The notes under the pieces are model-generated. The model was not told the DNA's origin. It searched no databases and worked only from the letters and a program-made list of their open reading frames with translations. A DNA stretch of 64,000 nucleotides from Sedimentibacter sp. MB35-C1 (GTDB lineage: Bacteria > Bacillota > Clostridia > Tissierellales > Sedimentibacteraceae): positions 1,488,001 through 1,552,000 of the forward strand of contig NZ_CP133188.1 in NCBI RefSeq assembly GCF_030913635.1, in the 5' to 3' direction. Below, one piece after another: positions 1 through 64,000 of this stretch. Position 1 is the stretch's first letter; every line of letters begins with the position of its first letter. A program made the position numbers and the translations under genes.

Positions 1-498
1 AGCCTCAGAAAAATGTTCAATGAAATATCAGTTTCGGAAGAAGACATAAAAAACTATTATGATAGTCACAAGGAAAAGTTTGTAACTGATGAAATGGTTC
101 AGGCAAGTCATATACTTGTAGATTCAGAAGAAAAAGCAAACGAAATACTTGAGGATATAACAGATGGTCTTTCATTTGAGGATGCTGCAGCACAATATTC
201 AAGCTGTCCTTCAAAACAGGCCGGTGGATCATTAGGAAAGTTCGGAAAAGGACAAATGGTTCCTGAATTTGAGAAGGCTGTTTTTTCAATGCAGGTTGGA
301 GAAATCAGTGAGCCTGTTAAAACACAATTTGGTTACCACATAATCAAACTTACAGATCATACTACAAAAAGAAGCTCCAGTCTTGAAGAGGTTCATCAGG
401 AAGTTAAAGATGCATGCTTCATGGAAAAACAGGAACAGTTATATGCGGACAGAAAAGCAGAGCTAAGCAATAAATACAGCGTTGAAGTCATAAAATAA
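1..498 (+). CDS. Peptidylprolyl isomerase, PpiC/parvulin type (5' partial)
   Basis: Parvulin-type foldase that catalyses cis-trans isomerisation of prolyl bonds, probably helping exported or newly made proteins fold. The frame is open to the window edge (four codons before the first ATG at 13), so the gene starts upstream. The parvulin core runs from about residue 28 to 115 and shows the typical 'ASHILV' strand, 'GGSLGKFGKGQMVPEFE' and 'TQFGYHIIKL'. The ~45-residue C-terminus is charged and helical, as in PrsA-like or cytoplasmic clostridial parvulins. Whether it has a signal peptide cannot be seen because the start is missing. The domain call is firm; location in the cell is unknown. Confidence 0.85.
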   Translation, partial: SLRKMFNEISVSEEDIKNYYDSHKEKFVTDEMVQASHILVDSEEKANEILEDITDGLSFEDAAAQYSSCPSKQAGGSLGKFGKGQMVPEFEKAVFSMQVGEISEPVKTQFGYHIIKLTDHTTKRSSSLEEVHQEVKDACFMEKQEQLYADRKAELSNKYSVEVIK

Positions 499-751
499 TC
501 ATCTAAAACAACCGCTACACAGTCTTTTTAGACTGCGCCTCCAAGCTTAAATTATCAAGTAGATTTTAAGCATAAAATTATTAAAATGTCAATAATTTTA
601 TATTAATGTATTAATGTAGAATTTATTCTGTAAATATATTATAATAAAGATAAGTTAGGATATATACAATTATTACATGACATTATAGAGGTGTAGTCTA
701 AAACAGCACTTAATATAATATAGTTTAGAAATCTAATGTAGTGGTGAAACT

Positions 752-2203
752 ATGAAAATGTCAAATATACTTGAGCTTGTCAAAGTTATGTTTATCCCGG
801 TCAATAAACTTAATTTTAAACACATTACTAAAAAAAACCTTCCTTTTTTTATTGGTTGGATTAGTATGTTTATTTGGCTTTACTCATATTTTTTGCCATT
901 TGGAGAATTTCGCTTTGAAAGTAATCTATACAATGAAAAGGTGGGAAATCCATTTTTATTCACCTGCGTGTGGCTTATTGTATGCCCATTTATCACAGTT
1001 TTATTTGACGGACGTAAGTACGTTCCAAAAACATTTTATAGTGTTATTATTGCTATAGTTTGTTTTTTAGGCATAAGATTTGTTCCCAGCGGAATGGTAT
1101 CACAAGCTATCCTGGTTCTTGGTTCTGCCTGTATAGGACATGTTTTTGCCTCAAGTTGCTATTCTTTTTTTATGGTGTTAAATAATTCTGAAAAATTTTA
1201 TGCTATGATATTGGCTGTATTGTTACCAAAGTTACTTATGTTCTTTCGACCGATGCTAAGCAGCCCTGAATCCAAGGTTGACGGTGCTACAATTTTTATA
1301 GCCTTAATTCTAATAATTCTTGCAGTTTGTTCGTTTTTATATAGAAACAATATAGATAATATGCCTAAATCCGGCACAGTTAAAGTTCCATCTAAAGCCT
1401 ACTACTTGATGCCGGTTGTTTTTATTGTACTTGGGCTTAATGATGTTTTAGCTCCTGCGACCATACGAAACCTTTCGGGATTGGCATCTCACAACGTAGA
1501 AAGTCTGTACTTTTACGGAGTGCTTATAGGATCTTCTTTTCTTATATTTGTTCAAAAAAAATTTTCCGTAAATATTTGTAATATGCTTAATGTTTCGTTT
1601 GCTCTTACTGCCATCGGTTTCGTTTTCAGTCTTATACACCATGAAAATTTAGTAATGGGTTGTGCTTCGATTATTTGCTTTGGAGCGGCATATATGATTG
1701 GCTTAACTAATATTTATTATTTAGCCGGTTTTATGGCTAAAAAGTTTCAAAGCGTCTTGTTTTACCGTATAGGTATTGTATTATCATCGCTTTATTACTT
1801 CTCTGGGTTGTCAATTGTCGCACTTTCAAAAAGTACGATTTATATTATACCCGGTAATTTCATGGCGCTGTTTTCTATTATTGTTATCATTGTGTTTTTT
1901 GCTTTATCGCCGGTATTTCTTGAAATGCTGTATGGTGGAGAGTGGATAGACGATACATACCGCCTAGATGTTACAATGTGCACGCGTTTAGAAGCTAAAC
2001 TTAAAGATTTTAAACTGACACCTGCCGAAACAGAAGTTTGTAAGTTGCTGCTTAACGGATATTCCCTAAAACAGATTGCAGCTATAGAAGGCAAAGCGTA
2101 TGCAACTATAAACACCTATTATGTTTCGGTTTACAGAAAACTTGGCATACAAAGTAAAGCTGAGTTGATGATTTTATTCAAAGAATATATCACAACTAGT
2201 TAA
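752..2203 (+). CDS. Membrane-anchored LuxR-family transcriptional regulator
   Basis: A 483-residue protein with roughly twelve hydrophobic segments (about residues 25-395) resembling an MFS-like sensor fold, followed by a C-terminal LuxR/GerE helix-turn-helix at about 418-475 (LTPAETEVCKLLLNGYSLKQ, then KLGIQSKAEL). This architecture occurs in anaerobe membrane regulators that are thought to sense a ligand with the membrane part and bind DNA with the tail. It is followed by a strong terminator, so it is a single transcription unit. The next gene encodes a soluble protein with a closely related HTH, which suggests that the two act together on the neighbouring lipoprotein and SLH genes. The ligand is unknown. 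Confidence 0.8.
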   Translation: MKMSNILELVKVMFIPVNKLNFKHITKKNLPFFIGWISMFIWLYSYFLPFGEFRFESNLYNEKVGNPFLFTCVWLIVCPFITVLFDGRKYVPKTFYSVIIAIVCFLGIRFVPSGMVSQAILVLGSACIGHVFASSCYSFFMVLNNSEKFYAMILAVLLPKLLMFFRPMLSSPESKVDGATIFIALILIILAVCSFLYRNNIDNMPKSGTVKVPSKAYYLMPVVFIVLGLNDVLAPATIRNLSGLASHNVESLYFYGVLIGSSFLIFVQKKFSVNICNMLNVSFALTAIGFVFSLIHHENLVMGCASIICFGAAYMIGLTNIYYLAGFMAKKFQSVLFYRIGIVLSSLYYFSGLSIVALSKSTIYIIPGNFMALFSIIVIIVFFALSPVFLEMLYGGEWIDDTYRLDVTMCTRLEAKLKDFKLTPAETEVCKLLLNGYSLKQIAAIEGKAYATINTYYVSVYRKLGIQSKAELMILFKEYITTS

Positions 2204-2226
2204 ATGCTAAAATTCAACCATTTTTA

Positions 2227-2258
2227 GCCCCTCAATAATTCTATTGAGGGGCGTTTTT
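2227..2258 (+). terminator. Rho-independent terminator after the LuxR membrane regulator
   Basis: A perfect 11-bp stem (GCCCCTCAATA at 2227-2237 paired with 2242-2252), a 4-nt loop, then a T run at 2254-2258. Confidence 0.92.
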
Positions 2259-2351
2259 GTGTGTATCAATAAAACTCATGAATTGTTGGAATAAGCTTTT
2301 AAAATTAAAATGAAATTACATTAGTATAGTAATGGAGGTGATTTCAGTGGG

Positions 2352-2699
2352 GTGATTAAAAAATTTAAAAATATATTTACAAAGAATAAAACAAAAAAAG
2401 AGAAAGAGAAAGAGGAAGCAAAAAATGAAGAACATTTGGAAATTACAGATCAAAAAATGCTCCTCTATAGCAAAGGATTAGAACTATCAGTACCAGAAAA
2501 GAAAAAACTGGTGAAAACTTTAACGTCCAGAGAAAAGGACACTTATTTGCTGCTTATTGAAGGATATACATTAAAAGAAATCGCCGAACAACTCTCAGTT
2601 TCATATTCAACTGCTAACACGCATCAGGCTAATATATATAGGAAGTTAGGAGTTAATACTAAAGCTGAGATAATTATTAATTTTAGAAATATAAAATGA
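2352..2699 (+). CDS. Small LuxR-type HTH protein
   Basis: A 115-residue cytoplasmic protein. The first ~40 residues are very rich in Lys and Glu (probably a coiled or disordered tail). Residues ~55-112 form a LuxR/GerE HTH (LTSREKDTYLLLIEGYTLKE, then YRKLGVNTKAEI). The HTH is paralogous to that of the membrane regulator encoded just upstream; both share the KLG-x4-KAE signature. The start is GTG 2352, placed by a GGAGGTGA ribosome site at 2334-2341. There is no receiver domain, so it is not a classical response regulator. The gene is followed after 19 bases by the lipoprotein gene, so it probably heads a small operon with the lipoprotein and SLH protein. Confidence 0.75.
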   Translation: MIKKFKNIFTKNKTKKEKEKEEAKNEEHLEITDQKMLLYSKGLELSVPEKKKLVKTLTSREKDTYLLLIEGYTLKEIAEQLSVSYSTANTHQANIYRKLGVNTKAEIIINFRNIK

Positions 2700-2718
2700 C
2701 GAAAGGAGGTTTTATTAA

Positions 2719-3591
2719 GTGAAAAAAATTTTAGGAGCAGTCTTAATTGTATTTATGATTGTTGGAATGTTTACAGGCTGTGGGGAAAATATAACTATTG
2801 ATGTTCCCTTAACATCTGAAAATGAGGAAAATGAAGTATCATCGGCGATTGATAAGATTTCTGAACCAGTCAATCCTGAGCCGGATAATTCTTCTAAAAG
2901 CAAGAGCTTTGACAAAATATCTGATTTCATTGATGCTGTAACAGAAATCGAAGGAATACATGAGAAGGTGATTAATGAATATGAAAATATACCTGTTATA
3001 GAGATACCTGCTGCCTTTATGCCCTTGGCGACAGCGTCAATGTATGAATTGTTAAATATGGATAACAAAGATGGTCGTTTTGAGGGAACGGGTATGATTT
3101 CCGGTTTTCAGGAGTTTATAGAAAAGAATGGAAGAGTATATAGCTTTGGACGTGATGATGTACGAGAAAAAGACGGCTTTACCCCTTATGACAAGGCGGG
3201 TGACAGATTGGTTGAAAATGGCTCGTTTGACGGTAACAAAAACCTTTTTCATACAGAGAGCTACTCAGAGCGAAATAGTGCATTAATCCAAAAAACAAGT
3301 GTATACTGTCTGTTGACGAACGATGATACTGTCATTTTACTTTATCAATTCGGTAATAATTTTGATTCAAGAGGAGAAGCAATTAAGGCTGATCATGCTG
3401 TATTCCTGACAGTAAGCAAAAACCATTATGATTTTGTTTTGGCTCAAAATACTACAGGAGCAGACTTTCAAGTTTTACCGTTTAGCATAACTACCACAGA
3501 AGAAGCTAAAAAGCTTTTCATGGATAATGGTTACAAAATTGATAAGACAGGTGGAATTTATGACGGGAAATATGAAGTAACAACAAATTAA
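2719..3591 (+). CDS. Putative lipoprotein, function unknown
   Basis: A 290-residue exported lipoprotein. It has a short basic N-terminus, a hydrophobic core and a lipobox ending in Thr-Gly-Cys at about residue 21, then an acidic Ser/Asn-rich linker. GTG 2719 is chosen because AAAGGAGG lies at 2703-2710. I do not recognise the globular part; it carries no visible catalytic motif. It sits between a small LuxR-type regulator and an SLH surface protein with gaps of 13-19 bases, which suggests one cell-surface operon. Confidence 0.7.
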   Translation: MKKILGAVLIVFMIVGMFTGCGENITIDVPLTSENEENEVSSAIDKISEPVNPEPDNSSKSKSFDKISDFIDAVTEIEGIHEKVINEYENIPVIEIPAAFMPLATASMYELLNMDNKDGRFEGTGMISGFQEFIEKNGRVYSFGRDDVREKDGFTPYDKAGDRLVENGSFDGNKNLFHTESYSERNSALIQKTSVYCLLTNDDTVILLYQFGNNFDSRGEAIKADHAVFLTVSKNHYDFVLAQNTTGADFQVLPFSITTTEEAKKLFMDNGYKIDKTGGIYDGKYEVTTN

Positions 3592-3604
3592 TTTTAAGGA
3601 GTGA

Positions 3605-4726
3605 ATGAAAATGAAATGTAAATTATTGAGCTTTTTTTTAACTTTTTTGATGGTGGTAGTTCTATTACAAACTACTGCGTTTGCATTACCGGACGATGTG
3701 CCGTCAAAATTAGAAGCGCCAAAACTGTTAAGTGTTGAATTAAAAACAGAAGAAAGTGGTGATCATAAAGGTCAACCATATTTTGAATTTCAAGTACAAA
3801 TACCACAGAGCATTATCGATTTGGATAAAGCACAACCAACAGACGGATTTGTACTTATTGATTATTTTGCTAATATAGATAATCAAGGGTTTGAGAAAGC
3901 TGACGGAGGTCATTTGGAAACTTTGACGGATACAGAATATATAGTTCCGGGCAAAACAAATACGTACTATTTTTATTATTATCCTGATGATGAAGGAACG
4001 ATGGAGGAAGTATTAATAAAAGACAGGCAGCATGCTTTTAAAGCTCAATTCTTTTATCAATATTATTATGGAGAACCTAATGAAGACGGAGAATATGCAT
4101 GGGATTATATTGAATCTCCATTTTCTAATGAAGTATCCATAGGATCTGGCGACTTTTATTCAAAGGCTAATGAATGGGCAAAACCTGAGCTACAAAAAGC
4201 CGCCGATTTGGGGCTTATACCGGGTATTCTTAATGGTGCAGATATGACAAAACCTATTAACAGAGAGGAATTTTGTGAGCTGTCTGTATTGCTATACGAA
4301 AAGGTGGCAGCTGAAACAAGCCAACCTGTTTCAGTAAATCCATTTACAGATACGACAAATACACAAATTTTAAAGGCGTATAAATTAGGAATCACATCTG
4401 GCACATCAGCGACTACCTTTTCTCCAAAGGTGTTAATAAACCGTGAGCAATGTGCAGCTATGCTTTTCAGAGCAATTAAAGCCATTAAGCCGGACGAAGA
4501 TTATAGTATTGAGGGAGTGAAAGATTTTCCCGACCAAAATAATATTTCAACATGGGCGGTTGAAGCAACAAAGTATATGTCTAAAGTTGGTATTATTACA
4601 GGGGATGCGCAGGGAAACTTTATGCCGAAAGCCATCACAACGGCGCAGGAAGCCGCAAGTTACGGCATGGCTACAAGAGAACAGGCGATAGCTTTAAGTG
4701 TGAGAACGTATGAGAAGTTAAACTAA
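3605..4726 (+). CDS. S-layer homology (SLH) domain surface protein
   Basis: A 373-residue secreted protein. The signal peptide ends at 'TTAFA' (about residue 28). An unrecognised domain rich in Tyr, Asp and Glu follows (about 30-180), then three SLH repeats (about 185-370), seen from 'AKPELQKAADLGLIPG', 'NREEFCELSVLLYEKV', 'NREQCAAMLFRAI' and 'AVEATKYMSKVGIITG'. SLH repeats bind pyruvylated secondary cell-wall polymer and hold proteins on the cell surface. The start could equally be ATG 3611, which has better spacing from the AAGGAG site; either keeps the signal peptide. It is the last gene of the probable operon with the lipoprotein and LuxR-type gene. Confidence 0.85.
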   Translation: MKMKCKLLSFFLTFLMVVVLLQTTAFALPDDVPSKLEAPKLLSVELKTEESGDHKGQPYFEFQVQIPQSIIDLDKAQPTDGFVLIDYFANIDNQGFEKADGGHLETLTDTEYIVPGKTNTYYFYYYPDDEGTMEEVLIKDRQHAFKAQFFYQYYYGEPNEDGEYAWDYIESPFSNEVSIGSGDFYSKANEWAKPELQKAADLGLIPGILNGADMTKPINREEFCELSVLLYEKVAAETSQPVSVNPFTDTTNTQILKAYKLGITSGTSATTFSPKVLINREQCAAMLFRAIKAIKPDEDYSIEGVKDFPDQNNISTWAVEATKYMSKVGIITGDAQGNFMPKAITTAQEAASYGMATREQAIALSVRTYEKLN

Positions 4727-4807
4727 AGTATCAGCTCCAGACATCTGAGATATTCTGATAAAAAAACATAGCAATACGGATATTAAAATATCCGGCGAGG
4801 TAAATAG

Positions 4808-4840
4808 CCAGCCACAAAACGTGGCTGGTTTGATATTTTA
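4808..4840 (+). terminator. Rho-independent terminator after the SLH gene
   Basis: Stem CCAGCCAC (4808-4815) pairs with GTGGCTGG (4821-4828) around an AAAAC loop. The following tail (TTTGATATTTT) is T-rich. Confidence 0.8.
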
Positions 4841-4893
4841 CTTTCTGGATTATTTTCCAAGAGAATTTTCCTTAAATTTTTGCAAAAAAAAGG

Positions 4894-4922
4894 TTGATTA
4901 ATTTATTTAAATATGATAATAT
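4894..4922 (+). promoter_or_regulatory. Promoter of tRNA-Leu
   Basis: TTGATT at 4894-4899 and TAATAT at 4917-4922 are separated by 17 bp, about 20 bases before the tRNA 5' end. The upstream A-run could serve as an UP element. Confidence 0.6.
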
Positions 4923-4942
4923 ACTTGAGCGACATAAATTAT

Positions 4943-5029
4943 GCGGATGTGGCGGAATTGGCAGACGCGCACGGTTCAGGTCCGTGTGAGAGCAATTTCA
5001 TGCAGGTTCAAGTCCTGTCATCCGCACCA
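4943..5029 (+). tRNA. tRNA-Leu (anticodon CAG)
   Basis: An 87-base cloverleaf with an acceptor stem GCGGATG paired with CATCCGC and an encoded CCA end. The anticodon stem CACGG/CCGTG carries the loop TTCAGGT, which places CAG at positions 34-36. It has the long variable arm expected of a type II tRNA, and a T-arm with loop TTCAAGT. It reads CUG codons. It marks the left border of the accessory region: sequences resembling the 3' half of tRNA-Leu recur downstream of three cargo genes. Confidence 0.95.
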
Positions 5030-5035
5030 TAAATA

Positions 5036-5079
5036 AAAATACAGTTTAAGGATTATCCTAAATTGTATTTTTTATTTTT
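5036..5079 (+). terminator. Terminator after tRNA-Leu
   Basis: A long hairpin in which AATACAGTTTAAGGAT pairs with ATCCTAAATTGTATT (one G-T pair and one bulge), followed by a T-rich stretch at 5070-5079. Confidence 0.75.
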
Positions 5080-5127
5080 GCATGTTATAATAAGGTGAAG
5101 ATTATTTATATTAGGTGGTGGAAGATT

Positions 5128-5712
5128 GTGAAAAAAGATTTTACCGATGTTACAAGTGAAAGCGAATCAGAAAGGCTCGGTAAATTGTATCCAGTAGTAC
5201 TTTCAGAATACAATCCAAATTATATACAATCATATCTTGAAGAAAAATCATTTTTACAACAGTGTTTTGGTGACATGATTTTGCGTATTAGCCATATAGG
5301 TAGTACTGCTGTACCAAATCTTATTTCTAAACCTACGATTGACATTTTAGTTGAAATAAAAAAAGATGTCAGTCTAACAAACATAACTGAAAAGCTAAAT
5401 AAAAAAGGATATATTGTAAATAGACCACCAAATGACCTTATTATGTATATTAAAGGTTATGGCGAGAAAGGTTTTGAGGGGCAAGTATTTCACATACATG
5501 TCAGAGAATTAGCTGACCATAACGAACTGTATTTTAGAGATTATCTAATTGCACATCCTGAAACAGCAAAAGAATATGGTAAACTTAAACAAGCCATACA
5601 GCAAAAATATAAACATGACAGAGATGGTTATACTTTTGCTAAAAGTGAGTTTATTTCTCAAATCACAAAATTAGCAAGATGTGAATTTAAGGATAAATAC
5701 AACCCAATCTAA
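5128..5712 (+). CDS. GrpB family protein (UPF0157, nucleotidyltransferase fold)
   Basis: A 194-residue protein of the GrpB/UPF0157 family, a nucleotidyltransferase-like fold whose substrate is generally unknown. The family signature is clear: 'SHIGSTAVPNLISKPTIDIL' in the first half and 'HIHVRE' further on, then a conserved tail around 'YFRDYLIAHP'. GTG 5128 is preferred over an upstream ATG at 5095 because AGGTGGTGG lies at 5113-5121. GrpB genes are frequent solitary cargo in Firmicutes accessory regions. Here it sits directly behind tRNA-Leu and is followed by a tRNA-Leu-3'-like remnant, which fits a gene carried by an element that targeted the tRNA. Confidence 0.85.
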   Translation: MKKDFTDVTSESESERLGKLYPVVLSEYNPNYIQSYLEEKSFLQQCFGDMILRISHIGSTAVPNLISKPTIDILVEIKKDVSLTNITEKLNKKGYIVNRPPNDLIMYIKGYGEKGFEGQVFHIHVRELADHNELYFRDYLIAHPETAKEYGKLKQAIQQKYKHDRDGYTFAKSEFISQITKLARCEFKDKYNPI

Positions 5713-5760
5713 TGAGCATAATCTTGCGTTACAGTTCAAGTCCTTTTGTTAAACACGCAC
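5711..5760 (+). repeat. tRNA-Leu-3'-like remnant, copy A
   Basis: Starting at the GrpB stop codon, TAATGAGCATAATC and then CAGTTCAAGTCC resemble the variable arm and T-arm of a clostridial tRNA-Leu, but the T-stem no longer pairs. Related sequence follows the stop codons of the hydrolase at 17934 and the peptidase at 26010. Inference: a decayed attachment-site duplication. The stretch up to 5893 holds no intact gene. Confidence 0.45.
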
Positions 5761-5893
5761 TCGCATCTACAATTACCAACTCACTCAGAAGATTAGGTCA
5801 AAATGGATACAGGGCTGAAAAAGCCAGTGTTTATGCGGCCTTGCGAGGGTTTTGAATGAACTCACGCAGAAAAAGTTGTCAAGGAGGTCGTAC

Positions 5894-7186
5894 ATGAAAA
5901 ACCAAATCATCAAGTTCTTACATACCTATTTTGACCACACCCTTGATTTGCGTGTGCGTATTTTTAATGTGATGGTGCTAATTAGCGCCTGCTTCTGTCT
6001 GGTCATTGCCTTTGTAAATACCTTTGCAGGCATTGGGATGGTGGGTGTGTTGGTGGATGTAGCGGCGGCAATCTTTTGTATCATGCTCCTGCTTCAAGCA
6101 AAAAAGCCGAGGCGAGCTGCAGTTTGCCGTTTGATTTTTATCCTTATTTCCTTTTTTGCGCTATTTCCTTATCTCTTTTTCAATATGGGCGGCTACCACG
6201 GTGGCATCCCGACCTTCCTTATTTTTGCCCCTGTATTTACGGTCTTTCTTTTGGAGGGAAAAACTGCTGTCATTGTAACTACATTAGAACTTGCCCTCTA
6301 TGCTGGGCTGTATCTGTTCGCCTATGTAAATCCCCAGAGCGTGACCATGTTTGCTGAGGAAAGCGGCTTTCTTGTCAGCAATTTGATGGATCTCTTGGTG
6401 GTGAGCATTGCTTTGTGTACGACCATGTACGCACAGGTCAGCCTGTACCGAGCGCAGCAGAAACGAGTGGACGAGCAAAACGCTGTTTTGGCGCAAGTCA
6501 ATCAGGCAAAGACGCAGTTTTTGGCGAACACCTCCCATGAGATGCGAACACCCTTGACGGTTATTTCAGTTAATATTCAAACGGTGATGGGACTGCTCAA
6601 GCGGATGGACTGCGTGACCGAGGATGGAGAAGCACAGGAGCTTTTGCAGGATGCGCAGGCAGAAATTATGCGCCTTAGCCGCATGGTTGAGGGAATGCTC
6701 TCCCTCAACGTCATTGCCGATAGCACGGAAAAAATTAAAACCAATTTCTCTGCACTGCTGGGGAACACAACAGAGATGATGCGACTGCTGCTTGCCAAAC
6801 ATGACAATGCGCTTGTTGCGGAAATCCCCGATGAGCTGATAGTCTTTGGAAATGCCGATTTACTGTCGCAGGTCATCATCAATCTCCTGCAAAATGCTAC
6901 CGCACACACTAAAAAAGGCATGATTTGTCTGAAAGCCGCGCTCAATGACGGTGAAATAGTCATCACAGTAAGCGACAACGGCTCCGGCATTTCGTCCCAG
7001 CTCCTGCCCCATGTGTTTGAACGAGGTGTCAGCGAGGGTGGCACCGGCTTTGGCCTGTTTCTCTGCAAGACGGTGGTGGAATCCCACGGCGGCAGAATTG
7101 AAATTGAAAGCGAGAAAGGTTGCGGCACAACGGTTACCTTTACGCTGCCCATCTATCAGGGACAATTCGGAGGTGAGGATGCATGA
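5894..7186 (+). CDS. Sensor histidine kinase
   Basis: A 430-residue membrane sensor kinase. About five or six hydrophobic segments (residues 25-185) are followed by a HisKA domain with the phospho-accepting His in 'NTSHEMRTPLTVIS' (about residue 216) and a HATPase domain with the N box 'QVIINLLQNA', the G1 box 'DNGSGI' and the G2 region 'GGTGFGLFLCK'. ATG 5894 is chosen because AAGGAGGT lies at 5881-5888; the longer frame from 5852 has no such site. The stop overlaps the next gene's start by 4 bases (ATGA), so kinase and regulator are translationally coupled. The base composition is clearly more GC-rich than the GrpB region, a sign of separate origin. The signal is unknown. Confidence 0.9.
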   Translation: MKNQIIKFLHTYFDHTLDLRVRIFNVMVLISACFCLVIAFVNTFAGIGMVGVLVDVAAAIFCIMLLLQAKKPRRAAVCRLIFILISFFALFPYLFFNMGGYHGGIPTFLIFAPVFTVFLLEGKTAVIVTTLELALYAGLYLFAYVNPQSVTMFAEESGFLVSNLMDLLVVSIALCTTMYAQVSLYRAQQKRVDEQNAVLAQVNQAKTQFLANTSHEMRTPLTVISVNIQTVMGLLKRMDCVTEDGEAQELLQDAQAEIMRLSRMVEGMLSLNVIADSTEKIKTNFSALLGNTTEMMRLLLAKHDNALVAEIPDELIVFGNADLLSQVIINLLQNATAHTKKGMICLKAALNDGEIVITVSDNGSGISSQLLPHVFERGVSEGGTGFGLFLCKTVVESHGGRIEIESEKGCGTTVTFTLPIYQGQFGGEDA

Positions 7187-7872
7187 TAGAAAAGAAAAAT
7201 ATGAACAAGCGGATCATGCTTGTGGAAGACAACGAGAAAATTATGCAGGGCAACAAGCGGATGCTGGAATGGGAGGGCTACACCATTGATACCGCTGTGA
7301 CCTTGGCTGAGGCATATACAAAGCTGAGAGAAAATCGCCCGGATTGCATCGTGCTGGACATTATGCTTCCTGACGGCAACGGCCTTGACCTTATGCGGGA
7401 GCTGCGGGAAAGCACAAACGCAGGCATTCCCATTTTGCTGCTCACCGGACTGAATGCACAGGAGGATATTCTGCGGGGACTTCGCAGCGGCGGTGACGAT
7501 TACCTCACCAAGCCCTACGACTTTACCATTCTATTGGCACGGGTGGAGGCGCTGCTTCGCATGGCAGAGCGTGTGCCGGAGCGCATCACAAAAGGCCACC
7601 TGACACTGGATGTGTCGGCAGGCATTGCCCTTTTGGATGAAACCGACCTGCTACTGGCAAAAAAAGAATTTGCCCTGTTGCTGATTTTTGTGCAGAACCC
7701 TGAGCGCATGATTGACGGGGAATATCTCTATGAAAAGGTATGGAATCAACCCATGAGCGGGGATGCCAACGCCCTCAAAAGTACCATCAAGCGCCTGCGC
7801 AGCAAAATTGAAGGCAGCGGATGGCAGATTAAGTGGTCACGAGGTGAGGGCTACTGCTTTGAAAAAGAATAA
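7183..7872 (+). CDS. OmpR/PhoB-family response regulator
   Basis: A 229-residue response regulator. The receiver domain (about 10-125) has the acidic pair after 'MLVED', the phosphorylation Asp in 'CIVLDIMLPDGNG' (about residue 59) and the Lys in 'TKPYD'. The C-terminal winged helix (about 135-229) ends with 'TIKRLRSKIEG' and 'WSRGEGYCF'. It overlaps the kinase gene by 4 bases and is the obvious partner. A perfect 15-bp-stem terminator closes the pair. The neighbouring DUF2442 and giant SLH genes are candidate targets; that link is inference from position. Confidence 0.9.
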   Translation: MIEKKNMNKRIMLVEDNEKIMQGNKRMLEWEGYTIDTAVTLAEAYTKLRENRPDCIVLDIMLPDGNGLDLMRELRESTNAGIPILLLTGLNAQEDILRGLRSGGDDYLTKPYDFTILLARVEALLRMAERVPERITKGHLTLDVSAGIALLDETDLLLAKKEFALLLIFVQNPERMIDGEYLYEKVWNQPMSGDANALKSTIKRLRSKIEGSGWQIKWSRGEGYCFEKE

Positions 7873-7899
7873 GAATTCGCCCGTGATAAAAACTTTCCG

Positions 7900-7938
7900 G
7901 TGGCGAGAGTGTCATTTTTGACACTCTCGCCACTTTTT
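7900..7938 (+). terminator. Strong terminator after the two-component pair
   Basis: A perfect 15-bp stem (GTGGCGAGAGTGTCA at 7900-7914 with 7919-7933) around a TTTT loop, followed by five T. A TATAAT at 7953-7958 just downstream may begin transcription of the DUF2442 gene. Confidence 0.9.
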
Positions 7939-8006
7939 GCTTTCTGCTCTTATATAATGGTTTTGTAAAGAGAATCACAAAGTGATTTGTTAGGAGGAGA
8001 TAGAAT

Positions 8007-8312
8007 ATGACATGGAAACCGACAGAAGTAGAACTGCCTACCATTACAAAGGTGGATTCGCTGGATGGGGATTGTTTCGACATTTTGCTTTCCAACGGCC
8101 ACAGCATTTTTTTAGAGCTGGGTGACAGGATAAGCGAACCTGCCTTTCAAAGGCTTATTGAAAAGCGGCTGTTTGACCGCCCACAGACAGACGGAAAGCG
8201 GCTCTATTGGGTGGACGGTCCCTCGTTCACAGTGGCGGAGATTTTCGCCATGCTGGCGAAGGACAAAGAGAAGCAAGAAACACAAAATTTGAAGGGAGAT
8301 GAAACAAAATGA
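8007..8312 (+). CDS. DUF2442 domain protein
   Basis: A 101-residue protein. Residues ~8-85 match the DUF2442 pattern: 'ITKVDSLDGDCFDILLSNGH', a conserved hydrophobic strand, and 'YWVDGPSFTVAEIFAML' near the end. DUF2442 proteins are small and of unknown function; some partner toxin-like proteins. TAGGAGGAGAT at 7991-8001 sets the start. It overlaps the giant SLH gene by 4 bases (ATGA), so the two are co-translated, which is an unusual pairing. Confidence 0.8.
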   Translation: MTWKPTEVELPTITKVDSLDGDCFDILLSNGHSIFLELGDRISEPAFQRLIEKRLFDRPQTDGKRLYWVDGPSFTVAEIFAMLAKDKEKQETQNLKGDETK

Positions 8313-11300
8313 AAAAAACACGAGCAAGATTTTTAAGCCTCCTGCTGACGGTGTGCATGGTGATGAGCCTGCTGCCAACGGTGGCGTTTGCGACGGAGGG
8401 CGGTACAACCATCGGTGCGTCCAGCCTGTGTGAGCATCACGAGCATACAGAGGATTGCTACACCGATGAGCTGACCTGCGACATTGTGCGGGACAGCGGG
8501 GAGCCAGAAGCTACAGAGAACAATGCAACTCACATCCACGGCGCGGAGTGCTACGAAAGCACCCTCGACTGCAAGTTTGTCTGTGAGGACTGCGCCGCAG
8601 TCCCAAGCGACAAGCAGATGCGCAGCGCTGTCCCCACCGGCAAGAATATTGCTCTGGCGGAAACGAGCGGAGGAGGACTGACCACCGCCGCAGACCTTAA
8701 AGCGGCGCTGGAAAGCACCACACCCGCAGCCATTCAGGTGGCAGCAGACATTACAATGAGCGCCGTCGGCATCAATGTAGGTGCAGACCACACGCTGAAT
8801 ATCGCAGAGGGAAAAACGGTTTTAACTGATGCCGGTACGCTCACAATCCCGGACGGCAAAACTCTAACCCTTGCCGGAACGGGTACACTAAACGCAAATC
8901 CGGCAACAGGCGGGATTGGCATTATGGTTGTCGGAACATTGAATCTCAGAAGCGGCAGTAAGCTGTCTGCAACTAACGCTGCCGATGGTAGTGTTGGTAT
9001 CCATCTGGATTCTTCCGGTTCGCTGATAAGTGAGGGAGGTAGTATTACCGTATCTAACATTTATGGCGACGGCATTTCCGCCGTTGATGGGGCGCGCATG
9101 ATCCTTAATAGCAGTAACGTTATAGTGGAAAACAGCGGTATAAACAGCAAGGGTATCTATGTTCCCGACCTATCCCTCACCGGTAGCACGGTGAATATCG
9201 TCAATACGGCAGGGACAGGTATTGAGGTTGTTGGCGGCACTATGACCATTGATAATTCCACCGTCAGCATTGATATAGGTGGTGACACGGGAATTTTGAT
9301 AGACTACGCTACCCTCATCGGTGCAAACGGGGGCAAACTGAACCTTCATCAGGGAGCAAAGCTAAAAGTAGGCGCAAGTGTGCTCATGGATGGTGCCTAT
9401 ATCTATCCAAATAACAACGTGGTTACGGTAGCGGCGGCAAGCGACACACCAGCTAACAACAAGGTCACAGCAGGTGAGTATATTTGGGATGGCACCTACT
9501 TTCACAAAGAGGCCGTTGCAGCACCTGCCTACACCATAAGTGGCACGGTGAGCGATGCAAACGGCGGTCTTGCGGACTCTTTGGTACAGCTATATGACTA
9601 TCGAGGCGCCACTGTGGGCAGCTCTGTCACCACCGACAGCAATGGCGACTACACTATTTCGAATGTAGGAAATGGCACTTCCTATGCAATAACTGTCAGT
9701 AAAGCAGGCTATAAAACAGGTTACTTTAATTATTTTGACGTAACCGACGCCAATGTAACAGGCAAGGATATTACCCTACAACCCCTTGGAACCGCAAGCT
9801 ATCTCCTCAAGCTGGGCGCAACAGAAATTGACGCCGACAGCGCCACACAAATTAACGGCGAGGGCTATTCCTATCTCTACGATGCCGATACCTATTCGGG
9901 AACGCTGACCTTATACGGATATACCAACAACACCATCGGCACAACAACCGACAGTGATGATTATGTGGTTCAGTCCGCCCTTTTTGCTAACTTCCCCCTT
10001 ACCATCGTTTTGCAAGGTGAGAATAATCTTCATTCAAGTAATACCACCGATGCCGAGAGTGCAGGCATTTATATGGATAACGCTCCCTTGACTATCCGAG
10101 GAAGCGGCACATTGTATGCATTTGCTGACGATGCTGCTGGCAACGACAGTAGCAGCTATGGCATCTATGCTCAGGAGCTTACCGTTGAAGGTGGAACTAC
10201 CCATGCCCAAAACGGCAATTCAGATATAGCCATGGGCGCCATAGATTGTGGCGATATCACCGTCACCGGCGGCACAGTCTCCGCAACGGGCATGGTTGTC
10301 GGTATCTCCTGTGCGAACTTGACGGTCAGTGACACCGGCAATATTGAGGGACGCTCCCGGACAGAAGTTGGTATCGAGGCAACAGGTACGCTCACCGTCA
10401 GTGGCGAAGCCATAGTCAGCGGAGTCAGTGGAGCTAACCGCAACAGCATTGGCATTGATGCCAAGGCAATTACCCTCAGTGATAATGGAATAATCGTTGG
10501 CACAGGCGGCACAGCCGATGGTGATGGTGCCGGAAGCTACGGCGTCTATGTGAACAGCGGCACTGTCCGGGTGACGGGTGGTCAGCTCCAAGGCACAGGC
10601 GGAAATACCACAGGCACAGATGGTGAAAGCTATGGTGTGTATTTTGTAGTTAGTGGAACCTCCTCCATCAGTGGTAGTGGTGAAATTTTGGGCATTGCAG
10701 GGCAAGGTACAGGTACTTCCGTAGGGATTTCTTTAAAAAGCAAGGAAACTAATGCCATGAACCTTGTAAGCCTAAATCGTGACGGCTCAGATCTAATTGA
10801 GATACCTGCAGACAAAGAGATAACCGACTACCCTTACGCTATTCAATATATCCCGGTTGCTACCGGCTTTGCCTTTTATCGAGATGGTGTAAAGCTGGAA
10901 GCGCAAAGCAATTCCATCAAAATCCCTGCTGAATCCTCATCAACGGTACGCTATCTATACAAAGACCTTGACCAGTTTGGCATGGCAATGGACACTGCCG
11001 TTGGCTGGGTACAGGAGGGTACACTGCCTAGCGATGTAACGGTGGGCACAGCAAATAGCTATGGTATTCCTGTTACGGTGCCAAAGGGTGCCTCTACAGG
11101 CAGCTTTGACTTGCTTGCAAAGAAGGATGGCAAAACCCTCGGAACTCTGACAGTCAATATTGTGGATAAGGTTGATGTATCAAACGATATCACCTTTACA
11201 GGCGGCACTGCCACCTACACAGGAAATGCGCTTTCCCACGAAACAGCCGTCTTTAACGGCACAGAAAATGGCACAGGCACATTTACCTACACTTACACCG

Positions 11301-14041
11301 TTGTTGGAGGCACTACAGGTGATTTGAACGCAGACGGCAAGCCTGTGGGTGCAGGCATGTATAGTGTAGACGCTGTCTATGAGGACGATACACAGCGAGG
11401 CGAAGAGTGTGCCTTCCTCACTGTAATCAAGGCAACCCCTGTTATTACAGGTGTCAGCGTGGAGAACACCCCCATCTATACCACCTCGGTTGTGATTTTA
11501 AGCCATACCGACAGCAATTCGGGCATACTGGCATTTGACTATGGGCAGATTCTTACCGTGGGAACAAAGGATTATAACTGGACATTTACCCCGACCAATA
11601 CGGAAGATTACAACAATGTAACAGGCACGGTATCCATCACCGTGGTGGAGGATGATATTGTCAGCCTTGCAGTGACCACTCCACCCGCAAAAACTACCTA
11701 TCAGCATGGTGAAACCCTTGAACTGACAGGGCTTGTGCTGACCGCAGCCCTTACAAGCGGTTCCACTGTAAGAGTGGGATATAACGACATGAGCGTGACC
11801 TACCAAAACGGAACTGCGTTCCAAGCAGGTGACACTGCTGTCACCTTGGGCTATGGCGGTATGACTGCCACTCAAGCAGTAACGGTTAACAAGGCGGAGT
11901 ACACAGGCCTCAAAACTGCCACAGGCTTTGTGCTTACCACAGGGGAAGTAGCTGAGATGACACTCCCTAACTTGCCCGACGGTGCAAGCTATGGCGCACC
12001 AACTGACGGTGGCGGTACCATCACCATGACCGATATGACCCTCATTGGCACAACAACTATCGTCTACACTGCCTCTGCAAGCACAGCAGGGCAAACAGGC
12101 ACCATCACAATCCCTGTAACAGGGGGAAGCTACTACAATGATTACAGCGTTACAGTAACGGTGACCTCCACCGACAAACAGCTACAGAATATCTCCTATG
12201 CTGTGGGAAGTGTAAACAAAACCTATGGAGAGATATATACCAATGAGCTTACCAAAACAACCGTAGACGGTGAAATTACCTACGCAAGCAGCAATACCAG
12301 CGTGGCAACGGTAAACAGAAACACAGGCGAGGTAACCCTTAAAGGTGTAGGCAGTGCCACCATTACAGCAACCGCAGCCGAAACAGCAACCCACGCACAG
12401 GCGACTGCAATATATTCGATAACGGTGGCGAAAAAAGACATGGTTGTAAGACCTTCCAGTGGCAGCATTGAATCCAATCAAAGTATGCCAATCTTTGGCT
12501 GGGAGATAGAAGGTAGATTACCAAATGATATTCTCAACCCAACCAATCCCGATGCCATTGCAATGGAGGCACAGGAAAACGGAGTGCCGCTAACCACTGT
12601 CAAGGTAGGTGTATTTGATATTGTCTTTACCACAGAACCAACCTTTGGAGAGACAGTAACGAAAAACTATAACATCACCATCGGAACAGGCACTCTGACC
12701 GTAACACAATATAGCTCGGGCGGCGGTGGCTCCACAGGCGGCGGCAGCAACACAACAGTAACCACCCCACCTGCTACCACCGAAAATCCGAACCCGCCTA
12801 CCCAGGTCACAGCAACCGTAAAGCCGACAGTCTCTGGCGACACGGTAAGTGCGAATGTGTCCGAAAAGGCGGTGGATAACGCCATCGCAAAGGCGCAGGC
12901 GGAGGCTAAGAAAAACGGCACAACAGACAATGGTATTGTGGTGGAACTCAAGGTGGATACCCAAAATACCAAAGCTGAAAACATCAGCACAAGCCTGCCG
13001 AAAGGAAGCGTAGACGCACTGGTGAGGGCAGAAGTAACGGAACTTCGTATCACAAGCGGAATTGTTAAGATCAGCTTGAATCTGGACGCCTTAAAGGAAA
13101 TTCAGAAGCAGCTTGGCTCTGATATTTCCGTTACAGCGAAAAAGATAGATAACAGCACCCTTTCCGCAGAAGCAAAGAAGATTGTAGGCGACAGGCCTGT
13201 TTATGACCTTTCTATCACAGGCAACAACGGCAAAAAAGTCACAGACTTTGGCGATGGCAAGGTTTCCGTTTCAATACCATACACCTTAAAGCCGGGTGAA
13301 AACCCTGCCAATGTGGTGGCTTACTACATCGACAGCTCCGGCAAGGTACAGGAAATGCCCAACTCGGTCTATGACCCTGCAACCAAAACACTCAGCTTTG
13401 TCACCGATCACTTCTCCAAGTTTGCGGTTGGCTATAAGTCCGTAAATGTGAGCTTTACCGACATCACAAACCATTGGGCAAATGAGAGTATCGAATTTGT
13501 GGCCGCCCGTGGGCTGCTGAACGGCACAGGAGAGGGTAAATTTTCTCCGGATATCTCTATGACAAGAGGAATGTTTGTTACAGCTCTTGGCAGACTGGCT
13601 GGCGCAGATGTTATCAGCTACAAAACCAGCAGTTTCACCGATGTCAAGGCTGGCAGTTACTACCTCGGCTACATTGAATGGGCAAGCAAGAACGGCATCG
13701 TAAACGGCACTGGCGACGGTAAGTTTGCACCGGATCAGGCCATCAGCCGTGAACAGATGGCAGTTATCATGGCAAACTACGCAAAGGCAATCGGCTTTGA
13801 GCTTCCAAAGGTACACGCTGAAAACATCTTTGCAGACAACGCTAAAATTGGAAGCTACGCAAATGACGCAGTAAAACAAATGCAGATGGCTGGCATCCTC
13901 GCAGGCAAAAACGGCAATCAGTTTGACCCGCAAGGGACGGCTACCAGAGCCGAGGTCAGTGCAGTCCTCAAGCGTTTCGTGGAGCTTGCCATCAATAGTG
14001 ACACCGCACAGGGCTGGACGCTCAATGACAGCGGCAAGTGA
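8309..14041 (+). CDS. Giant SLH-anchored beta-helix/Ig-like surface protein, interrupted by TGA
   Basis: A 1910-residue secreted adhesin-like protein. The signal peptide ends at 'TVAFA' (about residue 28). A Cys/His-rich segment (about 40-100, with CEHHEHTEDC) may bind metal. A long Gly/Thr/Asn-rich right-handed beta-helix region follows, interrupted at about 408-490 by a carboxypeptidase-regulatory-like domain ('YTISGTVSDANGGL', 'TTDSNGDYTISNV'). Ig-like and BIG2-type domains lie at about 955-1450, then a Gly/Ser-rich linker (about 1470-1485) and three SLH repeats (about 1713-1895). The frame then reads W-T-L-N-D-S-G-K-stop and continues in phase as a cell-wall repeat with LysM. The stop is TGA where relatives would be expected to have Trp (TGG). 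The gene lies in the GC-rich block with the two-component system. Confidence 0.88.
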   Translation: MKKTRARFLSLLLTVCMVMSLLPTVAFATEGGTTIGASSLCEHHEHTEDCYTDELTCDIVRDSGEPEATENNATHIHGAECYESTLDCKFVCEDCAAVPSDKQMRSAVPTGKNIALAETSGGGLTTAADLKAALESTTPAAIQVAADITMSAVGINVGADHTLNIAEGKTVLTDAGTLTIPDGKTLTLAGTGTLNANPATGGIGIMVVGTLNLRSGSKLSATNAADGSVGIHLDSSGSLISEGGSITVSNIYGDGISAVDGARMILNSSNVIVENSGINSKGIYVPDLSLTGSTVNIVNTAGTGIEVVGGTMTIDNSTVSIDIGGDTGILIDYATLIGANGGKLNLHQGAKLKVGASVLMDGAYIYPNNNVVTVAAASDTPANNKVTAGEYIWDGTYFHKEAVAAPAYTISGTVSDANGGLADSLVQLYDYRGATVGSSVTTDSNGDYTISNVGNGTSYAITVSKAGYKTGYFNYFDVTDANVTGKDITLQPLGTASYLLKLGATEIDADSATQINGEGYSYLYDADTYSGTLTLYGYTNNTIGTTTDSDDYVVQSALFANFPLTIVLQGENNLHSSNTTDAESAGIYMDNAPLTIRGSGTLYAFADDAAGNDSSSYGIYAQELTVEGGTTHAQNGNSDIAMGAIDCGDITVTGGTVSATGMVVGISCANLTVSDTGNIEGRSRTEVGIEATGTLTVSGEAIVSGVSGANRNSIGIDAKAITLSDNGIIVGTGGTADGDGAGSYGVYVNSGTVRVTGGQLQGTGGNTTGTDGESYGVYFVVSGTSSISGSGEILGIAGQGTGTSVGISLKSKETNAMNLVSLNRDGSDLIEIPADKEITDYPYAIQYIPVATGFAFYRDGVKLEAQSNSIKIPAESSSTVRYLYKDLDQFGMAMDTAVGWVQEGTLPSDVTVGTANSYGIPVTVPKGASTGSFDLLAKKDGKTLGTLTVNIVDKVDVSNDITFTGGTATYTGNALSHETAVFNGTENGTGTFTYTYTVVGGTTGDLNADGKPVGAGMYSVDAVYEDDTQRGEECAFLTVIKATPVITGVSVENTPIYTTSVVILSHTDSNSGILAFDYGQILTVGTKDYNWTFTPTNTEDYNNVTGTVSITVVEDDIVSLAVTTPPAKTTYQHGETLELTGLVLTAALTSGSTVRVGYNDMSVTYQNGTAFQAGDTAVTLGYGGMTATQAVTVNKAEYTGLKTATGFVLTTGEVAEMTLPNLPDGASYGAPTDGGGTITMTDMTLIGTTTIVYTASASTAGQTGTITIPVTGGSYYNDYSVTVTVTSTDKQLQNISYAVGSVNKTYGEIYTNELTKTTVDGEITYASSNTSVATVNRNTGEVTLKGVGSATITATAAETATHAQATAIYSITVAKKDMVVRPSSGSIESNQSMPIFGWEIEGRLPNDILNPTNPDAIAMEAQENGVPLTTVKVGVFDIVFTTEPTFGETVTKNYNITIGTGTLTVTQYSSGGGGSTGGGSNTTVTTPPATTENPNPPTQVTATVKPTVSGDTVSANVSEKAVDNAIAKAQAEAKKNGTTDNGIVVELKVDTQNTKAENISTSLPKGSVDALVRAEVTELRITSGIVKISLNLDALKEIQKQLGSDISVTAKKIDNSTLSAEAKKIVGDRPVYDLSITGNNGKKVTDFGDGKVSVSIPYTLKPGENPANVVAYYIDSSGKVQEMPNSVYDPATKTLSFVTDHFSKFAVGYKSVNVSFTDITNHWANESIEFVAARGLLNGTGEGKFSPDISMTRGMFVTALGRLAGADVISYKTSSFTDVKAGSYYLGYIEWASKNGIVNGTGDGKFAPDQAISREQMAVIMANYAKAIGFELPKVHAENIFADNAKIGSYANDAVKQMQMAGILAGKNGNQFDPQGTATRAEVSAVLKRFVELAINSDTAQGWTLNDSGK

Positions 14042-14299
14042 ATGTACTATGAAAATGGGAAGGCTGTTACAGGCACGAAGAACATTGACGGCATCACCTA
14101 TACCTTTGACCAATATGGCGTGACCGCCGATGCTCCAAAGAACAGAAAATATACCACCTATGTTGTGCAAAGGGGCGACAGCTTCTGGTTGATTGCCTAC
14201 AATGTAGGCTGTACAATGGCAGAGCTGGAACAGCTCAACAATCAGAGCAGGTTTTCCATCATTCACCCCGGGGATGTGTTAAAAATTCCAGCGAAGTAA
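14042..14299 (+). CDS. In-phase continuation of the SLH protein: cell-wall repeat plus LysM (probable severed C-terminus)
   Basis: Eighty-five residues that follow the TGA at 14039-14041 without a frame change. Residues 1-30 finish a choline-binding-like aromatic repeat ('MYYENGKAVTG', 'ITYTFDQYGVTAD'), and ~39-84 are a LysM domain ('YVVQRGDSFWLIAYNVGCTM', 'IIHPGDVLKIP') that would bind peptidoglycan. There is no ribosome site ahead of ATG 14042 and no signal peptide, so this is best read as the lost tail of the upstream gene. It would be made only by readthrough or if the TGA is an assembly error. Confidence 0.8.
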   Translation: MYYENGKAVTGTKNIDGITYTFDQYGVTADAPKNRKYTTYVVQRGDSFWLIAYNVGCTMAELEQLNNQSRFSIIHPGDVLKIPAK

Positions 14300-14376
14300 T
14301 ATTGGCAATGACACTCTAAGATGGCTTTGGCCACGCAGTAAATAAAAAAGAAGCCAGTGAGCAGCATTAAAATGGA

Positions 14377-14424
14377 TCCTATAGAGTAGACAATAAAAAA
14401 AGTCTATTACTATAGGATTTTTTT
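14377..14424 (+). terminator. Terminator inside the left end of the IS
   Basis: TCCTATAG (14377-14384) pairs with CTATAGGA (14410-14417), and TAGAC (14387-14391) pairs with GTCTA (14402-14406), followed by seven T. It would block transcription entering the element from outside, a known self-control feature of insertion sequences. Confidence 0.7.
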
Positions 14425-14447
14425 ATGTACAATATAATAGAAAGGTT

Positions 14448-15779
14448 GTGAATATAGTGAGTAAGAAATCATTTTCTGATGAAGAGATTGATATATTATC
14501 AAAGAATAAATATGTAAAGTCAGCAAGTAAACGTGGGATTACTTATACAGATGAATTTAAATCGTTGTTTATTGCTGGCTATAGTAATGGAATTTTGCCA
14601 ACTCAAATTTTTATTGATGCAGGATTTGATATAGATTTATTAGGTAATGATAGAATTTGGAGTGCAAGCAAAAGATGGCGTAAATCATACAAGAAGTCTG
14701 GTGAGCTAGGGCTTAGAGATACCAGAAAATTTAATAGTGGTAGACCTTTAAATCATGAGTTATCTGTGGAAGAAATAATAGTTAAAAAAGATGCCGAAAT
14801 AGCATACTGGAAAGCCGAAGCTGAATTATTAAAAAAAATCGAGCTGCAAGAAAGGCAGGTGAAAAAAGGTAAATTGAAAGCAGCTATTATCTTTAAACTT
14901 ATTCAGAAAATCATATCCAAGTACAACTTTAAAAATATGGTTACCCATTTATGCAAAGTAGCTGAAGTATCAAGATCAGGTTATTATAGTTACATAAAAT
15001 CATCTGAACATAGAAATATACGAGAACAAAGAAATCTACAACTAAAAGAGGTGATTTTGAAAGCTTTTAATCACAGAGGATACAAGAAAGGTTCTAGATC
15101 AATTAAAATGGTTCTAGATAACGAATTCAATTTAATAATTAATAGAAAATGCATACAGAGAATTATGAGAAAGTATAACATCAAATGTCCTATTAGAAAA
15201 GCAAATCCGTATAGAAGGATGATGAAAGCAACTAAAGAACATACTGTTGTGCCTAATCTTTTGAATAGAAACTTTAAGCAAGAGATTCCTGGGAAAGTTC
15301 TATTAACGGATATAACGTATATTCCCTATGGAACATCTTGTATGGCATATCTATCAACTATTAAAGATGCATCAACAAATGAAATACTATCATATAATTT
15401 ATCTAATCGTATTACTCTTGATATAGTAACTGAGACTATAGAAAAATTAATGATATTACATAAAAACTTATTGCATAAAGGTGCCTTTATACATTCAGAT
15501 CAAGGAGCTCACTATACTAGCCCAAGATTTCAAAAACTACTGAAGATATATAATCTTGGACAATCCATGTCAAGAAGAGGGAATTGTTGGGATAACGCTC
15601 CTCAAGAATCATTTTTCGGTCATATGAAAGATGAGATAGATTATAAAAATTGTTCCACATTTGAGGAATTACAGCTTAAAATAGATAATTATATGGAGTA
15701 TTATAATAACTTTAGATATCAATGGGGATTAAAAAAGCTGACTCCTATACAATATAGAAATCAGCTTTTAGCTGCCTAG
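14448..15779 (+). CDS. IS3-family transposase (single-frame orfAB type)
   Basis: About 440 residues in one frame, with no frameshift between the OrfA-like and OrfB-like parts. The N-terminal ~130 residues form an HTH and coiled region ('SASKRWRKSYKKSGELGLRD', 'EIAYWKAEAELLKK'). The HTH_21 segment ('VAEVSRSGYYSYI') and the rve integrase core follow, with the DDE triad in 'LLTDITYIPYG', 'IHSDQGAHYTS' and 'NAPQESFFGHMKDE'. GTG 14457 may be the true start because the AAAGG site at 14441-14445 is too close to GTG 14448. The triad and length are intact, so the element may still be active. Confidence 0.92.
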   Translation: MNIVSKKSFSDEEIDILSKNKYVKSASKRGITYTDEFKSLFIAGYSNGILPTQIFIDAGFDIDLLGNDRIWSASKRWRKSYKKSGELGLRDTRKFNSGRPLNHELSVEEIIVKKDAEIAYWKAEAELLKKIELQERQVKKGKLKAAIIFKLIQKIISKYNFKNMVTHLCKVAEVSRSGYYSYIKSSEHRNIREQRNLQLKEVILKAFNHRGYKKGSRSIKMVLDNEFNLIINRKCIQRIMRKYNIKCPIRKANPYRRMMKATKEHTVVPNLLNRNFKQEIPGKVLLTDITYIPYGTSCMAYLSTIKDASTNEILSYNLSNRITLDIVTETIEKLMILHKNLLHKGAFIHSDQGAHYTSPRFQKLLKIYNLGQSMSRRGNCWDNAPQESFFGHMKDEIDYKNCSTFEELQLKIDNYMEYYNNFRYQWGLKKLTPIQYRNQLLAA

Positions 15780-15816
15780 ACTTTTTCAAAATGTCCTTGA
15801 CTTGGGATCCATTTTA

Positions 15817-16863
15817 CATTTGCCACTGGCTTCTTTTTCTGTAAGTGCAAATCGCATTATGCTACACGCTATTGGCAAAAGAAAATTGAAAACCATTACA
15901 GCAGACCATCTGCAAAAGTTTTTTGATTCTCTTTCCTCTGCTCAACCATTATCAAACGGAAAGAAGTCAACCCCACTGTCGGCAGGCAGTCTTAATGTTT
16001 ATGCAGCAGTGATGAGAGGTGCATTTCGCTTTGCGGTGTTCCCAAAACAACTGATTACCTTTAATCCTATGCAATATGTAGTGCTTAGAGGAAGTCAAGA
16101 TGATTTTGAAATGTTTAGCAGCGATGGAGATGGAGAAGTAGGAAAATCCCCAGTAGTGACTGACGAGCAATTTAAGCAGATGTCAGAGTATTTGCAGGGA
16201 ACGAACAATCCGGCATTGCTCCCTATACAAATTGCTTACTACACAGGATTAAGACTTGGCGAGGTTTGCGGCTTGACTTGGCAGGATATTGACTTGGAGG
16301 GAAAATACTTAACAGTTCGGCGAAGTGTATGTTATAATAATACTCGAAAGGCTATGACAATCGGACCGACAAAACGCAAAAAGATACGCACCGTGGATTT
16401 TGGGGATACATTGACAAGCATACTAATACAGGCAAAGAAAGAGCAGCAGAAAAATAGAAAGCAGTACGATGAGTTATATCGTCAAAACTACTATACCATA
16501 GAAAAGGTCAAAAACCGCACTTACTATTATCTACATTCGCAGCCTGTGACAAGCAGTGTGCCGGAAGAATACAATGACATTTCCCTCGTTTGTCTGCGAC
16601 CAGATGGAACATTAGAAGCCTCAAGAACAATTACAGGTATGTGCCTTACCCTAAAGAAAAAAGTTGAAGGCTTAGAGAATTTTCATTTGCATCAGCTCAG
16701 ACACACATACACCAGTAAGTTGTTATCAAATGGAGCTGCACCAAAAGATGTGCAAGAGTTATTAGGGCATTCTGATATTAACACAACGATGAACATTTAT
16801 GCCCATGCTACAAGAGAGTCAAAACGGAACTCTGTGATGCTACTCGAAGCGGCTACGATTTAA
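15817..16863 (+). pseudogene. Tyrosine integrase (Tn916/phage type), 5' truncated
   Basis: A site-specific recombinase of the tyrosine family. The catalytic residues are all present: Arg in 'TGLRLGEVCGLTW', His-x-x-Arg in 'LHQLRHTYTS', 'LLGHSDINTTMNIYAHA' with the nucleophile Tyr. The SAM-like core-binding segment starts only at about 15850 ('HAIGKRKLKTITADHLQKFF'). The normal N-terminal arm-binding domain and first core helices (roughly 60-80 residues) are missing, and the frame runs backwards into the IS end and former terminator. It therefore has no proper start and is probably inactive. It marks the remains of an integrative element and sits next to the alpha/beta hydrolase cargo gene. 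Confidence 0.8.
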
Positions 16864-16983
16864 TTTGAAAGTATAGTTTCCCTTATAGATTTCTGATAAG
16901 AGAAAAAACAAGGGAAATAAGGGATAAAACCCCCAAGAAAAACCCGATAAACCCAGTGTTTTCAAGGGTTAAGGCGAAAGGGG

Positions 16984-17000
16984 TAAAGATAATTTATATA
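16984..17000 (+). repeat. Shared 5' leader motif (copy before the hydrolase)
   Basis: TAAAGATAATTTATATA matches the TAAAGATTATTTAyAT leader also seen before the GrpB, M23 peptidase and small membrane genes. Here it lies 17 bases ahead of the start codon. Confidence 0.4.
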
Positions 17001-17016
17001 ATGTGGAGAATATAGT

Positions 17017-17934
17017 ATGTATAATAATGATAATACATGGAGAGAAATGCAATCTTTCCTGCCTGTTGAAAATAGATTGACCTCGAAAAATATGCCAGAT
17101 GAGTATTATTATAAAATAGATAATATTAATCTGCACATCGACCATTATAGAACAGACAAGCCTAAAGCAACCATAGTTATATTTCACGGTGTAGGTGGTA
17201 ACGGGAGGTTACTCTCATTCATTGCTGTGCCTTTGAGCCAACAAGGATATGAAGTTATTTGTCCAGATTTACCCTTATACGGCTATACGAAGTATAATGG
17301 TGAAATTTCCTATCAAACATGGGTAGATTGTGGAACTGAAATCGTTAGCCATTTTCGTAAAAATAATATTCCTCTTTTTGTATTTGGGCTAAGCGCAGGT
17401 GGTATGCTTGCATATCAGGTAGCATGCAGATGTTGTAAATTAAATGGCATAATAGCTACTTGTTTATTAGATCAACGTATTCCACTTGTTACGCAAAAAA
17501 CTGCCATCAGCCCATTGGTAGCCAAACTATCTAAGCCATTTTTAAAATTATTAAATCAGCCCCTTGCAAAAGTAAAGCTACCTATGAAAGCCGTGAGTAA
17601 TATGAAAGCAATTGTAAATAATAGAGAGCTTGCAAAACTGCTTATGGCAGATAATCGCTCATCAGGAACTAAAGTATCTATTGCTTTTTTATACACAATG
17701 CTTAACCCACAAATTGAAATAGAAGCAAATCAGTTTCATAAATGTCCGTTATTGTTAGTTCATCCAGAGAATGACCGATGGACGGATATATCTTTAAGTC
17801 GACTTTTTTTTAATAAGCTAAGCTGTAAGAAAGAACTAATTATGCTTGATGGTGCTGGGCATTTTCCTATAGAAACTGAAGGTTGCAAGAATTTAGAAAT
17901 TGCTTGCATAAGATTTATTGAAAAATACAGCTAA
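17017..17934 (+). CDS. Alpha/beta hydrolase
   Basis: A 305-residue soluble alpha/beta-hydrolase. The oxyanion-hole region is 'IFHGVGGNGRLL' (about residue 54). The nucleophile elbow is 'GLSAGG' (Ser at about 129), the acid is probably the Asp in 'HPENDRWTD' (about 248) and the catalytic His lies in 'DGAGHFPIE' (about 278). Serine esterase, lipase or lactonase activity on a small ester is expected; the substrate is unknown. It lies alone between the truncated integrase and a decayed transposase, with the shared 5' leader and 3' tails seen at other cargo genes. A weak GTGGAG site precedes the start. Confidence 0.85.
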   Translation: MYNNDNTWREMQSFLPVENRLTSKNMPDEYYYKIDNINLHIDHYRTDKPKATIVIFHGVGGNGRLLSFIAVPLSQQGYEVICPDLPLYGYTKYNGEISYQTWVDCGTEIVSHFRKNNIPLFVFGLSAGGMLAYQVACRCCKLNGIIATCLLDQRIPLVTQKTAISPLVAKLSKPFLKLLNQPLAKVKLPMKAVSNMKAIVNNRELAKLLMADNRSSGTKVSIAFLYTMLNPQIEIEANQFHKCPLLLVHPENDRWTDISLSRLFFNKLSCKKELIMLDGAGHFPIETEGCKNLEIACIRFIEKYS

Positions 17935-17985
17935 TGAGCATAACCCTTACCTTGCGTGTGAGTTTAAATCTCGTCGCTAAAAGTG
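17935..17985 (+). repeat. tRNA-Leu-3'-like remnant, copy B
   Basis: It starts at the hydrolase stop codon. TGAGCATAAC is followed by a T-arm-like GTGAG/CTCGT stem with loop TTTAAAT. This resembles the variable arm and T-arm of a tRNA-Leu and parallels copies A (5711) and C (26010). Confidence 0.45.
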
Positions 17986-18014
17986 TACTCACATCGTTTT
18001 ACTACCAACTCTTT

Positions 18015-18072
18015 CAAGTTATAAGCTACATTTTTGTTGGTGATAAACCAATGAAGGTGTAGTTTTTTTTAT
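18015..18072 (+). repeat. Hairpin tail repeat, copy 1 (terminator-like)
   Basis: CAAGTTATAAGCTACA then TTTTTGTTGGT, a short loop, ACCAATGAAGGTGTAG and eight T. The arms pair with several G-T pairs. The same arrangement recurs at 26091-26148, so it is a repeated terminator-like module. The hydrolase uses it as its probable terminator. Confidence 0.6.
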
Positions 18073-18073
18073 T

Positions 18074-18334
18074 TTAAAAGGATAAGGCAATGCGAAATCT
18101 CCAACTAGAATATTTAAGAATACGAGTTTTTTGTATAGAAGGAGTAAGCTTAATTAAATCCTTAGAATTAGGAGTAGATTGAGCATAAATACCATAATAT
18201 CTAACCATTTTAAATTGTCTATCGGGAATATGAATAATAAGTGTCTTGATAAAATCAAAGGCAGGAATAGAAACAACAACTCTTTTGCAATCGATAAAAC
18301 GTGTTACGCAATCCAGTAAAGGATCATGTACTGA
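18074..18334 (-). pseudogene. C-terminal fragment of an IS91-like (Y2) transposase
   Basis: On the minus strand 86 open codons run from 18334 to a TAA at 18074-18076, with no start. They encode 'FDFIKTLIIHIPDRQFKMVR' and 'RYYGIYAQ', which resembles the conserved C-terminal region of IS91/IS801-type transposases (Y2_Tnp family). The catalytic part is absent, so this is a relic. Nothing else is visible in the 460 bases between the hydrolase and the next response regulator except the repeats just listed. Confidence 0.55.
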
Positions 18335-18394
18335 TTAATTGCTTTACGATAACACTCATGATACAATCAAGATACATTTGAAAGGAGTTGCCTT

Positions 18395-19051
18395 ATGATT
18401 AAAATTCTAATTGTTGAAGACCAAGTTGCTATACGTGAGTTAATTGCAATTAATTTAAGCAGAATGGGATATGACTGTGCAGTTGCTCACAATGGGAAAA
18501 TTGCTGCAGACTTGATTGAAAAGAATACATATGATCTCATTCTGCTGGACATTATGCTGCCTGAAATTGACGGATATGAATTGATAAAGTATATTGAACC
18601 GACAGCTACCCCAGTTATTTTTATTACTGCCAAAGGCAGCTTAAAAGACCGTGTAAAAGGGCTGCATATGGGAGCTGATGATTATATTGTTAAACCCTTT
18701 GAAACGGAAGAGCTAATGGCTCGGGTAGAAGCTGTGCTACGCAGGGTAGGCAAGGGAAAAACATTGCTCGAAATTGATAATGTTAAAATAGATATTATCC
18801 AGCGAACCGTAAAAAAGGATGTGCAGCCTGTTCTTTTAACAGTTAAAGAATTTGATTTACTTGTAATGCTCGTGCAGAATAAAAATATTGTTCTTTATCG
18901 TGAACGGTTATATGAAAAAATATGGAATGAAGAATGGCAAGGAAATACCCGCACGATTGATCTCCACATTCAACGCTTGCGAAAAAAGTTAGATTGGGCG
19001 AATAAAATTCAGACGGTTTACAAATTAGGATATAGGCTGGAGGTGGAATAG
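18395..19051 (+). CDS. OmpR/PhoB-family response regulator
   Basis: A 218-residue regulator with a receiver domain (acidic residues in 'LIVEDQ', phospho-Asp in 'LILLDIMLPEIDG' at about 52, Lys in 'VKPFE') and a winged-helix DNA-binding domain (about 122-218, ending 'RTIDLHIQRLRKKL' and 'TVYKLGYRLE'). A GAAAGGAG site precedes the start. Its TAG overlaps the first base of the GTG start of the kinase gene. Together with the kinase it probably controls the adjacent ABC importer, judging from position. Confidence 0.9.
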   Translation: MIKILIVEDQVAIRELIAINLSRMGYDCAVAHNGKIAADLIEKNTYDLILLDIMLPEIDGYELIKYIEPTATPVIFITAKGSLKDRVKGLHMGADDYIVKPFETEELMARVEAVLRRVGKGKTLLEIDNVKIDIIQRTVKKDVQPVLLTVKEFDLLVMLVQNKNIVLYRERLYEKIWNEEWQGNTRTIDLHIQRLRKKLDWANKIQTVYKLGYRLEVE

Positions 19052-20412
19052 TGAAGCTATGGGCGAAGCTGACATTAGCCATATCACTGATTGTTATTGT
19101 CTTGTTTTCTATATTTGGACACCTTATCATTCAAAAAAGTTTTGATTTTGCTATGGAGCAGATTATACGCCAGTATCAAATGCAGCATGCGAATTATCGC
19201 ATTTTTATAGAAAAAGAAGTATACGGAGATGAATCGAATTTCGATGACAATTTACAAGCACTCTATGAAACAATGAAGCTTATAGGCGGCTTAAATCGCA
19301 CAGCTCTTTATACCGATGAAAATGAAATGTTGTATTCTTCGTATGAAATGATTACGGATATAGATTTCATAGAAAAACTGATTGACTTAAAAGATGGGTA
19401 CCGAATAAAAGAGTATTCTGATAGCTTTATTTTAGGAGTTATCTCGACATTCATTGTAGAAAAAAAAGAAGTTTATTTTATCACAGTCAATGATATCAGC
19501 GATGTGTTTGTACAAAAAGAAATACAATATAGACAAGCTCTATTGCTCGATATTGTGTTGCTTATCTGTGTCATAATTTGCGTATGGATTTTATCTAAAT
19601 ATATTACTTATCCGATTCAGAAGCTATCCAATATTAGTGAACGAATAGCAGGCGGCTCCTACGGTTACAGAACTCATATAACCTCCAATGATGAGGTAGG
19701 AGTGCTGGCGCAGAACTTCGATAAAATGGCAGAGGCCGTTGAAGAAAAGATAAACTTTTTAGAGCAGGCGGTTTGTTCCAGAGAGGACTTTGTTGCAAAT
19801 TTTTCTCATGAACTGAAAACACCCATGACCGCAATTATGGGCTATGCTGATATGCTGAGAAGCCACGAAAACAGCCCTGAAGTTCAGATCAAGTCTGCCG
19901 ATTACATCTATAAAGAAAGCAAACGAATTTCCGAACTTTCCTTGAAACTGATGGACTTAATGGGGTTATCCGATGAGCATATTTCCATAGAGCCGGTAGA
20001 TGTCCAAAAGCTAAAGATCAATACTGGAGAACACTTTATTTGGAATATGCAGCCTGCTACTGTTTGTGCAGATAAAATCCTCATTATTTCGCTACTGAAA
20101 AACCTTTGCGACAATGCCGAAAAAGCAGAGGCAACCGAAATCCTCATCAAAGGATATTTAGAAGAAAACAAGTATAAAATAACGGTTAGTGATAATGGAA
20201 AAGGCATTTCTGAAAAAGATATGTCCAGAATAAAAGAACCGTTCTATACAATTGATAGATCTCACGCCGGAATAAATGATGGCTTCGGTTTAGGGTTGAC
20301 ACTTTGCGAGAGAATAGCAAATCTCCACGGCACCTCCCTAATACTCGAAAGTGTGATTGGATTTGGCACGACTGTAGGGTTTGAACTCCAACTACATGAA
20401 CCGGAACAATGA
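19051..20412 (+). CDS. Sensor histidine kinase with HAMP domain
   Basis: A 453-residue membrane kinase. TM1 is at about 8-28, an extracytoplasmic sensor at about 30-165, TM2 at about 166-188 and a HAMP domain at about 190-240 ('YPIQKLSNISERIAGG'). HisKA has 'FVANFSHELKTPMTAIMGY' (His at about 256), and HATPase has 'LKNLCDNAEKAE', 'DNGKGI' and 'GFGLGLTLCERIA'. It starts with GTG overlapping the regulator's stop. The ~130-residue external domain suggests detection of an extracellular ligand, plausibly the solute taken up by the ABC system next door. Confidence 0.9.
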   Translation: MKLWAKLTLAISLIVIVLFSIFGHLIIQKSFDFAMEQIIRQYQMQHANYRIFIEKEVYGDESNFDDNLQALYETMKLIGGLNRTALYTDENEMLYSSYEMITDIDFIEKLIDLKDGYRIKEYSDSFILGVISTFIVEKKEVYFITVNDISDVFVQKEIQYRQALLLDIVLLICVIICVWILSKYITYPIQKLSNISERIAGGSYGYRTHITSNDEVGVLAQNFDKMAEAVEEKINFLEQAVCSREDFVANFSHELKTPMTAIMGYADMLRSHENSPEVQIKSADYIYKESKRISELSLKLMDLMGLSDEHISIEPVDVQKLKINTGEHFIWNMQPATVCADKILIISLLKNLCDNAEKAEATEILIKGYLEENKYKITVSDNGKGISEKDMSRIKEPFYTIDRSHAGINDGFGLGLTLCERIANLHGTSLILESVIGFGTTVGFELQLHEPEQ

Positions 20413-20440
20413 TTCCAGCGATTTTATGATACAAGTTTGA

Positions 20441-20487
20441 AACAACTCTTTGTTAAACTGTTTTCAGTTGCAAAGAGTTGTTTTTTT
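20441..20487 (+). terminator. Terminator between the kinase and the binding-protein gene
   Basis: A perfect 12-bp stem (AACAACTCTTTG at 20441-20452 with 20471-20482), a smaller nested AACTG/CAGTT stem and seven T. It ends one base before the ribosome site of the next gene, so the ABC genes need either readthrough or a promoter within this short stretch. Confidence 0.8.
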
Positions 20488-20500
20488 AAGGAGTGGATAT

Positions 20501-21895
20501 ATGAACAGGAATCTCAAAAAATCAATCATTTTTATTCTGTTGATCGGAGTGCTCGTTTTGAGTGGCTGCTCCAATCAAGAATCTGATGAATATAAAAGAA
20601 CAGAAGAAAACAGTAAAGTTGAGGCTTTATCCGGAACCTTGACGGTCAGCACCTACTATGATGCTGTGATTATGAACCATGCACAGGATTTTATGGCGCT
20701 TCATCCCAATGTGAAAATTGAAATGGAAGTGCCGGACATGGGCGAATGGGAATCTGAAAACCTTGAGCAGTACGGTGTGCGTACCGCCATAGAAATTATG
20801 AGTGGAAACGGAGCCGATCTCATAGACCTATCCCATTTTTCAGCATATCGGTACGCCGGAAGTGAGCTGCTCTGCAATCTATATGATTTTATGGATAGCG
20901 ACCCTAATTTTAATAAAGCAGATTATTATACGAACATTTTTACCGCAAAAGAAATTGATGGCGCACTGTATACAATGCCCTTTTATTTTACTTACGACAT
21001 GATGTTGGTCAGCCGTCCTTTAACAGAGCGACTTTCCGTCAATTATGATGTATTGGATTATGAATCCATACTTGATATATACGAGTCTGTACTTTCTCTT
21101 GGACTTTACCCGGAGCCTCGTATTATGCCAGGGATTGTGAAAGAATATTTTTGGAGATATGAATTTCCGGCATATTACAATGCACAATCAGGAGAAGCAT
21201 GGTTTGACAGTGACGAGTTTGTAGAATATTTAGAAAAAACCAATACGATTGTAACTCCCTATGAACCTGTCTATAAAGAGTGGGACAAGACTCGTATTGC
21301 CGGCGATGACAGCTTTATGAAATCTGACTATGTATTCTGCAGCTTAGAGGTTACAGCCATTGATGTCTATAATCTTTTAGCCGATTATACCAACATACCG
21401 GCACCAGTTCCGATTGTAAGCAGCGGTGGGGATGCTATGTTCAGATCAATGCAGGCTGAATACGGCATCCCAACGAGCAGCGCCAACAAGGAGCTTGCAT
21501 GGGAGTTTTTGAAATTTTGTGTGGGGGAGAAATCTCCTCCCGACTCTTCTGACAGAGAAAGGGCACAAGAGTATGTTATGAATTATCACACTTTGGTGCC
21601 AATCAATATTAACAATTTTCGGCATGCATTTCGCTTGCAGTGCGAACTGGATATCGATATGTTCGGAGATTCTATCCAGTGGAAAGAGATTAATCCCAAA
21701 GATGGAATAGATGAGATGCTTGCCCTTGTCCATGAATGGAACTTACAGCGCAACAGAGAAGCATCTGAAACGGAACTATACTTTTTGATCAATTCAGACT
21801 TAGAAAATTATTACTATTATGACCTTGCTACAGCCGAGGAAACCGCCTCTATTATTCAATCCAGAGTTGCTGCCTATTTGGGAGAGCAGAGATAA
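20501..21895 (+). CDS. ABC transporter substrate-binding lipoprotein (family 1, sugar type)
   Basis: A 464-residue extracellular solute-binding protein. The signal peptide has a lipobox Leu-Ser-Gly-Cys (about residues 20-23). A family-1 binding fold follows ('GTLTVSTYYDAVIMN', 'HPNVKIEMEVPD', 'GNGADLIDLSHFSAY', 'TMPFYFTYDMMLV'). The C-terminal ~130 residues are longer than in maltose-type proteins. ATG 20501 is set by AAGGAG at 20488-20493. It is followed by a fused permease and a MalK-type ATPase and so captures the substrate for that importer. Sugars or oligosaccharides are usual substrates of the family; the actual one is unknown. Confidence 0.85.
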   Translation: MNRNLKKSIIFILLIGVLVLSGCSNQESDEYKRTEENSKVEALSGTLTVSTYYDAVIMNHAQDFMALHPNVKIEMEVPDMGEWESENLEQYGVRTAIEIMSGNGADLIDLSHFSAYRYAGSELLCNLYDFMDSDPNFNKADYYTNIFTAKEIDGALYTMPFYFTYDMMLVSRPLTERLSVNYDVLDYESILDIYESVLSLGLYPEPRIMPGIVKEYFWRYEFPAYYNAQSGEAWFDSDEFVEYLEKTNTIVTPYEPVYKEWDKTRIAGDDSFMKSDYVFCSLEVTAIDVYNLLADYTNIPAPVPIVSSGGDAMFRSMQAEYGIPTSSANKELAWEFLKFCVGEKSPPDSSDRERAQEYVMNYHTLVPININNFRHAFRLQCELDIDMFGDSIQWKEINPKDGIDEMLALVHEWNLQRNREASETELYFLINSDLENYYYYDLATAEETASIIQSRVAAYLGEQR

Positions 21896-21938
21896 GAGGT
21901 GCGCTTTAGGTGTAAAATAAGCGGGAAAGGAGTAACTA

Positions 21939-23669
21939 ATGAAATTTAAAAAGAGCCTGCCGTATCTCCTGCCCAGCCTTGCTGGATTATCTGTGTTTTA
22001 CCTCATTCCCTTAGTGCTGTCACTTTATTATGCATTGATTAATAATATGGGCAGCAAAGAATTTATCGGATTGCAAAATTTCATAAATACGGTTCAAAAT
22101 CAAATGTTTCAAAAGGGTTTATTTAATACCGCTGTTTTTATGATTATTAGTATTCCAGTTTTGATTGTTATTGCTTTGCTCATTGCACTGCTGCTAGAAA
22201 GAATGCTGCGTGGACAAGGTATCTTGATGACTGTATTGATGTTCCCGATTATCATTCCTTCCGGTGTAACCGTACACTTCTGGAAGTCAATTTTTGATAT
22301 AAACGGGCTAATCAATAAAATATTGTATAGCCTTGAATTTCCTATTATCAATTTTACAAGCAGCGGGTGGGCAATCTTAATTCCGATTATCATATATCTC
22401 TGGAAAAATACAGGATTTGCAGCGGTGGTTTTTTACGCAGGGATGAAAAGAATTCCGATGGAATATTACGAGTACGCCAACTGCACAGGAGCAAGTCCGT
22501 GGCAGCAATTTTACCACATTACATGGACTTATCTTTCTCCGATCACATTTGTTGTTTTGGTTTTGTCGTTTATAAATTCCTTTAAAATATTTAAGGAACT
22601 CTATATTCTCTATGGGAATTACCCTCCGGATCATCTGTATACGTTGCAGCACTATATGAATAACCAGTTTTTCAGCTTTAATATGCAGAAGCTGACTGCC
22701 GCATCTTATATTCTAATTTTTTTGGTTGGCATGGTAATTTTTGCTTTGTTTTACAGACAGAAAAGGCTGTCGAATGCCTTTACCTCTCTCGAATTAGGCG
22801 GACATCTACCAAAGACTCAGACAAAACGCTCATCAATTATCAGCCATTTACCCGCTGTTATGATTGCACTTGCTATATTGCTTCCTTTGCTTTTTACAAT
22901 TTCTAACTCTATCATGAGCAGTCATGAGGTTGTGAACCGGTATACGACAGAAGTAACGGCCTTTAACGCTTTGGATTTAGCAAGGAATGGTATGCATTTT
23001 GTAAACATAGGATTTTACCCGAACAATCCAACATTGGAGCAATACCAGAACCTTTTGTTCGATCATTCTACATATTGGCGGTTTTATGGAAATTCCATCT
23101 TTATGACCCTGCCTATTGTGCTGGGGCAATGCATTGTTTCATGCCTTGCGGCCTACGCATTCGAGAGGATGCAATGGAAATATAAAGAAGTTCTGTTTTT
23201 CGGATATATTGCAATCATGATGATGCCGCTGCAGGTCCTATTGGTGTCCAATTATTTGGTGGCAGACTTTTTGAATCTTCGAGATAGCTATGCTTCCATC
23301 ATTCTTCCGGGAATTTTCAATCCGTTAGGTGTCTTTTGGATTCGGCAGAATATAAAAGGATTTCCGCAAGAATGCATTGAAGCAGCAGAGCTAAGCGGCG
23401 CTTCCGAAGGTCAAGTGTTTCGCTCCATTGTTTTGCCGAACTTGAAACCGGCCGTTATCTCCCTCTTCGTCTTGACATTTGCTGATTATTGGAATGTCAT
23501 AGATCAAGCGGTAGTGTTAATAAAATCTATCCATAAACAGCCGCTATCTATGCATTTGGGCAGTATGCTCAGCACGGAACCTGGGATGTTTTTTGCGGGA
23601 GCCTGCCTATATCTTATCCCCGCTGGTTTTGTCTTTTTCATAGGTAAAAATTATCTGATTGACAGCTAG
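21939..23669 (+). CDS. Fused MalF-MalG-type ABC permease
   Basis: A 576-residue inner-membrane protein containing two complete permease halves. Half 1 (about 1-275) has its EAA loop at 'YEYANCTGASPWQQFYHITW', and half 2 (about 300-576) has its EAA loop at 'EAAELSGASEGQVFRSIVLP'. In most family-1 sugar importers the two halves are separate genes; here there is no stop or restart between them and the linker is only ~25 residues. Each half keeps about six TM segments. Half 2 also has a sizeable external insert (about 330-375). A GGAAAGGAG site precedes the start. Confidence 0.88.
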   Translation: MKFKKSLPYLLPSLAGLSVFYLIPLVLSLYYALINNMGSKEFIGLQNFINTVQNQMFQKGLFNTAVFMIISIPVLIVIALLIALLLERMLRGQGILMTVLMFPIIIPSGVTVHFWKSIFDINGLINKILYSLEFPIINFTSSGWAILIPIIIYLWKNTGFAAVVFYAGMKRIPMEYYEYANCTGASPWQQFYHITWTYLSPITFVVLVLSFINSFKIFKELYILYGNYPPDHLYTLQHYMNNQFFSFNMQKLTAASYILIFLVGMVIFALFYRQKRLSNAFTSLELGGHLPKTQTKRSSIISHLPAVMIALAILLPLLFTISNSIMSSHEVVNRYTTEVTAFNALDLARNGMHFVNIGFYPNNPTLEQYQNLLFDHSTYWRFYGNSIFMTLPIVLGQCIVSCLAAYAFERMQWKYKEVLFFGYIAIMMMPLQVLLVSNYLVADFLNLRDSYASIILPGIFNPLGVFWIRQNIKGFPQECIEAAELSGASEGQVFRSIVLPNLKPAVISLFVLTFADYWNVIDQAVVLIKSIHKQPLSMHLGSMLSTEPGMFFAGACLYLIPAGFVFFIGKNYLIDS

Positions 23670-23741
23670 ATAATTCCTGTTCATAGAAATAAAAAGTAAA
23701 TCTTATTTTAGTAACTATCATTTGAAAGGAGAGGAGCAAAT

Positions 23742-24863
23742 ATGGCAAATTTATCACTCAATCATGTTTATAAAGAATATCCCTGTGGGTTTGCTGCTGT
23801 TTCAGACTTCTGTTTAGAAGTAGCAGATAGGGAGTTTATTGTTTTGGTCGGGCCGTCCGGCTGCGGCAAATCTACGACACTTCGAATGATTTCCGGCCTG
23901 GAAGAAATCTCAAAAGGCGAGCTTTATATCAATGGTCGCATGGTTAATAAACTTGCTCCCAAAGACCGTAATATTGCTATGGTCTTTCAGAATTACGCCT
24001 TATATTCCCATATGACTGTGTTTGATAATATGGCGTTTGCCCTAAAGATTCACAATACCTCCAAGAATGAAATAAAGCGACGTGTAGAGGAAACGGCAAA
24101 TATGCTAGGTATACTCAGCTTGATGAACCGTATGCCAAAATCGCTGTCTGGAGGGCAAAAACAGCGTGTGGCTTTAGGCCGTGCCTTAGTTTGTGAATTT
24201 GAAGTTTTCTTGTTTGATGAGCCTCTATCCAATTTGGATGCTAAACTTCGTGGGCAGATGCGGACTGAGCTGATTAGGCTACACAAAAAGCTGAATACCA
24301 CTTTTATATACGTTACCCATGACCAGACAGAGGCTCTTACTATGGGCGATCGCATCGTGGTAATGAAAGACGGATTTATCCAACAGGTTGGTACACCGCA
24401 GGAGCTGTACTATTCCCCGTGCAACTTGTTTGTAGCGGGATTTATCGGTTCTCCGTCCATGAATTTTATAAATGGTATCCTAACGCATGACGAAAGCAGA
24501 TACTATATCACTATTGACAGCAAAGGACACTCTTGTGAAATAAAACTTCCGGAAGATATCAGCAAGGATCAGTCTATAAAAGGATATATCAGAAAAGAAG
24601 TTGTTATGGGTATTCGCCCGGAAAATGTATATGTGGATGGTTCATTCGTTTCCGGTTCTGACGCCGATAGTATTACCTGTCATGTTGATATTGCGGAAAC
24701 AATGGGCGCAGACAGCTTCCTTCACCTAAGCTTTGGAAACAATATCATAATTGCGCGGACATCCTCGCACACAGATATTTGTTCCGGAGATACTATAAAA
24801 GTGCAGATGGATGGTACCCAAATACATATTTTTGATAAAAAAACCGGGAAAGCCATTTTATGA
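23742..24863 (+). CDS. ABC transporter ATP-binding protein (MalK/UgpC type)
   Basis: A 373-residue ATPase that powers the sugar-type importer. It shows Walker A 'GPSGCGKST' (about residue 37), Q-loop 'MVFQNYALYSHM', signature 'LSGGQKQR' (about 135), Walker B 'FLFDEP' and H-loop 'VTHDQ'. The C-terminal ~135 residues form the TOBE/regulatory domain of the MalK subgroup. GAAAGGAGAGG lies ahead of the ATG. Because the permease is fused, binding protein, permease and this ATPase make a complete three-gene importer. No sugar-metabolic gene is nearby, so the end use is unclear. Confidence 0.92.
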   Translation: MANLSLNHVYKEYPCGFAAVSDFCLEVADREFIVLVGPSGCGKSTTLRMISGLEEISKGELYINGRMVNKLAPKDRNIAMVFQNYALYSHMTVFDNMAFALKIHNTSKNEIKRRVEETANMLGILSLMNRMPKSLSGGQKQRVALGRALVCEFEVFLFDEPLSNLDAKLRGQMRTELIRLHKKLNTTFIYVTHDQTEALTMGDRIVVMKDGFIQQVGTPQELYYSPCNLFVAGFIGSPSMNFINGILTHDESRYYITIDSKGHSCEIKLPEDISKDQSIKGYIRKEVVMGIRPENVYVDGSFVSGSDADSITCHVDIAETMGADSFLHLSFGNNIIIARTSSHTDICSGDTIKVQMDGTQIHIFDKKTGKAIL

Positions 24864-25075
24864 TTAATTCGTTGTGATCAAAATAGTAAAGAAATTTTTA
24901 TGCTTCTACATTTGCTGTTTAAGCAAAGCCCTATAAACGGTAGATTTCTTACGTTTCTACTAAATTATGATGCTCTATTTGAAAATAGTTTTATTGGAAT
25001 TCAAAGCTGCATCTATTTTGTACTAACGACACAACAAAAAGTTATGTGCGAGAACTAAACTCATATATTACTTTT

Positions 25076-25117
25076 TTCTTTTATATATGATAAAATTAAA
25101 TAAAGATTATTTACATA
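25076..25117 (+). promoter_or_regulatory. Repeated promoter/leader before the M23 peptidase gene
   Basis: A TATGATAAAAT-type -10 region and the TAAAGATTATTTACAT leader. Bases 25076-25112 match 27485-27521 at 34 of 37 positions. The leader part also precedes the GrpB and hydrolase genes. The 210 bases between the ATPase stop and this copy show no gene. Confidence 0.55.
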
Positions 25118-25134
25118 TCATGTAGGAGGTCCGT

Positions 25135-26010
25135 ATGCATTATATATATTTCTTTTCTAAGTATGCAAAGTGGTTGGGTATCATAGCTTTTATAGGAACA
25201 CTGTTTAGCAATTCACCTATTTTAAAAATGCTTTGTTTATTTGGATTATTTGTGCTTATAGAAATGACACTTGATTTTTCTGTATATAAGTGTTCATTCT
25301 TGCAAGTAATAGGTATGTTTAAAGTGAATAAAAAATATAAAAATAATATGCCGTCGGTGGATAATTATAAATGTAAAGTTGAATACGATTTACCGTTCAA
25401 AGGGAAATGGACGGCTGTAAATGGTTGTTTCACAAAAGAATACTCTCATTCATGGGGTATTCCCACACAGCGATATGCTTATGATTTTATTATCTTAGAT
25501 GAAAATGGAAAATCATACAACAGAGCCTTCAATCAAAGTGAAAATTATTATTGCTATGACAGAGATGTTTTATCTCCTGCCGATGGTGTAATTGTGGAAG
25601 TTTTGAACAATGCCAAAGACAGCTTAATTTTCAAAAGAGGTCAATTTTATTCTAGAGCCAAACATATTGCAGGAAATTATGTTGTAATAAAACACGATAA
25701 ACAAGAATACAGCACATTAGCACATTTAAAAGAAGACAGTATAAGTGTCGAAGTTGGAGAAACTGTTTCACGAGGACAACCCATTGCTAAGTGTGGTAAT
25801 ACAGGAAATTCAACCGAGCCACATCTGCATTTTCAACTACAAACAGGGCAAAGCTTTTATAGTAGTGCTGGGCTTCCGATACATTTTAGAAAGATTCTCC
25901 TTTCAAATGTTGAAAATTATGAAAAATTTGACTCAAGACCACACATGGAAATTAGTCAAATTCCTGCTGGATATGTGACAAGGGGTTTTAATGCAGAAAA
26001 TTTGCAATAG
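25135..26010 (+). CDS. M23-family (LytM-like) peptidase, membrane-anchored
   Basis: A 291-residue protein. Two hydrophobic segments (about 10-45) anchor it, and an M23 fold covers ~115-240. It keeps the 'EPHLHFQLQTG' HxH motif, the central His in 'YSTLAHLK', and typical turns 'SPADGVIVEV' and 'GNYVVIKH'. The first zinc site is unusual: the expected HxxxD reads 'RYAYD', so the His ligand is replaced by Arg. Family members cleave peptidoglycan cross-links; loss of the His would weaken or abolish metal catalysis. Solitary cargo gene with the shared leader and tail repeats. GTAGGAGGT sets the start. Confidence 0.8.
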   Translation: MHYIYFFSKYAKWLGIIAFIGTLFSNSPILKMLCLFGLFVLIEMTLDFSVYKCSFLQVIGMFKVNKKYKNNMPSVDNYKCKVEYDLPFKGKWTAVNGCFTKEYSHSWGIPTQRYAYDFIILDENGKSYNRAFNQSENYYCYDRDVLSPADGVIVEVLNNAKDSLIFKRGQFYSRAKHIAGNYVVIKHDKQEYSTLAHLKEDSISVEVGETVSRGQPIAKCGNTGNSTEPHLHFQLQTGQSFYSSAGLPIHFRKILLSNVENYEKFDSRPHMEISQIPAGYVTRGFNAENLQ

Positions 26011-26060
26011 CTATTATTAGCATAATCTCTCATATGTCAGTTCAAGTCCAGTTTCCAAAA
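26010..26060 (+). repeat. tRNA-Leu-3'-like remnant, copy C
   Basis: It starts at the peptidase stop codon. TTAGCATAATCTC is followed by CAGTTCAAGTCC, as in copy A. The T-stem is not intact. Confidence 0.45.
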
Positions 26061-26090
26061 TGCAATGACAAAATTATTAACCGTTAAACA

Positions 26091-26148
26091 CAAGTTATAA
26101 ACTGTATTTTTGTTGGTAGAGACCAATGAAAATGCAGTTTTTTTAAGT
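26091..26148 (+). repeat. Hairpin tail repeat, copy 2 (terminator-like)
   Basis: CAAGTTATAAACTGTA, TTTTTGTTGGT, loop, ACCAATGAAAATGCAG and seven T. This is the counterpart of the hairpin tail at 18015-18072 and the probable terminator of the peptidase gene. Confidence 0.6.
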
Positions 26149-26336
26149 GAGAAATATTTTAAGGTAGAATTCAAAGTGGGTTGCATCTTTGAGATTAAGG
26201 GAGTTTTAATGTGATGGTTTTAGGTGATTGTGCAGTAAAATTAAAGATTTTAAAAAAGTTCTTGCAATCAATTTTTAATGGCCTTATCCTTTATTTGAGG
26301 ATATCCTTCACAACTCAAAGGAGGAAATTAAATTAT

Positions 26337-27311
26337 ATGAATTATGAAAAAATGAACGAGCTTGAAAAAACAATCAACAATGATTATAACAATATTACTG
26401 GTATAGTTACGTTAAAAAACGGTGAAGCGGTATATGAAAATTATTTTAACGGATATACAGCCGATAACGCCATTCATGTATATTCGGTGACAAAAAGCAT
26501 TTTTTCAGCGCTGATTGGCATTGCCATTCATAGGGGGTATATTAAAAGTGTCGACCAGAAGGTATTAGACTTTTTCCCGGATTATACGGTAGCCAAAGGC
26601 GAAGAAACGATACAGCGTATTACGATCAGAGATATGCTGACCATGACCGCACCCTATAAATATGATTCAGAACCGTACGAAAAGTTCTTTACAAGTCCGA
26701 ACCCAATTCGAGATGCACTCGATTTATTAGGCGGAAATGGAACTATAGGGGAATTCAATTATTCTGCTATCGGTGGAACCCATATTTTGTCGGGCCTTTT
26801 GGTAAAAGCTACGGGGCAACAAATACTTAATTTTGCTACAGAACATTTATTTTCACCACTGGGAATAAATGTTCCTCAAAATATTGTATTGCGGAATCAA
26901 GAAGAGCATATCGCCGTTATGAATGATAAAAGCACCTATGGCTGGGTTGTTGACCCGCAGGGAATCAACATGGCAAGCTGGGGCCTTTTTCTAACACCTG
27001 CGGACATGGCGAGAATAGGTCAGCTATATTTAGATGGTGGCATGTGGCAGGGAAAACAAGTTGTACCGCCCACGTGGATAGACGAAAGCACCAAAGAGCA
27101 TAGCCGCTGGGGAGAGTTGTCTTATGGCTATCTATGGTGGGTTATTGACGAGAAAGAGCATATTTACACCGCTTTGGGAGACGGTGGAAATGTAATTTAC
27201 ATCAATACAAAGAAAAAATTGGTGGTTTCTATTGCTTCTCTTTTCATACCAAATGCTAAGGACAGGATAGAGTTTATTAGAGAGCATATCGAACCAATAT
27301 TTGAGGATTGA
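26337..27311 (+). CDS. Serine hydrolase, class C beta-lactamase-like
   Basis: A 324-residue penicillin-binding/beta-lactamase-fold hydrolase. The active-site motifs are 'SVTK' (Ser-x-x-Lys, about residue 49), Tyr in 'FNYSAIGGTH' (about 142) and 'GDGGN' near the C-terminus in place of the KTG/HxG box. ATG 26337 is chosen because AAAGGAGG lies at 26317-26324; an upstream frame to 26211 lacks one. No signal peptide is visible, so it is probably cytoplasmic and more likely an esterase or peptidase than a resistance enzyme. It is followed by its own terminator. Confidence 0.85.
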   Translation: MNYEKMNELEKTINNDYNNITGIVTLKNGEAVYENYFNGYTADNAIHVYSVTKSIFSALIGIAIHRGYIKSVDQKVLDFFPDYTVAKGEETIQRITIRDMLTMTAPYKYDSEPYEKFFTSPNPIRDALDLLGGNGTIGEFNYSAIGGTHILSGLLVKATGQQILNFATEHLFSPLGINVPQNIVLRNQEEHIAVMNDKSTYGWVVDPQGINMASWGLFLTPADMARIGQLYLDGGMWQGKQVVPPTWIDESTKEHSRWGELSYGYLWWVIDEKEHIYTALGDGGNVIYINTKKKLVVSIASLFIPNAKDRIEFIREHIEPIFED

Positions 27312-27366
27312 GTGTGATGAATTTTCATTTATCATAGAATATGCTAGATTTTTCATAGGTAAAATC

Positions 27367-27408
27367 GCCCTGCTGATTGTAAATTAGCGGGGCGGCCCTC
27401 TTTTTGAC
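27367..27408 (+). terminator. Terminator after the serine hydrolase
   Basis: GCCCTGCT (27367-27374) pairs with AGCGGGGC (27386-27393, one T-G pair), followed by a T run at 27401-27405. Confidence 0.7.
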
Positions 27409-27484
27409 ATATAATTAGCTCTTACGCTCGCTTTGTACGAAATATAAGTGACATAAAATTTGTGCAAGCAGAATAATATTATTT

Positions 27485-27525
27485 TTCTTTTATCTATGAT
27501 TAAATTAAGTAAAGATTATTTTTAT
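27485..27525 (+). repeat. Second copy of the promoter/leader repeat
   Basis: Nearly the same 37 bases as at 25076-25112 (three differences), including TAAAGATTATTT. The first codons of the small frame at 27496 lie inside it. Confidence 0.6.
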
Positions 27526-27702
27526 TTGGCAAAAGAGAACAAACATGAGGAAACTGGCGTTCTCATACCTGCAATAATTTTCGCGATTTTCTATGGCTGG
27601 GTAGCTTTAGACGGAATAGGTTCTATACCCCCTATTGTTATAGTTTGGTTAGTTTTATTTTGTATTGCAGGTGCCTTGTTTTTGCGCTTAAGGAAGTTTT
27701 GA
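27496..27702 (+). CDS. Small membrane protein or fragment
   Basis: Sixty-eight codons with two hydrophobic segments (about 25-42 and 46-62, 'PAIIFAIFYGWVAL', 'PPIVIVWLVLFCIAGALF'). The ATG and first ~9 codons fall within the promoter/leader repeat, and no ribosome site is evident, so the start is doubtful. It could be a gene fragment joined to a promoter by recombination. I do not recognise a family. Confidence 0.35.
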   Translation: MIKLSKDYFYLAKENKHEETGVLIPAIIFAIFYGWVALDGIGSIPPIVIVWLVLFCIAGALFLRLRKF

Positions 27703-27932
27703 AGGAATTAAGTAAACAAATTACTACTATTCTTGTAAAACGAAATAAATCGAATAAAAAATTAAAAAGTAAATATAAAATTAATTTATTTCTTGAAGCA
27801 GGTTTTCTTCTATCCTTCAGCAAACTTAAGCATAATACTGTAAATATTCCCATTATTTGCACAAAGCTAATTGCTTTATTCATCGGTGCAATATATAATA
27901 TATACAATACTAATTCGGCAAAATATATTTTT

Positions 27933-28053
27933 ATGGGCTATATGACAACGAAAGAAACAACGGAAAAATGGGCAATCACTCTACGCTGGGCACAGGTGAT
28001 TTGCGCTTAGGGAAGATATTGGATGCTATTTGGCCAACGTTGTGTAGTGAGCT
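27933..28053 (+). pseudogene. Decayed small HTH DNA-binding gene
   Basis: 'MTTKETTEKWAITLRWAQVI' followed by Cys-Ala and a TAG resembles the MTTKEAAEKWGIS-type helix-turn-helix of small mobile-element proteins. After the stop the same frame gives G-R-Y-W-M-L-F-G-Q-R, which resembles the next conserved part. Substitutions and the stop mark it as a relic. It immediately precedes the large NTPase gene. Confidence 0.5.
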
Positions 28054-28092
28054 ATTGATATAGAATTGAACTAGAGAGGTAGATGTCGCATT

Positions 28093-31000
28093 ATGGCTAA
28101 GATTGAAACCATTAAACAAAAAATACGCACATTAGATGCAGGATCATTTCAAAATCTTTGCGATTCATATTTATATAAAATAGGCTATCCTAATATAGTA
28201 TCTCTTGGTGGAGAAGCAGGAACGAGAAAAACAACTTCGGGTACACCTGACACTTATTTTAATACATCAGATGGAAAGTATATTTTTGTAGAATATACAA
28301 CTCAAAAGACAAGTTTATTTACAAAAATTAAGGATGACCTTGCAAAGTGCCTGGATGTATCAAAAACAGGTGTTACTCATGATAAAATTGCTGAAATCAT
28401 TTATTGCCATACTTCATCTAACATTACACCTTTACAAGATGATAAAGTAAAAACTTTATGCGAAGATGTTGGAATTAAACTTACAATTATTGGAATTGAC
28501 AAACTCGCAGAAGATTTATATCTTTTATATCCCATTATTGTTCGAGATTTTTTGGGAATATCAATAAGCACTGATCAAATTCAATCATGTGACGATTTTG
28601 TGAGGTATTATAACTCAAACAGGATGGCAGCACCAATTGACACTAAATTTTTATTTAGAGATAAAGAAATTGATAATATTAATAAAGCATATCAAAAATC
28701 TGATATTGTAATACTAAGTGGTGCGGCTGGCACAGGAAAAACTCGGTTGGCTTTGCATTATGCGAAAAGTTACTCGAGTACTCATAATGAAAAATTTTAC
28801 TGTATACATAGTAATGCTTTACCTATCTATGAAGATTTAAAGCTTTTCATAGACAATCCTGGCAACTATTTTCTTTTTATTGATGATGCAAATCAATTGT
28901 CAGGACTACAACATATAATTCGTTATACAACCATGAAACCTGATGGATATAATGTGAAAATACTTATTACAGTTCGAGATTATGCACTTCAAAAAGTGAC
29001 AAACGATATTCGTGAAATCACTTCATATGAAAATATAAATATTTGCTCATTCACAGATGATGAAATTAAGAAGTTACTTGAAACAGTATTAGGAATTACT
29101 AATTCGGATTATCAAGGAAGAATCATAAAAATTTCTGAGGGAAATGCCCGAATTGCCATACTTGCAGGAAAAGTAGCTTGTAGTTCAAACCGTTTGGACT
29201 CTATTAATGATGTATCACAATTGTATGAAGATTATTATGGTTCTTCTTTAAAAAAACAACAATTACTTATTGATAATAATATGTGCGTAACTGCTGGTAT
29301 AGTTGCATTTTTGGAAGCAATTCATTTAGAACATATTGATTCATTCTTACCAATTTTACAAGAAAAGGGATTAGGCAGAGATAGGTTTATTGAAAATATC
29401 CGTAAGCTTCATGAACAAGAAATTGTTGATATTTGCAATGATAAAGCGGTTCGTTTTTCTGAGCAGTGTCTGTCCAATTATTTACTTAAATATGTTTTCT
29501 TCGATAAAAAGCTACTTAGCCTGTCAGCAATGATTAAATCATGTTTTCAAAATTATAGAGAGAGAACAATCTCGTCCATTAACACATTACTAAATATTTT
29601 TAGAAATGAAGATATATTTTGTTTTGTTGAGAAAGAAATTAAAATGCTGTGGGATGAGTTATCACAAGAAAAATCTCTATATTTCTTCGAATTTGTCAAA
29701 GTATTCTTTCGCGTTAATCCCACTGAAACACTTCTAATTTTGCAGAATAAAATTGAATATGAAGAAAATGTGATTATCGGCAGTTTTGATTTTGATACTG
29801 AAAAAGGAAAGAACTATCAGAATGTAACAAATGATATTATTATAATTCTTGGTGAATTTGCAGATACGCCTGATCTACCAACGGCATTAGATTTATTTTT
29901 TCAGTATTATTTAAAACGCCCGGATTTGTATATGCAATTTTATCACGCAGTTATTCGATACTATGGTATAAAAAAAGTTTCTATGAGCTATGGGTTTCAA
30001 ACACAAATAGTTTTTTTAGAGAAGATAAAAGAATATTCAGATGATTGGAAACAAGAATCTGTTGTCATTCTTTTCTTAGAAATAGCAAAAGAATTTTTGA
30101 AATTGCATTTTTCTTCTACTGAGAGCGGGAGAAGGAACACAATTATTATCTATCAAATCCCGTTAATTATTTCTGAAGGTGTTGAAAGATATCGAAAGCT
30201 CATTTGGCAGTACTTATCTGAACTTTGTAAAATTGATAAATACAAAGAAGAAATTAGGAAAATACTTGATTCTTATAGTGGTACAATTGAGGAAATAAGC
30301 CTTCCTGTTTTACAATTTGATTTGACATATATTAAAATTATTTTGGAAGCAGATTTTCCATCAAATGAGTTGCGAAATTGCCTATTGGCAAATAGATTAG
30401 TACAAATTTTTGAGCGTATGAACATTTCATGTGAATCATTGTTTGTTGAATATTTGGTAGGAGAGCATTTTCACTTATATCACCTTCTTGAAGGACCTGA
30501 TTATAATGGAAAAATTGATTATAGCAAATATGGAAATCTAAAAAGGAAATCAATTGAACAATACGTTTCTAATTGTGATTTAGTAATGTTTAAACGGTTA
30601 ATTGATGTTTGTTATGACATAAATTGTTTTAATGATTACAATGCTTGTGAAATTGGAAAAGGGTTAGGTATTGCCTTTAATGCTATTTCTCACAAAAAAG
30701 ATTGCTATGTTGATGCAATTAAGTATTACATAGAAAAAGATACCCCATACAATTTGCATCCATATTGCTTAGTAAGTGTTCTTTTTTCCTTGTTAACTGA
30801 TTCGGAAGTGTATAATCTAATTGTTGGTAGTGAATACAAGCAAAAAAATGCGTGGTTATACGCTTATTATCATGAATTACCATCAGAGTTAATTACAGAA
30901 AAACATTTATATGGACTTTATGAATTTTTGGAAGATACTTCTGATGGAATTATTACTTCAACATCATTACGTGATGTGGATTTTTTTGAGAAGTACAGTG

Positions 31001-31836
31001 TTGTAGACGAAGATGCTTTGATAAAGGGCTGCAAAATTATTTTAACTAAAATGGAATATTCACCATTTATAGTGCATATTTATTTTGATTTGCTATTTGA
31101 TTACATTCATAATACACCACGGGATGTTATCCGAAAATTTAATAGAAACTTGGAGCTGCTCGAAGAAATCTATTGCACAATGTTGTCATACGATAGCAAT
31201 CATGATTATAATGGCAAATTCTTAAAAGAGCTTTATTTGGTTAGACCATCTGTGTTGGATGAGTATATTGATTATTTAGTTAATAAAAACAGAGGTGCTT
31301 TTAGTGATCATCAAGAAATGCATAGATGTTTCTTTGAATTGGATGATTTCTTAGAAATTTATAATACGATTTTTATACAACTAATAAAAAATTGTCAGTA
31401 TCCCACAATTTCTGTGCCGTATTTTTTGGAGTCCATACTGTTACCAGTTCAAAATGAGCAAAACTTATTAGAAAGACAAGATGAGTGGATTCGAAAATGT
31501 ATTCAACTGTTCTCTAATGATGGAACAAAGATGCATTGTTTGTTTTCGGTTATATCCAAATTGAAAATAGAAAGAAAAAAAGAATATGTTCTGCTGTTCC
31601 TTGAGAATAATCAATTATTTGAAGACTTTAAGAGGATTCCTTTAACTCCTATGACATGGGGTTGGTCAGGAAGTGTGGTACCTATGTATTCTGGTTGGAT
31701 TAAATTTCTCGAATTGTTGCTTTCAAACTTCACAGGTTTAAAGTGGATAAAGCATAAAAATTATGTTGAAACAAAAATTAGTTTTTTAAAAAAGCAAATT
31801 GAATCTGAACAGGTTGAAGAAATTTTAAGAGGATGA
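28093..31836 (+). CDS. Nuclease-STAND NTPase, Avs-like candidate antiphage protein
   Basis: A 1247-residue soluble protein. Residues ~1-130 look like a PD-(D/E)xK nuclease of the Mrr/Cap4 kind: 'FQNLCDSYLYKIGY', then 'GTPDTYF' (Asp53) and 'GKYIFVEYTTQ' (Glu67; the third position is Thr, not Lys). The P-loop NTPase follows, with Walker A GAAGTGKT at 210-217, Walker B 'YFLFIDDANQ' (Asp264, Asp265) and 'ILITVRDYA'. The remaining ~850 residues are helical and repeat-like, as in STAND sensors. Avs proteins of this layout recognise phage proteins with the C-terminal part and then activate the nuclease. It is one AT-rich gene without partners in a mobile region. An ordinary regulatory or restriction ATPase is the alternative. 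Confidence 0.7.
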   Translation: MAKIETIKQKIRTLDAGSFQNLCDSYLYKIGYPNIVSLGGEAGTRKTTSGTPDTYFNTSDGKYIFVEYTTQKTSLFTKIKDDLAKCLDVSKTGVTHDKIAEIIYCHTSSNITPLQDDKVKTLCEDVGIKLTIIGIDKLAEDLYLLYPIIVRDFLGISISTDQIQSCDDFVRYYNSNRMAAPIDTKFLFRDKEIDNINKAYQKSDIVILSGAAGTGKTRLALHYAKSYSSTHNEKFYCIHSNALPIYEDLKLFIDNPGNYFLFIDDANQLSGLQHIIRYTTMKPDGYNVKILITVRDYALQKVTNDIREITSYENINICSFTDDEIKKLLETVLGITNSDYQGRIIKISEGNARIAILAGKVACSSNRLDSINDVSQLYEDYYGSSLKKQQLLIDNNMCVTAGIVAFLEAIHLEHIDSFLPILQEKGLGRDRFIENIRKLHEQEIVDICNDKAVRFSEQCLSNYLLKYVFFDKKLLSLSAMIKSCFQNYRERTISSINTLLNIFRNEDIFCFVEKEIKMLWDELSQEKSLYFFEFVKVFFRVNPTETLLILQNKIEYEENVIIGSFDFDTEKGKNYQNVTNDIIIILGEFADTPDLPTALDLFFQYYLKRPDLYMQFYHAVIRYYGIKKVSMSYGFQTQIVFLEKIKEYSDDWKQESVVILFLEIAKEFLKLHFSSTESGRRNTIIIYQIPLIISEGVERYRKLIWQYLSELCKIDKYKEEIRKILDSYSGTIEEISLPVLQFDLTYIKIILEADFPSNELRNCLLANRLVQIFERMNISCESLFVEYLVGEHFHLYHLLEGPDYNGKIDYSKYGNLKRKSIEQYVSNCDLVMFKRLIDVCYDINCFNDYNACEIGKGLGIAFNAISHKKDCYVDAIKYYIEKDTPYNLHPYCLVSVLFSLLTDSEVYNLIVGSEYKQKNAWLYAYYHELPSELITEKHLYGLYEFLEDTSDGIITSTSLRDVDFFEKYSVVDEDALIKGCKIILTKMEYSPFIVHIYFDLLFDYIHNTPRDVIRKFNRNLELLEEIYCTMLSYDSNHDYNGKFLKELYLVRPSVLDEYIDYLVNKNRGAFSDHQEMHRCFFELDDFLEIYNTIFIQLIKNCQYPTISVPYFLESILLPVQNEQNLLERQDEWIRKCIQLFSNDGTKMHCLFSVISKLKIERKKEYVLLFLENNQLFEDFKRIPLTPMTWGWSGSVVPMYSGWIKFLELLLSNFTGLKWIKHKNYVETKISFLKKQIESEQVEEILRG

Positions 31837-31915
31837 TCTTTCAATCATATTAGATATTTATATGGTGCATTTAGAAGTGTAAATTAATAAAAACTTGGCG
31901 TAATTCAAAAAATGT

Positions 31916-31944
31916 TTGCAAATGAATAAAGCTTATTGTATAAT
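31916..31944 (+). promoter_or_regulatory. Promoter of the MFS exporter attenuator
   Basis: TTGCAA (31916-31921) and TATAAT (31939-31944) with exactly 17 bp between. Transcription would start near 31951, about 345 bases before the MFS start codon. Confidence 0.75.
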
Positions 31945-31973
31945 ACGAGTATAATAACAACAGGAGGATAATC

Positions 31974-32105
31974 ATGAATACAGTCGATACTGCGAATAAA
32001 ATCTGTAAATTCAGCAGTTCTGTGTCCAAAAATGGTATTTTTGCGCATTGCGGGAGAAGTGCGTCCATTTTTAGGCTGAATACAGACGATTGTATAAATC
32101 TATGA
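31974..32105 (+). CDS. Putative 43-residue leader peptide
   Basis: A short frame with a strong site (CAGGAGGA at 31961-31968) six bases ahead of its ATG, directly behind a consensus promoter. The peptide includes 'VSKNGIFAHCGRSASIFR'. It is followed by two hairpins with T runs and then an MFS exporter gene, the order expected of a ribosome-stalling attenuator that switches on drug resistance or export. No homologue is recognised, so the function rests on arrangement. Confidence 0.55.
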   Translation: MNTVDTANKICKFSSSVSKNGIFAHCGRSASIFRLNTDDCINL

Positions 32106-32210
32106 TGTCTTTGCAGTGTAATAAATATAATTATATTATATGTATTAACCATGGACTCTGATTTATTTTGAGTCTTTTTATATTGCTATAAATTTGATGC
32201 CTTTCTCCAT

Positions 32211-32266
32211 AAGCCTCAGATGATTATTTCTTTGTTTATCCAAAGAAATGTCAATAGGGCTTTTTT
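32211..32266 (+). terminator. Attenuator terminator before the MFS gene
   Basis: The inner 9-bp stem ATTTCTTTG/CAAAGAAAT (32226-32234 with 32241-32249), a TGA/TCA step and the outer AAGCC/GGCTT (32211-32215 with 32258-32262) lead into a run of T ending at 32266. A weaker GACTC/GAGTC hairpin with five T lies at 32154-32179. AGGCT within the leader frame near 32073 could compete with the outer stem. Confidence 0.65.
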
Positions 32267-32297
32267 GTTTTTTAAAATAAATTTGGAGGAATTAACA

Positions 32298-33527
32298 TTG
32301 AACATAAAATTAAAACGAAATATATCAATAGGTTATGCATATAATTTTTTCTTGCAGTTGAATATTACTTCTGCTATTTGGGTTTTATATCTTTCATTTA
32401 AAGGAATGACACTAGCTGAAATTGGAATTCTTGAATCACTTTACCACATAACCGGGTTGCTCTTGGAGTTACCAAGCGGTGCTTTGGCAGATTTGAAAGG
32501 AAGAAAGTTCTGTGTTGTGGCAGGCAGAGTGGTTGAATTAGTATCATGTTATCTTATGATGACGTCAAACAGCTTTTTTGGTTTTGCAGTTTCTTTTATT
32601 TTAAGCAGCGCTGCGATGAATTTAAATTCAGGTGCAGCGGAAGCACTAATCTATGACAGCTTGAAAGAGCTGGGGGAAGAAGAAAAGTACAAAAAAATAT
32701 GGGGTCAGTTAGTATTTGCCATGTCTATTGCGCAGGGTGTTGCAGTTTTGCTTGGCGGAATTTTAGCTGATGTTAGGTTCTTGTATGCATATATGTTAGG
32801 AATGGTTGTACAGACGGTAGCATTATTATTATCCATAAGATTTACCGAGCCGCCAATTCATAACAAAGGCATTGAAAAAGATAATGAAAAAAACGAACAA
32901 GAAAAATTAATCATTAAGCAAGTAAAAACAAGTATTAGTGTTATAAGAAAAAGAAAAATTGTATTGTATATAATATTATTTTCGGCTTTGCTGGGAAGCC
33001 TTCAAACAACTGTGTTTTTTTATAGCCAGAAATATTTTTTCGATATTGGTTTTACAAAGACCATGATTGCTGTCATTTGCGCAACTGGAAGTCTAATTGA
33101 AGCAATAAGCTCAAAGTATGCTTATATTTTAGAAAGCAGGCTTAAATTAAAAGGGACTTTGATAACCGTATCTTCTGTGAATATATTTGCTTTAGCCGGT
33201 TTGACATTGTTCAAAGACTTATCTGTATTTTTTTATCTGCTGACCGCTGTTTCAGGAGGTCTTGCATTTACGATACTCAGCGACTATATAAATACCGAAA
33301 TTCCGTCTGAATACAGGGCAACAATATTGTCATTTGACAGTTTGTGTTTCAGCATATTTATGATATGCATATTTCCGCTGTTTGGATTAACAGCCGATTA
33401 CGCAGGTTTTTCCGCAACTTTTGGTGTGACAGCGATAATATACATTCCGATAATGGTTTTTTTGATAAATAAGTTATTAAAACAAAATAGAAAGGATACT
33501 GCTGTGAGTAACAGTGCTATTAGCTAA
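32298..33527 (+). CDS. MFS transporter (probable drug or metabolite exporter)
   Basis: A 409-residue membrane transporter with about 12 TM segments and a charged central loop (about 190-220). The MFS motif between TM2 and TM3 is 'GALADLKGRKFCVV' (about 66-79). TTG 32298 is the start because TTGGAGGA lies at 32284-32291; the longer frame from 32220 would begin inside the attenuator hairpin. The leader peptide and terminator upstream suggest induction by a ribosome-targeting compound, so drug export is the leading guess. No substrate can be assigned from the sequence. Confidence 0.85.
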   Translation: MNIKLKRNISIGYAYNFFLQLNITSAIWVLYLSFKGMTLAEIGILESLYHITGLLLELPSGALADLKGRKFCVVAGRVVELVSCYLMMTSNSFFGFAVSFILSSAAMNLNSGAAEALIYDSLKELGEEEKYKKIWGQLVFAMSIAQGVAVLLGGILADVRFLYAYMLGMVVQTVALLLSIRFTEPPIHNKGIEKDNEKNEQEKLIIKQVKTSISVIRKRKIVLYIILFSALLGSLQTTVFFYSQKYFFDIGFTKTMIAVICATGSLIEAISSKYAYILESRLKLKGTLITVSSVNIFALAGLTLFKDLSVFFYLLTAVSGGLAFTILSDYINTEIPSEYRATILSFDSLCFSIFMICIFPLFGLTADYAGFSATFGVTAIIYIPIMVFLINKLLKQNRKDTAVSNSAIS

Positions 33528-33577
33528 GGGCAAAGAAGGGTTATGTAAGTTGGTTATTCTGGGGGGATAATTTAATA

Positions 33578-33621
33578 TTGGAAAAATGTTTTCAAAAGAG
33601 TATACTATTATTATAGTATAC
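33578..33621 (+). promoter_or_regulatory. Promoter with palindromic operator before the M20 hydrolase
   Basis: TTGGAA (33578-33583), a 17-bp spacer and TATACT (33601-33606). A perfect inverted repeat GTATACTAT/ATAGTATAC (33600-33608 with 33613-33621) covers the -10 region and would let a bound repressor block initiation. Confidence 0.65.
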
Positions 33622-33649
33622 AATTTTAAAAAAGAATGGAGATAAAGGG

Positions 33650-35299
33650 ATGAAGCTATCTGAAAGAATAGAAAGAAATTTATTGAATTATCTGCAGACT
33701 AGGACGCATACCGGAACTGAGCTTGAAAGGAATAACGAGATGTTCTTTAAGAAGTGGTTTGATTCAGTGCCGTATCTGAAAAGGGACCCGGAATATTGCG
33801 GATTTTATGAAATGAAAAATGATATTTTAAACAGAAGCTGTCCGTGGGCGCTGCTTAAGGGAGAAGGAACTAAGACTATAGTGATGATTCACCACACCGA
33901 TACGGTTGATACGGATGATTATGGGAAATACAAGCAGTTTGCTTATACTCCGGATGAATTAGAAAAGCATTTTAAGTCTGAAAACGTTGAGATGGATGAA
34001 ACTTCTAAAGAAGATTTATATTCGGGAAAGTGGATGTTTGGCAGAGGCGCTTCAGATATGAAAGGCGGAGCAAGCATAGCTTTATCATTGTTTGAAGAAT
34101 ATTCGGGAGAAGAAAATTTTGCAGGTAATATACTTTTGATGGGTGTTCCGGATGAGGAGAACCTGTCTGCCGGTATGAGATCGGCAGTGATGTTGATGAA
34201 GGGGCTTAGAGAAAAATACGAATTGGAATATGCATTGATGTTAAATGTTGAGCCTCATGAAAGAAGCAACGAAGATGAAATAACAATTTATGACGGTTCT
34301 GTTGGAAAGATGATGCCCATATTTCTTGTGCGTGGTAAGCTTGCCCATGTCAGCCAGATTTACAATGGCTTTAATCCGGTTACTTTGCTGTCAAAAATAG
34401 TGGTAAAGACCGATTTGAATCCTGATTTTATGGAAAAAGCAGGGAATACGGTGACTCCTCCTCCAACATGGCTGTATTTTAAGGATAGAAAATATGTGTA
34501 CGATGTGTCACTGCCTTTAACAGCCGGAGGATATATGTCAGTTCTTACTCTCACAAAATCTCCCAAGGAAATTTTGGATCAGCTTAAAAAAGTAAGTATT
34601 GAGGCATTTAAAGAAGTTATATCCAGTATGAGGTTAAGCTATGATAAATATAAAAGTTTATCAGACGTGGATTCCAATGCAGCGGAGTGGAAGCCCAACG
34701 TAAAATTTTACGGTGAAGTTTATAGAGAAATAAAAGATAAAAAGGGCGATATGTTTACGACGGAATTGGCTGAATTTCAAAAAGAACTGGAGATCAAGAT
34801 TAATAAAAACGAAATTAACAGAATTGACGGTGCTTACCTTCTTATAGAAAAAACTCTTGAGTATTACGATGATTTATCTCCTATGGTTATAATAGCACTG
34901 GCACCTCCTTACTACCCGAGCATCAATAATTCTATGCTTAAAAATTCAGATGAAACTAATGAACTGCTTATTAAGCTGGACAAATTTGCAAGAAGTGAAA
35001 TAGGCAGTGGAATATATACTCAAAATTATTTTACGGGAATATCTGATTTAAGCTATGCAGCATTTACAGCTGACAGCGAAAACATAGATTATATCAGCAG
35101 CAATATGATATTTTGGGGAGATACGTACTATATACCTCTAGATACCATAAAGGAACAGTCAGTTCCGGTTCTTAACATAGGCCCATGGGGAAGAGATCTT
35201 CACAAATATACCGAAAGGGTTTATAAGAAGGATTTATTTGAAAATATACCAAAACTGATAGATTTCACAGTCAGAAATGTATTAAGCAGAAACTTTTAG
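33650..35299 (+). CDS. M20-family hydrolase, RocB-like
   Basis: A 549-residue metallohydrolase similar in length and motifs to arginine-utilisation protein RocB. The zinc-binding pattern is present: His-x-Asp in 'VMIHHTDTVD', 'GRGASDMKGG', 'GVPDEENLSAG', 'LNVEPHERS', and a distal His in 'GPWGRDLHKYTERV'. M20 enzymes hydrolyse amide bonds of small peptides or acyl-amino acids; RocB's exact reaction is not settled. It is monocistronic or coupled to the next MFS gene, which may import its substrate. The start follows a GGAGATAAAGGG site. Confidence 0.85.
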   Translation: MKLSERIERNLLNYLQTRTHTGTELERNNEMFFKKWFDSVPYLKRDPEYCGFYEMKNDILNRSCPWALLKGEGTKTIVMIHHTDTVDTDDYGKYKQFAYTPDELEKHFKSENVEMDETSKEDLYSGKWMFGRGASDMKGGASIALSLFEEYSGEENFAGNILLMGVPDEENLSAGMRSAVMLMKGLREKYELEYALMLNVEPHERSNEDEITIYDGSVGKMMPIFLVRGKLAHVSQIYNGFNPVTLLSKIVVKTDLNPDFMEKAGNTVTPPPTWLYFKDRKYVYDVSLPLTAGGYMSVLTLTKSPKEILDQLKKVSIEAFKEVISSMRLSYDKYKSLSDVDSNAAEWKPNVKFYGEVYREIKDKKGDMFTTELAEFQKELEIKINKNEINRIDGAYLLIEKTLEYYDDLSPMVIIALAPPYYPSINNSMLKNSDETNELLIKLDKFARSEIGSGIYTQNYFTGISDLSYAAFTADSENIDYISSNMIFWGDTYYIPLDTIKEQSVPVLNIGPWGRDLHKYTERVYKKDLFENIPKLIDFTVRNVLSRNF

Positions 35300-35306
35300 C
35301 TTTGTT

Positions 35307-35354
35307 GCAGCCCGGCCATTATTGGAAGAAGCTGCTGCCGAAATGACGGGCTGC
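35307..35354 (+). terminator. Hairpin after the M20 hydrolase
   Basis: GCAGCCCG (35307-35314) pairs with CGGGCTGC (35347-35354) across a 32-base internal region. The trailing sequence is only moderately T-rich, so its strength is uncertain. Confidence 0.5.
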
Positions 35355-35407
35355 TTAAATTTATGACTTTACCATTAATTCGGAAGGTTTGTATTCACTT
35401 TTTTAGC

Positions 35408-35436
35408 TTGAAAATATTATGATTTTAGTGTATAGT
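35408..35436 (+). promoter_or_regulatory. Promoter of the second MFS gene
   Basis: TTGAAA (35408-35413), a 17-bp spacer and TATAGT (35431-35436), 38 bases before the TTG start. Confidence 0.6.
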
Positions 35437-35473
35437 CTGTATAGTAAAATTTGACATTGAGCCGGAGGAGTAA

Positions 35474-36679
35474 TTGAAAAAGCTATCAATAAAAAGATTA
35501 TATATATTTTTTGGGATTTTTGCAGTATTCAGCAATTTAGCTCATCCGGTTACACCGACAATGTTTATTGAAAAGGGTTTTGAAGATTATCTGTTCGGAG
35601 TTTCATTTGCTGCAATGTCGTTATGCTTTTTTATTGGTTCACTGATTTGGGGAACTGTAGGGGACAGGTATGGGCATGTTAGAGTTATGGCTTTTGTTGG
35701 ACCTATATATGGGGCTTCACAGCTTTTATTCGGTTTAACAAGCACGGTGCTTATGACAATTGTTGCACGGTTGATTGCTGGATTTTTCAGTGCAGGCATG
35801 TATGTGTGCAGTCTGGCTTATTTGGTTAATTTGACTGACCAGAATAACCGAGGACGGAACATGAGCTATTATGTAGCAATAAATTCTGTGGGAGCGGCAT
35901 TTGGATATTTTATAGGGGGAATGCTGGGAAACTATTCAATTACTCCAGTGTTTATTTTGCAAACTTCAGTAATTGTATTGAACGGTATTTTTACATGTCT
36001 TATGCTTGAAGATACCAGCTCGAAGCATACAAAATTTGTTTCAGGAAAGTCGTTGAATCCTTTCAAAGCATACAGCGCAGTAATGGGAAAGATGCCTTTG
36101 ATACTGATAACATTCTTATCTGCGGTATTTTTAACAAGCTTTGCAACAACTGCATATGACAATGCTTTTAACTATTATTTAAGGGATATGTTGGGACTTC
36201 CGTCGTCATATAACGGTGTGATTAAAGCTGTAATAGGCGTTGTGACATTGACGGTAAACTTTACGGTAAACATATACATTGAAAAATATACAGATTCCAG
36301 AAAATCTCTGATAATTGTACTGCTTTTATGCGGTATTTCATCGCTTGCAGTTCCGTTTATTCCGGCACTATATCCATTCTTTATTGCAAATATTGTGTTT
36401 TTTATGTTCAACGCAATATATCTTCCAATACAGCAGGACATTGTTACCAGGGGACAGGACCCAAGCATAGGAGGAATAATATCAGGGATATTTAACTCAG
36501 TAAGAGCAGCCGGAATGATTTTCGGATCGCTGTTTTCAGGATTCATATATGAACTTGGGAGTATACTGCCGTTTTTTTCGGCAGCTTTGGTGTTTTTTAT
36601 AAGCTCAGCAATATCTTTTGCAAACCTGAAACAGTATAAATCTCAAAATACAGAGGTGGCTAATGGATTTACAGATTAA
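35474..36679 (+). CDS. MFS transporter
   Basis: A 401-residue transporter with 12 predicted TM segments. The MFS loop motif is 'LIWGTVGDRYGHVRVM' (about 57-72), and the second-half loop 'YIEKYTDSRKSL' replaces the usual repeat. TTG 35474 is supported by CCGGAGGAG at 35462-35470. It is co-oriented with the RocB-like hydrolase and overlaps a tiny membrane-protein gene at its 3' end. Substrate unknown; peptides or amino-acid derivatives would fit the neighbour. Confidence 0.85.
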   Translation: MKKLSIKRLYIFFGIFAVFSNLAHPVTPTMFIEKGFEDYLFGVSFAAMSLCFFIGSLIWGTVGDRYGHVRVMAFVGPIYGASQLLFGLTSTVLMTIVARLIAGFFSAGMYVCSLAYLVNLTDQNNRGRNMSYYVAINSVGAAFGYFIGGMLGNYSITPVFILQTSVIVLNGIFTCLMLEDTSSKHTKFVSGKSLNPFKAYSAVMGKMPLILITFLSAVFLTSFATTAYDNAFNYYLRDMLGLPSSYNGVIKAVIGVVTLTVNFTVNIYIEKYTDSRKSLIIVLLLCGISSLAVPFIPALYPFFIANIVFFMFNAIYLPIQQDIVTRGQDPSIGGIISGIFNSVRAAGMIFGSLFSGFIYELGSILPFFSAALVFFISSAISFANLKQYKSQNTEVANGFTD

Positions 36680-36803
36680 AATTATAATAGTAGTAATGTT
36701 TTTTGTAATATTGATAAGCATGCAGTATACATTGAATAAAATATTGCTTGCATTGAGAGAGATAAAAGTAATATTGTTGACAAAAAAAGAAAAGCGGGAA
36801 TAA
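36663..36803 (+). CDS. Tiny single-pass membrane protein
   Basis: Forty-six residues overlapping the end of the MFS gene by 17 bases in another frame. One hydrophobic helix ('IKIIIVVMFFVILIS') is followed by a basic tail ending in KKEKRE. A GAGGTGG site lies just ahead of the ATG. The overlap and site suggest translational coupling to the transporter, possibly as an accessory subunit. Confidence 0.55.
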   Translation: MDLQIKIIIVVMFFVILISMQYTLNKILLALREIKVILLTKKEKRE

Positions 36804-36848
36804 TTTATATTATTTCAATCATAATAATCTTGTGATAAGGAGGTAATT

Positions 36849-37034
36849 ATGGCTGAAAAAAATGCAAAAAAGAAAAAGGAACTCACGCCTGATGATTTAA
36901 TGAAGCTTGAAATAGCAAAAGAAATAGGTCTGATGGACAAAGTAAAAGAGCTTGGGTGGGGAGGACTCACTGCCAAGGAAACCGGCAGAATAGGCGGTTT
37001 GATGACTGCTAAGAAAAAACAAAGGAAGAAATAG
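36849..37034 (+). CDS. Alpha/beta-type small acid-soluble spore protein
   Basis: A 61-residue DNA-binding spore protein. The two conserved SASP segments are visible: 'KLEIAKEIGLMDKVKELGWG' and 'AKETGRIGGLMTAKKK'. Such proteins coat spore DNA and protect it from UV and heat, and are made in the forespore late in sporulation. The GATAAGGAGG site ahead of the ATG is strong. The protein is the best evidence in the window that the organism forms spores. The Lys-rich N- and C-termini are typical of clostridial SspF-like versions. Confidence 0.85.
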   Translation: MAEKNAKKKKELTPDDLMKLEIAKEIGLMDKVKELGWGGLTAKETGRIGGLMTAKKKQRKK

Positions 37035-37035
37035 G

Positions 37036-37785
37036 ATGCTCAATAAAAGCTACAAAGAATTTTCGCAAATTTATGATTTGCTGATGGATGACATAGATTA
37101 TGAAAAATGGACATCCTTTATAATAAATAATACCGGAAATATCGGAGGCGGCAAAAAAATTCTTGAGGCTGCATGCGGAACCGGCAGTATAACAAAGTTA
37201 CTGGCAGAAAATGAGTACAAAGTTACTGCATTTGACCTTTCACAGGACATGCTTATGAGAGCGTACGAGAAGCTGGGACGCAGTCCGGTTGTTAAGCTGC
37301 TCAACATGGATATGGCAGATTTTAAAATTGACGACAAATTCCATGCTGCCATATGTTGTTGCGACGGAATAAATTATCTTACTTTTGAAAAAACTGAAAA
37401 TTTTTTTGCAAATATATACAATCATCTGGGTGATGATTCCATATTTATTTTTGATATGAGCACAGAATTTAAGTATAAATCAATGTTCAATGAAACTTAT
37501 GTGTATGATGACGGTGAAATTTTTTATGTTTGGGAAAATATGGCGAATGAAAAAAATAATTCTGTAGATATTGAAATAAATTTTTTTGTTAAGGACTCGT
37601 CAAATAAATATACAAGAATAAATGAAATTCAGACTCAGTATGTACATAATGCAAAAAAAATTACGGAACTTTTAAAAAAAATCGGCTTTTCACATATTGA
37701 AGTTTACGGTGATTATAGTGATAAGATGTATAATAATACTTCTATGAGAGCGGTTTTTTGCGCTAAGAAAGAGAGGAAACAATAA
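37036..37785 (+). CDS. Class I SAM-dependent methyltransferase
   Basis: A 249-residue Rossmann-fold methyltransferase. Motif I is 'ILEAACGTGSITKLLAE' (about residues 41-57), motif II carries the acidic 'TAFDLSQDMLMRA', and 'LLNMDMADFKI' and 'CCDGINYL' correspond to motifs III-IV. The N-terminal 'FSQIYDLLMDDIDYEKW' is typical of a widespread clostridial family of unknown substrate. It starts one base after the spore-protein stop and overlaps the Hsp33 start (TAATG), so the three genes form one operon. Confidence 0.88.
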   Translation: MLNKSYKEFSQIYDLLMDDIDYEKWTSFIINNTGNIGGGKKILEAACGTGSITKLLAENEYKVTAFDLSQDMLMRAYEKLGRSPVVKLLNMDMADFKIDDKFHAAICCCDGINYLTFEKTENFFANIYNHLGDDSIFIFDMSTEFKYKSMFNETYVYDDGEIFYVWENMANEKNNSVDIEINFFVKDSSNKYTRINEIQTQYVHNAKKITELLKKIGFSHIEVYGDYSDKMYNNTSMRAVFCAKKERKQ

Positions 37786-38669
37786 TGGATTACATGATAA
37801 GGGCAATAGATAAGAAGCATACATTTAGATTATTTATGATTAAATCCACAAATACGGTTGAGGAAGCGAGGAGGCATCACAATACGACGCCAACAGCATC
37901 AGCTGCATTGGGAAGGACGCTGACTGCGGCCCTGATGATGGGTTATATGATGAAAAATGAAGATGATAAACTCACTATAAATATAAATGGCGGAGGTCCA
38001 ATAGGTACTATTTTGACAGTTTCCGACAACAGAGGGCATGTAAAGGGCTATGTTGATAATCCTAATGTTGATTTACCGCTGAAACCAAATGGCAAGCTTG
38101 ATGTGGGCGGAGCAGTAGGAGTTAACGGCAAAGTTACGGTAATGATGGACTTAGGACTAAAAGATCCTTATGTAGGCAGTACAGACATTGTTACAGGAGA
38201 AATAGGGGATGACATAGCTATGTATTACTGTCAGTCTGAACAGCAAAATTCTGCTGTAGCACTAGGTGTATTAATTGACAGAGACTATAGTGTCAAGTCT
38301 GCAGGCGGTTTTATAGTTCAGACTCTTCCGTTTATTGAAGAAGAAGATTTGGCAAAACTTGAAGTGGTGTTGGGAAGCCTTAAATCGGTTTCTGAATATT
38401 TTGAAAATGATTATGATGTCGAAAAGATTGCAAAGGAAATTTTCAACAGCTTTGATATTGAAATAACGGATAAGATTCCAGTTGGATTTAAATGTGATTG
38501 TTCTGAAGAGAGAATGGAGCAGGCGCTTATGACTATAGGCAAAGATGATTTGAAACAGCTGATAGAAGAGGACGAAAAAATAGAAACAGTATGCCATTTT
38601 TGTAATGAAAAATATGTTTTTAAAGGTGAAAAGTTAAAGAATATTTTAAAATTTATTGAAGAAAATTAA
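37785..38669 (+). CDS. hslO: Redox-regulated chaperone Hsp33
   Basis: A 294-residue cytoplasmic holdase that is activated by oxidation. The N-terminal substrate-binding domain has 'TASAALGRTLTAALMMGYMM' and 'GGGPIGTILTVSDNRGHVKG'. The C-terminal zinc centre has the four cysteines as CDC (about 244-246) and CHFC (about 275-278), matching the family CxC/CxxC motif. The length is normal. It follows the methyltransferase with a 1-base overlap. Confidence 0.95.
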   Translation: MDYMIRAIDKKHTFRLFMIKSTNTVEEARRHHNTTPTASAALGRTLTAALMMGYMMKNEDDKLTININGGGPIGTILTVSDNRGHVKGYVDNPNVDLPLKPNGKLDVGGAVGVNGKVTVMMDLGLKDPYVGSTDIVTGEIGDDIAMYYCQSEQQNSAVALGVLIDRDYSVKSAGGFIVQTLPFIEEEDLAKLEVVLGSLKSVSEYFENDYDVEKIAKEIFNSFDIEITDKIPVGFKCDCSEERMEQALMTIGKDDLKQLIEEDEKIETVCHFCNEKYVFKGEKLKNILKFIEEN

Positions 38670-38721
38670 CTTTTCTGAATTTTCATTTATTGTAAAATTA
38701 TACAAACAATATAAATTTTAT

Positions 38722-38755
38722 AAGAGGCTTTCCAATTAAATTGCGAAAGTCTTTT
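38722..38755 (+). terminator. Terminator after hslO
   Basis: AAGAGGCTTTC pairs with GAAAGTCTTTT (two G-T pairs) around a 12-base loop, ending in a T run. The remaining ~290 bases to the next gene are very AT-rich with no gene visible. Confidence 0.7.
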
Positions 38756-39043
38756 ATTGTATTTTAATACATAAAATACAATAAAATTTCTTTGCGGGTG
38801 ATTTTTAAAAAATGGAATTTAAAACATTAACATTAAAATTTTATAAATAGTTTTTTGGAAATTTTTTTTGTTTGCAACTCACCATCCAGCTAGCTTTGAG
38901 CCTTTTTCAGCATGAGATTTTTACTGAAGAACCTGAAACAAAAATAAAATTAGACTTCCATTTGCAAAAAAAAGGTGATAATATATTAACAAAATCAAAA
39001 ATACAAATGCATAAAATATAGAACCATTAATGGAGGCTAGATT

Positions 39044-40447
39044 ATGTTTAATGTACCTATGAAATTTGTTGAACTTATATTTGAGCAATCGGGAATTGTT
39101 TCTGTAACAGACAAAGAAGGCTGTTATATTTATGTAAATAAAAAATGGCAGGAAGATACCGGCATATCTGAAAAAGAAGCCATAGGAAAGTACAATCATG
39201 ATCTTATTGAAGGATCGAGAGCATTATCAGCCATAAAATCGGGGAAAGTGCTTACTGCGGATTTTTTTATTAGAAGAATAGATGGGAAAAGCCTGCCGGG
39301 GATTATGACTTATGTTCCTATACATGATAAAAAAAATGATATTATAGGCTGTTATATTTCTTCATCATTTTCATGTATAGAAAAGGCGTTGGAATTTTCG
39401 GAGAGGCTGGAGGCTGTTACTGAGGAATATGAATTCCTCAAAAAAGAAATGCGAAAAAGAAGTGGAGTTAAGTACTCTATAGATGATATAATAGGCCAAA
39501 GTGATGCTGTAAAACGCTTGAAAGAAAACATTTATCTTGCAGGAGCATCGGATTCGACAGTCCTTATAGAAGGTGAAACAGGTACAGGAAAGGAATTAGT
39601 GGCTCATTCAATCCATAGCTGCAGTCTGAGAAATATTTTTTCGTTTGTTAAGGTTAATTGTTCTGCCATTCCGGCAACACTTATGGAATCAGAGTTTTTT
39701 GGATATGAAGAAGGTACCTTTACGGGAGCAAAAAAAGGCGGCAAACGAGGGAAATTTGAGATGGCACACCTTGGGAGTATTTTTCTTGATGAAATAAATC
39801 AAATGGATCTCACCATCCAGCCAAAGCTGCTGAGAGTTCTTCAGGAAAAAGAAATAGAAAGAATTGGCTCAAGTGAAAGTACGCCTATTGATACAAGAGT
39901 TATTTCGGCATCTAATGTTTCACTTAGTGAAATGGTAAAGCACAGCAATTTCAGAGATGATTTGTTTTACAGGCTTAATATAATAAATATAGTTATTCCT
40001 CCTCTTAGAAAAAGAAGAGAAGATATACCAGATTTAGCAGACAGCATAATATATAAACTTAATAAAAAGTTGGACAGACCTATAGAGGGAATTTCATCTA
40101 GAGCTTTGACATATCTTAAACAAAGAGATTGGCCGGGAAACGTGAGGGAACTTCAGAATATAATCGAAAGAGCTATGAATGTATCTATGGGCAGAAGTAT
40201 TACTTTGGATGATATTAAAAAAATAGAAACTGTGAATATTCATAAATGGGATAACAAATCTGATTCTAGCGAAATACTTCGCAGCTCAGATGCTTCGCTG
40301 GCGGATAAAAAACAAAGTATAGAAAAAGATGCAATTATAAATGCATTGAAATCATGCGATTATAACAGAACAAAGGCAGCAAAAGATTTAGGCATTTCAA
40401 GGACTTTACTATATCAAAAAATTAAAAAATATAATATTGATCTCTAA
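39044..40447 (+). CDS. Sigma-54-dependent activator (PAS, AAA+, Fis HTH)
   Basis: A 467-residue enhancer-binding protein. A PAS sensor (about 5-115, 'GIVSVTDKEGCYIYVNKKWQ') is joined by a coiled linker to an AAA+ domain (about 148-375) with Walker A 'GETGTGKE', the sigma-54 contact loop 'GTFTGAKKGG' (GAFTGA variant with Thr), Walker B 'GSIFLDEI' and 'RDDLFYRLNI'. The C-terminal Fis-type HTH is 'NRTKAAKDLGISRTLLYQKI'. It almost certainly activates the -24/-12 promoter at 40640 in front of the dehydrogenase/hydroxylase operon, using palindromic sites in between. The PAS ligand may be the pathway's substrate. Confidence 0.93.
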   Translation: MFNVPMKFVELIFEQSGIVSVTDKEGCYIYVNKKWQEDTGISEKEAIGKYNHDLIEGSRALSAIKSGKVLTADFFIRRIDGKSLPGIMTYVPIHDKKNDIIGCYISSSFSCIEKALEFSERLEAVTEEYEFLKKEMRKRSGVKYSIDDIIGQSDAVKRLKENIYLAGASDSTVLIEGETGTGKELVAHSIHSCSLRNIFSFVKVNCSAIPATLMESEFFGYEEGTFTGAKKGGKRGKFEMAHLGSIFLDEINQMDLTIQPKLLRVLQEKEIERIGSSESTPIDTRVISASNVSLSEMVKHSNFRDDLFYRLNIINIVIPPLRKRREDIPDLADSIIYKLNKKLDRPIEGISSRALTYLKQRDWPGNVRELQNIIERAMNVSMGRSITLDDIKKIETVNIHKWDNKSDSSEILRSSDASLADKKQSIEKDAIINALKSCDYNRTKAAKDLGISRTLLYQKIKKYNIDL

Positions 40448-40454
40448 AAGGATG

Positions 40455-40496
40455 TGTAAACATAAGTTTACAAAAATGTGTAAACATAAGTTTACA
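40455..40496 (+). promoter_or_regulatory. Two tandem 18-bp palindromes, likely activator sites
   Basis: TGTAAACATAAGTTTACA occurs identically at 40455-40472 and 40479-40496, 24 bp apart start to start. They lie 145-185 bp upstream of the sigma-54 promoter, the usual distance for an enhancer site. Confidence 0.75.
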
Positions 40497-40525
40497 GTGT
40501 ACACGAGTGTGTGCACTTTTTTTTT
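40496..40525 (+). terminator. Terminator after the sigma-54 activator gene
   Basis: AGTGTACAC (40496-40504) pairs with GTGTGCACT (40509-40517, one T-G pair), then a run of T. It separates the activator gene from its target operon. Confidence 0.75.
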
Positions 40526-40639
40526 GCTTTTTGATAAGAAAACAGTCTTATAAAAAATAATTTTATAAATGATAAAACTGCTAATTTATAATGTTTGTTT
40601 ATTATCTAACGATTTTGATAAAATGAATTATTTATTTAT

Positions 40640-40656
40640 TGGCATGCTAATTGCTT
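40640..40656 (+). promoter_or_regulatory. Sigma-54 promoter (-24/-12) of the catabolic operon
   Basis: TGGCATGCTAATTGCTT fits TGGCAC-N5-TTGCW closely: GG at 40641-40642 and GC at 40653-40654 are correctly spaced. The start codon lies about 85 bases downstream. Confidence 0.85.
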
Positions 40657-40691
40657 ATTTTTATATATGTGTTATGAAATTAACAATAAAC

Positions 40692-40707
40692 TGTAAACAG
40701 CTTTACA
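40692..40707 (+). promoter_or_regulatory. Third TGTAAA palindrome, in the 5' untranslated region
   Basis: TGTAAACAGCTTTACA has the same arms as the upstream pair but lies between the promoter and the first start codon. It could bind the activator or a roadblock repressor. Confidence 0.55.
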
Positions 40708-40741
40708 GCTTGTTAGCAGAAAAGGAAGGAAGGTAGTAGAA

Positions 40742-41884
40742 ATGTTTGATTTCACAGAGAGCCAGCTGGAGCTTCAACAAACAGTACGTTCATTTGTTAA
40801 AGAACATCTTGATCCAAACCTTGAATTAATCGATAAAGGTGAATATCAAAAAGAGCTTTTTAAGGAATGGTGCAAAACAGGACTTGTATGTTTAGTGGCT
40901 CCGAAGGCTGTAGGCGGAATAGAGCTTGATACCAAGAGCTGCGCAATAGTGATGGAAGAACTGGGTTACGGCGATGTAGGAATAGCTACTGGCTTTGGGG
41001 CCAATAACCTTGGATCGTATCCACTTTTGATTTCGGGCAATCTTGAGCAGCAAAAGCAACACTTTGGACCCATACTTGAAGGTAAATTCGGAGCATTTGC
41101 TCTTACAGAACCTGGAGCAGGCTCAGATGCAGGTGCAGTTGCTACAACTGCAGATCGAAAGGGCGACGAATACATACTGAATGGAAACAAATGCTTTATT
41201 ACTCAGGGAGGATATGCCATTGATATGGAATCATCAATGGTTGTGTTCGCATCTACAGACAGAACTTTAGGGAGCAAGGGTCTGAGTGCTTTTCTAGTAA
41301 AAGGCGGAACCCCTGGATTAAAACTTGGAAAAATAGAAGATAAAATGGGAATAAGAGGTTCTCAGACTGTTGAATTGGTAATAGAAGATTTGCATGTTCC
41401 TGTATCAGCACGACTTGGAGAAGAGGGCGAAGGCATGAAAATAGCCATGAAGACCTTGGATTCAGGAAGGTTAATGGTTGCAGCTCAGGCAGTTGGATGT
41501 TGTCAGAAAGCATTAGATTTAACAGTAGAATTTGTAAAGAGCCATATGGAAGGGCAAAAACCTCTGCACAAACAACAGGCTATAGCATTTAAAATTGCAG
41601 AAATGGAAGCTACAACAGTAGCTGCAAGACAGCTTGTTCACAGAGGAGCATTCTTGAAGGACAGTAAGCAGCCATATTCCCACCATTCGGCAGTTACAAA
41701 ATTGTTCACTACTGAAGCAGCAATGAAAGTAGCAAATTCAGCTATGGAAATAATGGGCTCTTACGGATATACAAAAGACTCAAAAATAGAAAAAGTATGG
41801 AGAGACGCAAGAATTCTTTCTATCTATGAAGGAACCAACCAGATTCAAAGGCTTGTTATTGCAGGCGGATTGCTGAGAAAGTAG
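40742..41884 (+). CDS. Acyl-CoA dehydrogenase (catalytic subunit candidate)
   Basis: A 380-residue FAD enzyme that introduces an alpha-beta double bond into an acyl-CoA. It carries the family signatures 'FALTEPGAGSDAGAVATTA', 'KCFITQGG', 'MGSYGYTKDSKIEKVWRDAR' and 'YEGTNQIQR', whose Glu is the expected catalytic base. It is the first gene of the sigma-54 operon. The gap to the second dehydrogenase is 19 bases. It should pass electrons to an electron-transfer flavoprotein. The particular acyl-CoA is unknown. Confidence 0.93.
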   Translation: MFDFTESQLELQQTVRSFVKEHLDPNLELIDKGEYQKELFKEWCKTGLVCLVAPKAVGGIELDTKSCAIVMEELGYGDVGIATGFGANNLGSYPLLISGNLEQQKQHFGPILEGKFGAFALTEPGAGSDAGAVATTADRKGDEYILNGNKCFITQGGYAIDMESSMVVFASTDRTLGSKGLSAFLVKGGTPGLKLGKIEDKMGIRGSQTVELVIEDLHVPVSARLGEEGEGMKIAMKTLDSGRLMVAAQAVGCCQKALDLTVEFVKSHMEGQKPLHKQQAIAFKIAEMEATTVAARQLVHRGAFLKDSKQPYSHHSAVTKLFTTEAAMKVANSAMEIMGSYGYTKDSKIEKVWRDARILSIYEGTNQIQRLVIAGGLLRK

Positions 41885-41903
41885 AAAGGCGGGAGGTGTA
41901 GAT

Positions 41904-43028
41904 ATGAAAATGAAGTTAACTGAAAAGCAAAAACTTATGAAAAAAGGATTTGCAGATTTTGCAAAATCTCAGCTGGAACCAGTAGCATTCGAAGATGACA
42001 GAAACGCAAGATTTCCAGAAGAGGTAATAAAAAGCGCTGCAGAAAAAAATTATTTTGGACTTACTATTTCAAAAGAATATGGCGGTATGGATTCTGATTT
42101 TACAAGCGTAGCATTAATGGCAGAAGAATTCGGGAAGTACAACGGCTCTATTGCTGCTTCAATCGTAGCTCACGTGGTTATGGCCGAGCAGACAATATTA
42201 AAATACGGTACAGAAGATCAGAAAAAGAAATATTTGCCCGAAATGGTCAAAGGAAACAAATTGGGAGCATATGCCTATGTTGAACCGGGAGCATCTTTAG
42301 GGTCAGGTGAAAACAAAGTAGTAGCAGTAAAAAAAGGAAATGGTTACGAGCTTACAGGTAAAAAGACTTTTGTTGCAAACGGTGGAGCAGCAGGAGTATA
42401 TGTTGTTATAGCTCAAGACAGTCAAACAGAAGGTAAAAATAGCTATTCTGCATTTATTGTGGATTCAAGTGATATTAAATCAGTAAGAAATGTTGACAAA
42501 CTCGGATTGAGATCTTTCCCGACTGCAGAAGTTGAGTTCTCAAATGCAAAAGCTCAGCTTTTAGGACAAGAACACGAAGGAATTAAGATTGCAGCTGAAA
42601 TTCAGTCAAGAGCAGATATAGCATTTGCAGCTGTAGGAGTTGGAATTGCCGGAGCAGCATTGGAAAAGAGTGTTGATCACAGCAAACTGCGTGTTCAATT
42701 TGGATCGCCTATAGGAAGGCTTCAAGCTGTTCAGTGGATGCTTGCCGAAATGGCATCAGAATTGCACACACTTGATATTTTGACCTGTAATGCTGTAGCA
42801 GAGGTTGAAAATGGCAGTGATTATGTTATGGATGCTGCATATCTTAAAATGTTTGCTAATAAAGCTGCATTCCAAATTGGTACAAATGCTGTTCAGATAC
42901 ATGGAGGAACAGGATACAGCAGAGAAGCAGAAATTGAAAGATATTTCAGAGATCTCAGAGGGTTGTTTAACTTTGATGGTATAAACAACTATCCTGAAAA
43001 AATTATAGCAGGCAATTTATTAAAATAA
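41904..43028 (+). CDS. Acyl-CoA dehydrogenase-like protein lacking the usual catalytic Glu
   Basis: A 374-residue paralogue with the same fold ('YAYVEPGASLGSGENKVVAV', 'GKKTFVANGG', 'QIHGGTGYSREAEIERYFRD'). At the position of 'YEGTNQIQR' it reads 'FDGINNYPE', so the catalytic Glu is replaced by Asp and the motif has drifted. The adjacent catalytic paralogue suggests a heteromeric enzyme in which this subunit is structural or binds substrate, as described for mycobacterial sterol ACAD pairs. It may instead be an active enzyme with a displaced base. GGGAGGTG sets the start. Confidence 0.88.
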   Translation: MKMKLTEKQKLMKKGFADFAKSQLEPVAFEDDRNARFPEEVIKSAAEKNYFGLTISKEYGGMDSDFTSVALMAEEFGKYNGSIAASIVAHVVMAEQTILKYGTEDQKKKYLPEMVKGNKLGAYAYVEPGASLGSGENKVVAVKKGNGYELTGKKTFVANGGAAGVYVVIAQDSQTEGKNSYSAFIVDSSDIKSVRNVDKLGLRSFPTAEVEFSNAKAQLLGQEHEGIKIAAEIQSRADIAFAAVGVGIAGAALEKSVDHSKLRVQFGSPIGRLQAVQWMLAEMASELHTLDILTCNAVAEVENGSDYVMDAAYLKMFANKAAFQIGTNAVQIHGGTGYSREAEIERYFRDLRGLFNFDGINNYPEKIIAGNLLK

Positions 43029-43056
43029 ATAACTTAAATTGAAGGAGGTGCCTTAA

Positions 43057-43941
43057 TTGAATATTTTACATGATTTTGAATATTTTAAACCGGGCAACAA
43101 AAAGGAAGCCTTAGAGTTAGTGAAAAAATACGGAAACAAGGCAAAAGTCTTGGCCGGAGGAACAGACCTTGTCATTATGATGAAGGAGAAAATGATAAAA
43201 CCAGACTACGTAATTGATATAAGTGATCTTAATGAGCTTAAAGGCATTACGTATGAAGAAGGAAAGGGTGCTGAAGTATACGCATGTACTAAAGTTGCGG
43301 ATATTGAGTCATCAGAAGACCTTAAAAGAAAATATCCGGCTCTTGCTTATGCAGCAAGTCAGCTTGGTTCACACCAGGTTAGAGTTATGGCGACTATGGG
43401 AGGAAACTGCTGCCACTCATCACCAGCAGCTGAAACACCTGCTCCATTGTCAGCACTGGGAGCTAAAGTAGTCATTGCCAGCCTTGAAGGCGAAAGAGAA
43501 ATGCCTATTGAAGATTTCATACAAGGAAACAGAAGGAACGATTTAAAAGAAGGAGAAATATTATATAAATTTAAACTTCCAGAACCTGAAAAAAATTCTG
43601 CATGCCGTTACGGACATATTGGATTAAGAGATGCAATGGAAATAGATTGCGCCAACATGGCAGCAAATATACAGCTTGAAGATGATAAAGAAACAATTAA
43701 AAAAGTTAAGCTAGTTATGGGATCAGTTGCTATAAAACCGCTGATTTCAAAAGCTGTTCCTGCTCTCCTTGAAGGAAAGAAACTTACAGAGGAACTAATT
43801 GAAAAAACAGGCGAAGCAGCACAAGGTGAAGCAAAGCCGATTTCTGATGTTAGAGCTTCTGCTGAATACAGAAAAGATGTAATAGCAGCTCTGGCACGCA
43901 GACTTGTAAAAGAAGCTTATGAAGCTGCAAAGGAGGCGTAG
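43057..43941 (+). CDS. Molybdenum hydroxylase, FAD-binding subunit
   Basis: A 294-residue FAD subunit of the xanthine dehydrogenase/CO dehydrogenase family (CoxM/XdhB-like). The FAD motifs are 'AKVLAGGTDLVIMMKE' and 'ATMGGNCCHSSPAAETPAPL'. It lacks the extra [4Fe-4S] insertion of 4-hydroxybenzoyl-CoA reductase. TTG 43057 is supported by GAAGGAGGTG at 43041-43050. It is followed by the iron-sulphur and molybdopterin subunits with gaps of 2-3 bases, forming the complete heterotrimer. Confidence 0.92.
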   Translation: MNILHDFEYFKPGNKKEALELVKKYGNKAKVLAGGTDLVIMMKEKMIKPDYVIDISDLNELKGITYEEGKGAEVYACTKVADIESSEDLKRKYPALAYAASQLGSHQVRVMATMGGNCCHSSPAAETPAPLSALGAKVVIASLEGEREMPIEDFIQGNRRNDLKEGEILYKFKLPEPEKNSACRYGHIGLRDAMEIDCANMAANIQLEDDKETIKKVKLVMGSVAIKPLISKAVPALLEGKKLTEELIEKTGEAAQGEAKPISDVRASAEYRKDVIAALARRLVKEAYEAAKEA

Positions 43942-43943
43942 AA

Positions 43944-44432
43944 ATGAAGAAGAAAATAGTAAAACTGGATATTAACAATCATGTATATGAAGTTCTGGTA
44001 TCTGCAACTGACTTGCTTGTAGATGTAATAAGAAAGCAAATAGGGCTTACAGGTACAAAAAAAGGATGCGGTCAGGGAGACTGCGGAGCATGTACTGTTC
44101 TTGTGGATGGTGAAGCTCAACTGTCATGCTTAATGCTGGCTATTGCATGCGAAGGTAAAAAAATTACTACTATAGAAGGAATTGCAAATCAAGAAACAGG
44201 GGAGTTGCATCCACTTCAACAAGCATTTCTTGATCACGGAGCTGTTCAATGCGGTTTCTGTACTCCAGGTATGGTATTGTCATCTAAAGCTCTGGTTGAT
44301 AATAACCCTACTCCGACAGAGGAAGAAATCAAACATGCTCTTGAAGGAAATCTATGCAGATGTACAGGATATGTGTTGATTCTTGAAGCAGTTGAATCCT
44401 ATGTGGATTCTCTTGCAAAAGGGGAGGTGTAA
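43944..44432 (+). CDS. Molybdenum hydroxylase, [2Fe-2S] subunit
   Basis: A 162-residue electron-transfer subunit (CoxS/XdhC-like). The N-terminal plant-type cluster is bound by 'GCGQGDCGACTVLVDGE' and a later Cys in 'LSCLML'. The C-terminal four-helix domain binds the second cluster through 'CGFCTPGMV' and 'NLCRCTGY'. It passes electrons from the molybdenum centre to the FAD subunit. All eight cysteines expected for two clusters are present. Confidence 0.95.
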   Translation: MKKKIVKLDINNHVYEVLVSATDLLVDVIRKQIGLTGTKKGCGQGDCGACTVLVDGEAQLSCLMLAIACEGKKITTIEGIANQETGELHPLQQAFLDHGAVQCGFCTPGMVLSSKALVDNNPTPTEEEIKHALEGNLCRCTGYVLILEAVESYVDSLAKGEV

Positions 44433-44435
44433 AAA

Positions 44436-46796
44436 TTGACTAAACTGTATGAAGTATCAAATAAATATAACAACTATAAAGAATATACTAGAGAATTTAC
44501 TGAAGTAGGTAGAAACATACCTAGATTGGATGGACCTGCTAAAGTTACAGGAAAAGTTCAATATACTGATGACTTGGTATTGCCTAGAATGGTTTACGGA
44601 AAAATTTTGAGAAGCCCTCATGCACATGCCAATATAAAAAGTATTGATTACAGTGAGGCTTTAAAATTAGATGGTGTTTTAGGTGTAATAACTGGTGAGG
44701 ATTGCCCAATCGCTTATGGTATAGTACCACATAATGCAAACGAGCATGCTCTTGCAGTGGGAAAAGTTAGAAACTGGGGTGAAGGAGTTGCAGCTGTTGC
44801 AGCTATTGATGAAGCTACAGCAGAAAAAGCTCTAGAACTTATAAAAGTTGAGTATGAAGTTTTGGAAGCTATTGTAGATCCAAGAGAAGCAGTAAAGAGA
44901 GATGATTTAAGAATTCATGAAGATCATCCTAACAACATAGCTTATGAGGGTGTTCAGGTATATGGAGATCCAGATAAAGCTCTTGCTGAATCTGATTATG
45001 TAATTGAAAAAGAATTTTATTCTTCATATGTTACTCATGCGTTTATTGAACCACAGGCAGCTATAGCAGATTTCGATCCGAATACTGGAAAGCTTCATCT
45101 TTACGCAACATGCCAGGTTCCTCACTATACTCACCAGCAGTTAGCTAAGGTTCTTGAAATGCCTATGAACAAAATAAGAATTACTGTACCTCTAATAGGC
45201 GGAGGCTTTGGAGGAAAGGGAGTTGCTTCTCAAGCTGACTTCTGTTCTGCACTTTTATCAAGAAAAATAGGAAGACCAGTTAAGATCACTTATGAAAGAA
45301 GTGATGTATTCGCAACTAACAACGGACGTCACCCATGCTATATGAAATTCAAAATGGGATTTGACAAGAACGGAAAAATTACAGCTGTTGACTTTAACAA
45401 CCTAATGGATGGTGGAGCATACTCAGGATGGGGAATAGTAGTACTGTTCTACACTGCATCTATGGTTCATATTCCATATGCTGTTCCAAACGTAAAATTT
45501 GATGGTAAGAGAATTTTCACAAACAAACCTACATGTGGAGCTCAGAGGGGTCTTGGAGGAGTTCAGCCTAGATTTGCTATGGAACAGTTGCTTGATGAAG
45601 CTGCTGAGCATTTTGGAATGACTCCTTATGAAATTAAGAAACTTAATGCTGTTGAATCAGGATACACTGCTAAGAGCATGATGTATGTACCTCACTCTGA
45701 ATACAAGAAATGTCTTGATGAAGTAGTTGAAAAATCAGAATACATGAATAAAATCGGCAAACTTCCTTACGGAAAAGGAATAGGCTTGTCAGGAGGATAT
45801 TATATTTCAGGTACTTCATATACACTGTATCTTTCATATAAACCTCATACAGTTGCAACTATTAAAATAGATGATGAGAATGGCGTTACATTATACTGTG
45901 GAGCTACTGACATAGGTCAGGGTGTTGATACAGTTATGGCACAGATGGCAGCTGAAACTCTGGGAGTTAAAACAGAGGATGTAAAGGTTGTTCCTAGAGA
46001 TACACAAATATCTACATTTGACCTTGGTACATTTGCAAGCCGTCTTACATTTGCAACAGGCTGGGCAATCAGACAGGCAGCTGAAAAAGTTAATGCAGAG
46101 TTATTCCCGGTAGCTGCTTCTATGTTAAGATGCAGAGGCGATGAAATAGCTGTTAAAGACGGATACTTCTACTCAATTTATGAAAGACATGGAAGACACG
46201 GTAAAAAAGGTAAGGAAGTTGCTTGGGCAGAAGTTGTTGATGTGTATATGCAATCAAACGGTCCGCTTTCATGCTCAGGACAATTTACTCCACCTAGACG
46301 TAAGGGAATTCAGCAGGGTGGTAATATAGGACACTCACCTACATTTGGTTTCAGTGCTCAAGTTGCAGAAGTTGATGTTGATCTTGATACTGGAAAGATA
46401 AATGTTGTTAAAATAACTGAAGCAGGTGACTGTGGACAGCCTATAAACCCAATGAGCGTTGAAGGACAAGTTCACGGTTCAATCCAGATGGGTCTTGGCC
46501 AGGCACTGTATGAAGAAATGCAGATAGCGCCTGACGGAAGATTCCTTAATCCTTCACTTCATGATTATAAGATGCCTACAATTAGAGATATGCCTAAAGT
46601 AGATGCTAACATTGTAGAAGCATACGACCCATCAGCTCCATACGGTGGAAAAGAATCAGGAGAAGGTCCTATACAGCCTACTATTCCGGCAATATTCAGT
46701 GCAGTTTATGATGCTATCGGCGTAAGATTTACAGAAATGCCGTTAACTCCGGAAAAAGTTTTAAATGCTATAAAAGCTCAAAAAGCTAGTAAGTAA
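44436..46796 (+). CDS. Molybdenum hydroxylase, molybdopterin-binding subunit
   Basis: A 786-residue catalytic subunit (CoxL/XdhA type) that hydroxylates a carbon with water as the oxygen source. It shows 'LDGPAKVTGKVQYTDDLVLP' at the N-terminus, 'IGGGFGGKG', 'RGLGGVQPRFAMEQLLDEAA', 'ATDIGQGVDTVMAQM' and, near the end, 'GGKESGEGP', whose Glu is the expected active-site base. The start is TTG 44436 behind GGGGAGGTG. The substrate cannot be read from sequence. Co-transcription with acyl-CoA dehydrogenases and CoA-activating genes suggests an N-heterocyclic or aromatic acid, or its CoA ester. Confidence 0.93.
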   Translation: MTKLYEVSNKYNNYKEYTREFTEVGRNIPRLDGPAKVTGKVQYTDDLVLPRMVYGKILRSPHAHANIKSIDYSEALKLDGVLGVITGEDCPIAYGIVPHNANEHALAVGKVRNWGEGVAAVAAIDEATAEKALELIKVEYEVLEAIVDPREAVKRDDLRIHEDHPNNIAYEGVQVYGDPDKALAESDYVIEKEFYSSYVTHAFIEPQAAIADFDPNTGKLHLYATCQVPHYTHQQLAKVLEMPMNKIRITVPLIGGGFGGKGVASQADFCSALLSRKIGRPVKITYERSDVFATNNGRHPCYMKFKMGFDKNGKITAVDFNNLMDGGAYSGWGIVVLFYTASMVHIPYAVPNVKFDGKRIFTNKPTCGAQRGLGGVQPRFAMEQLLDEAAEHFGMTPYEIKKLNAVESGYTAKSMMYVPHSEYKKCLDEVVEKSEYMNKIGKLPYGKGIGLSGGYYISGTSYTLYLSYKPHTVATIKIDDENGVTLYCGATDIGQGVDTVMAQMAAETLGVKTEDVKVVPRDTQISTFDLGTFASRLTFATGWAIRQAAEKVNAELFPVAASMLRCRGDEIAVKDGYFYSIYERHGRHGKKGKEVAWAEVVDVYMQSNGPLSCSGQFTPPRRKGIQQGGNIGHSPTFGFSAQVAEVDVDLDTGKINVVKITEAGDCGQPINPMSVEGQVHGSIQMGLGQALYEEMQIAPDGRFLNPSLHDYKMPTIRDMPKVDANIVEAYDPSAPYGGKESGEGPIQPTIPAIFSAVYDAIGVRFTEMPLTPEKVLNAIKAQKASK

Positions 46797-46822
46797 TTCA
46801 GTTTATATATGCTTTACACTTC

Positions 46823-46847
46823 GCGGCAGCGGGTATTCTGCTGCCGC
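46823..46847 (+). other. GC-rich hairpin after the molybdenum hydroxylase genes
   Basis: A perfect 8-bp stem GCGGCAGC/GCTGCCGC with a 9-base loop but no T run. It may stabilise the upstream mRNA end or act as a weak terminator, splitting the operon into segments. Confidence 0.5.
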
Positions 46848-46902
46848 AATATTAAATATATGATCATAAATGTTAATGCTTATACTAACAAAGGAGAGTG
46901 TT

Positions 46903-47307
46903 ATGAGAGAAATTAAATTCAGAGCTTGGGATGATGAAGCAAAAAAAATGTATTCACCGGAGGATCTGGAGCAGCCTGATGTGCGTGATGATACTAAAAA
47001 AACAATTTATTGCTATTTATCATACGGAGCCCTGCAAATTTATGATTTTAGAGAGAAAGAACCCGTACAGTTTGTTCCAATGCAATCAACAGGGTGGTTC
47101 GATAAGAATCAAAATGAAATTTACGAGGGTGATGTAGTACAGATTGAAAATTCAATAAGTCAAATTATTTGGAGTGAAGAAATTTCAGGATTTATTCTTT
47201 TATCAACAGATGGTGGAATAATGATGGGAGGAGACTACATAACCTCTGATATTGAGGTTATAGGCAATATTTACGAAAACCCGGAGCTTATAAACTATCG
47301 ATATTAG
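46903..47307 (+). CDS. YopX-family protein
   Basis: A 134-residue protein of the YopX family known from Bacillus phage SPbeta and other prophages. The signature N-terminus 'REIKFRAWDDEAKKMYSPED' and the C-terminal 'MQSTGWFDKNQNEIYEGDVV' and 'VIGNIYENPEL' are all present. The function of YopX is unknown. ATG 46903 is set by AAAGGAGAG. No other phage gene is near, and it lies in phase with a catabolic operon, which is unusual. It may have been recruited with the next two small genes. Confidence 0.85.
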   Translation: MREIKFRAWDDEAKKMYSPEDLEQPDVRDDTKKTIYCYLSYGALQIYDFREKEPVQFVPMQSTGWFDKNQNEIYEGDVVQIENSISQIIWSEEISGFILLSTDGGIMMGGDYITSDIEVIGNIYENPELINYRY

Positions 47308-47319
47308 GAGGGACATAAA

Positions 47320-47841
47320 ATGAGACTTAATGACAAGGAGTATCTCTTGAGTATCATTGAAGGAAAGAGGATAGATTTCTACCTTGAAGATGATATGTTT
47401 GAAATTGAAGGAAAAGTTATAAAAAAGGACGGAGATATGGTGGTGGAGGTCCTTGAAGCTGTAGGACATGTGTTAGATATTGTCGGCAGAAGTCTTAGAC
47501 TTAGATTTGATTATAAAAAACTTTATGCTGAAAGACTGGACACCGGAAAAAGTTTTGAAATGGAAATTAACCGTGTGTATGATCTTATAGCTAATCCTAC
47601 CGCGGAAGATTTTAGTGAAAAAATAGAAAAGGGAGCCAAATGCTTTTTTAGAAAACAGTCAGATACTCTTTTATGGCGTGAAGCAGATAAATGGGTTATC
47701 GAATTAAATAAGATAAATATGTACTTTAATGGTGACAGATATTATTATAATTCGCTGCAGGAGCTGTGCAGCTCAAATGCGGCTCAGATGGCTGGAGACT
47801 GGCAGGCGATATATTACAGTTCCGAACCCGAACTTGAGTGA
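47320..47841 (+). CDS. Conserved-looking protein of unknown function
   Basis: A 173-residue soluble protein that I do not recognise. It is rich in charged residues, with no signal peptide, membrane segment or clear motif. The first half alternates strands ('RIDFYLEDDMFEIEGKVI', 'DGDMVVEVLEAVG'). It has a GGAGGG site and sits 12 bases after the YopX-like gene and 15 before the Cys-rich peptide gene, so the three are probably translated from one message. Confidence 0.6.
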   Translation: MRLNDKEYLLSIIEGKRIDFYLEDDMFEIEGKVIKKDGDMVVEVLEAVGHVLDIVGRSLRLRFDYKKLYAERLDTGKSFEMEINRVYDLIANPTAEDFSEKIEKGAKCFFRKQSDTLLWREADKWVIELNKINMYFNGDRYYYNSLQELCSSNAAQMAGDWQAIYYSSEPELE

Positions 47842-47856
47842 ATGGAAGGTGAGCAT

Positions 47857-48072
47857 ATGAGCAAGATTGTCGTTGAAACGAACTACAGTAGATTTAAACC
47901 TGTTGGACAGAATGATATGTGTGCAACATGCCCTTCAAGTTGTAAAACGTCATGTGCAAGAGTACTTATGCAAAAACATGATATTAATGAAGAAGAAGAT
48001 TTTAAAGATTTTAACGAAGAAGAAGATTTTAAGAAATTTAAGGTAGAAAGTAATTTAAAAGAAGGAAAATAA
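47857..48072 (+). CDS. Small Cys-rich protein
   Basis: A 71-residue protein. Cysteines at 22, 25, 29 and 33 lie in 'MCATCPSSCKTSC', a spacing that could hold a metal or Fe-S cluster; SCKTSC recalls the Cys-rich core of clostridial SCIFF-type precursor peptides, but no radical-SAM maturase is near. The C-terminal third contains a direct duplication (NEEEDFKDF, NEEEDFKKF). ATG 47857 is chosen over 47842 because GAAGGTGAG lies between them. Confidence 0.6.
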   Translation: MSKIVVETNYSRFKPVGQNDMCATCPSSCKTSCARVLMQKHDINEEEDFKDFNEEEDFKKFKVESNLKEGK

Positions 48073-48156
48073 TAAACATATTTAAAAAAATAAAATAATT
48101 ATGCAAATAATTCTAATTTTAATTGTTAAATAAAAAACAATCCTATGGAGGTCAGT

Positions 48157-49392
48157 ATGGATCTTAAAAAGAAAAGATGGTTTGTTCTTGGAGCAAGTTT
48201 GTTAATAAATTTGTGCATAGGTTCGGGTTATGCATGGAGTGTTTATGCCGGGCCTTTGATTAAGACATTTGGATGGACAGCTGCGGCTACAGCAATGACA
48301 TTTACAATTTCAAATGCGATTAGCCCCGTATGTATGATTACCGGAGGTAAAATTCAAGATAAATTTGGACCTAAGTGGGTTATCTTTGCTGGAGGTATAC
48401 TTTTCGGAGGCGGAATATTTATGTCAGGTCTGACAAAATCATTGCCTTGGATATATGTAAGCTATGGCATAGTAGCCGGTTTTGGTATGGGAATGGTTTA
48501 TGGATGTACAATAGCTAATACAGTTAAGTTTTTCCCTGACAAGAGAGGCTTGGTAGCTGGATTGGCAACTGCAGGATATGGGTTTGGACCTGTTCTTCTT
48601 GCTCCTATATCTCAGGGACTTATTTCAAGCTATGGTGTTTTATTTACATTTAGAGCACTTGGTGTGGCATATTTAATAGTTATTTTGGTGGGCTCCCAAT
48701 TTATAATGAAAGCTCCAGCAGGGTATAAGCCTGAAGGATGGGAACCTCCTGCAATAACAGCAACGTCAGCAGTAACCGGAAGCGATAAAACCTGGTCTCA
48801 AATGCTCTCAGATTCAAAATTCTATTTGTTGTTTATCATGCTTACAATAGGAGCTACGTCTGGTTTGATGATAATAAGCCAGGCATCACCTATAGCTCAG
48901 GAAATAGTGAAGGTAAGTGCTGAGGAAGCTGCTTTTGCAGTAAGCATGGTGGCTATAGCAAACATGGCCGGACGAATTGCCTGGGGTGCAATATCAGATA
49001 AAATAGGAAGATACAATACTCTGCCTATAATATATGTTCTGCTGGCGGCTGCAATGTTCTTATTAACAAATGTGTCATCAGGCGGCTTTGCACTTTTCCT
49101 TGTAGCAACTATGATGGTTGGATTTTGTTTCGGAGGTTTTATGGGAGTGTTCCCGGCTCTTACAGCAGACTGCTTTGGCGCAAAAAACAACGGTGTAAAT
49201 TACGGGATTATGTTCAGTGGATTTGCACTTGGAGGTTTTATAGGGCCGGTTATGGCAGCAACAATTAAGTCAAATAATAACGGAGATTATACAATGGCGT
49301 TTATTATTGCAGCTGTAATGAGTTTGTGCGGTATTGCAGTTACTTATATTATCAGAAAAACGAGCAAGAAATCAACAGAAAGTTTATCATAA
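48157..49392 (+). CDS. OFA-family MFS transporter (oxalate/formate antiporter type)
   Basis: A 411-residue, 12-TM carrier. The OFA hallmarks are 'RWFVLGASLLINLCIGSGYA' at the N-terminus, 'GGKIQDKFGPKW' after TM2, 'PDKRGLVAGLATAGYGFGP' and 'ISDKIGRYNTLP' in the middle loop. OFA carriers move small carboxylates, often as exchangers. ATG 48157 follows TGGAGGTC. It is placed between the hydroxylase and ligase genes, so it is the likely uptake or exchange system for the acid degraded by this operon. Confidence 0.88.
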   Translation: MDLKKKRWFVLGASLLINLCIGSGYAWSVYAGPLIKTFGWTAAATAMTFTISNAISPVCMITGGKIQDKFGPKWVIFAGGILFGGGIFMSGLTKSLPWIYVSYGIVAGFGMGMVYGCTIANTVKFFPDKRGLVAGLATAGYGFGPVLLAPISQGLISSYGVLFTFRALGVAYLIVILVGSQFIMKAPAGYKPEGWEPPAITATSAVTGSDKTWSQMLSDSKFYLLFIMLTIGATSGLMIISQASPIAQEIVKVSAEEAAFAVSMVAIANMAGRIAWGAISDKIGRYNTLPIIYVLLAAAMFLLTNVSSGGFALFLVATMMVGFCFGGFMGVFPALTADCFGAKNNGVNYGIMFSGFALGGFIGPVMAATIKSNNNGDYTMAFIIAAVMSLCGIAVTYIIRKTSKKSTESLS

Positions 49393-49447
49393 AAATTAAG
49401 AAATAAAGCTTCAAAATTATTTGAAGCAGTTAAAAGGATGTGAGGCC

Positions 49448-51364
49448 ATGAAAGAAATCAGCAGAAAAAGAAAAATTATATTCACTGTGCTTAAGGTTGA
49501 CAGCATACCATGTAGCCTTGTAGGGAAAAAAATGATTTTCAGCTACAAGGGGGAAAGGTTATCTGAATCTTGGGACTTAAGATGGCCGATGCCCTGGATT
49601 GAACAGGAATTTAGAAAAATTGTCCTAAAATATGAACTGGTTTCAAAAGAGGAGATATCCAGAATTTATAACCCCGAAGAGCCGGACCAGTATGTGGAAG
49701 TAAGGATAAGGAGTTATATAGATATGACAGTGCCTGAGCTTTTAGGTGAGGCGGTACAATGCTATTGTGGGCAAGAAGCATTAATAAGCAATACCGGAAG
49801 CAGGCGCATAAATTACCATGACTTATACAGAGATTCGAGACGTTTGGCTAAAGGGCTTATCTCTCTTGGCGTCAAGAAAAATAATAATGTTGCGGTTTGG
49901 GCAGTTAATTCGCCAGAAGTTGTAATAAGCCAGTTTGGAATAAGCAATGCAGGTGCAGTGTTTGTTCCGTTAAATGCATATGAGAAACAGCTGAGAATGC
50001 AAGCACTGCTTAAACAGTCAAATACGCACACCTTAATAATGCAGGTAGGGGCAAAAGGCACTGAGAACATAGAGCTTCTATACAAGATATGCCCAGAGCT
50101 TTGTGACGCAGAGCCTGGAAAATTAAATTCTGTGACATTTCCCAACCTGAAAAATGTCATAGTAATAAGCGGTGACGAATATCCAGGTACATATGGGTGG
50201 TCAGATGTCCTGAGCATAGGTGATTCTGTGGAAAATCAAATATTGGATGAGCGTCAGAATCAGATAGACATCGATGATGTAGTTCATATTATATATACCT
50301 CCGGGAGTACAGGAAATCCTAAAGGAGTAATGCTAAGCCACGGAAATATAATCGAAAATGCTAATTCTATGGCAGAACTGATGAAACTAACTGAAGAAGA
50401 TGTAATGTGTGTACAGGCTCCTTTATTTCACTGTTTTGGAAGTATTGCATGTGTAATTGCCGGAGTTATAAGCGGAAGTTCTATGGTAATGGTAAACAGG
50501 TTTAAGACTTGCATAGCACTTTCGTTGATAGAAAGAGAAAAATGTACCATATTATCCGGAGTGCCTACACTTTTCATCTCTTGTATGGAGCAGCTCAAAA
50601 GCGAATATTACGACATATCTTCACTGAGAACCGGTATAGTGGCAGGGGCTTCCTGTTCGTCTAAAACCATTGAAACAATAAAAGATATTATGGGTATTGA
50701 AAATTTAATTTTATCATACGGCCTTACAGAGGCATCACCTTGTGTCAGCGCACTTAAAGGCACAGATGAATCGGCAGCGGGAACAGTGGGCAAACCCATA
50801 CCCGGAGTTCAGGTGAAAATCAGTGCCGATGAAGATTCATATATGAGCGGAGAAAGTCTGGTAGGAGAAGTGCTTGTCAAGGGCTACAATGTAATGAAAG
50901 GTTATTACAATTTGCCGGAAGAAACGAGCAAGGTCATAAACAGTGATGGATGGCTCAGAACAGGTGATCTTGGATGTATAAACGAGGATGGATATTTATG
51001 TATCAAAGGCAGAAAAAAAGACATTGTCATAAGATGCGGAGAAAATATAAGTCCCAGTGAAATAGAAGATTTTATGGTTACGTGCCCGGATATATCAGAA
51101 GCATATGCCGTTGGAATACCGGACTGTCTAACAGGTGAAGAAATTGCAGTATTTATAAAACTTAAGGAAAACAGTAAAGCAACAGATGAGGATATAAGAA
51201 GCTGCTGCAGAGGAAAGCTGGCTACAAATAAAATTCCGAAATACATTATTTTTGTAAAAGAATTTCCATTATCAGATACCGGCAAGGTATTGAAAAAGGA
51301 TTTAAAAAAGGTAGCAATGGAAACAAAAAAATATAAAGAATCTCAAAAGATTTGGACAAATTAA
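49448..51364 (+). CDS. AMP-forming acyl-CoA ligase with an N-terminal extension
   Basis: A 638-residue adenylate-forming enzyme that activates a carboxylic acid to its CoA thioester. The core shows 'IIYTSGSTGNPKGVML' (P-loop-like A3), 'SYGLTEASP' (A5), 'GWLRTGDLG' (A7), 'GRKKDIVIRCGENISP' (A8) and the catalytic Lys in 'DTGKVLKKDL'. The first ~95 residues precede the usual start of the family ('TVPELLGEAVQCY') and match nothing I know. ATG 49448 is preferred to TTG 49421. The CoA-transferase gene follows 16 bases later, giving two activation routes in one operon. Confidence 0.9.
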   Translation: MKEISRKRKIIFTVLKVDSIPCSLVGKKMIFSYKGERLSESWDLRWPMPWIEQEFRKIVLKYELVSKEEISRIYNPEEPDQYVEVRIRSYIDMTVPELLGEAVQCYCGQEALISNTGSRRINYHDLYRDSRRLAKGLISLGVKKNNNVAVWAVNSPEVVISQFGISNAGAVFVPLNAYEKQLRMQALLKQSNTHTLIMQVGAKGTENIELLYKICPELCDAEPGKLNSVTFPNLKNVIVISGDEYPGTYGWSDVLSIGDSVENQILDERQNQIDIDDVVHIIYTSGSTGNPKGVMLSHGNIIENANSMAELMKLTEEDVMCVQAPLFHCFGSIACVIAGVISGSSMVMVNRFKTCIALSLIEREKCTILSGVPTLFISCMEQLKSEYYDISSLRTGIVAGASCSSKTIETIKDIMGIENLILSYGLTEASPCVSALKGTDESAAGTVGKPIPGVQVKISADEDSYMSGESLVGEVLVKGYNVMKGYYNLPEETSKVINSDGWLRTGDLGCINEDGYLCIKGRKKDIVIRCGENISPSEIEDFMVTCPDISEAYAVGIPDCLTGEEIAVFIKLKENSKATDEDIRSCCRGKLATNKIPKYIIFVKEFPLSDTGKVLKKDLKKVAMETKKYKESQKIWTN

Positions 51365-51380
51365 AGGAGGAATTAATAAA

Positions 51381-52982
51381 ATGGCGCAGGTAATTACGGC
51401 AAAAGAAGCTGCAGAGTTATTTAAGGATAATGCAACAGTCTGTACTGCAGGTTTCGGGCTTGCAGGGTGGCCTGAAGAAGTTGCTCTTGCAGTAAGAAAG
51501 AGGTTTGATGAAACAGGACATCCTAAAAATATTACACATACACACGCTGCTGGACTTGGAAACTGGGGCAAAGGGCCTAAAGGGGAAAGAGGAGAATGCT
51601 TATGGGTAGCTGATGGATTAATGACAAAATTAATCGTTTCTCATGCAGGTTCATCTCCAAGTGTTATTAAGCAAATAGTCGATAATAAAATTATGGCATG
51701 GAATTTCCCACTGGGCACACTGATTCAACTTTATCATGAGGCTGGCAGAGGGGCACCGGGTTTACTAACTAAGACAGGTTTGGGAACATTTATCGACCCG
51801 CGATATGATGGAGGAAAACTTAACGACCTTACTAAAGAAAAAGGAGAAGAGCTGGTAGAATATATCCCGGATTTCATGGGCGAAGAATATCTCTTCTTTA
51901 AGGCATTTCCTATTGATATAGGCTTTATGAGAGGAACAACAGCAGATGAAAACGGAAATATAACATGCGAAAAAGAAGCTCTTAACTTAGAAATGCTGTC
52001 TGTGGCACAGGCTGCCAAGGCATCAGGAGGAATAGTAATAGCACAGGTAGAATCCCTTGCAAAAGCAGGATCTCTAAATCCAAAGCTTGTAAAAGTTCCA
52101 AGTATATATGTGGATTACATAGTTGTTGCTGAGCATCCGGAAGACATAATGCAGACCCAGGGAACTTTCTACAACAGGGCATTTACCGGAGAAATCAGAG
52201 TTCCGATTGAAGGAAGCATGGAAGCAATGCCTCTTAATGAGAAAAAGGTAATGCTGAGAAGACTGACTATGGAAATAAAACCAGGATATAAATGTAATTT
52301 TGGTATTGGTACTCCAACATATACCGGAAATGTAATGTCTGAGGAAGGCTGTGCAGATGAAATCACAATGATTTCAGAATCTGGAAGTATAGGCGGAGTT
52401 CCGGGAGGCGGCAATGACTTTGGCGCTCACTGGAATATAGAGGCTTCTTGTGATCAAGGTGACCATTTCAGTTTCTTTGATGGAGGAGGACTTGATTTCG
52501 GTGTATTTGGACTAAGCGAAGTTGACAAGGATGGTAATGTAAATACAAGTCTTCTCAATGGTAAGATAATGGGTGTCGGTGGTTTCGCAAACATTGCTGC
52601 AACAGCTAAAAATGCAATATTTGTAGGAACATTTACAGCAGGCGGCATAAAATGCAGAGTAGAAGACGGAAAAATGATTATCGACCAAGAAGGTAAATTC
52701 AAAAAATTTGTTAAAAGCTGTCCGCAGTTAACATTTAATGCAGAACAATCACTTAAAAAAGGTAACCGTATTTTATTTATTACTGAAAGATGTGTTATAG
52801 AAAGAACAGATAAAGGTATGATTCTTACTGAAATTGCACCTGGAATAGATTTAAAAACTCAGGTTCTTGATCAGATGGAATTTGCACCTATAATACCTGA
52901 AGGCGGTCCAAAGCTGATGCCTAAAGATATCTTCAATGAAAGATGGGGAAAATTAAAAGAAATAATGGAAAACAATAAATAA
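51381..52982 (+). CDS. Family I CoA-transferase (acetate/propionate CoA-transferase type)
   Basis: A 533-residue enzyme with fused alpha and beta domains that moves CoA between an acyl-CoA and a free acid through a glutamyl-CoA intermediate. The alpha domain starts 'TVCTAGFGLAGWPEEVALAV'; the beta domain has 'GIGTPTYTGNVMSEEG' and 'MISESGSIGGVPGGG', whose Glu is the probable acceptor, then 'FFDGGGLDFGVFGLSEVDKD'. AAAGGAGGA gives a strong start. It would let the cell load the substrate acid from a product or acetyl-CoA without spending ATP. Confidence 0.9.
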   Translation: MAQVITAKEAAELFKDNATVCTAGFGLAGWPEEVALAVRKRFDETGHPKNITHTHAAGLGNWGKGPKGERGECLWVADGLMTKLIVSHAGSSPSVIKQIVDNKIMAWNFPLGTLIQLYHEAGRGAPGLLTKTGLGTFIDPRYDGGKLNDLTKEKGEELVEYIPDFMGEEYLFFKAFPIDIGFMRGTTADENGNITCEKEALNLEMLSVAQAAKASGGIVIAQVESLAKAGSLNPKLVKVPSIYVDYIVVAEHPEDIMQTQGTFYNRAFTGEIRVPIEGSMEAMPLNEKKVMLRRLTMEIKPGYKCNFGIGTPTYTGNVMSEEGCADEITMISESGSIGGVPGGGNDFGAHWNIEASCDQGDHFSFFDGGGLDFGVFGLSEVDKDGNVNTSLLNGKIMGVGGFANIAATAKNAIFVGTFTAGGIKCRVEDGKMIIDQEGKFKKFVKSCPQLTFNAEQSLKKGNRILFITERCVIERTDKGMILTEIAPGIDLKTQVLDQMEFAPIIPEGGPKLMPKDIFNERWGKLKEIMENNK

Positions 52983-53008
52983 TTTGCTCTCAACTCTCTC
53001 AAATAGTT

Positions 53009-53037
53009 GGAAAACCGTTTATTAACAGCGGTTTTCC
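53009..53037 (+). terminator. Hairpin after the CoA-transferase gene
   Basis: GGAAAACCG (53009-53017) pairs with CGGTTTTCC (53029-53037). The trailing GACATCTTTATTT is only partly T-rich, so it may be a leaky terminator between operon segments. Confidence 0.6.
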
Positions 53038-53093
53038 GACATCTTTATTTGTTAGCGAGATTGTATATTCGATATAATGAATGGAGATTTTAT

Positions 53094-53780
53094 ATGAAAG
53101 GAATTCACAGTACACGCAAAATATACTTGGTAAGGCATTGCCGGCCTGTAATAAGCAGCTCTAAGAAGATGTGTATAGGCAAGAAAGATATTGCTCTAAG
53201 TGATGCAGGAAAAGAACATGCAAAGTATATTAAATATTTTTTTGAAGATGCTGACTTTGATGGTATATATACAAGCCCGCTAATAAGGGCAATGGAAACC
53301 GGCAAAATAATCGCCGGAAAAAAGTATGAAATAAAAACCATGGATAACTTTTCTGAAATTGATATGGGAAAATGGGACGGGTTATCCTTTGAAGAGATAA
53401 AAAAGAGATATCCGCTGGAGTATGAAGAACGGGGAAAAAGTTTTGAAACATATAAAGTTGAAGGCGGAGAGAGCATGTCGATGTGCAGAGAAAGGGCAAT
53501 GGCAGGTCTCTATAAAATTTTGAATCAAACCCAGGGAGATATACTTGTTGTTACTCATGCAGGTGTTATAAGAGGAATAATGTCGTACATTTCGCGTATA
53601 AGTATGAACGACATATTCAAATATAAAATTCAATACGGGAGTATAAGCAGCATTAATATTAGAAACGGCTTATTAATTCCGGAAGAAATCGGGCTAAGCA
53701 TACTTGACTCGGAATCAAAAATTCCGGCTTATGTATACGCGTCCAAAGAATATGAAAAAATCCTGATGAGCAGAAACTGA
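53094..53780 (+). CDS. Histidine phosphatase superfamily protein
   Basis: A 228-residue phosphatase with 'IYLVRHCRPV' (RHC in place of the usual RHG, phospho-His), 'YTSPLIRAMETGKII', the acid in 'NFSEIDMGKWDG', and the second His in 'VVTHAGVIRG'. The sequence resembles the cobalamin CobC and sugar-phosphatase branches; the Cys after RH is uncommon. ATG 53094 is supported by a TGGAG site, whereas the frame from 53007 runs through the hairpin. A cofactor or nucleotide phosphate is the likely substrate in this setting. Confidence 0.8.
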   Translation: MKGIHSTRKIYLVRHCRPVISSSKKMCIGKKDIALSDAGKEHAKYIKYFFEDADFDGIYTSPLIRAMETGKIIAGKKYEIKTMDNFSEIDMGKWDGLSFEEIKKRYPLEYEERGKSFETYKVEGGESMSMCRERAMAGLYKILNQTQGDILVVTHAGVIRGIMSYISRISMNDIFKYKIQYGSISSINIRNGLLIPEEIGLSILDSESKIPAYVYASKEYEKILMSRN

Positions 53781-53803
53781 TAAAGCATATAAGAGGATAA
53801 AAC

Positions 53804-54595
53804 ATGTCTTTAAAAATTATTGTATGTGTTAAACAGGTTCCGGATATTGAACATATTAAAAAATTTACCGAGGAACTAATATCAGATAAGACTGATTATA
53901 TTTTAAATAAAACTGATGCTAAGGCATTGGAATTAGCCCTTAAAATAAAAGACGAATATGGTGATGCGCATATCACAGTCATAACAGCCGATTGCTCGAA
54001 TGCAAAGCCAATATTGCTTGAATGTCTGGCACTTGGAGCAGATGATGCTATACATATATGTGATGATAAACTGAATGATTTAGATACTCTTGCCATGTCA
54101 AAAGTTCTTGCATCAGCCATAGATAAAACAGGGAGGTACGACATTGTAATAACAGGGTGTCAAGCGCCGGGAGGAGAAACTGGACATATAGGTCCACAGG
54201 TCGCTGAAAATCTAAATTTACCGCAGATAACCAATGCTGTCGATATAAAGCTCAGCTCTGATATGGAAGAAATTACTGCAGTAAAACCCTGCGAAGATAA
54301 AAATATGATTGTCAAGGTAAAAATACCTTGCATGATTACAGTATCAAGTGATGCAAATAAACCGAGAGATATGACAATTCAGGGAATAATTGAGGCGGAA
54401 AACAAGCATATATCCTTATGGAATTTGGAAGAATCGGGAATAGACGAGGGAAAATCCGGCAGCGGTATGTCAGCTGCAAAGCAGGTTAAAACATTTTTAC
54501 CATTACACAGAAAGAAAGGTATTAAGATAATTACTGAAACAGATATTGAAGCGGCAAAGCTTTTATTTAAGGAAATAAAAAAAATACATATATAA
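53804..54595 (+). CDS. Electron-transfer flavoprotein beta subunit, without a local alpha subunit
   Basis: A 263-residue EtfB/FixA-like protein. It has 'IIVCVKQVPDIEHIKK' at the N-terminus, 'DAKALELALKIKDEYGDAHI', 'LALGADDAIHICDD' and 'GCQAPGGETGHIGPQVAENL'. EtfB normally pairs with EtfA to take electrons from acyl-CoA dehydrogenases. No EtfA is visible within the window, so it must pair with one encoded elsewhere or act differently. It lies in the same operon as two dehydrogenases, which makes an electron-acceptor role likely. Confidence 0.88.
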   Translation: MSLKIIVCVKQVPDIEHIKKFTEELISDKTDYILNKTDAKALELALKIKDEYGDAHITVITADCSNAKPILLECLALGADDAIHICDDKLNDLDTLAMSKVLASAIDKTGRYDIVITGCQAPGGETGHIGPQVAENLNLPQITNAVDIKLSSDMEEITAVKPCEDKNMIVKVKIPCMITVSSDANKPRDMTIQGIIEAENKHISLWNLEESGIDEGKSGSGMSAAKQVKTFLPLHRKKGIKIITETDIEAAKLLFKEIKKIHI

Positions 54596-54613
54596 AAATA
54601 ATAGGAGGAAACC

Positions 54614-55207
54614 GTGAAGTATTGCATATTAATGGGAAGCCCAAGAAAAAACGGAAATACAGCATCACTTTTAAATGTTTTTGTGAATGCGCTTGAGAAA
54701 GCAGGTTCAGATGTATCCTGCATATGGCTTTATGATAAGAATATAAAGCCATGTATCGGCTGCAAGAACTGTCAAAACAATTGGGATGGATTCGGGTGTG
54801 TATTAGAAGATGACATGCAGGACATATTTGACCAGGTTTATGAAAGTGATTTCTTAATTTTGGCTACGCCTATATATTCATGGTACTGCACATCTCCGAT
54901 GAAAGCATCTCTTGACCGGCTGGCATACGGTATGAACAAGTACTATGGCGAAAAAAAAGGGCCTTCATTGTGGAAAGGCAAAAGGTGCGCGATTATAGCT
55001 ACATGCGGATACAGACCGGAAAAAGGAGCAGATGTTTTTGAAGAAGGAATTATACGTTATTGTAAGCACTCATCGTTAATATATTCCGGAATGTTAAGTG
55101 CAAGGGATAAAGGAGATCAGAGCTCGTTTATGAGCAGGCAAACAGCAGAAAAAACTGAAAAATTTGCTGAAAGCCTATTAAATATGCGTCTTGACGCAAA
55201 TAATTAA
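54614..55207 (+). CDS. NADPH-dependent FMN reductase / flavodoxin-fold protein
   Basis: A 197-residue flavodoxin-fold oxidoreductase. The FMN phosphate loop is 'GSPRKNGNTASLL' (about 8-20), followed by 'CIGCKNCQNNWDG', a Cys motif like that of iron-sulphur flavoproteins, and 'LATPIYSWYCTSPMKASLDR'. GTG 54614 follows TAGGAGGA. It probably handles electrons for the dehydrogenase/hydroxylase pathway. Whether the three cysteines bind a cluster cannot be told. Confidence 0.85.
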   Translation: MKYCILMGSPRKNGNTASLLNVFVNALEKAGSDVSCIWLYDKNIKPCIGCKNCQNNWDGFGCVLEDDMQDIFDQVYESDFLILATPIYSWYCTSPMKASLDRLAYGMNKYYGEKKGPSLWKGKRCAIIATCGYRPEKGADVFEEGIIRYCKHSSLIYSGMLSARDKGDQSSFMSRQTAEKTEKFAESLLNMRLDANN

Positions 55208-55219
55208 TCGAGGTCCTAT

Positions 55220-56305
55220 ATGAAAACGAAAATAATAGGAGCGGTAATAGTAGCTGGAGGATTATCCTCAAGAATGAAGGACTTTAAACCGCTGCTTAAA
55301 ATAGATAAGAAAACTATGATTGAAACCACTGCAAGTAATTTTATTAAAGCCGGTGTTGGCAAGATAGTTGTAGTTACCGGTCACAGGTCACAGGACATTG
55401 AGAACCAGCTTGCGGGCTATAATATAAAATGCATAAAAAATGAAAATTACCGGACGACACATATGTTTGATTCGGTTTGTATTGGACTAAAAGAGCTGGG
55501 ACAGGACACAGATATGGTATTTGTGACTCCGTCGGACAGCCCATTTGTTCAGCAATTCACTTTAAAAAAAATGATTGATGAAGTAGATTTAAAAAACATA
55601 AAAGCAGCTCAGCCTTCGTATGAAGGAACGGACGGTCACCCAGTTCTGTTGAGCGCACAGGGAGTGAAGGAAGTTTTAGGCTACAACGGAGTTAACGGCA
55701 TGCAGGGAGCCCTGAATAACATGGCAGAAGGCTTTTTGAATATACCGTTTGTTGATCCGGGAATAACTCTTGATGCAGATACACCTACGGACTATTTTAA
55801 GCTTTTGGAGTTCGGCTCAAACATTCATATTCCGCCTACATTTTTGTGCCTTGAAATGTATGAATATTTCAATGTGCCGCAGGATGTAAGAGAGCACTCT
55901 GTAAGAGTTGCCATGGAAGCGATAAATATTTGCGAAATATTGGACAAGAAAGGAATACGGCTCAATCGCAGACTTGTTGTATCAGCATCACTGCTTCATG
56001 ACATAGCTAAAGGGCATCCTCGTCATTCCAGCTTAGGTGCAAAGTGGCTTTTAGAAATGGGATATGAAGAAATATCAACTATTGTACGCAATCATGCAAA
56101 CCTTGAGTATATTTCAGAAATTCCTACAGAAATGGAAGTAGTATATCTTGCTGATAAAATGGTAAAAGGAACAGAAGTTGTTTCTATTAAAGAAAGGTTT
56201 AAAGAAAAAGAAGAACTTTATAAAAATGATAAAGATATTTTAAAAAATATAGAAAGAAGAGAAGCTTGTGCAATGAAGCTTTTTAATGAAGTATTTAGTG
56301 CGTAA
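55220..56305 (+). CDS. MocA-like nucleotidyltransferase fused to an HD domain
   Basis: A 361-residue fusion. Residues ~1-200 are a MobA/MocA-type NTP-transferase ('AVIVAGGLSSRMKDFKPLL', 'VTPSDSPFV', 'GTDGHPVLLS') of the kind that attaches CMP to molybdopterin for xanthine-dehydrogenase-family enzymes. Residues ~215-361 are an HD phosphohydrolase domain ('HSVRVAMEA', 'SASLLHDIAKGHPRHSSLGA'). Its place at the end of the hydroxylase operon fits cofactor supply to that enzyme. The role of the HD half is unknown; it may hydrolyse a nucleotide by-product. Confidence 0.88.
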   Translation: MKTKIIGAVIVAGGLSSRMKDFKPLLKIDKKTMIETTASNFIKAGVGKIVVVTGHRSQDIENQLAGYNIKCIKNENYRTTHMFDSVCIGLKELGQDTDMVFVTPSDSPFVQQFTLKKMIDEVDLKNIKAAQPSYEGTDGHPVLLSAQGVKEVLGYNGVNGMQGALNNMAEGFLNIPFVDPGITLDADTPTDYFKLLEFGSNIHIPPTFLCLEMYEYFNVPQDVREHSVRVAMEAINICEILDKKGIRLNRRLVVSASLLHDIAKGHPRHSSLGAKWLLEMGYEEISTIVRNHANLEYISEIPTEMEVVYLADKMVKGTEVVSIKERFKEKEELYKNDKDILKNIERREACAMKLFNEVFSA

Positions 56306-56404
56306 CTATATGGCATATTAATATTAGTTGCATATGTGATGTAGATGTAGGACAAGCAAATTTTATATACGATAGCAGACTTGATATAGTCTGCTATTTA
56401 ATTC

Positions 56405-56463
56405 TTGACAATATCGATAATCGATGTTATTCTACAAACATAAAATATCGATTATCGATGTTA
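56405..56463 (+). promoter_or_regulatory. PadR-gene promoter with two operators
   Basis: TTGACA (56405-56410), a 17-bp spacer and TATTCT (56428-56433). ATATCGATAATCGATGTTA (56411-56429) fills the spacer, and a copy differing only at the central base lies at 56445-56463. The ATCGAT-ATCGAT dyads suit a winged-helix dimer, so autoregulation by the PadR protein is likely. Confidence 0.75.
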
Positions 56464-56475
56464 AGAGGTGAGTAG

Positions 56476-56802
56476 ATGGCTCGAGAAAAATATCAAACCT
56501 TAACAGAGCAAATGTTTTATATTCTTATTTGTCTAACACAAGAGAGCTGCGGTGTTGATATTATGAAAAAGGTAAAAGATCTTACAAATGAGAGGGTTAT
56601 CATTGGCCCAGGAACTTTATACAGCTTATTGGACAACTTTGTTAAAGAAAAAATCATTATTGAAACTAAAATAGAAAATCGAAAAAAAAGCTATGTCATA
56701 ACAAATTTAGGTAGAGAAATGATTGAAAAGGAATATATAAGATTGAAAAAATTAGAAAGAGATTATGAAATGCTGGTAAAAGAGGTGAGCAACAATGAAT
56801 GA
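56476..56802 (+). CDS. PadR-family transcriptional regulator
   Basis: A 108-residue PadR repressor: winged helix at about 8-85 ('EQMFYILICLTQESCGVDIM', 'IGPGTLYSLLDNFVKEKI', 'YVITNLGREMI') and a short C-terminal dimerisation helix. It overlaps the DUF2812 gene by 8 bases. PadR-DUF2812 pairs are common in Firmicutes, where the regulator controls the membrane partner. Two strong operator copies stand directly ahead of it. Confidence 0.92.
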   Translation: MAREKYQTLTEQMFYILICLTQESCGVDIMKKVKDLTNERVIIGPGTLYSLLDNFVKEKIIIETKIENRKKSYVITNLGREMIEKEYIRLKKLERDYEMLVKEVSNNE

Positions 56803-58183
56803 CAAAATTAAAAAATTAATGAATTTTAGGTTTGACCGTTATGAAGAGATGGAAATCAAATTAGAGAAACTGGCTGCAAAAGGTATTTTTTTGGAGGAAT
56901 GCGGATCTTTTTTTTGGACATTTAGAAAAGGAACACCGCAAAGATTAAAATATACGGTCACATATTTTCCTGAAGGCTCTGTTTTTAATCCCGGCATAAC
57001 CGATAACCAGCAAACATATTTCGATTATGCAAAGGCTGCCGGTTGGAATTTTGTAACTCAATTTAACCAAATGCAAATATTTTGCAGTGAAAATGATAAT
57101 CCGATACCATTTGAAACAGATGAAAAAGAGAAATTCAAGAATATCAAAAGATGTATGAAAAAGAGTTTTCTTCCATCTATGGTTATTTCAATTTTAGTGT
57201 TTATATTAAATTTGGTTGTACAGTTCAATTCATTTCAACTAAATCCTATTGATTTTTTATCAGACTACACTCGTATCTTTCCTGTTTTTATGTTCTTAGC
57301 AGTTATTATTTATGAAGCATATTCCCTGCTTAATTACCTCATGTGGTGCAAACGCTCGGAGAAGTCTATTGCCAATGGCGGTGGGTGTGACAAAAGAAGA
57401 AACATAGTTCATAGAATCGTCGATGTACTTTTTATGAGTTTTATCTTCGGAAGCTTGGGCTACTTTCTGTTTTACCTTGCTTATGAAACAAGTTTGTTCG
57501 GTCTATTTTTAGCTATTGCACAAATGCCAATTTTGATGATTATATTTTGGTCATCAATTAAATATCTAAAGAAGAAAAAAGCATCTGCTAAGTTAAATAA
57601 AGTAATCTCAATTGTGGTGCTTACAATTGCTAATTTTTCCTATCTTGCGCTTATTATGGTGCTTATTATGAAATTTGGATTTAGTATGGATGATGGCTCG
57701 GCTTATCGAACTGTTGCTTGGTCCATGGGTTCAGCATATAGCCACGAGTACAAGTTATACAGCGACACCATTCCTCTCACCTGTGAGGATTTATACGGCC
57801 CAATTGATTATGACTATTATTCATATAAGGAAGAGATAGATAATACTTTTTTTCTTTCAAAAAGTGCTTATGAGCAAGATTCTCTGCCGGCAAAAGATGC
57901 CCCACCAGAAATAGAATATGAGATTTTAGAGCCTAAGTTTGATTTCGTCTACAAGCTTGCAAAAGAGCACCTGCTTAAAATACCAGAATGGCGAGACAAT
58001 ACAAGCTTTGAGTCCATTGATAACAAAATTTTTGGCACAGTAGAAGCTTACCAATTCTATTATGAGTATACTCCTACAGGTGAGTATATATTGCTTTTTT
58101 TAGATAAAATTATTGTATTGAACATGGAAGAATCGCCAACTCCAGAACAGATTTCAATTATTGTAGAAAAATTAAACTTTTAG
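56795..58183 (+). CDS. DUF2812 membrane protein
   Basis: A 462-residue protein. The N-terminal DUF2812 region ('MNFRFDRYEEMEIKLEKLAA', 'GSFFWTFRKGTPQRLKYTV') is followed by four or five TM segments (about 130-300) and a ~160-residue soluble tail rich in acidic and aromatic residues. The family function is unknown; PadR partners suggest a response to envelope or antibiotic stress. It overlaps padR by 8 bases. The tail is longer than in the usual ~200-400-residue members. Confidence 0.82.
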   Translation: MNDKIKKLMNFRFDRYEEMEIKLEKLAAKGIFLEECGSFFWTFRKGTPQRLKYTVTYFPEGSVFNPGITDNQQTYFDYAKAAGWNFVTQFNQMQIFCSENDNPIPFETDEKEKFKNIKRCMKKSFLPSMVISILVFILNLVVQFNSFQLNPIDFLSDYTRIFPVFMFLAVIIYEAYSLLNYLMWCKRSEKSIANGGGCDKRRNIVHRIVDVLFMSFIFGSLGYFLFYLAYETSLFGLFLAIAQMPILMIIFWSSIKYLKKKKASAKLNKVISIVVLTIANFSYLALIMVLIMKFGFSMDDGSAYRTVAWSMGSAYSHEYKLYSDTIPLTCEDLYGPIDYDYYSYKEEIDNTFFLSKSAYEQDSLPAKDAPPEIEYEILEPKFDFVYKLAKEHLLKIPEWRDNTSFESIDNKIFGTVEAYQFYYEYTPTGEYILLFLDKIIVLNMEESPTPEQISIIVEKLNF

Positions 58184-58280
58184 CTTAACTTAAATAATCC
58201 TTATAGATCAGAAAAAACCCCAGACACTTTAGCCACGGTGTCGTATGGTACAACTCAAAAATCAATAGTTTCTTGCATTG

Positions 58281-58314
58281 AGGCAGACAGTTTTTCGTGA
58301 ACTGTCTGCCTTTT
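58281..58314. terminator. Bidirectional-looking terminator
   Basis: A perfect 11-bp stem GGCAGACAGTT/AACTGTCTGCC (58282-58292 with 58300-58310), loop TTTCGTG, followed by TTTT. It may serve the plus-strand DUF2812 gene and the minus-strand remnants. Confidence 0.7.
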
Positions 58315-58321
58315 GCTGTTC

Positions 58322-58471
58322 TTAGGCTATTTTCAGTTTCTCCGCTAATGCTGAGGTGTCTGTCAAATCCATCAGACCAATCTCACGATATACGATTTTT
58401 ACTTTCTGTGGGATGGTGCGAAAATATCGTTCTTCCTTTTCGGATACAATGATTTTGCTGATGACATGATT
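58322..58471 (-). pseudogene. C-terminal fragment, possibly of a large serine recombinase
   Basis: Forty-nine open codons on the minus strand, without a start, ending in TAA at 58322. 'HVISKIIVSEKEERYFRTIP' and 'QKVKIVYREIGLMD' resemble the tail of Tn4451-type serine recombinases. It overlaps the end of the DUF6809 gene in another frame, consistent with a deletion joining two neighbouring genes of one element. Confidence 0.35.
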
Positions 58472-58638
58472 TCATCAAGCATTTTCTTTTCTTCTTCATT
58501 CAGTCGCTTATCCAACTCCTCGACTAAATTAAAAAGTTTCAGCTGTGCCATCCTGTAATCACTACCTTGCACAATCTTTTTTTCGGCTGGGCGAATGTTT
58601 CCGTGGTACAGTTCACTGAGTATTTTTTCTTTTTGCAT
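58399..58638 (-). CDS. DUF6809-like small protein, 3' end probably rearranged
   Basis: Seventy-nine residues. The first ~55 ('ILSELYHGNIRPAEKKIVQG', 'DKRLNEEEKKMLDEIM') match a family of small helical proteins carried by clostridial mobile elements. The last ~23 residues are basic and unlike the family, and the overlapping recombinase-like frame starts there, so the natural C-terminus seems lost. The ATG at 58638 is placed by GAGGAGGTG; an ATG two codons earlier sits too close to that site. Confidence 0.6.
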   Translation of the reverse strand: MQKEKILSELYHGNIRPAEKKIVQGSDYRMAQLKLFNLVEELDKRLNEEEKKMLDEIMSSAKSLYPKRKNDIFAPSHRK

Positions 58639-58906
58639 TTTCATCACCTCCTCAAGCACAACACAATACCACAAGCTGTTGTCAATAGCTATTCAGCATT
58701 GTTCACAATTTGAGAGTTGAAGCCATCACTTTAATATGGTAAACTTATTTTATATATCTACCGAAGAAAATTTTTGTGAAATGGTAGTGGTCGAAAAAAT
58801 ACCCAGTGGGTAAATTTTATATTTTGCGTATATTACAGTTGCTAATACTGCCTAGTTGCCCACCCATTTGAAAAAGTGAAATGAATTGAGTAAGGAGGAT
58901 TCACTT

Positions 58907-60061
58907 ATGAATAGAAAACTCATCATTACCCCTATCAGTGTCTATGACCCCGTTGCCTCCACTCAGTGGCTTACCGCTTTGGCAAAGGAGGGTTGGTACC
59001 CCCAGTGGATTGGCGATAATCTCTCCTTGCTCCGACGCGGAACCCCAGAAAATAAGCGGTATTTCTTAGTACCCAGAGAAACGCCAAAAGCCGAACCTCC
59101 CACCTTGGAGGGAGGCACTTATTTTGGAAAGATTTCTCACTCCGCCTATATTTATGAGCAAACCCTAGAGAGTGAAACATTTAATTTTAAAGAAGAATGG
59201 GAGCGTTGCCACGTTGAATGGCGCAAATCTGCGAAACGTCGACTCTGTGGGGCCATCTGTACGCCCTTTGCTTTGATTGTACTTGGGTTGGCACTTTCTT
59301 ATCTACTTCCCGCTAGCAAATTTGATGTACAGCCAGACCCACACATGAAATTCCTAGCCCTTTTATTTGTGTTGAGTTCTCCGTTTCTGGTGATGGTTTC
59401 TGTCTTGGGCGCAGTTAGCAATCTCTCTTTTTTGCGAGATTGCAAACAAAAAAACAATCGAAAACTCCAGCATGGTGTGTTGTTAGGCGTTTTGAGCCTA
59501 TTTTACCTATCTGGAATTTGGCATTTTTCCACCTACAAGGACACACCGCTCACAGAGTTTAACAAGCCTTATATCGCTCTTTCTCAAATAGAAACCGTTT
59601 CTGTAGCACCGTGGGAACAGGTCTTTGATGGACACGCTTTCCGTGATGAGGTGGATCGGGTGGAATCTATTCCCTCCATTTTCTGTTGGCAAGGCTATAC
59701 TGTCATTCAAGATGGCTATACCACTGAAGCTACAGGCGATGAGATGGGCTTTTCGCCAAAAGGTGCACCCTATCATTATTCGCCAAACCTAGATATGGCT
59801 TATTTCCATCTCACAGTCCCTGCACTTGCCTCCACAGTGGCAAAGATTCAGCTGGCAGAGTACCGCCTAGTAAATCTCCAATGGGAATATTGGGAGGTGG
59901 ACTATGATGGATTGGATTTTGTCATCGTGGGAGAAGCAGATGACAGTGTCTATCAACTCTTAGCTCTGGGGAAGGGTGGTCGTGTGGCGGTGTTCCGCTA
60001 TGGTGGACTAGAAAATTTGCAAGAGAACATTCCATTGCTTGCTACTATGGTATTGGAATAA
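58907..60061 (+). CDS. DUF2812-like membrane protein, GC-rich
   Basis: A 384-residue protein with a DUF2812-type N-terminus ('STQWLTALAKEGWYPQWIGD', 'LLRRGTPENKRYFLVPRE'), three or so TM segments (about 125-215) and a ~165-residue soluble domain. ATG 58907 follows GTAAGGAGGA. Its base composition is visibly higher in GC than both neighbours, and no PadR gene accompanies it, so it was probably acquired separately from the DUF2812 gene at 56795. Function unknown. Confidence 0.75.
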   Translation: MNRKLIITPISVYDPVASTQWLTALAKEGWYPQWIGDNLSLLRRGTPENKRYFLVPRETPKAEPPTLEGGTYFGKISHSAYIYEQTLESETFNFKEEWERCHVEWRKSAKRRLCGAICTPFALIVLGLALSYLLPASKFDVQPDPHMKFLALLFVLSSPFLVMVSVLGAVSNLSFLRDCKQKNNRKLQHGVLLGVLSLFYLSGIWHFSTYKDTPLTEFNKPYIALSQIETVSVAPWEQVFDGHAFRDEVDRVESIPSIFCWQGYTVIQDGYTTEATGDEMGFSPKGAPYHYSPNLDMAYFHLTVPALASTVAKIQLAEYRLVNLQWEYWEVDYDGLDFVIVGEADDSVYQLLALGKGGRVAVFRYGGLENLQENIPLLATMVLE

Positions 60062-60159
60062 AAGCAAGCAAATATAATAAGATATCACGCAAATGAGCAT
60101 TCGCTTGATATGAGCCTTTTGGCTCTTACTAAAGCTAATCTTGATTACCACGAAAGTAT

Positions 60160-60200
60160 GGGCAAACCTTGCTACTAAGCTTGGTTTGCCCTCTTTCTAT
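60160..60200 (+). terminator. Terminator downstream of the GC-rich DUF2812-like gene
   Basis: GGGCAAACC (60160-60168) pairs with GGTTTGCCC (60183-60191), followed by a T-rich stretch. No gene is visible in the 369 bases between this gene and the reductase. Confidence 0.7.
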
Positions 60201-60285
60201 TTTCACCGTCCTTATGCCAGAGCATTCTTGCATGCTGTCAAATCATAGTAAGAACTGAGCCCAGTATCAATATATAAAAATATTT

Positions 60286-60325
60286 AAATAGCCTGTGGGT
60301 TTTGTACTCCACAGGCTATTTTCTC
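60286..60325. terminator. Bidirectional terminator between convergent genes
   Basis: A perfect 13-bp stem AAATAGCCTGTGG (60286-60298) with 60309-60321, with T-rich or A-rich flanks on both sides. It separates the plus-strand DUF2812-like gene from the minus-strand reductase. Confidence 0.75.
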
Positions 60326-60430
60326 GTATTCAGTTTGCGTTTCTTAGTTTTTCCTTGTGACACAGTGGCTTTCGTGTGGTATATAATTATGTTAAGAAAA
60401 TCCAAAGGTATTACAATTTAGACAATTATG

Positions 60431-62404
60431 TTATTTGCCGGCTGCTGCATTTTCACCTGCTATTCTTCCGAATACCATGATATCAGCAAGGGCGTTGCCT
60501 CCGAGACGATTACCGGCATGTATACCTCCTGTAACCTCTCCTGCTGCATAAAAGCCTGGTATGACATTACCGTTAGCATCAAGAACCTGTGCATCAGGAT
60601 TTATCTCTAATCCGCCCATAGTGTGGTGCAATGACGGTGAACGCGGTGTTGCATAGAACGGAGCAACCTCAATTTTACCGCCGAAATTTGCTTTTCCGAA
60701 ATCAGTGTCTGACTGAATATCTACGTAAGAATTATATTTTTCTATTTCTTCTACAAATACATCTGCAGGTACACCCATTTGCTCTGCAAGTTCTTCAAGA
60801 GAATCAGCTCTGTATATGCTTTCTGATGCAACAAGATCATCTATTACATCACCCCAGCCGTTTTTGTCTCCGGGTTGAGGATCTCCGGCAGTAATCTGGT
60901 CGCAGATAATGTAGAATAAAGCATCTGTCTGCTCAAGTGCAGCACTTGCCAAGACATCACGTTCGGCATATTCATTGACAAATCTCTTTCCTTCCTTATT
61001 TACAAATACCTGAGATTCCGCACTTCCCCATACTCCGCCTGAAAGAGCTCCAGTTTCTGGGTGTGAGCTTGGCATTAATTGTGCAAATCCCATACCTACA
61101 AGATTTGCTCCAACGCTTTTTCCCATTACAATACCATCGCCTGTTGCATTAGCAGTGTTAGTACTTTTCATATTTTCAGGAATTGTCGGCCAATAAGTGT
61201 TATATTCTGCAACCATTTTAGCGTTTGCTGCAAAGCCTCCTGTTGACATAATAACTCCCTTTGTTGCGTTAAGTATAACAGGTGTTCCGTCAGCTTGAGT
61301 TGCTTTTACTCCAACAACTCGACCATCCTTTACAATAAGTTCATCTGCTTTTGTTTCAAGCATTATTTCAGCTCCATTTTCAACTGCAGAATCAGCAAGT
61401 GGAGTAATAAATCCTGATCCAACATTTGCATTCAAAGAATGTGTACGAGGCCACATAGCACCAAGTACTGTAAAAATGCTATCTCTTATTTCAAGATTAT
61501 CGTCGTGGCTTACAGCCCATTTTAATGCAGGCAATGAATTGTTTGCCAATGTTTTTGCCAAGTCTAAATTGCTGTGTATTTCAACACCGTTTTTATCTGT
61601 TCTGTGTCCGCCTACATATGTATGATAGATATGAAGTTCGGGAGAATCAAAAAGTTTTGTAGTGTCTCCTGATTCAAAATATTCATTTATTTGTGATTTT
61701 AGTGTAAGAATTGTATCCTTGTACTCACCAAATTCATTTTCATCAACTTTTAAAATAGCTTTGAGGTCATTAGATAAAGCGTCATTCATTTCAACATTTG
61801 ATTGCAATTCAGGATCTACAGCATTGTATCCTCCGCCAGCACGAATAGTGTTTCCACCTAATGATGCTCCTTTTTCAACCAATATTACCGAAGCTCCATT
61901 TTCGGAAGCTGAAGCCGCTGCTGCAACACCTGCACCGCCTCCTCCAATAACTACAACATCTGCGGTTTTTTCAATTGTTTCTTTGACAGTCTTTGCAACC
62001 TCTTTATTTTTCAGGGCTTCAACATCTCCACCTGCTTGTACTATGCAGTCTTCAACAGCTGCTAAAAGTCCCTTGCTGGAGTTTGTTGCCCCTGTAATCA
62101 TATCAACCTTAAGGGTCTGTCCCTCAACGATCTGTTTTGGTAATTTTTCAAAAACCGGTTTTGCAATATCGGGAGTTTCTTGATTTTCCCCGACAGTTAT
62201 AGATAATATTTCGGTATCACTGAAAGTTACGGTTACAGGTATATCACCGAAATTTCCCTTAGCAGAAGCAGTGTATTCTCCTGCTTTGTATGCTGGTGAA
62301 TCCGAAGAAATTGGTTTTTCTGATTCAACATAATTTGCTGCACATGATGCTAAGCTGAAAACCATCATAATGCATAAAAATAAACTGATAATTTTTTTTG
62401 ACAT
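60431..62404 (-). CDS. Extracellular flavin reductase lipoprotein (fumarate/urocanate reductase type)
   Basis: A 657-residue exported lipoprotein (lipobox Leu-Ala-Ser-Cys, Cys21). An FMN-binding domain (about 38-125) carries DMITGATNS at 101-109, the ApbE flavinylation motif with Thr107 as the probable covalent site. The FAD-binding fumarate-reductase domain follows ('VVVIGGGGAGVAAAASASE', 'HHTMGGLEI', 'GNRLGGNALADIMVFGRIAG'). No haem or extra domain is present. Such enzymes reduce fumarate, urocanate or other enoates at the outer face of the membrane as electron acceptors. The substrate is undefined. It is transcribed from a MerR-type promoter. Confidence 0.88.
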   Translation of the reverse strand: MSKKIISLFLCIMMVFSLASCAANYVESEKPISSDSPAYKAGEYTASAKGNFGDIPVTVTFSDTEILSITVGENQETPDIAKPVFEKLPKQIVEGQTLKVDMITGATNSSKGLLAAVEDCIVQAGGDVEALKNKEVAKTVKETIEKTADVVVIGGGGAGVAAAASASENGASVILVEKGASLGGNTIRAGGGYNAVDPELQSNVEMNDALSNDLKAILKVDENEFGEYKDTILTLKSQINEYFESGDTTKLFDSPELHIYHTYVGGHRTDKNGVEIHSNLDLAKTLANNSLPALKWAVSHDDNLEIRDSIFTVLGAMWPRTHSLNANVGSGFITPLADSAVENGAEIMLETKADELIVKDGRVVGVKATQADGTPVILNATKGVIMSTGGFAANAKMVAEYNTYWPTIPENMKSTNTANATGDGIVMGKSVGANLVGMGFAQLMPSSHPETGALSGGVWGSAESQVFVNKEGKRFVNEYAERDVLASAALEQTDALFYIICDQITAGDPQPGDKNGWGDVIDDLVASESIYRADSLEELAEQMGVPADVFVEEIEKYNSYVDIQSDTDFGKANFGGKIEVAPFYATPRSPSLHHTMGGLEINPDAQVLDANGNVIPGFYAAGEVTGGIHAGNRLGGNALADIMVFGRIAGENAAAGK

Positions 62405-62444
62405 TTTTCTCCTCCAAAATAATGTTTATTTATTAACAAATATT

Positions 62445-62475
62445 ATTTTAAGGTATGGTGCGACACCAATGTCAA
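62445..62475 (-). promoter_or_regulatory. MerR-type promoter (19-bp spacer) of the reductase gene
   Basis: On the minus strand TTGACA (62475-62470) and TAAAAT (62450-62445) are 19 bp apart, the over-long spacing of MerR-activated promoters. The dyad TGGTGTCGCACCA (62456-62468) lies centred in the spacer. Confidence 0.75.
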
Positions 62476-62493
62476 TAGCAGTAGAGCATAATT

Positions 62494-63309
62494 TTATTTA
62501 GTATTAATTGGCAGAAATACACCGTGGTAATTATATTTGTCTCCATTAACAATATCGGAAGCTAAGTATATCAGAAAGCTGTCACCTGAAAGCTCGAGAT
62601 TATTTTCACTTAGATATCTCTTGACGGGATTGAAATGGCAATGATCCATTGGTTCAAGATCCGGTTTTTTTATAACTGTAAAAATATAATCTGATGCTTT
62701 TGCAACTACGGTATTTTTGCTTAATTTCAATCCTAATTCTTTGGCAGATTTAACATCTGTTGTTAGAGCCATTTCAATTTTAAAAGGTTCTGAATCACTT
62801 CTCATTATTTTACTATTTATCCAGCGCGTATAAAACGTTACTGGAAGTAAATTAATCCACTGCTTTACTTCTGCAGTGGTTTCCTCATTCAGCGAAAGTA
62901 TCCCGTTATCAGAATGTACTATCCTTACAAGATTAGGAAATCTGACAGTGGTATAGCAATTAATTTTATCAGGTATGTATTTAAAGCACTCTATGAACAT
63001 ATTCAGCCTATTCAGTTTTGCATGTTCAAATTCTAAATGTTTTTCAACACAATGTGCTTGCTTTACAAATTGTGCAGAAAGCTCGCATGAAGGCATATCG
63101 CCTATCATTTCTGAGGCCTGTGAAAGAGAAAATCCTAAGCTGCTGTAGAATTTGCAGGTAGACACACCCCTTACATCATAATCGTTAAAATAGCGATAAT
63201 TATTGATTTTATTCTTTTTAGGAACAATTATTTTTTTTCTCTCATATTGGCGTATTGTGTCAACAGTCAGTCCTTGCATTTTAGCAAAACTGCTTATAGT
63301 ATAGTGCAT
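62494..63309 (-). CDS. MerR-family transcriptional regulator with a ligand-binding tail
   Basis: A 271-residue regulator. The winged HTH is at about 1-75 ('YTISSFAKMQGLTVDTIRQY', 'YRYFNDYDVRGVSTCKFYSS'), a dimerisation helix at about 80-115, and a ~150-residue C-terminal domain resembling GyrI/BmrR-type small-molecule binding. It lies directly upstream of, and on the same strand as, the reductase gene, whose promoter has the MerR spacing, so it is the probable activator. The inducer could be the reductase's substrate. Confidence 0.85.
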   Translation of the reverse strand: MHYTISSFAKMQGLTVDTIRQYERKKIIVPKKNKINNYRYFNDYDVRGVSTCKFYSSLGFSLSQASEMIGDMPSCELSAQFVKQAHCVEKHLEFEHAKLNRLNMFIECFKYIPDKINCYTTVRFPNLVRIVHSDNGILSLNEETTAEVKQWINLLPVTFYTRWINSKIMRSDSEPFKIEMALTTDVKSAKELGLKLSKNTVVAKASDYIFTVIKKPDLEPMDHCHFNPVKRYLSENNLELSGDSFLIYLASDIVNGDKYNYHGVFLPINTK

Positions 63310-63343
63310 ATAAATTCTCCCAGTATGTTAATATAGTATACTG

Positions 63344-63372
63344 ATTATAGCAGAATTAAGTATTAATTACAA
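63344..63372 (-). promoter_or_regulatory. Promoter of the MerR-family gene
   Basis: On the minus strand TTGTAA (63372-63367), a 17-bp spacer and TATAAT (63349-63344). Just downstream AGTAT...ATACT arms spaced over 21 bases could be an autoregulatory site. Confidence 0.6.
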
Positions 63373-63512
63373 TTCATGGAGATTTTAAAGTGCTTGGAAG
63401 TCTCAGGCTAATTATTAGGAATTGAAACTCGATCAAATGGCGCGCACAGTCATAAGTTGAACGATTGATGATCCCTACAAGGAATTAAACCTTAAGTTGT
63501 TTGCATGAAAAA

Positions 63513-63568
63513 TAATACCAACAGATTGTAAAGCTTAAAATATTTTACAGTCTGTTGGTATTTTTAGA
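63513..63568. terminator. Bidirectional terminator beside tag
   Basis: AATACCAACAGATTGTAAA pairs with TTTACAGTCTGTTGGTATT (one mismatch-like G-T) around a ~10-base loop, with A- and T-rich flanks. It ends the minus-strand glycosylase gene. The rest of 63310-63639 holds two degenerate CRISPR-like repeat ends and no gene. Confidence 0.75.
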
Positions 63569-63639
63569 AAGTATTCTGCTAAGCAATAACTTAATAAAGT
63601 TCTAGAATATTAAAAAACTGACTTATTAGCATTAATTTG

Positions 63640-64000
63640 TTAGCTATTGAATCTGAAGCAGCTTGACAAATGATCATTTATTAATCCCGTAGCTTGGAGA
63701 TGAGCATACATTATTGTCGAACCCAGGAATTTAAATCCCCTTTTCTTTAAGTCTTTGCTTACCTTGTCAGAAAGCTCTGATTTAGCAGGAACTTCTGAAA
63801 TGTCATTCCAATTATTTAAAATGGGAGTATTGTTTACAAAGCTCCATATATATTTGTCGAAACTTCCAAATTCTTTTTGAATTTCAATAAATCGTTCGGC
63901 ATTGTTTATCGAAGCTTCAATTTTTTTTAGATTTCTTATTATGCCTGCATTTTGCATAAGCTTTTTAACTTTATTTTCATCGTACTGTGAGACCTTGTTA
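63640..64000 (-). CDS. tag: DNA-3-methyladenine glycosylase I (5' end outside the window)
   Basis: The C-terminal ~120 residues of Tag, which removes 3-methyladenine from alkylated DNA. 'NAGIIRNLKKIEASINNAER', 'FGSFDKYIWSFVNN', 'SKDLKKRGFKFLGSTIMYAH' and 'QATGLINDH' are typical. The frame stays open past the first in-window Met at 63957 to the window edge and encodes family-like residues ('QYDENKVKKLM'), so the gene starts beyond 64000. Intact enzymes are ~185 residues. Confidence 0.88.
   Translation of the reverse strand, partial: NKVSQYDENKVKKLMQNAGIIRNLKKIEASINNAERFIEIQKEFGSFDKYIWSFVNNTPILNNWNDISEVPAKSELSDKVSKDLKKRGFKFLGSTIMYAHLQATGLINDHLSSCFRFNS

Follow-up and report, generated by a model that had tools for sequence, protein, structure and literature searches.

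Avs1-Avs4 combine a nuclease effector, a STAND NTPase and a long C-terminal part and, according to excerpts of PMC12931631, cut the genomes of both phage and host once they recognise phage proteins. In Avs5, an nSTAND3 NTPase is placed between a SIR2 effector and helical repeats (same excerpts of PMC12931631); the nSTAND topic is also covered by PMC8195603 and PMC10907252. Mrr-nSTAND3 proteins carry an N-terminal restriction-endonuclease-type domain followed by nSTAND3. In our survey they occurred in 2 of 291 genomes of the class and in 34 plasmid records, six of which were retrieved; the plasmid members are annotated as "restriction endonuclease". Protein A of PD-lambda-4 (model length 1283) was also considered. 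PD-lambda-4 is placed under P-loop NTPases in an excerpt of PMC10952713, and the term is absent from the main text of PMC9519451.

The gene described here lies in a 64,000-nucleotide stretch of the Sedimentibacter sp. MB35-C1 genome (the window). It is a single reading frame starting with ATG and is present in one copy in the 3.62-Mb genome. Its G+C content is 29-31%, in agreement with the first-pass annotation of this DNA, which had called it AT-rich. We consider it to code, with a probability of about 0.68, for a single-gene NLR-like defence protein of the order nuclease, STAND NTPase and sensor, Avs-like in layout and carrying a lysine-less E-x-T site. In this order the NTPase is assigned by Pfam, the effector by profile comparison (weak alone) and the sensor from length only. 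The features are collected in Table 1. A promoter scan was uninformative (35 sites against 29.7 expected).

Table 1. Features of the gene and its insertion segment (window coordinates), and defence-related genes near related loci.
Feature	Location	Strand	Basis
1247-aa nuclease-like / STAND NTPase / C-terminal sensor-like protein	28093..31836	+	ORF call, Pfam
N-terminal domain, residues 1-160, putatively Mrr-type restriction endonuclease-related	28093..28572	+	profile comparison (weak alone; fold putative)
PD-(D/E)xK-like motif with T for K, residues 50-71, G-T-P-D53...F-V-E67-Y-T69-T70-Q71	28240..28305	+	alignment, profile comparison
STAND NTPase, residues 185-385	28645..29247	+	Pfam nSTAND3 hit, residues 191-319
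Walker A GAAGTGKT, residues 210-217	28720..28743	+	sequence, alignment
Walker B region LFIDD, residues 261-265	28873..28887	+	sequence, alignment
C-terminal region, residues 386-1247, presumed helical sensor	29248..31833	+	helical moment, dN/dS (sensor role presumed)
Inserted segment, 44 unmatched bases in its place in sister genome G018	27419..31859	.	alignment to G018
Type III Mod + Res	L064		PADLOC
PDC-M62A/B	L065		PADLOC
Type I RM	L011		PADLOC
HamB + DpdB/DndB-like protein	L005		PADLOC
PDC-S34	L002		PADLOC
PD-T4-6-like kinase	L007		PADLOC
IetA	L016		PADLOC
PDC-S22	L004		PADLOC
HEC-06/Orf5-like protein	L006		PADLOC
PDC-S73 (Mrr-nSTAND3 protein, E 6.4e-121)	L017		PADLOC
RhuM/PDC-S05	L003		PADLOC

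The STAND NTPase proposed in the first-pass annotation is supported by the Pfam nSTAND3 model (PF20720), which matches above its cut-off (E 9.9e-8, 32.3 bits against 27.2), and the Walker A and Walker B (DD264-265) motifs are present where it had placed them. The model alone is unspecific, since a control search on 14 well-known genomes gave a signal in every one and exceeded the cut-off in 7. G210, G213, G215-K216-T217, D264 and D265 are invariant in a ten-row alignment in which the window protein is one of the rows and identity falls as low as 25%. NCBIfam and PADLOC gave only weak matches to the window protein, all in the NTPase region. DnaB was the sole type of match in a PDB sequence search, and the weak P-loop matches of the window protein are to DnaB and KaiC.

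D53 (in GTPD53) and E67 (in VE67YT), placed by the first-pass annotation as in PD-(D/E)xK nucleases, were both found at these positions in the translated reading frame. In the same ten rows Q20, D24, G39, G43, K46, T47, G50-T51-P52-D53, K78, D82 and K91 are invariant, while E67, T69 and T70 are kept in nine; K46 becomes near-invariant once the L021 fragment is included. As judged from the alignment, conservation of the motif and of the Walker residues exceeds chance. Of the two catalytic acids of PD-(D/E)xK enzymes, the first (D53) is thus present in 10/10 rows and the second (E67) in 9/10. The lysine two residues after the second acid is absent from all ten rows, its place being taken by T69 in nine and by glycine in one. 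The first-pass annotation had described the ExT as unusual; it is conserved and no oddity of a single copy. E67 and both threonines are missing from the G737 copy, which still has a reading frame of 1235 aa. Since the conserved T69 stands where the catalytic lysine would be expected, any catalysis has to rely on a different residue; the invariant K78 and the near-invariant K46 are candidate replacements.

The ten rows were compared, as a profile, with eight Mrr-nSTAND3 proteins. Over residues 11-469 the match has a probability of 97.9 and an E-value of 5.5e-13, with most of it carried, by the confidence digits, by the NTPase part. In this full-length comparison E67 falls on Q53, T69 on the lysine K55 and the motif aspartate is one column off, at a local confidence of 1-4 of 9. 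Taken alone, the N-terminus matches the same proteins weakly, with E-values of 0.0013-0.0024 and a probability of 12-18; T69 falls on K55 here too, but D40 is matched by A42 and not by D53. Its score of 26.1 was not reached by any of 200 column shuffles (maximum 22.1); a control window of the Mrr-nSTAND3 alignment in the NTPase region, however, scored 23.6, and one confined to the post-motif stretch scored 28.3. Because of the probability of 97.9 over residues 11-469 on the one hand and the weak N-terminal score with these two control values on the other, common descent with Mrr-nSTAND3 proteins is well supported for the whole stretch and only modestly supported for the nuclease part by itself. 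Direct searches of the N-terminus against Pfam and PDB gave no nuclease match.

The C-terminal region (residues 386-1247) has a helical hydrophobic moment of z = 2.2 relative to shuffles, which is a crude test, and the last ~850 residues match no Pfam repeat family. The mean dN/dS of 13 sequences (L009, L012, L013 and L017 left out) is 0.16, with 0.14 in residues 1-160, 0.11 in 161-385 and 0.21 in 701-1000. Selection is therefore purifying and is weakest in a part of the presumed sensor (701-1000). Positive selection was not found in the presumed sensor, dN/dS of the 13 sequences being below 0.22 in every segment.

With the Mrr-nSTAND3 proteins the window protein shares the order of the N-terminal domain and nSTAND3 as well as the profile match, but the eight aligned members are 743-782 aa long and have D40...Q53xK55, whereas the window protein has 1247 aa and D53...E67xT69. 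PADLOC lists no match of the window protein to its model PDC-S73 (E up to 1), whereas the Mrr-nSTAND3 protein of L017 matches it strongly (Table 1). The PADLOC run proposed with the first-pass annotation found no model that fits the window protein; the best E-value was 0.0018, for mad8 at the P-loop. The protein had also been called Avs-like. Its layout, with a putative effector, a STAND NTPase and a long C-terminal part, resembles that of Avs1-Avs4, but for none of the four proteins searched (window, L018, L020 and L003) does PADLOC, which presumably holds Avs models, list one of these at E up to 1, and no Avs-named chain is among the PDB sequence matches (the copy searched may or may not contain Avs chains). 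Thus, Avs membership is unsupported and the layout alone is shared. The nSTAND3 NTPase is common to Avs5, which on its side has the helical-repeat C-terminus, but SIR2 models do not match the effector region of the window protein. Identity with PD-lambda-4 was rejected: Leptospira relatives of the gene match protein A weakly in the NTPase region (best E 0.0018, residues 209-449), but the window protein, of similar length to the model, is not listed for it at E up to 1.

The sister genome G018 aligns to the window at 22212-27418 (97.3% identity), 31860-33510 (95.5%) and 33541-39487 (91.6%). Since these flanks align and only 44 unmatched bases lie between them, a segment of ~4.44 kb, consisting of the gene and ~670 bp upstream of it, is present here and absent from G018. 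The first-pass annotation had spoken of a mobile region; the insert itself does vary, but both flanks continue in G018, and a larger mobile element around the window copy was rejected on this ground. The gene is solitary, as had been claimed. The neighbours scanned comprise an M23 peptidase, a PF00144 beta-lactamase-family protein, two MFS transporters, an M20 peptidase and two short ORFs, and none of these seven matched a defence model (PADLOC, E up to 1). The upstream part of the insert has no match on plasmids and, in its own genome, matches itself and a 48-base place only. No repeats of at least 18 nt bracket the insert, inspection of its junctions by eye revealed no shared end, and no serine-integrase piece was found upstream of the window copy. 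The window's own genome is the only one of 25 congeneric genomes with the gene; 11 of the 25 reach at least 90% completeness with no more than 5% contamination.

Scanning one genome per species has found 16 close loci, 13 of them with intact copies that are 71-77% identical, in various clostridia, Acetobacterium, Streptococcus cristatus, Vagococcus lutrae, Aedoeadaptatus coli and Streptobacillus notomytis. The copies at L009, L013 and L017 are broken and were left out of the identity matrix and of alignment A1. The Aedoeadaptatus (L013) and Streptobacillus (L016) loci share 98.1% DNA identity over 4281 bp. Distant relatives at 25-30% identity are found in 13 Leptospira plasmid records, 12 of them with at least 80% coverage, and full-length ones in G592 (30%) and G737 (27%). 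Profile searches were positive in 3 of 398 genomes of the phylum (the own genome, G338 with two frames and G254 with the C-terminal part only) and in 3 of 391 of the class (the own genome, G592 and G737). Horizontal spread of the gene is supported. A phage-borne gene was rejected, as none of 50,697 phage records matched; viral contigs gave no match to the single protein and, with the alignments, one and the same locus three times. This is L025, a truncated copy that retains roughly residues 1-78 and lies on a contig with two serine recombinases.

A 3' piece of a serine integrase lies 29-111 bp upstream of the gene in 14/16 close loci and also in L025; it is missing at L002 (957 bp upstream covered) and L011. 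At L004, L005, L009 and L014 the remnant is 23-41 residues only. Ten of the 16 loci have a RumA/RlmCD-type core: in eight (L003, L006, L007, L009, L010, L012, L014 and L016) the RumA-type gene is directly upstream, ending within ~500 bp, and in L004 and L005 the core is ~5 kb and ~7 kb upstream. Pfam was run on three of these genes; we call the gene rumA. A chimeric RumA-integrase frame is present at L006, L007, L012 and L016, where 20-37 bp separate its end from the gene. In streptococci, ICEs that use a serine integrase target rumA, and the 3' parts of the two genes, rumA and integrase, are exchanged (excerpts of PMC4701971). As the gene starts 20-37 bp behind the chimeric frame, insertion would place the receptor gene under the host rumA promoter, which suggests a simple way in which a newly arrived element could use a host promoter for its immune gene. 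We propose tentatively, as an idea more doubtful than probable, a mobile receptor family whose expression is coupled to integration and whose lysine-less restriction-endonuclease-type effector (G-T-P-D...E-x-T-T) may use the displaced K46/K78 or non-canonical chemistry.

Known or candidate defence genes, counted by PADLOC model match when adjacent to the gene or at most a few kb away, or as RhuM homologues by tblastn, are near 15 of 19 loci (the 16 close loci, L064, L065 and the window), a figure that refers to neighbours hand-picked from ORF lists and stands without a matched background set. Many of the neighbour models (PDC-*, RhuM) denote candidates only, and the kinase match may be generic. 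By tblastn, RhuM homologues are found in 9/16 close loci (L003, L004, L005, L006, L008, L009, L010, L014 and L017). The four loci counted as lacking a defence gene are L012 and L015 (no match, one neighbour scanned each), L013 (neighbours outside the scan) and the window (seven scanned). Of three host genes run as controls, one matched at 1.2e-8 (Cas3-HD), one at 2.5e-4 and one not at all.

Taken as a defence protein, the product would sense an invader molecule with its C-terminal ~860 residues, and the nSTAND3 NTPase, judging by its family, would serve as an ATP-dependent oligomerisation switch. Once oligomerised, the effector, an N-terminal domain related to Mrr/PD-(D/E)xK enzymes, would most likely attack DNA, and the infection would be stopped at the cost of the cell. 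The gene travels, many relatives lying behind a serine-integrase piece, often at rumA, and the window copy being a one-gene insert. The earlier reading is retained for the N-terminal domain with its PD-(D/E)xK-like motif (by way of the longer Mrr-nSTAND3 match), the STAND NTPase, the long C-terminal region, horizontal spread and defence genes near many relatives; the term Avs-like is kept for the layout and given up beyond it.

As the catalytic lysine is missing, the putative restriction-endonuclease fold might be dead or strongly altered and bind nucleic acid only, with invaders stopped by another route or a partner nuclease. Threonine or glycine in the lysine position of all ten rows and the intact frame of the G737 copy speak for such an effector, which would be compatible with a defence role; however, relatives with as little as 25% identity otherwise keep G-T-P-D53, E67 and T69, and lysine swaps occur in active PD-(D/E)xK enzymes. 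We regard it as possible but the less probable state of the domain. The frequent integrase piece just upstream of the close relatives raises another explanation, namely that the gene is mainly a weapon of its carrier element against competing mobile elements, serving ICE exclusion or element maintenance and not phage defence. This we find unlikely, as the piece is missing at the window copy, L002 and L011, and L064 and L065 lie beside RM and Septu-like genes.

A regulator of the ordinary AAA/STAND type, or a housekeeping ATPase, mistaken for a defence gene could produce weak P-loop matches to DnaB and KaiC and a hit to a model as permissive as nSTAND3. It is very improbable given the restriction of the gene to one of 25 congeneric genomes, the empty site in G018 and the broken copies at L009, L013 and L017. 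Fixed single housekeeping homologues, named with the first-pass annotation as the finding that would speak against its reading, were not what the congeneric genomes and the empty site gave, and a fixed housekeeping gene is contradicted by the patchy distribution together with that site.

Overall, the preferred reading of a single-gene nuclease-STAND-sensor defence protein adds a mobile STAND receptor family named by none of the PADLOC models tested, with a nuclease site that departs from the standard one in a conserved way. An active protein would reveal how, within an NLR-like architecture, a PD-(D/E)xK-type effector can do without its lysine. The G338 copy is located downstream of an rlmH-like gene (labelled by eye), rlmH being the SCC attachment gene.

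Two close-relative loci, L013 and L016, are nearly identical (98.1% DNA identity between L013:7663-11942 and L016:7663-11941), and their record titles name Aedoeadaptatus coli and Streptobacillus notomytis, respectively. This may reflect either a recent transfer or assembly contamination. The copies of the 1247-aa STAND gene in L009, L017 and L025 (the last from a viral collection) are truncated or carry an internal deletion, with similarity lost near residue 78 in both L017 and L025. Another relative (L021:201-1528) is located immediately 3' of a gene labelled rlmH-like by eye, and its reading frame is disrupted near residue 180.

The window's genome contains another nSTAND3 match above the cut-off (L055, G000:C1:2952260-2952691, 35.1 bits), which sits in a 585-aa frame.

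A 40-nt repeat is present in the window in two copies (93% identity). G+C content reaches 0.49-0.52 across window positions 6000-14041, compared to about 0.33-0.41 in the surroundings.

Repeat copies and features of the G+C-rich stretch and its flank
Feature	Window position	Remark
Repeat copy 1	25073-25112	upstream of M23 peptidase gene
Repeat copy 2	27482-27521	within insert, upstream of 1247-aa STAND gene
1910-aa ORF	8309-14041	within high-G+C stretch
IS-type transposase	14448-15779	rve domains; follows 1910-aa ORF
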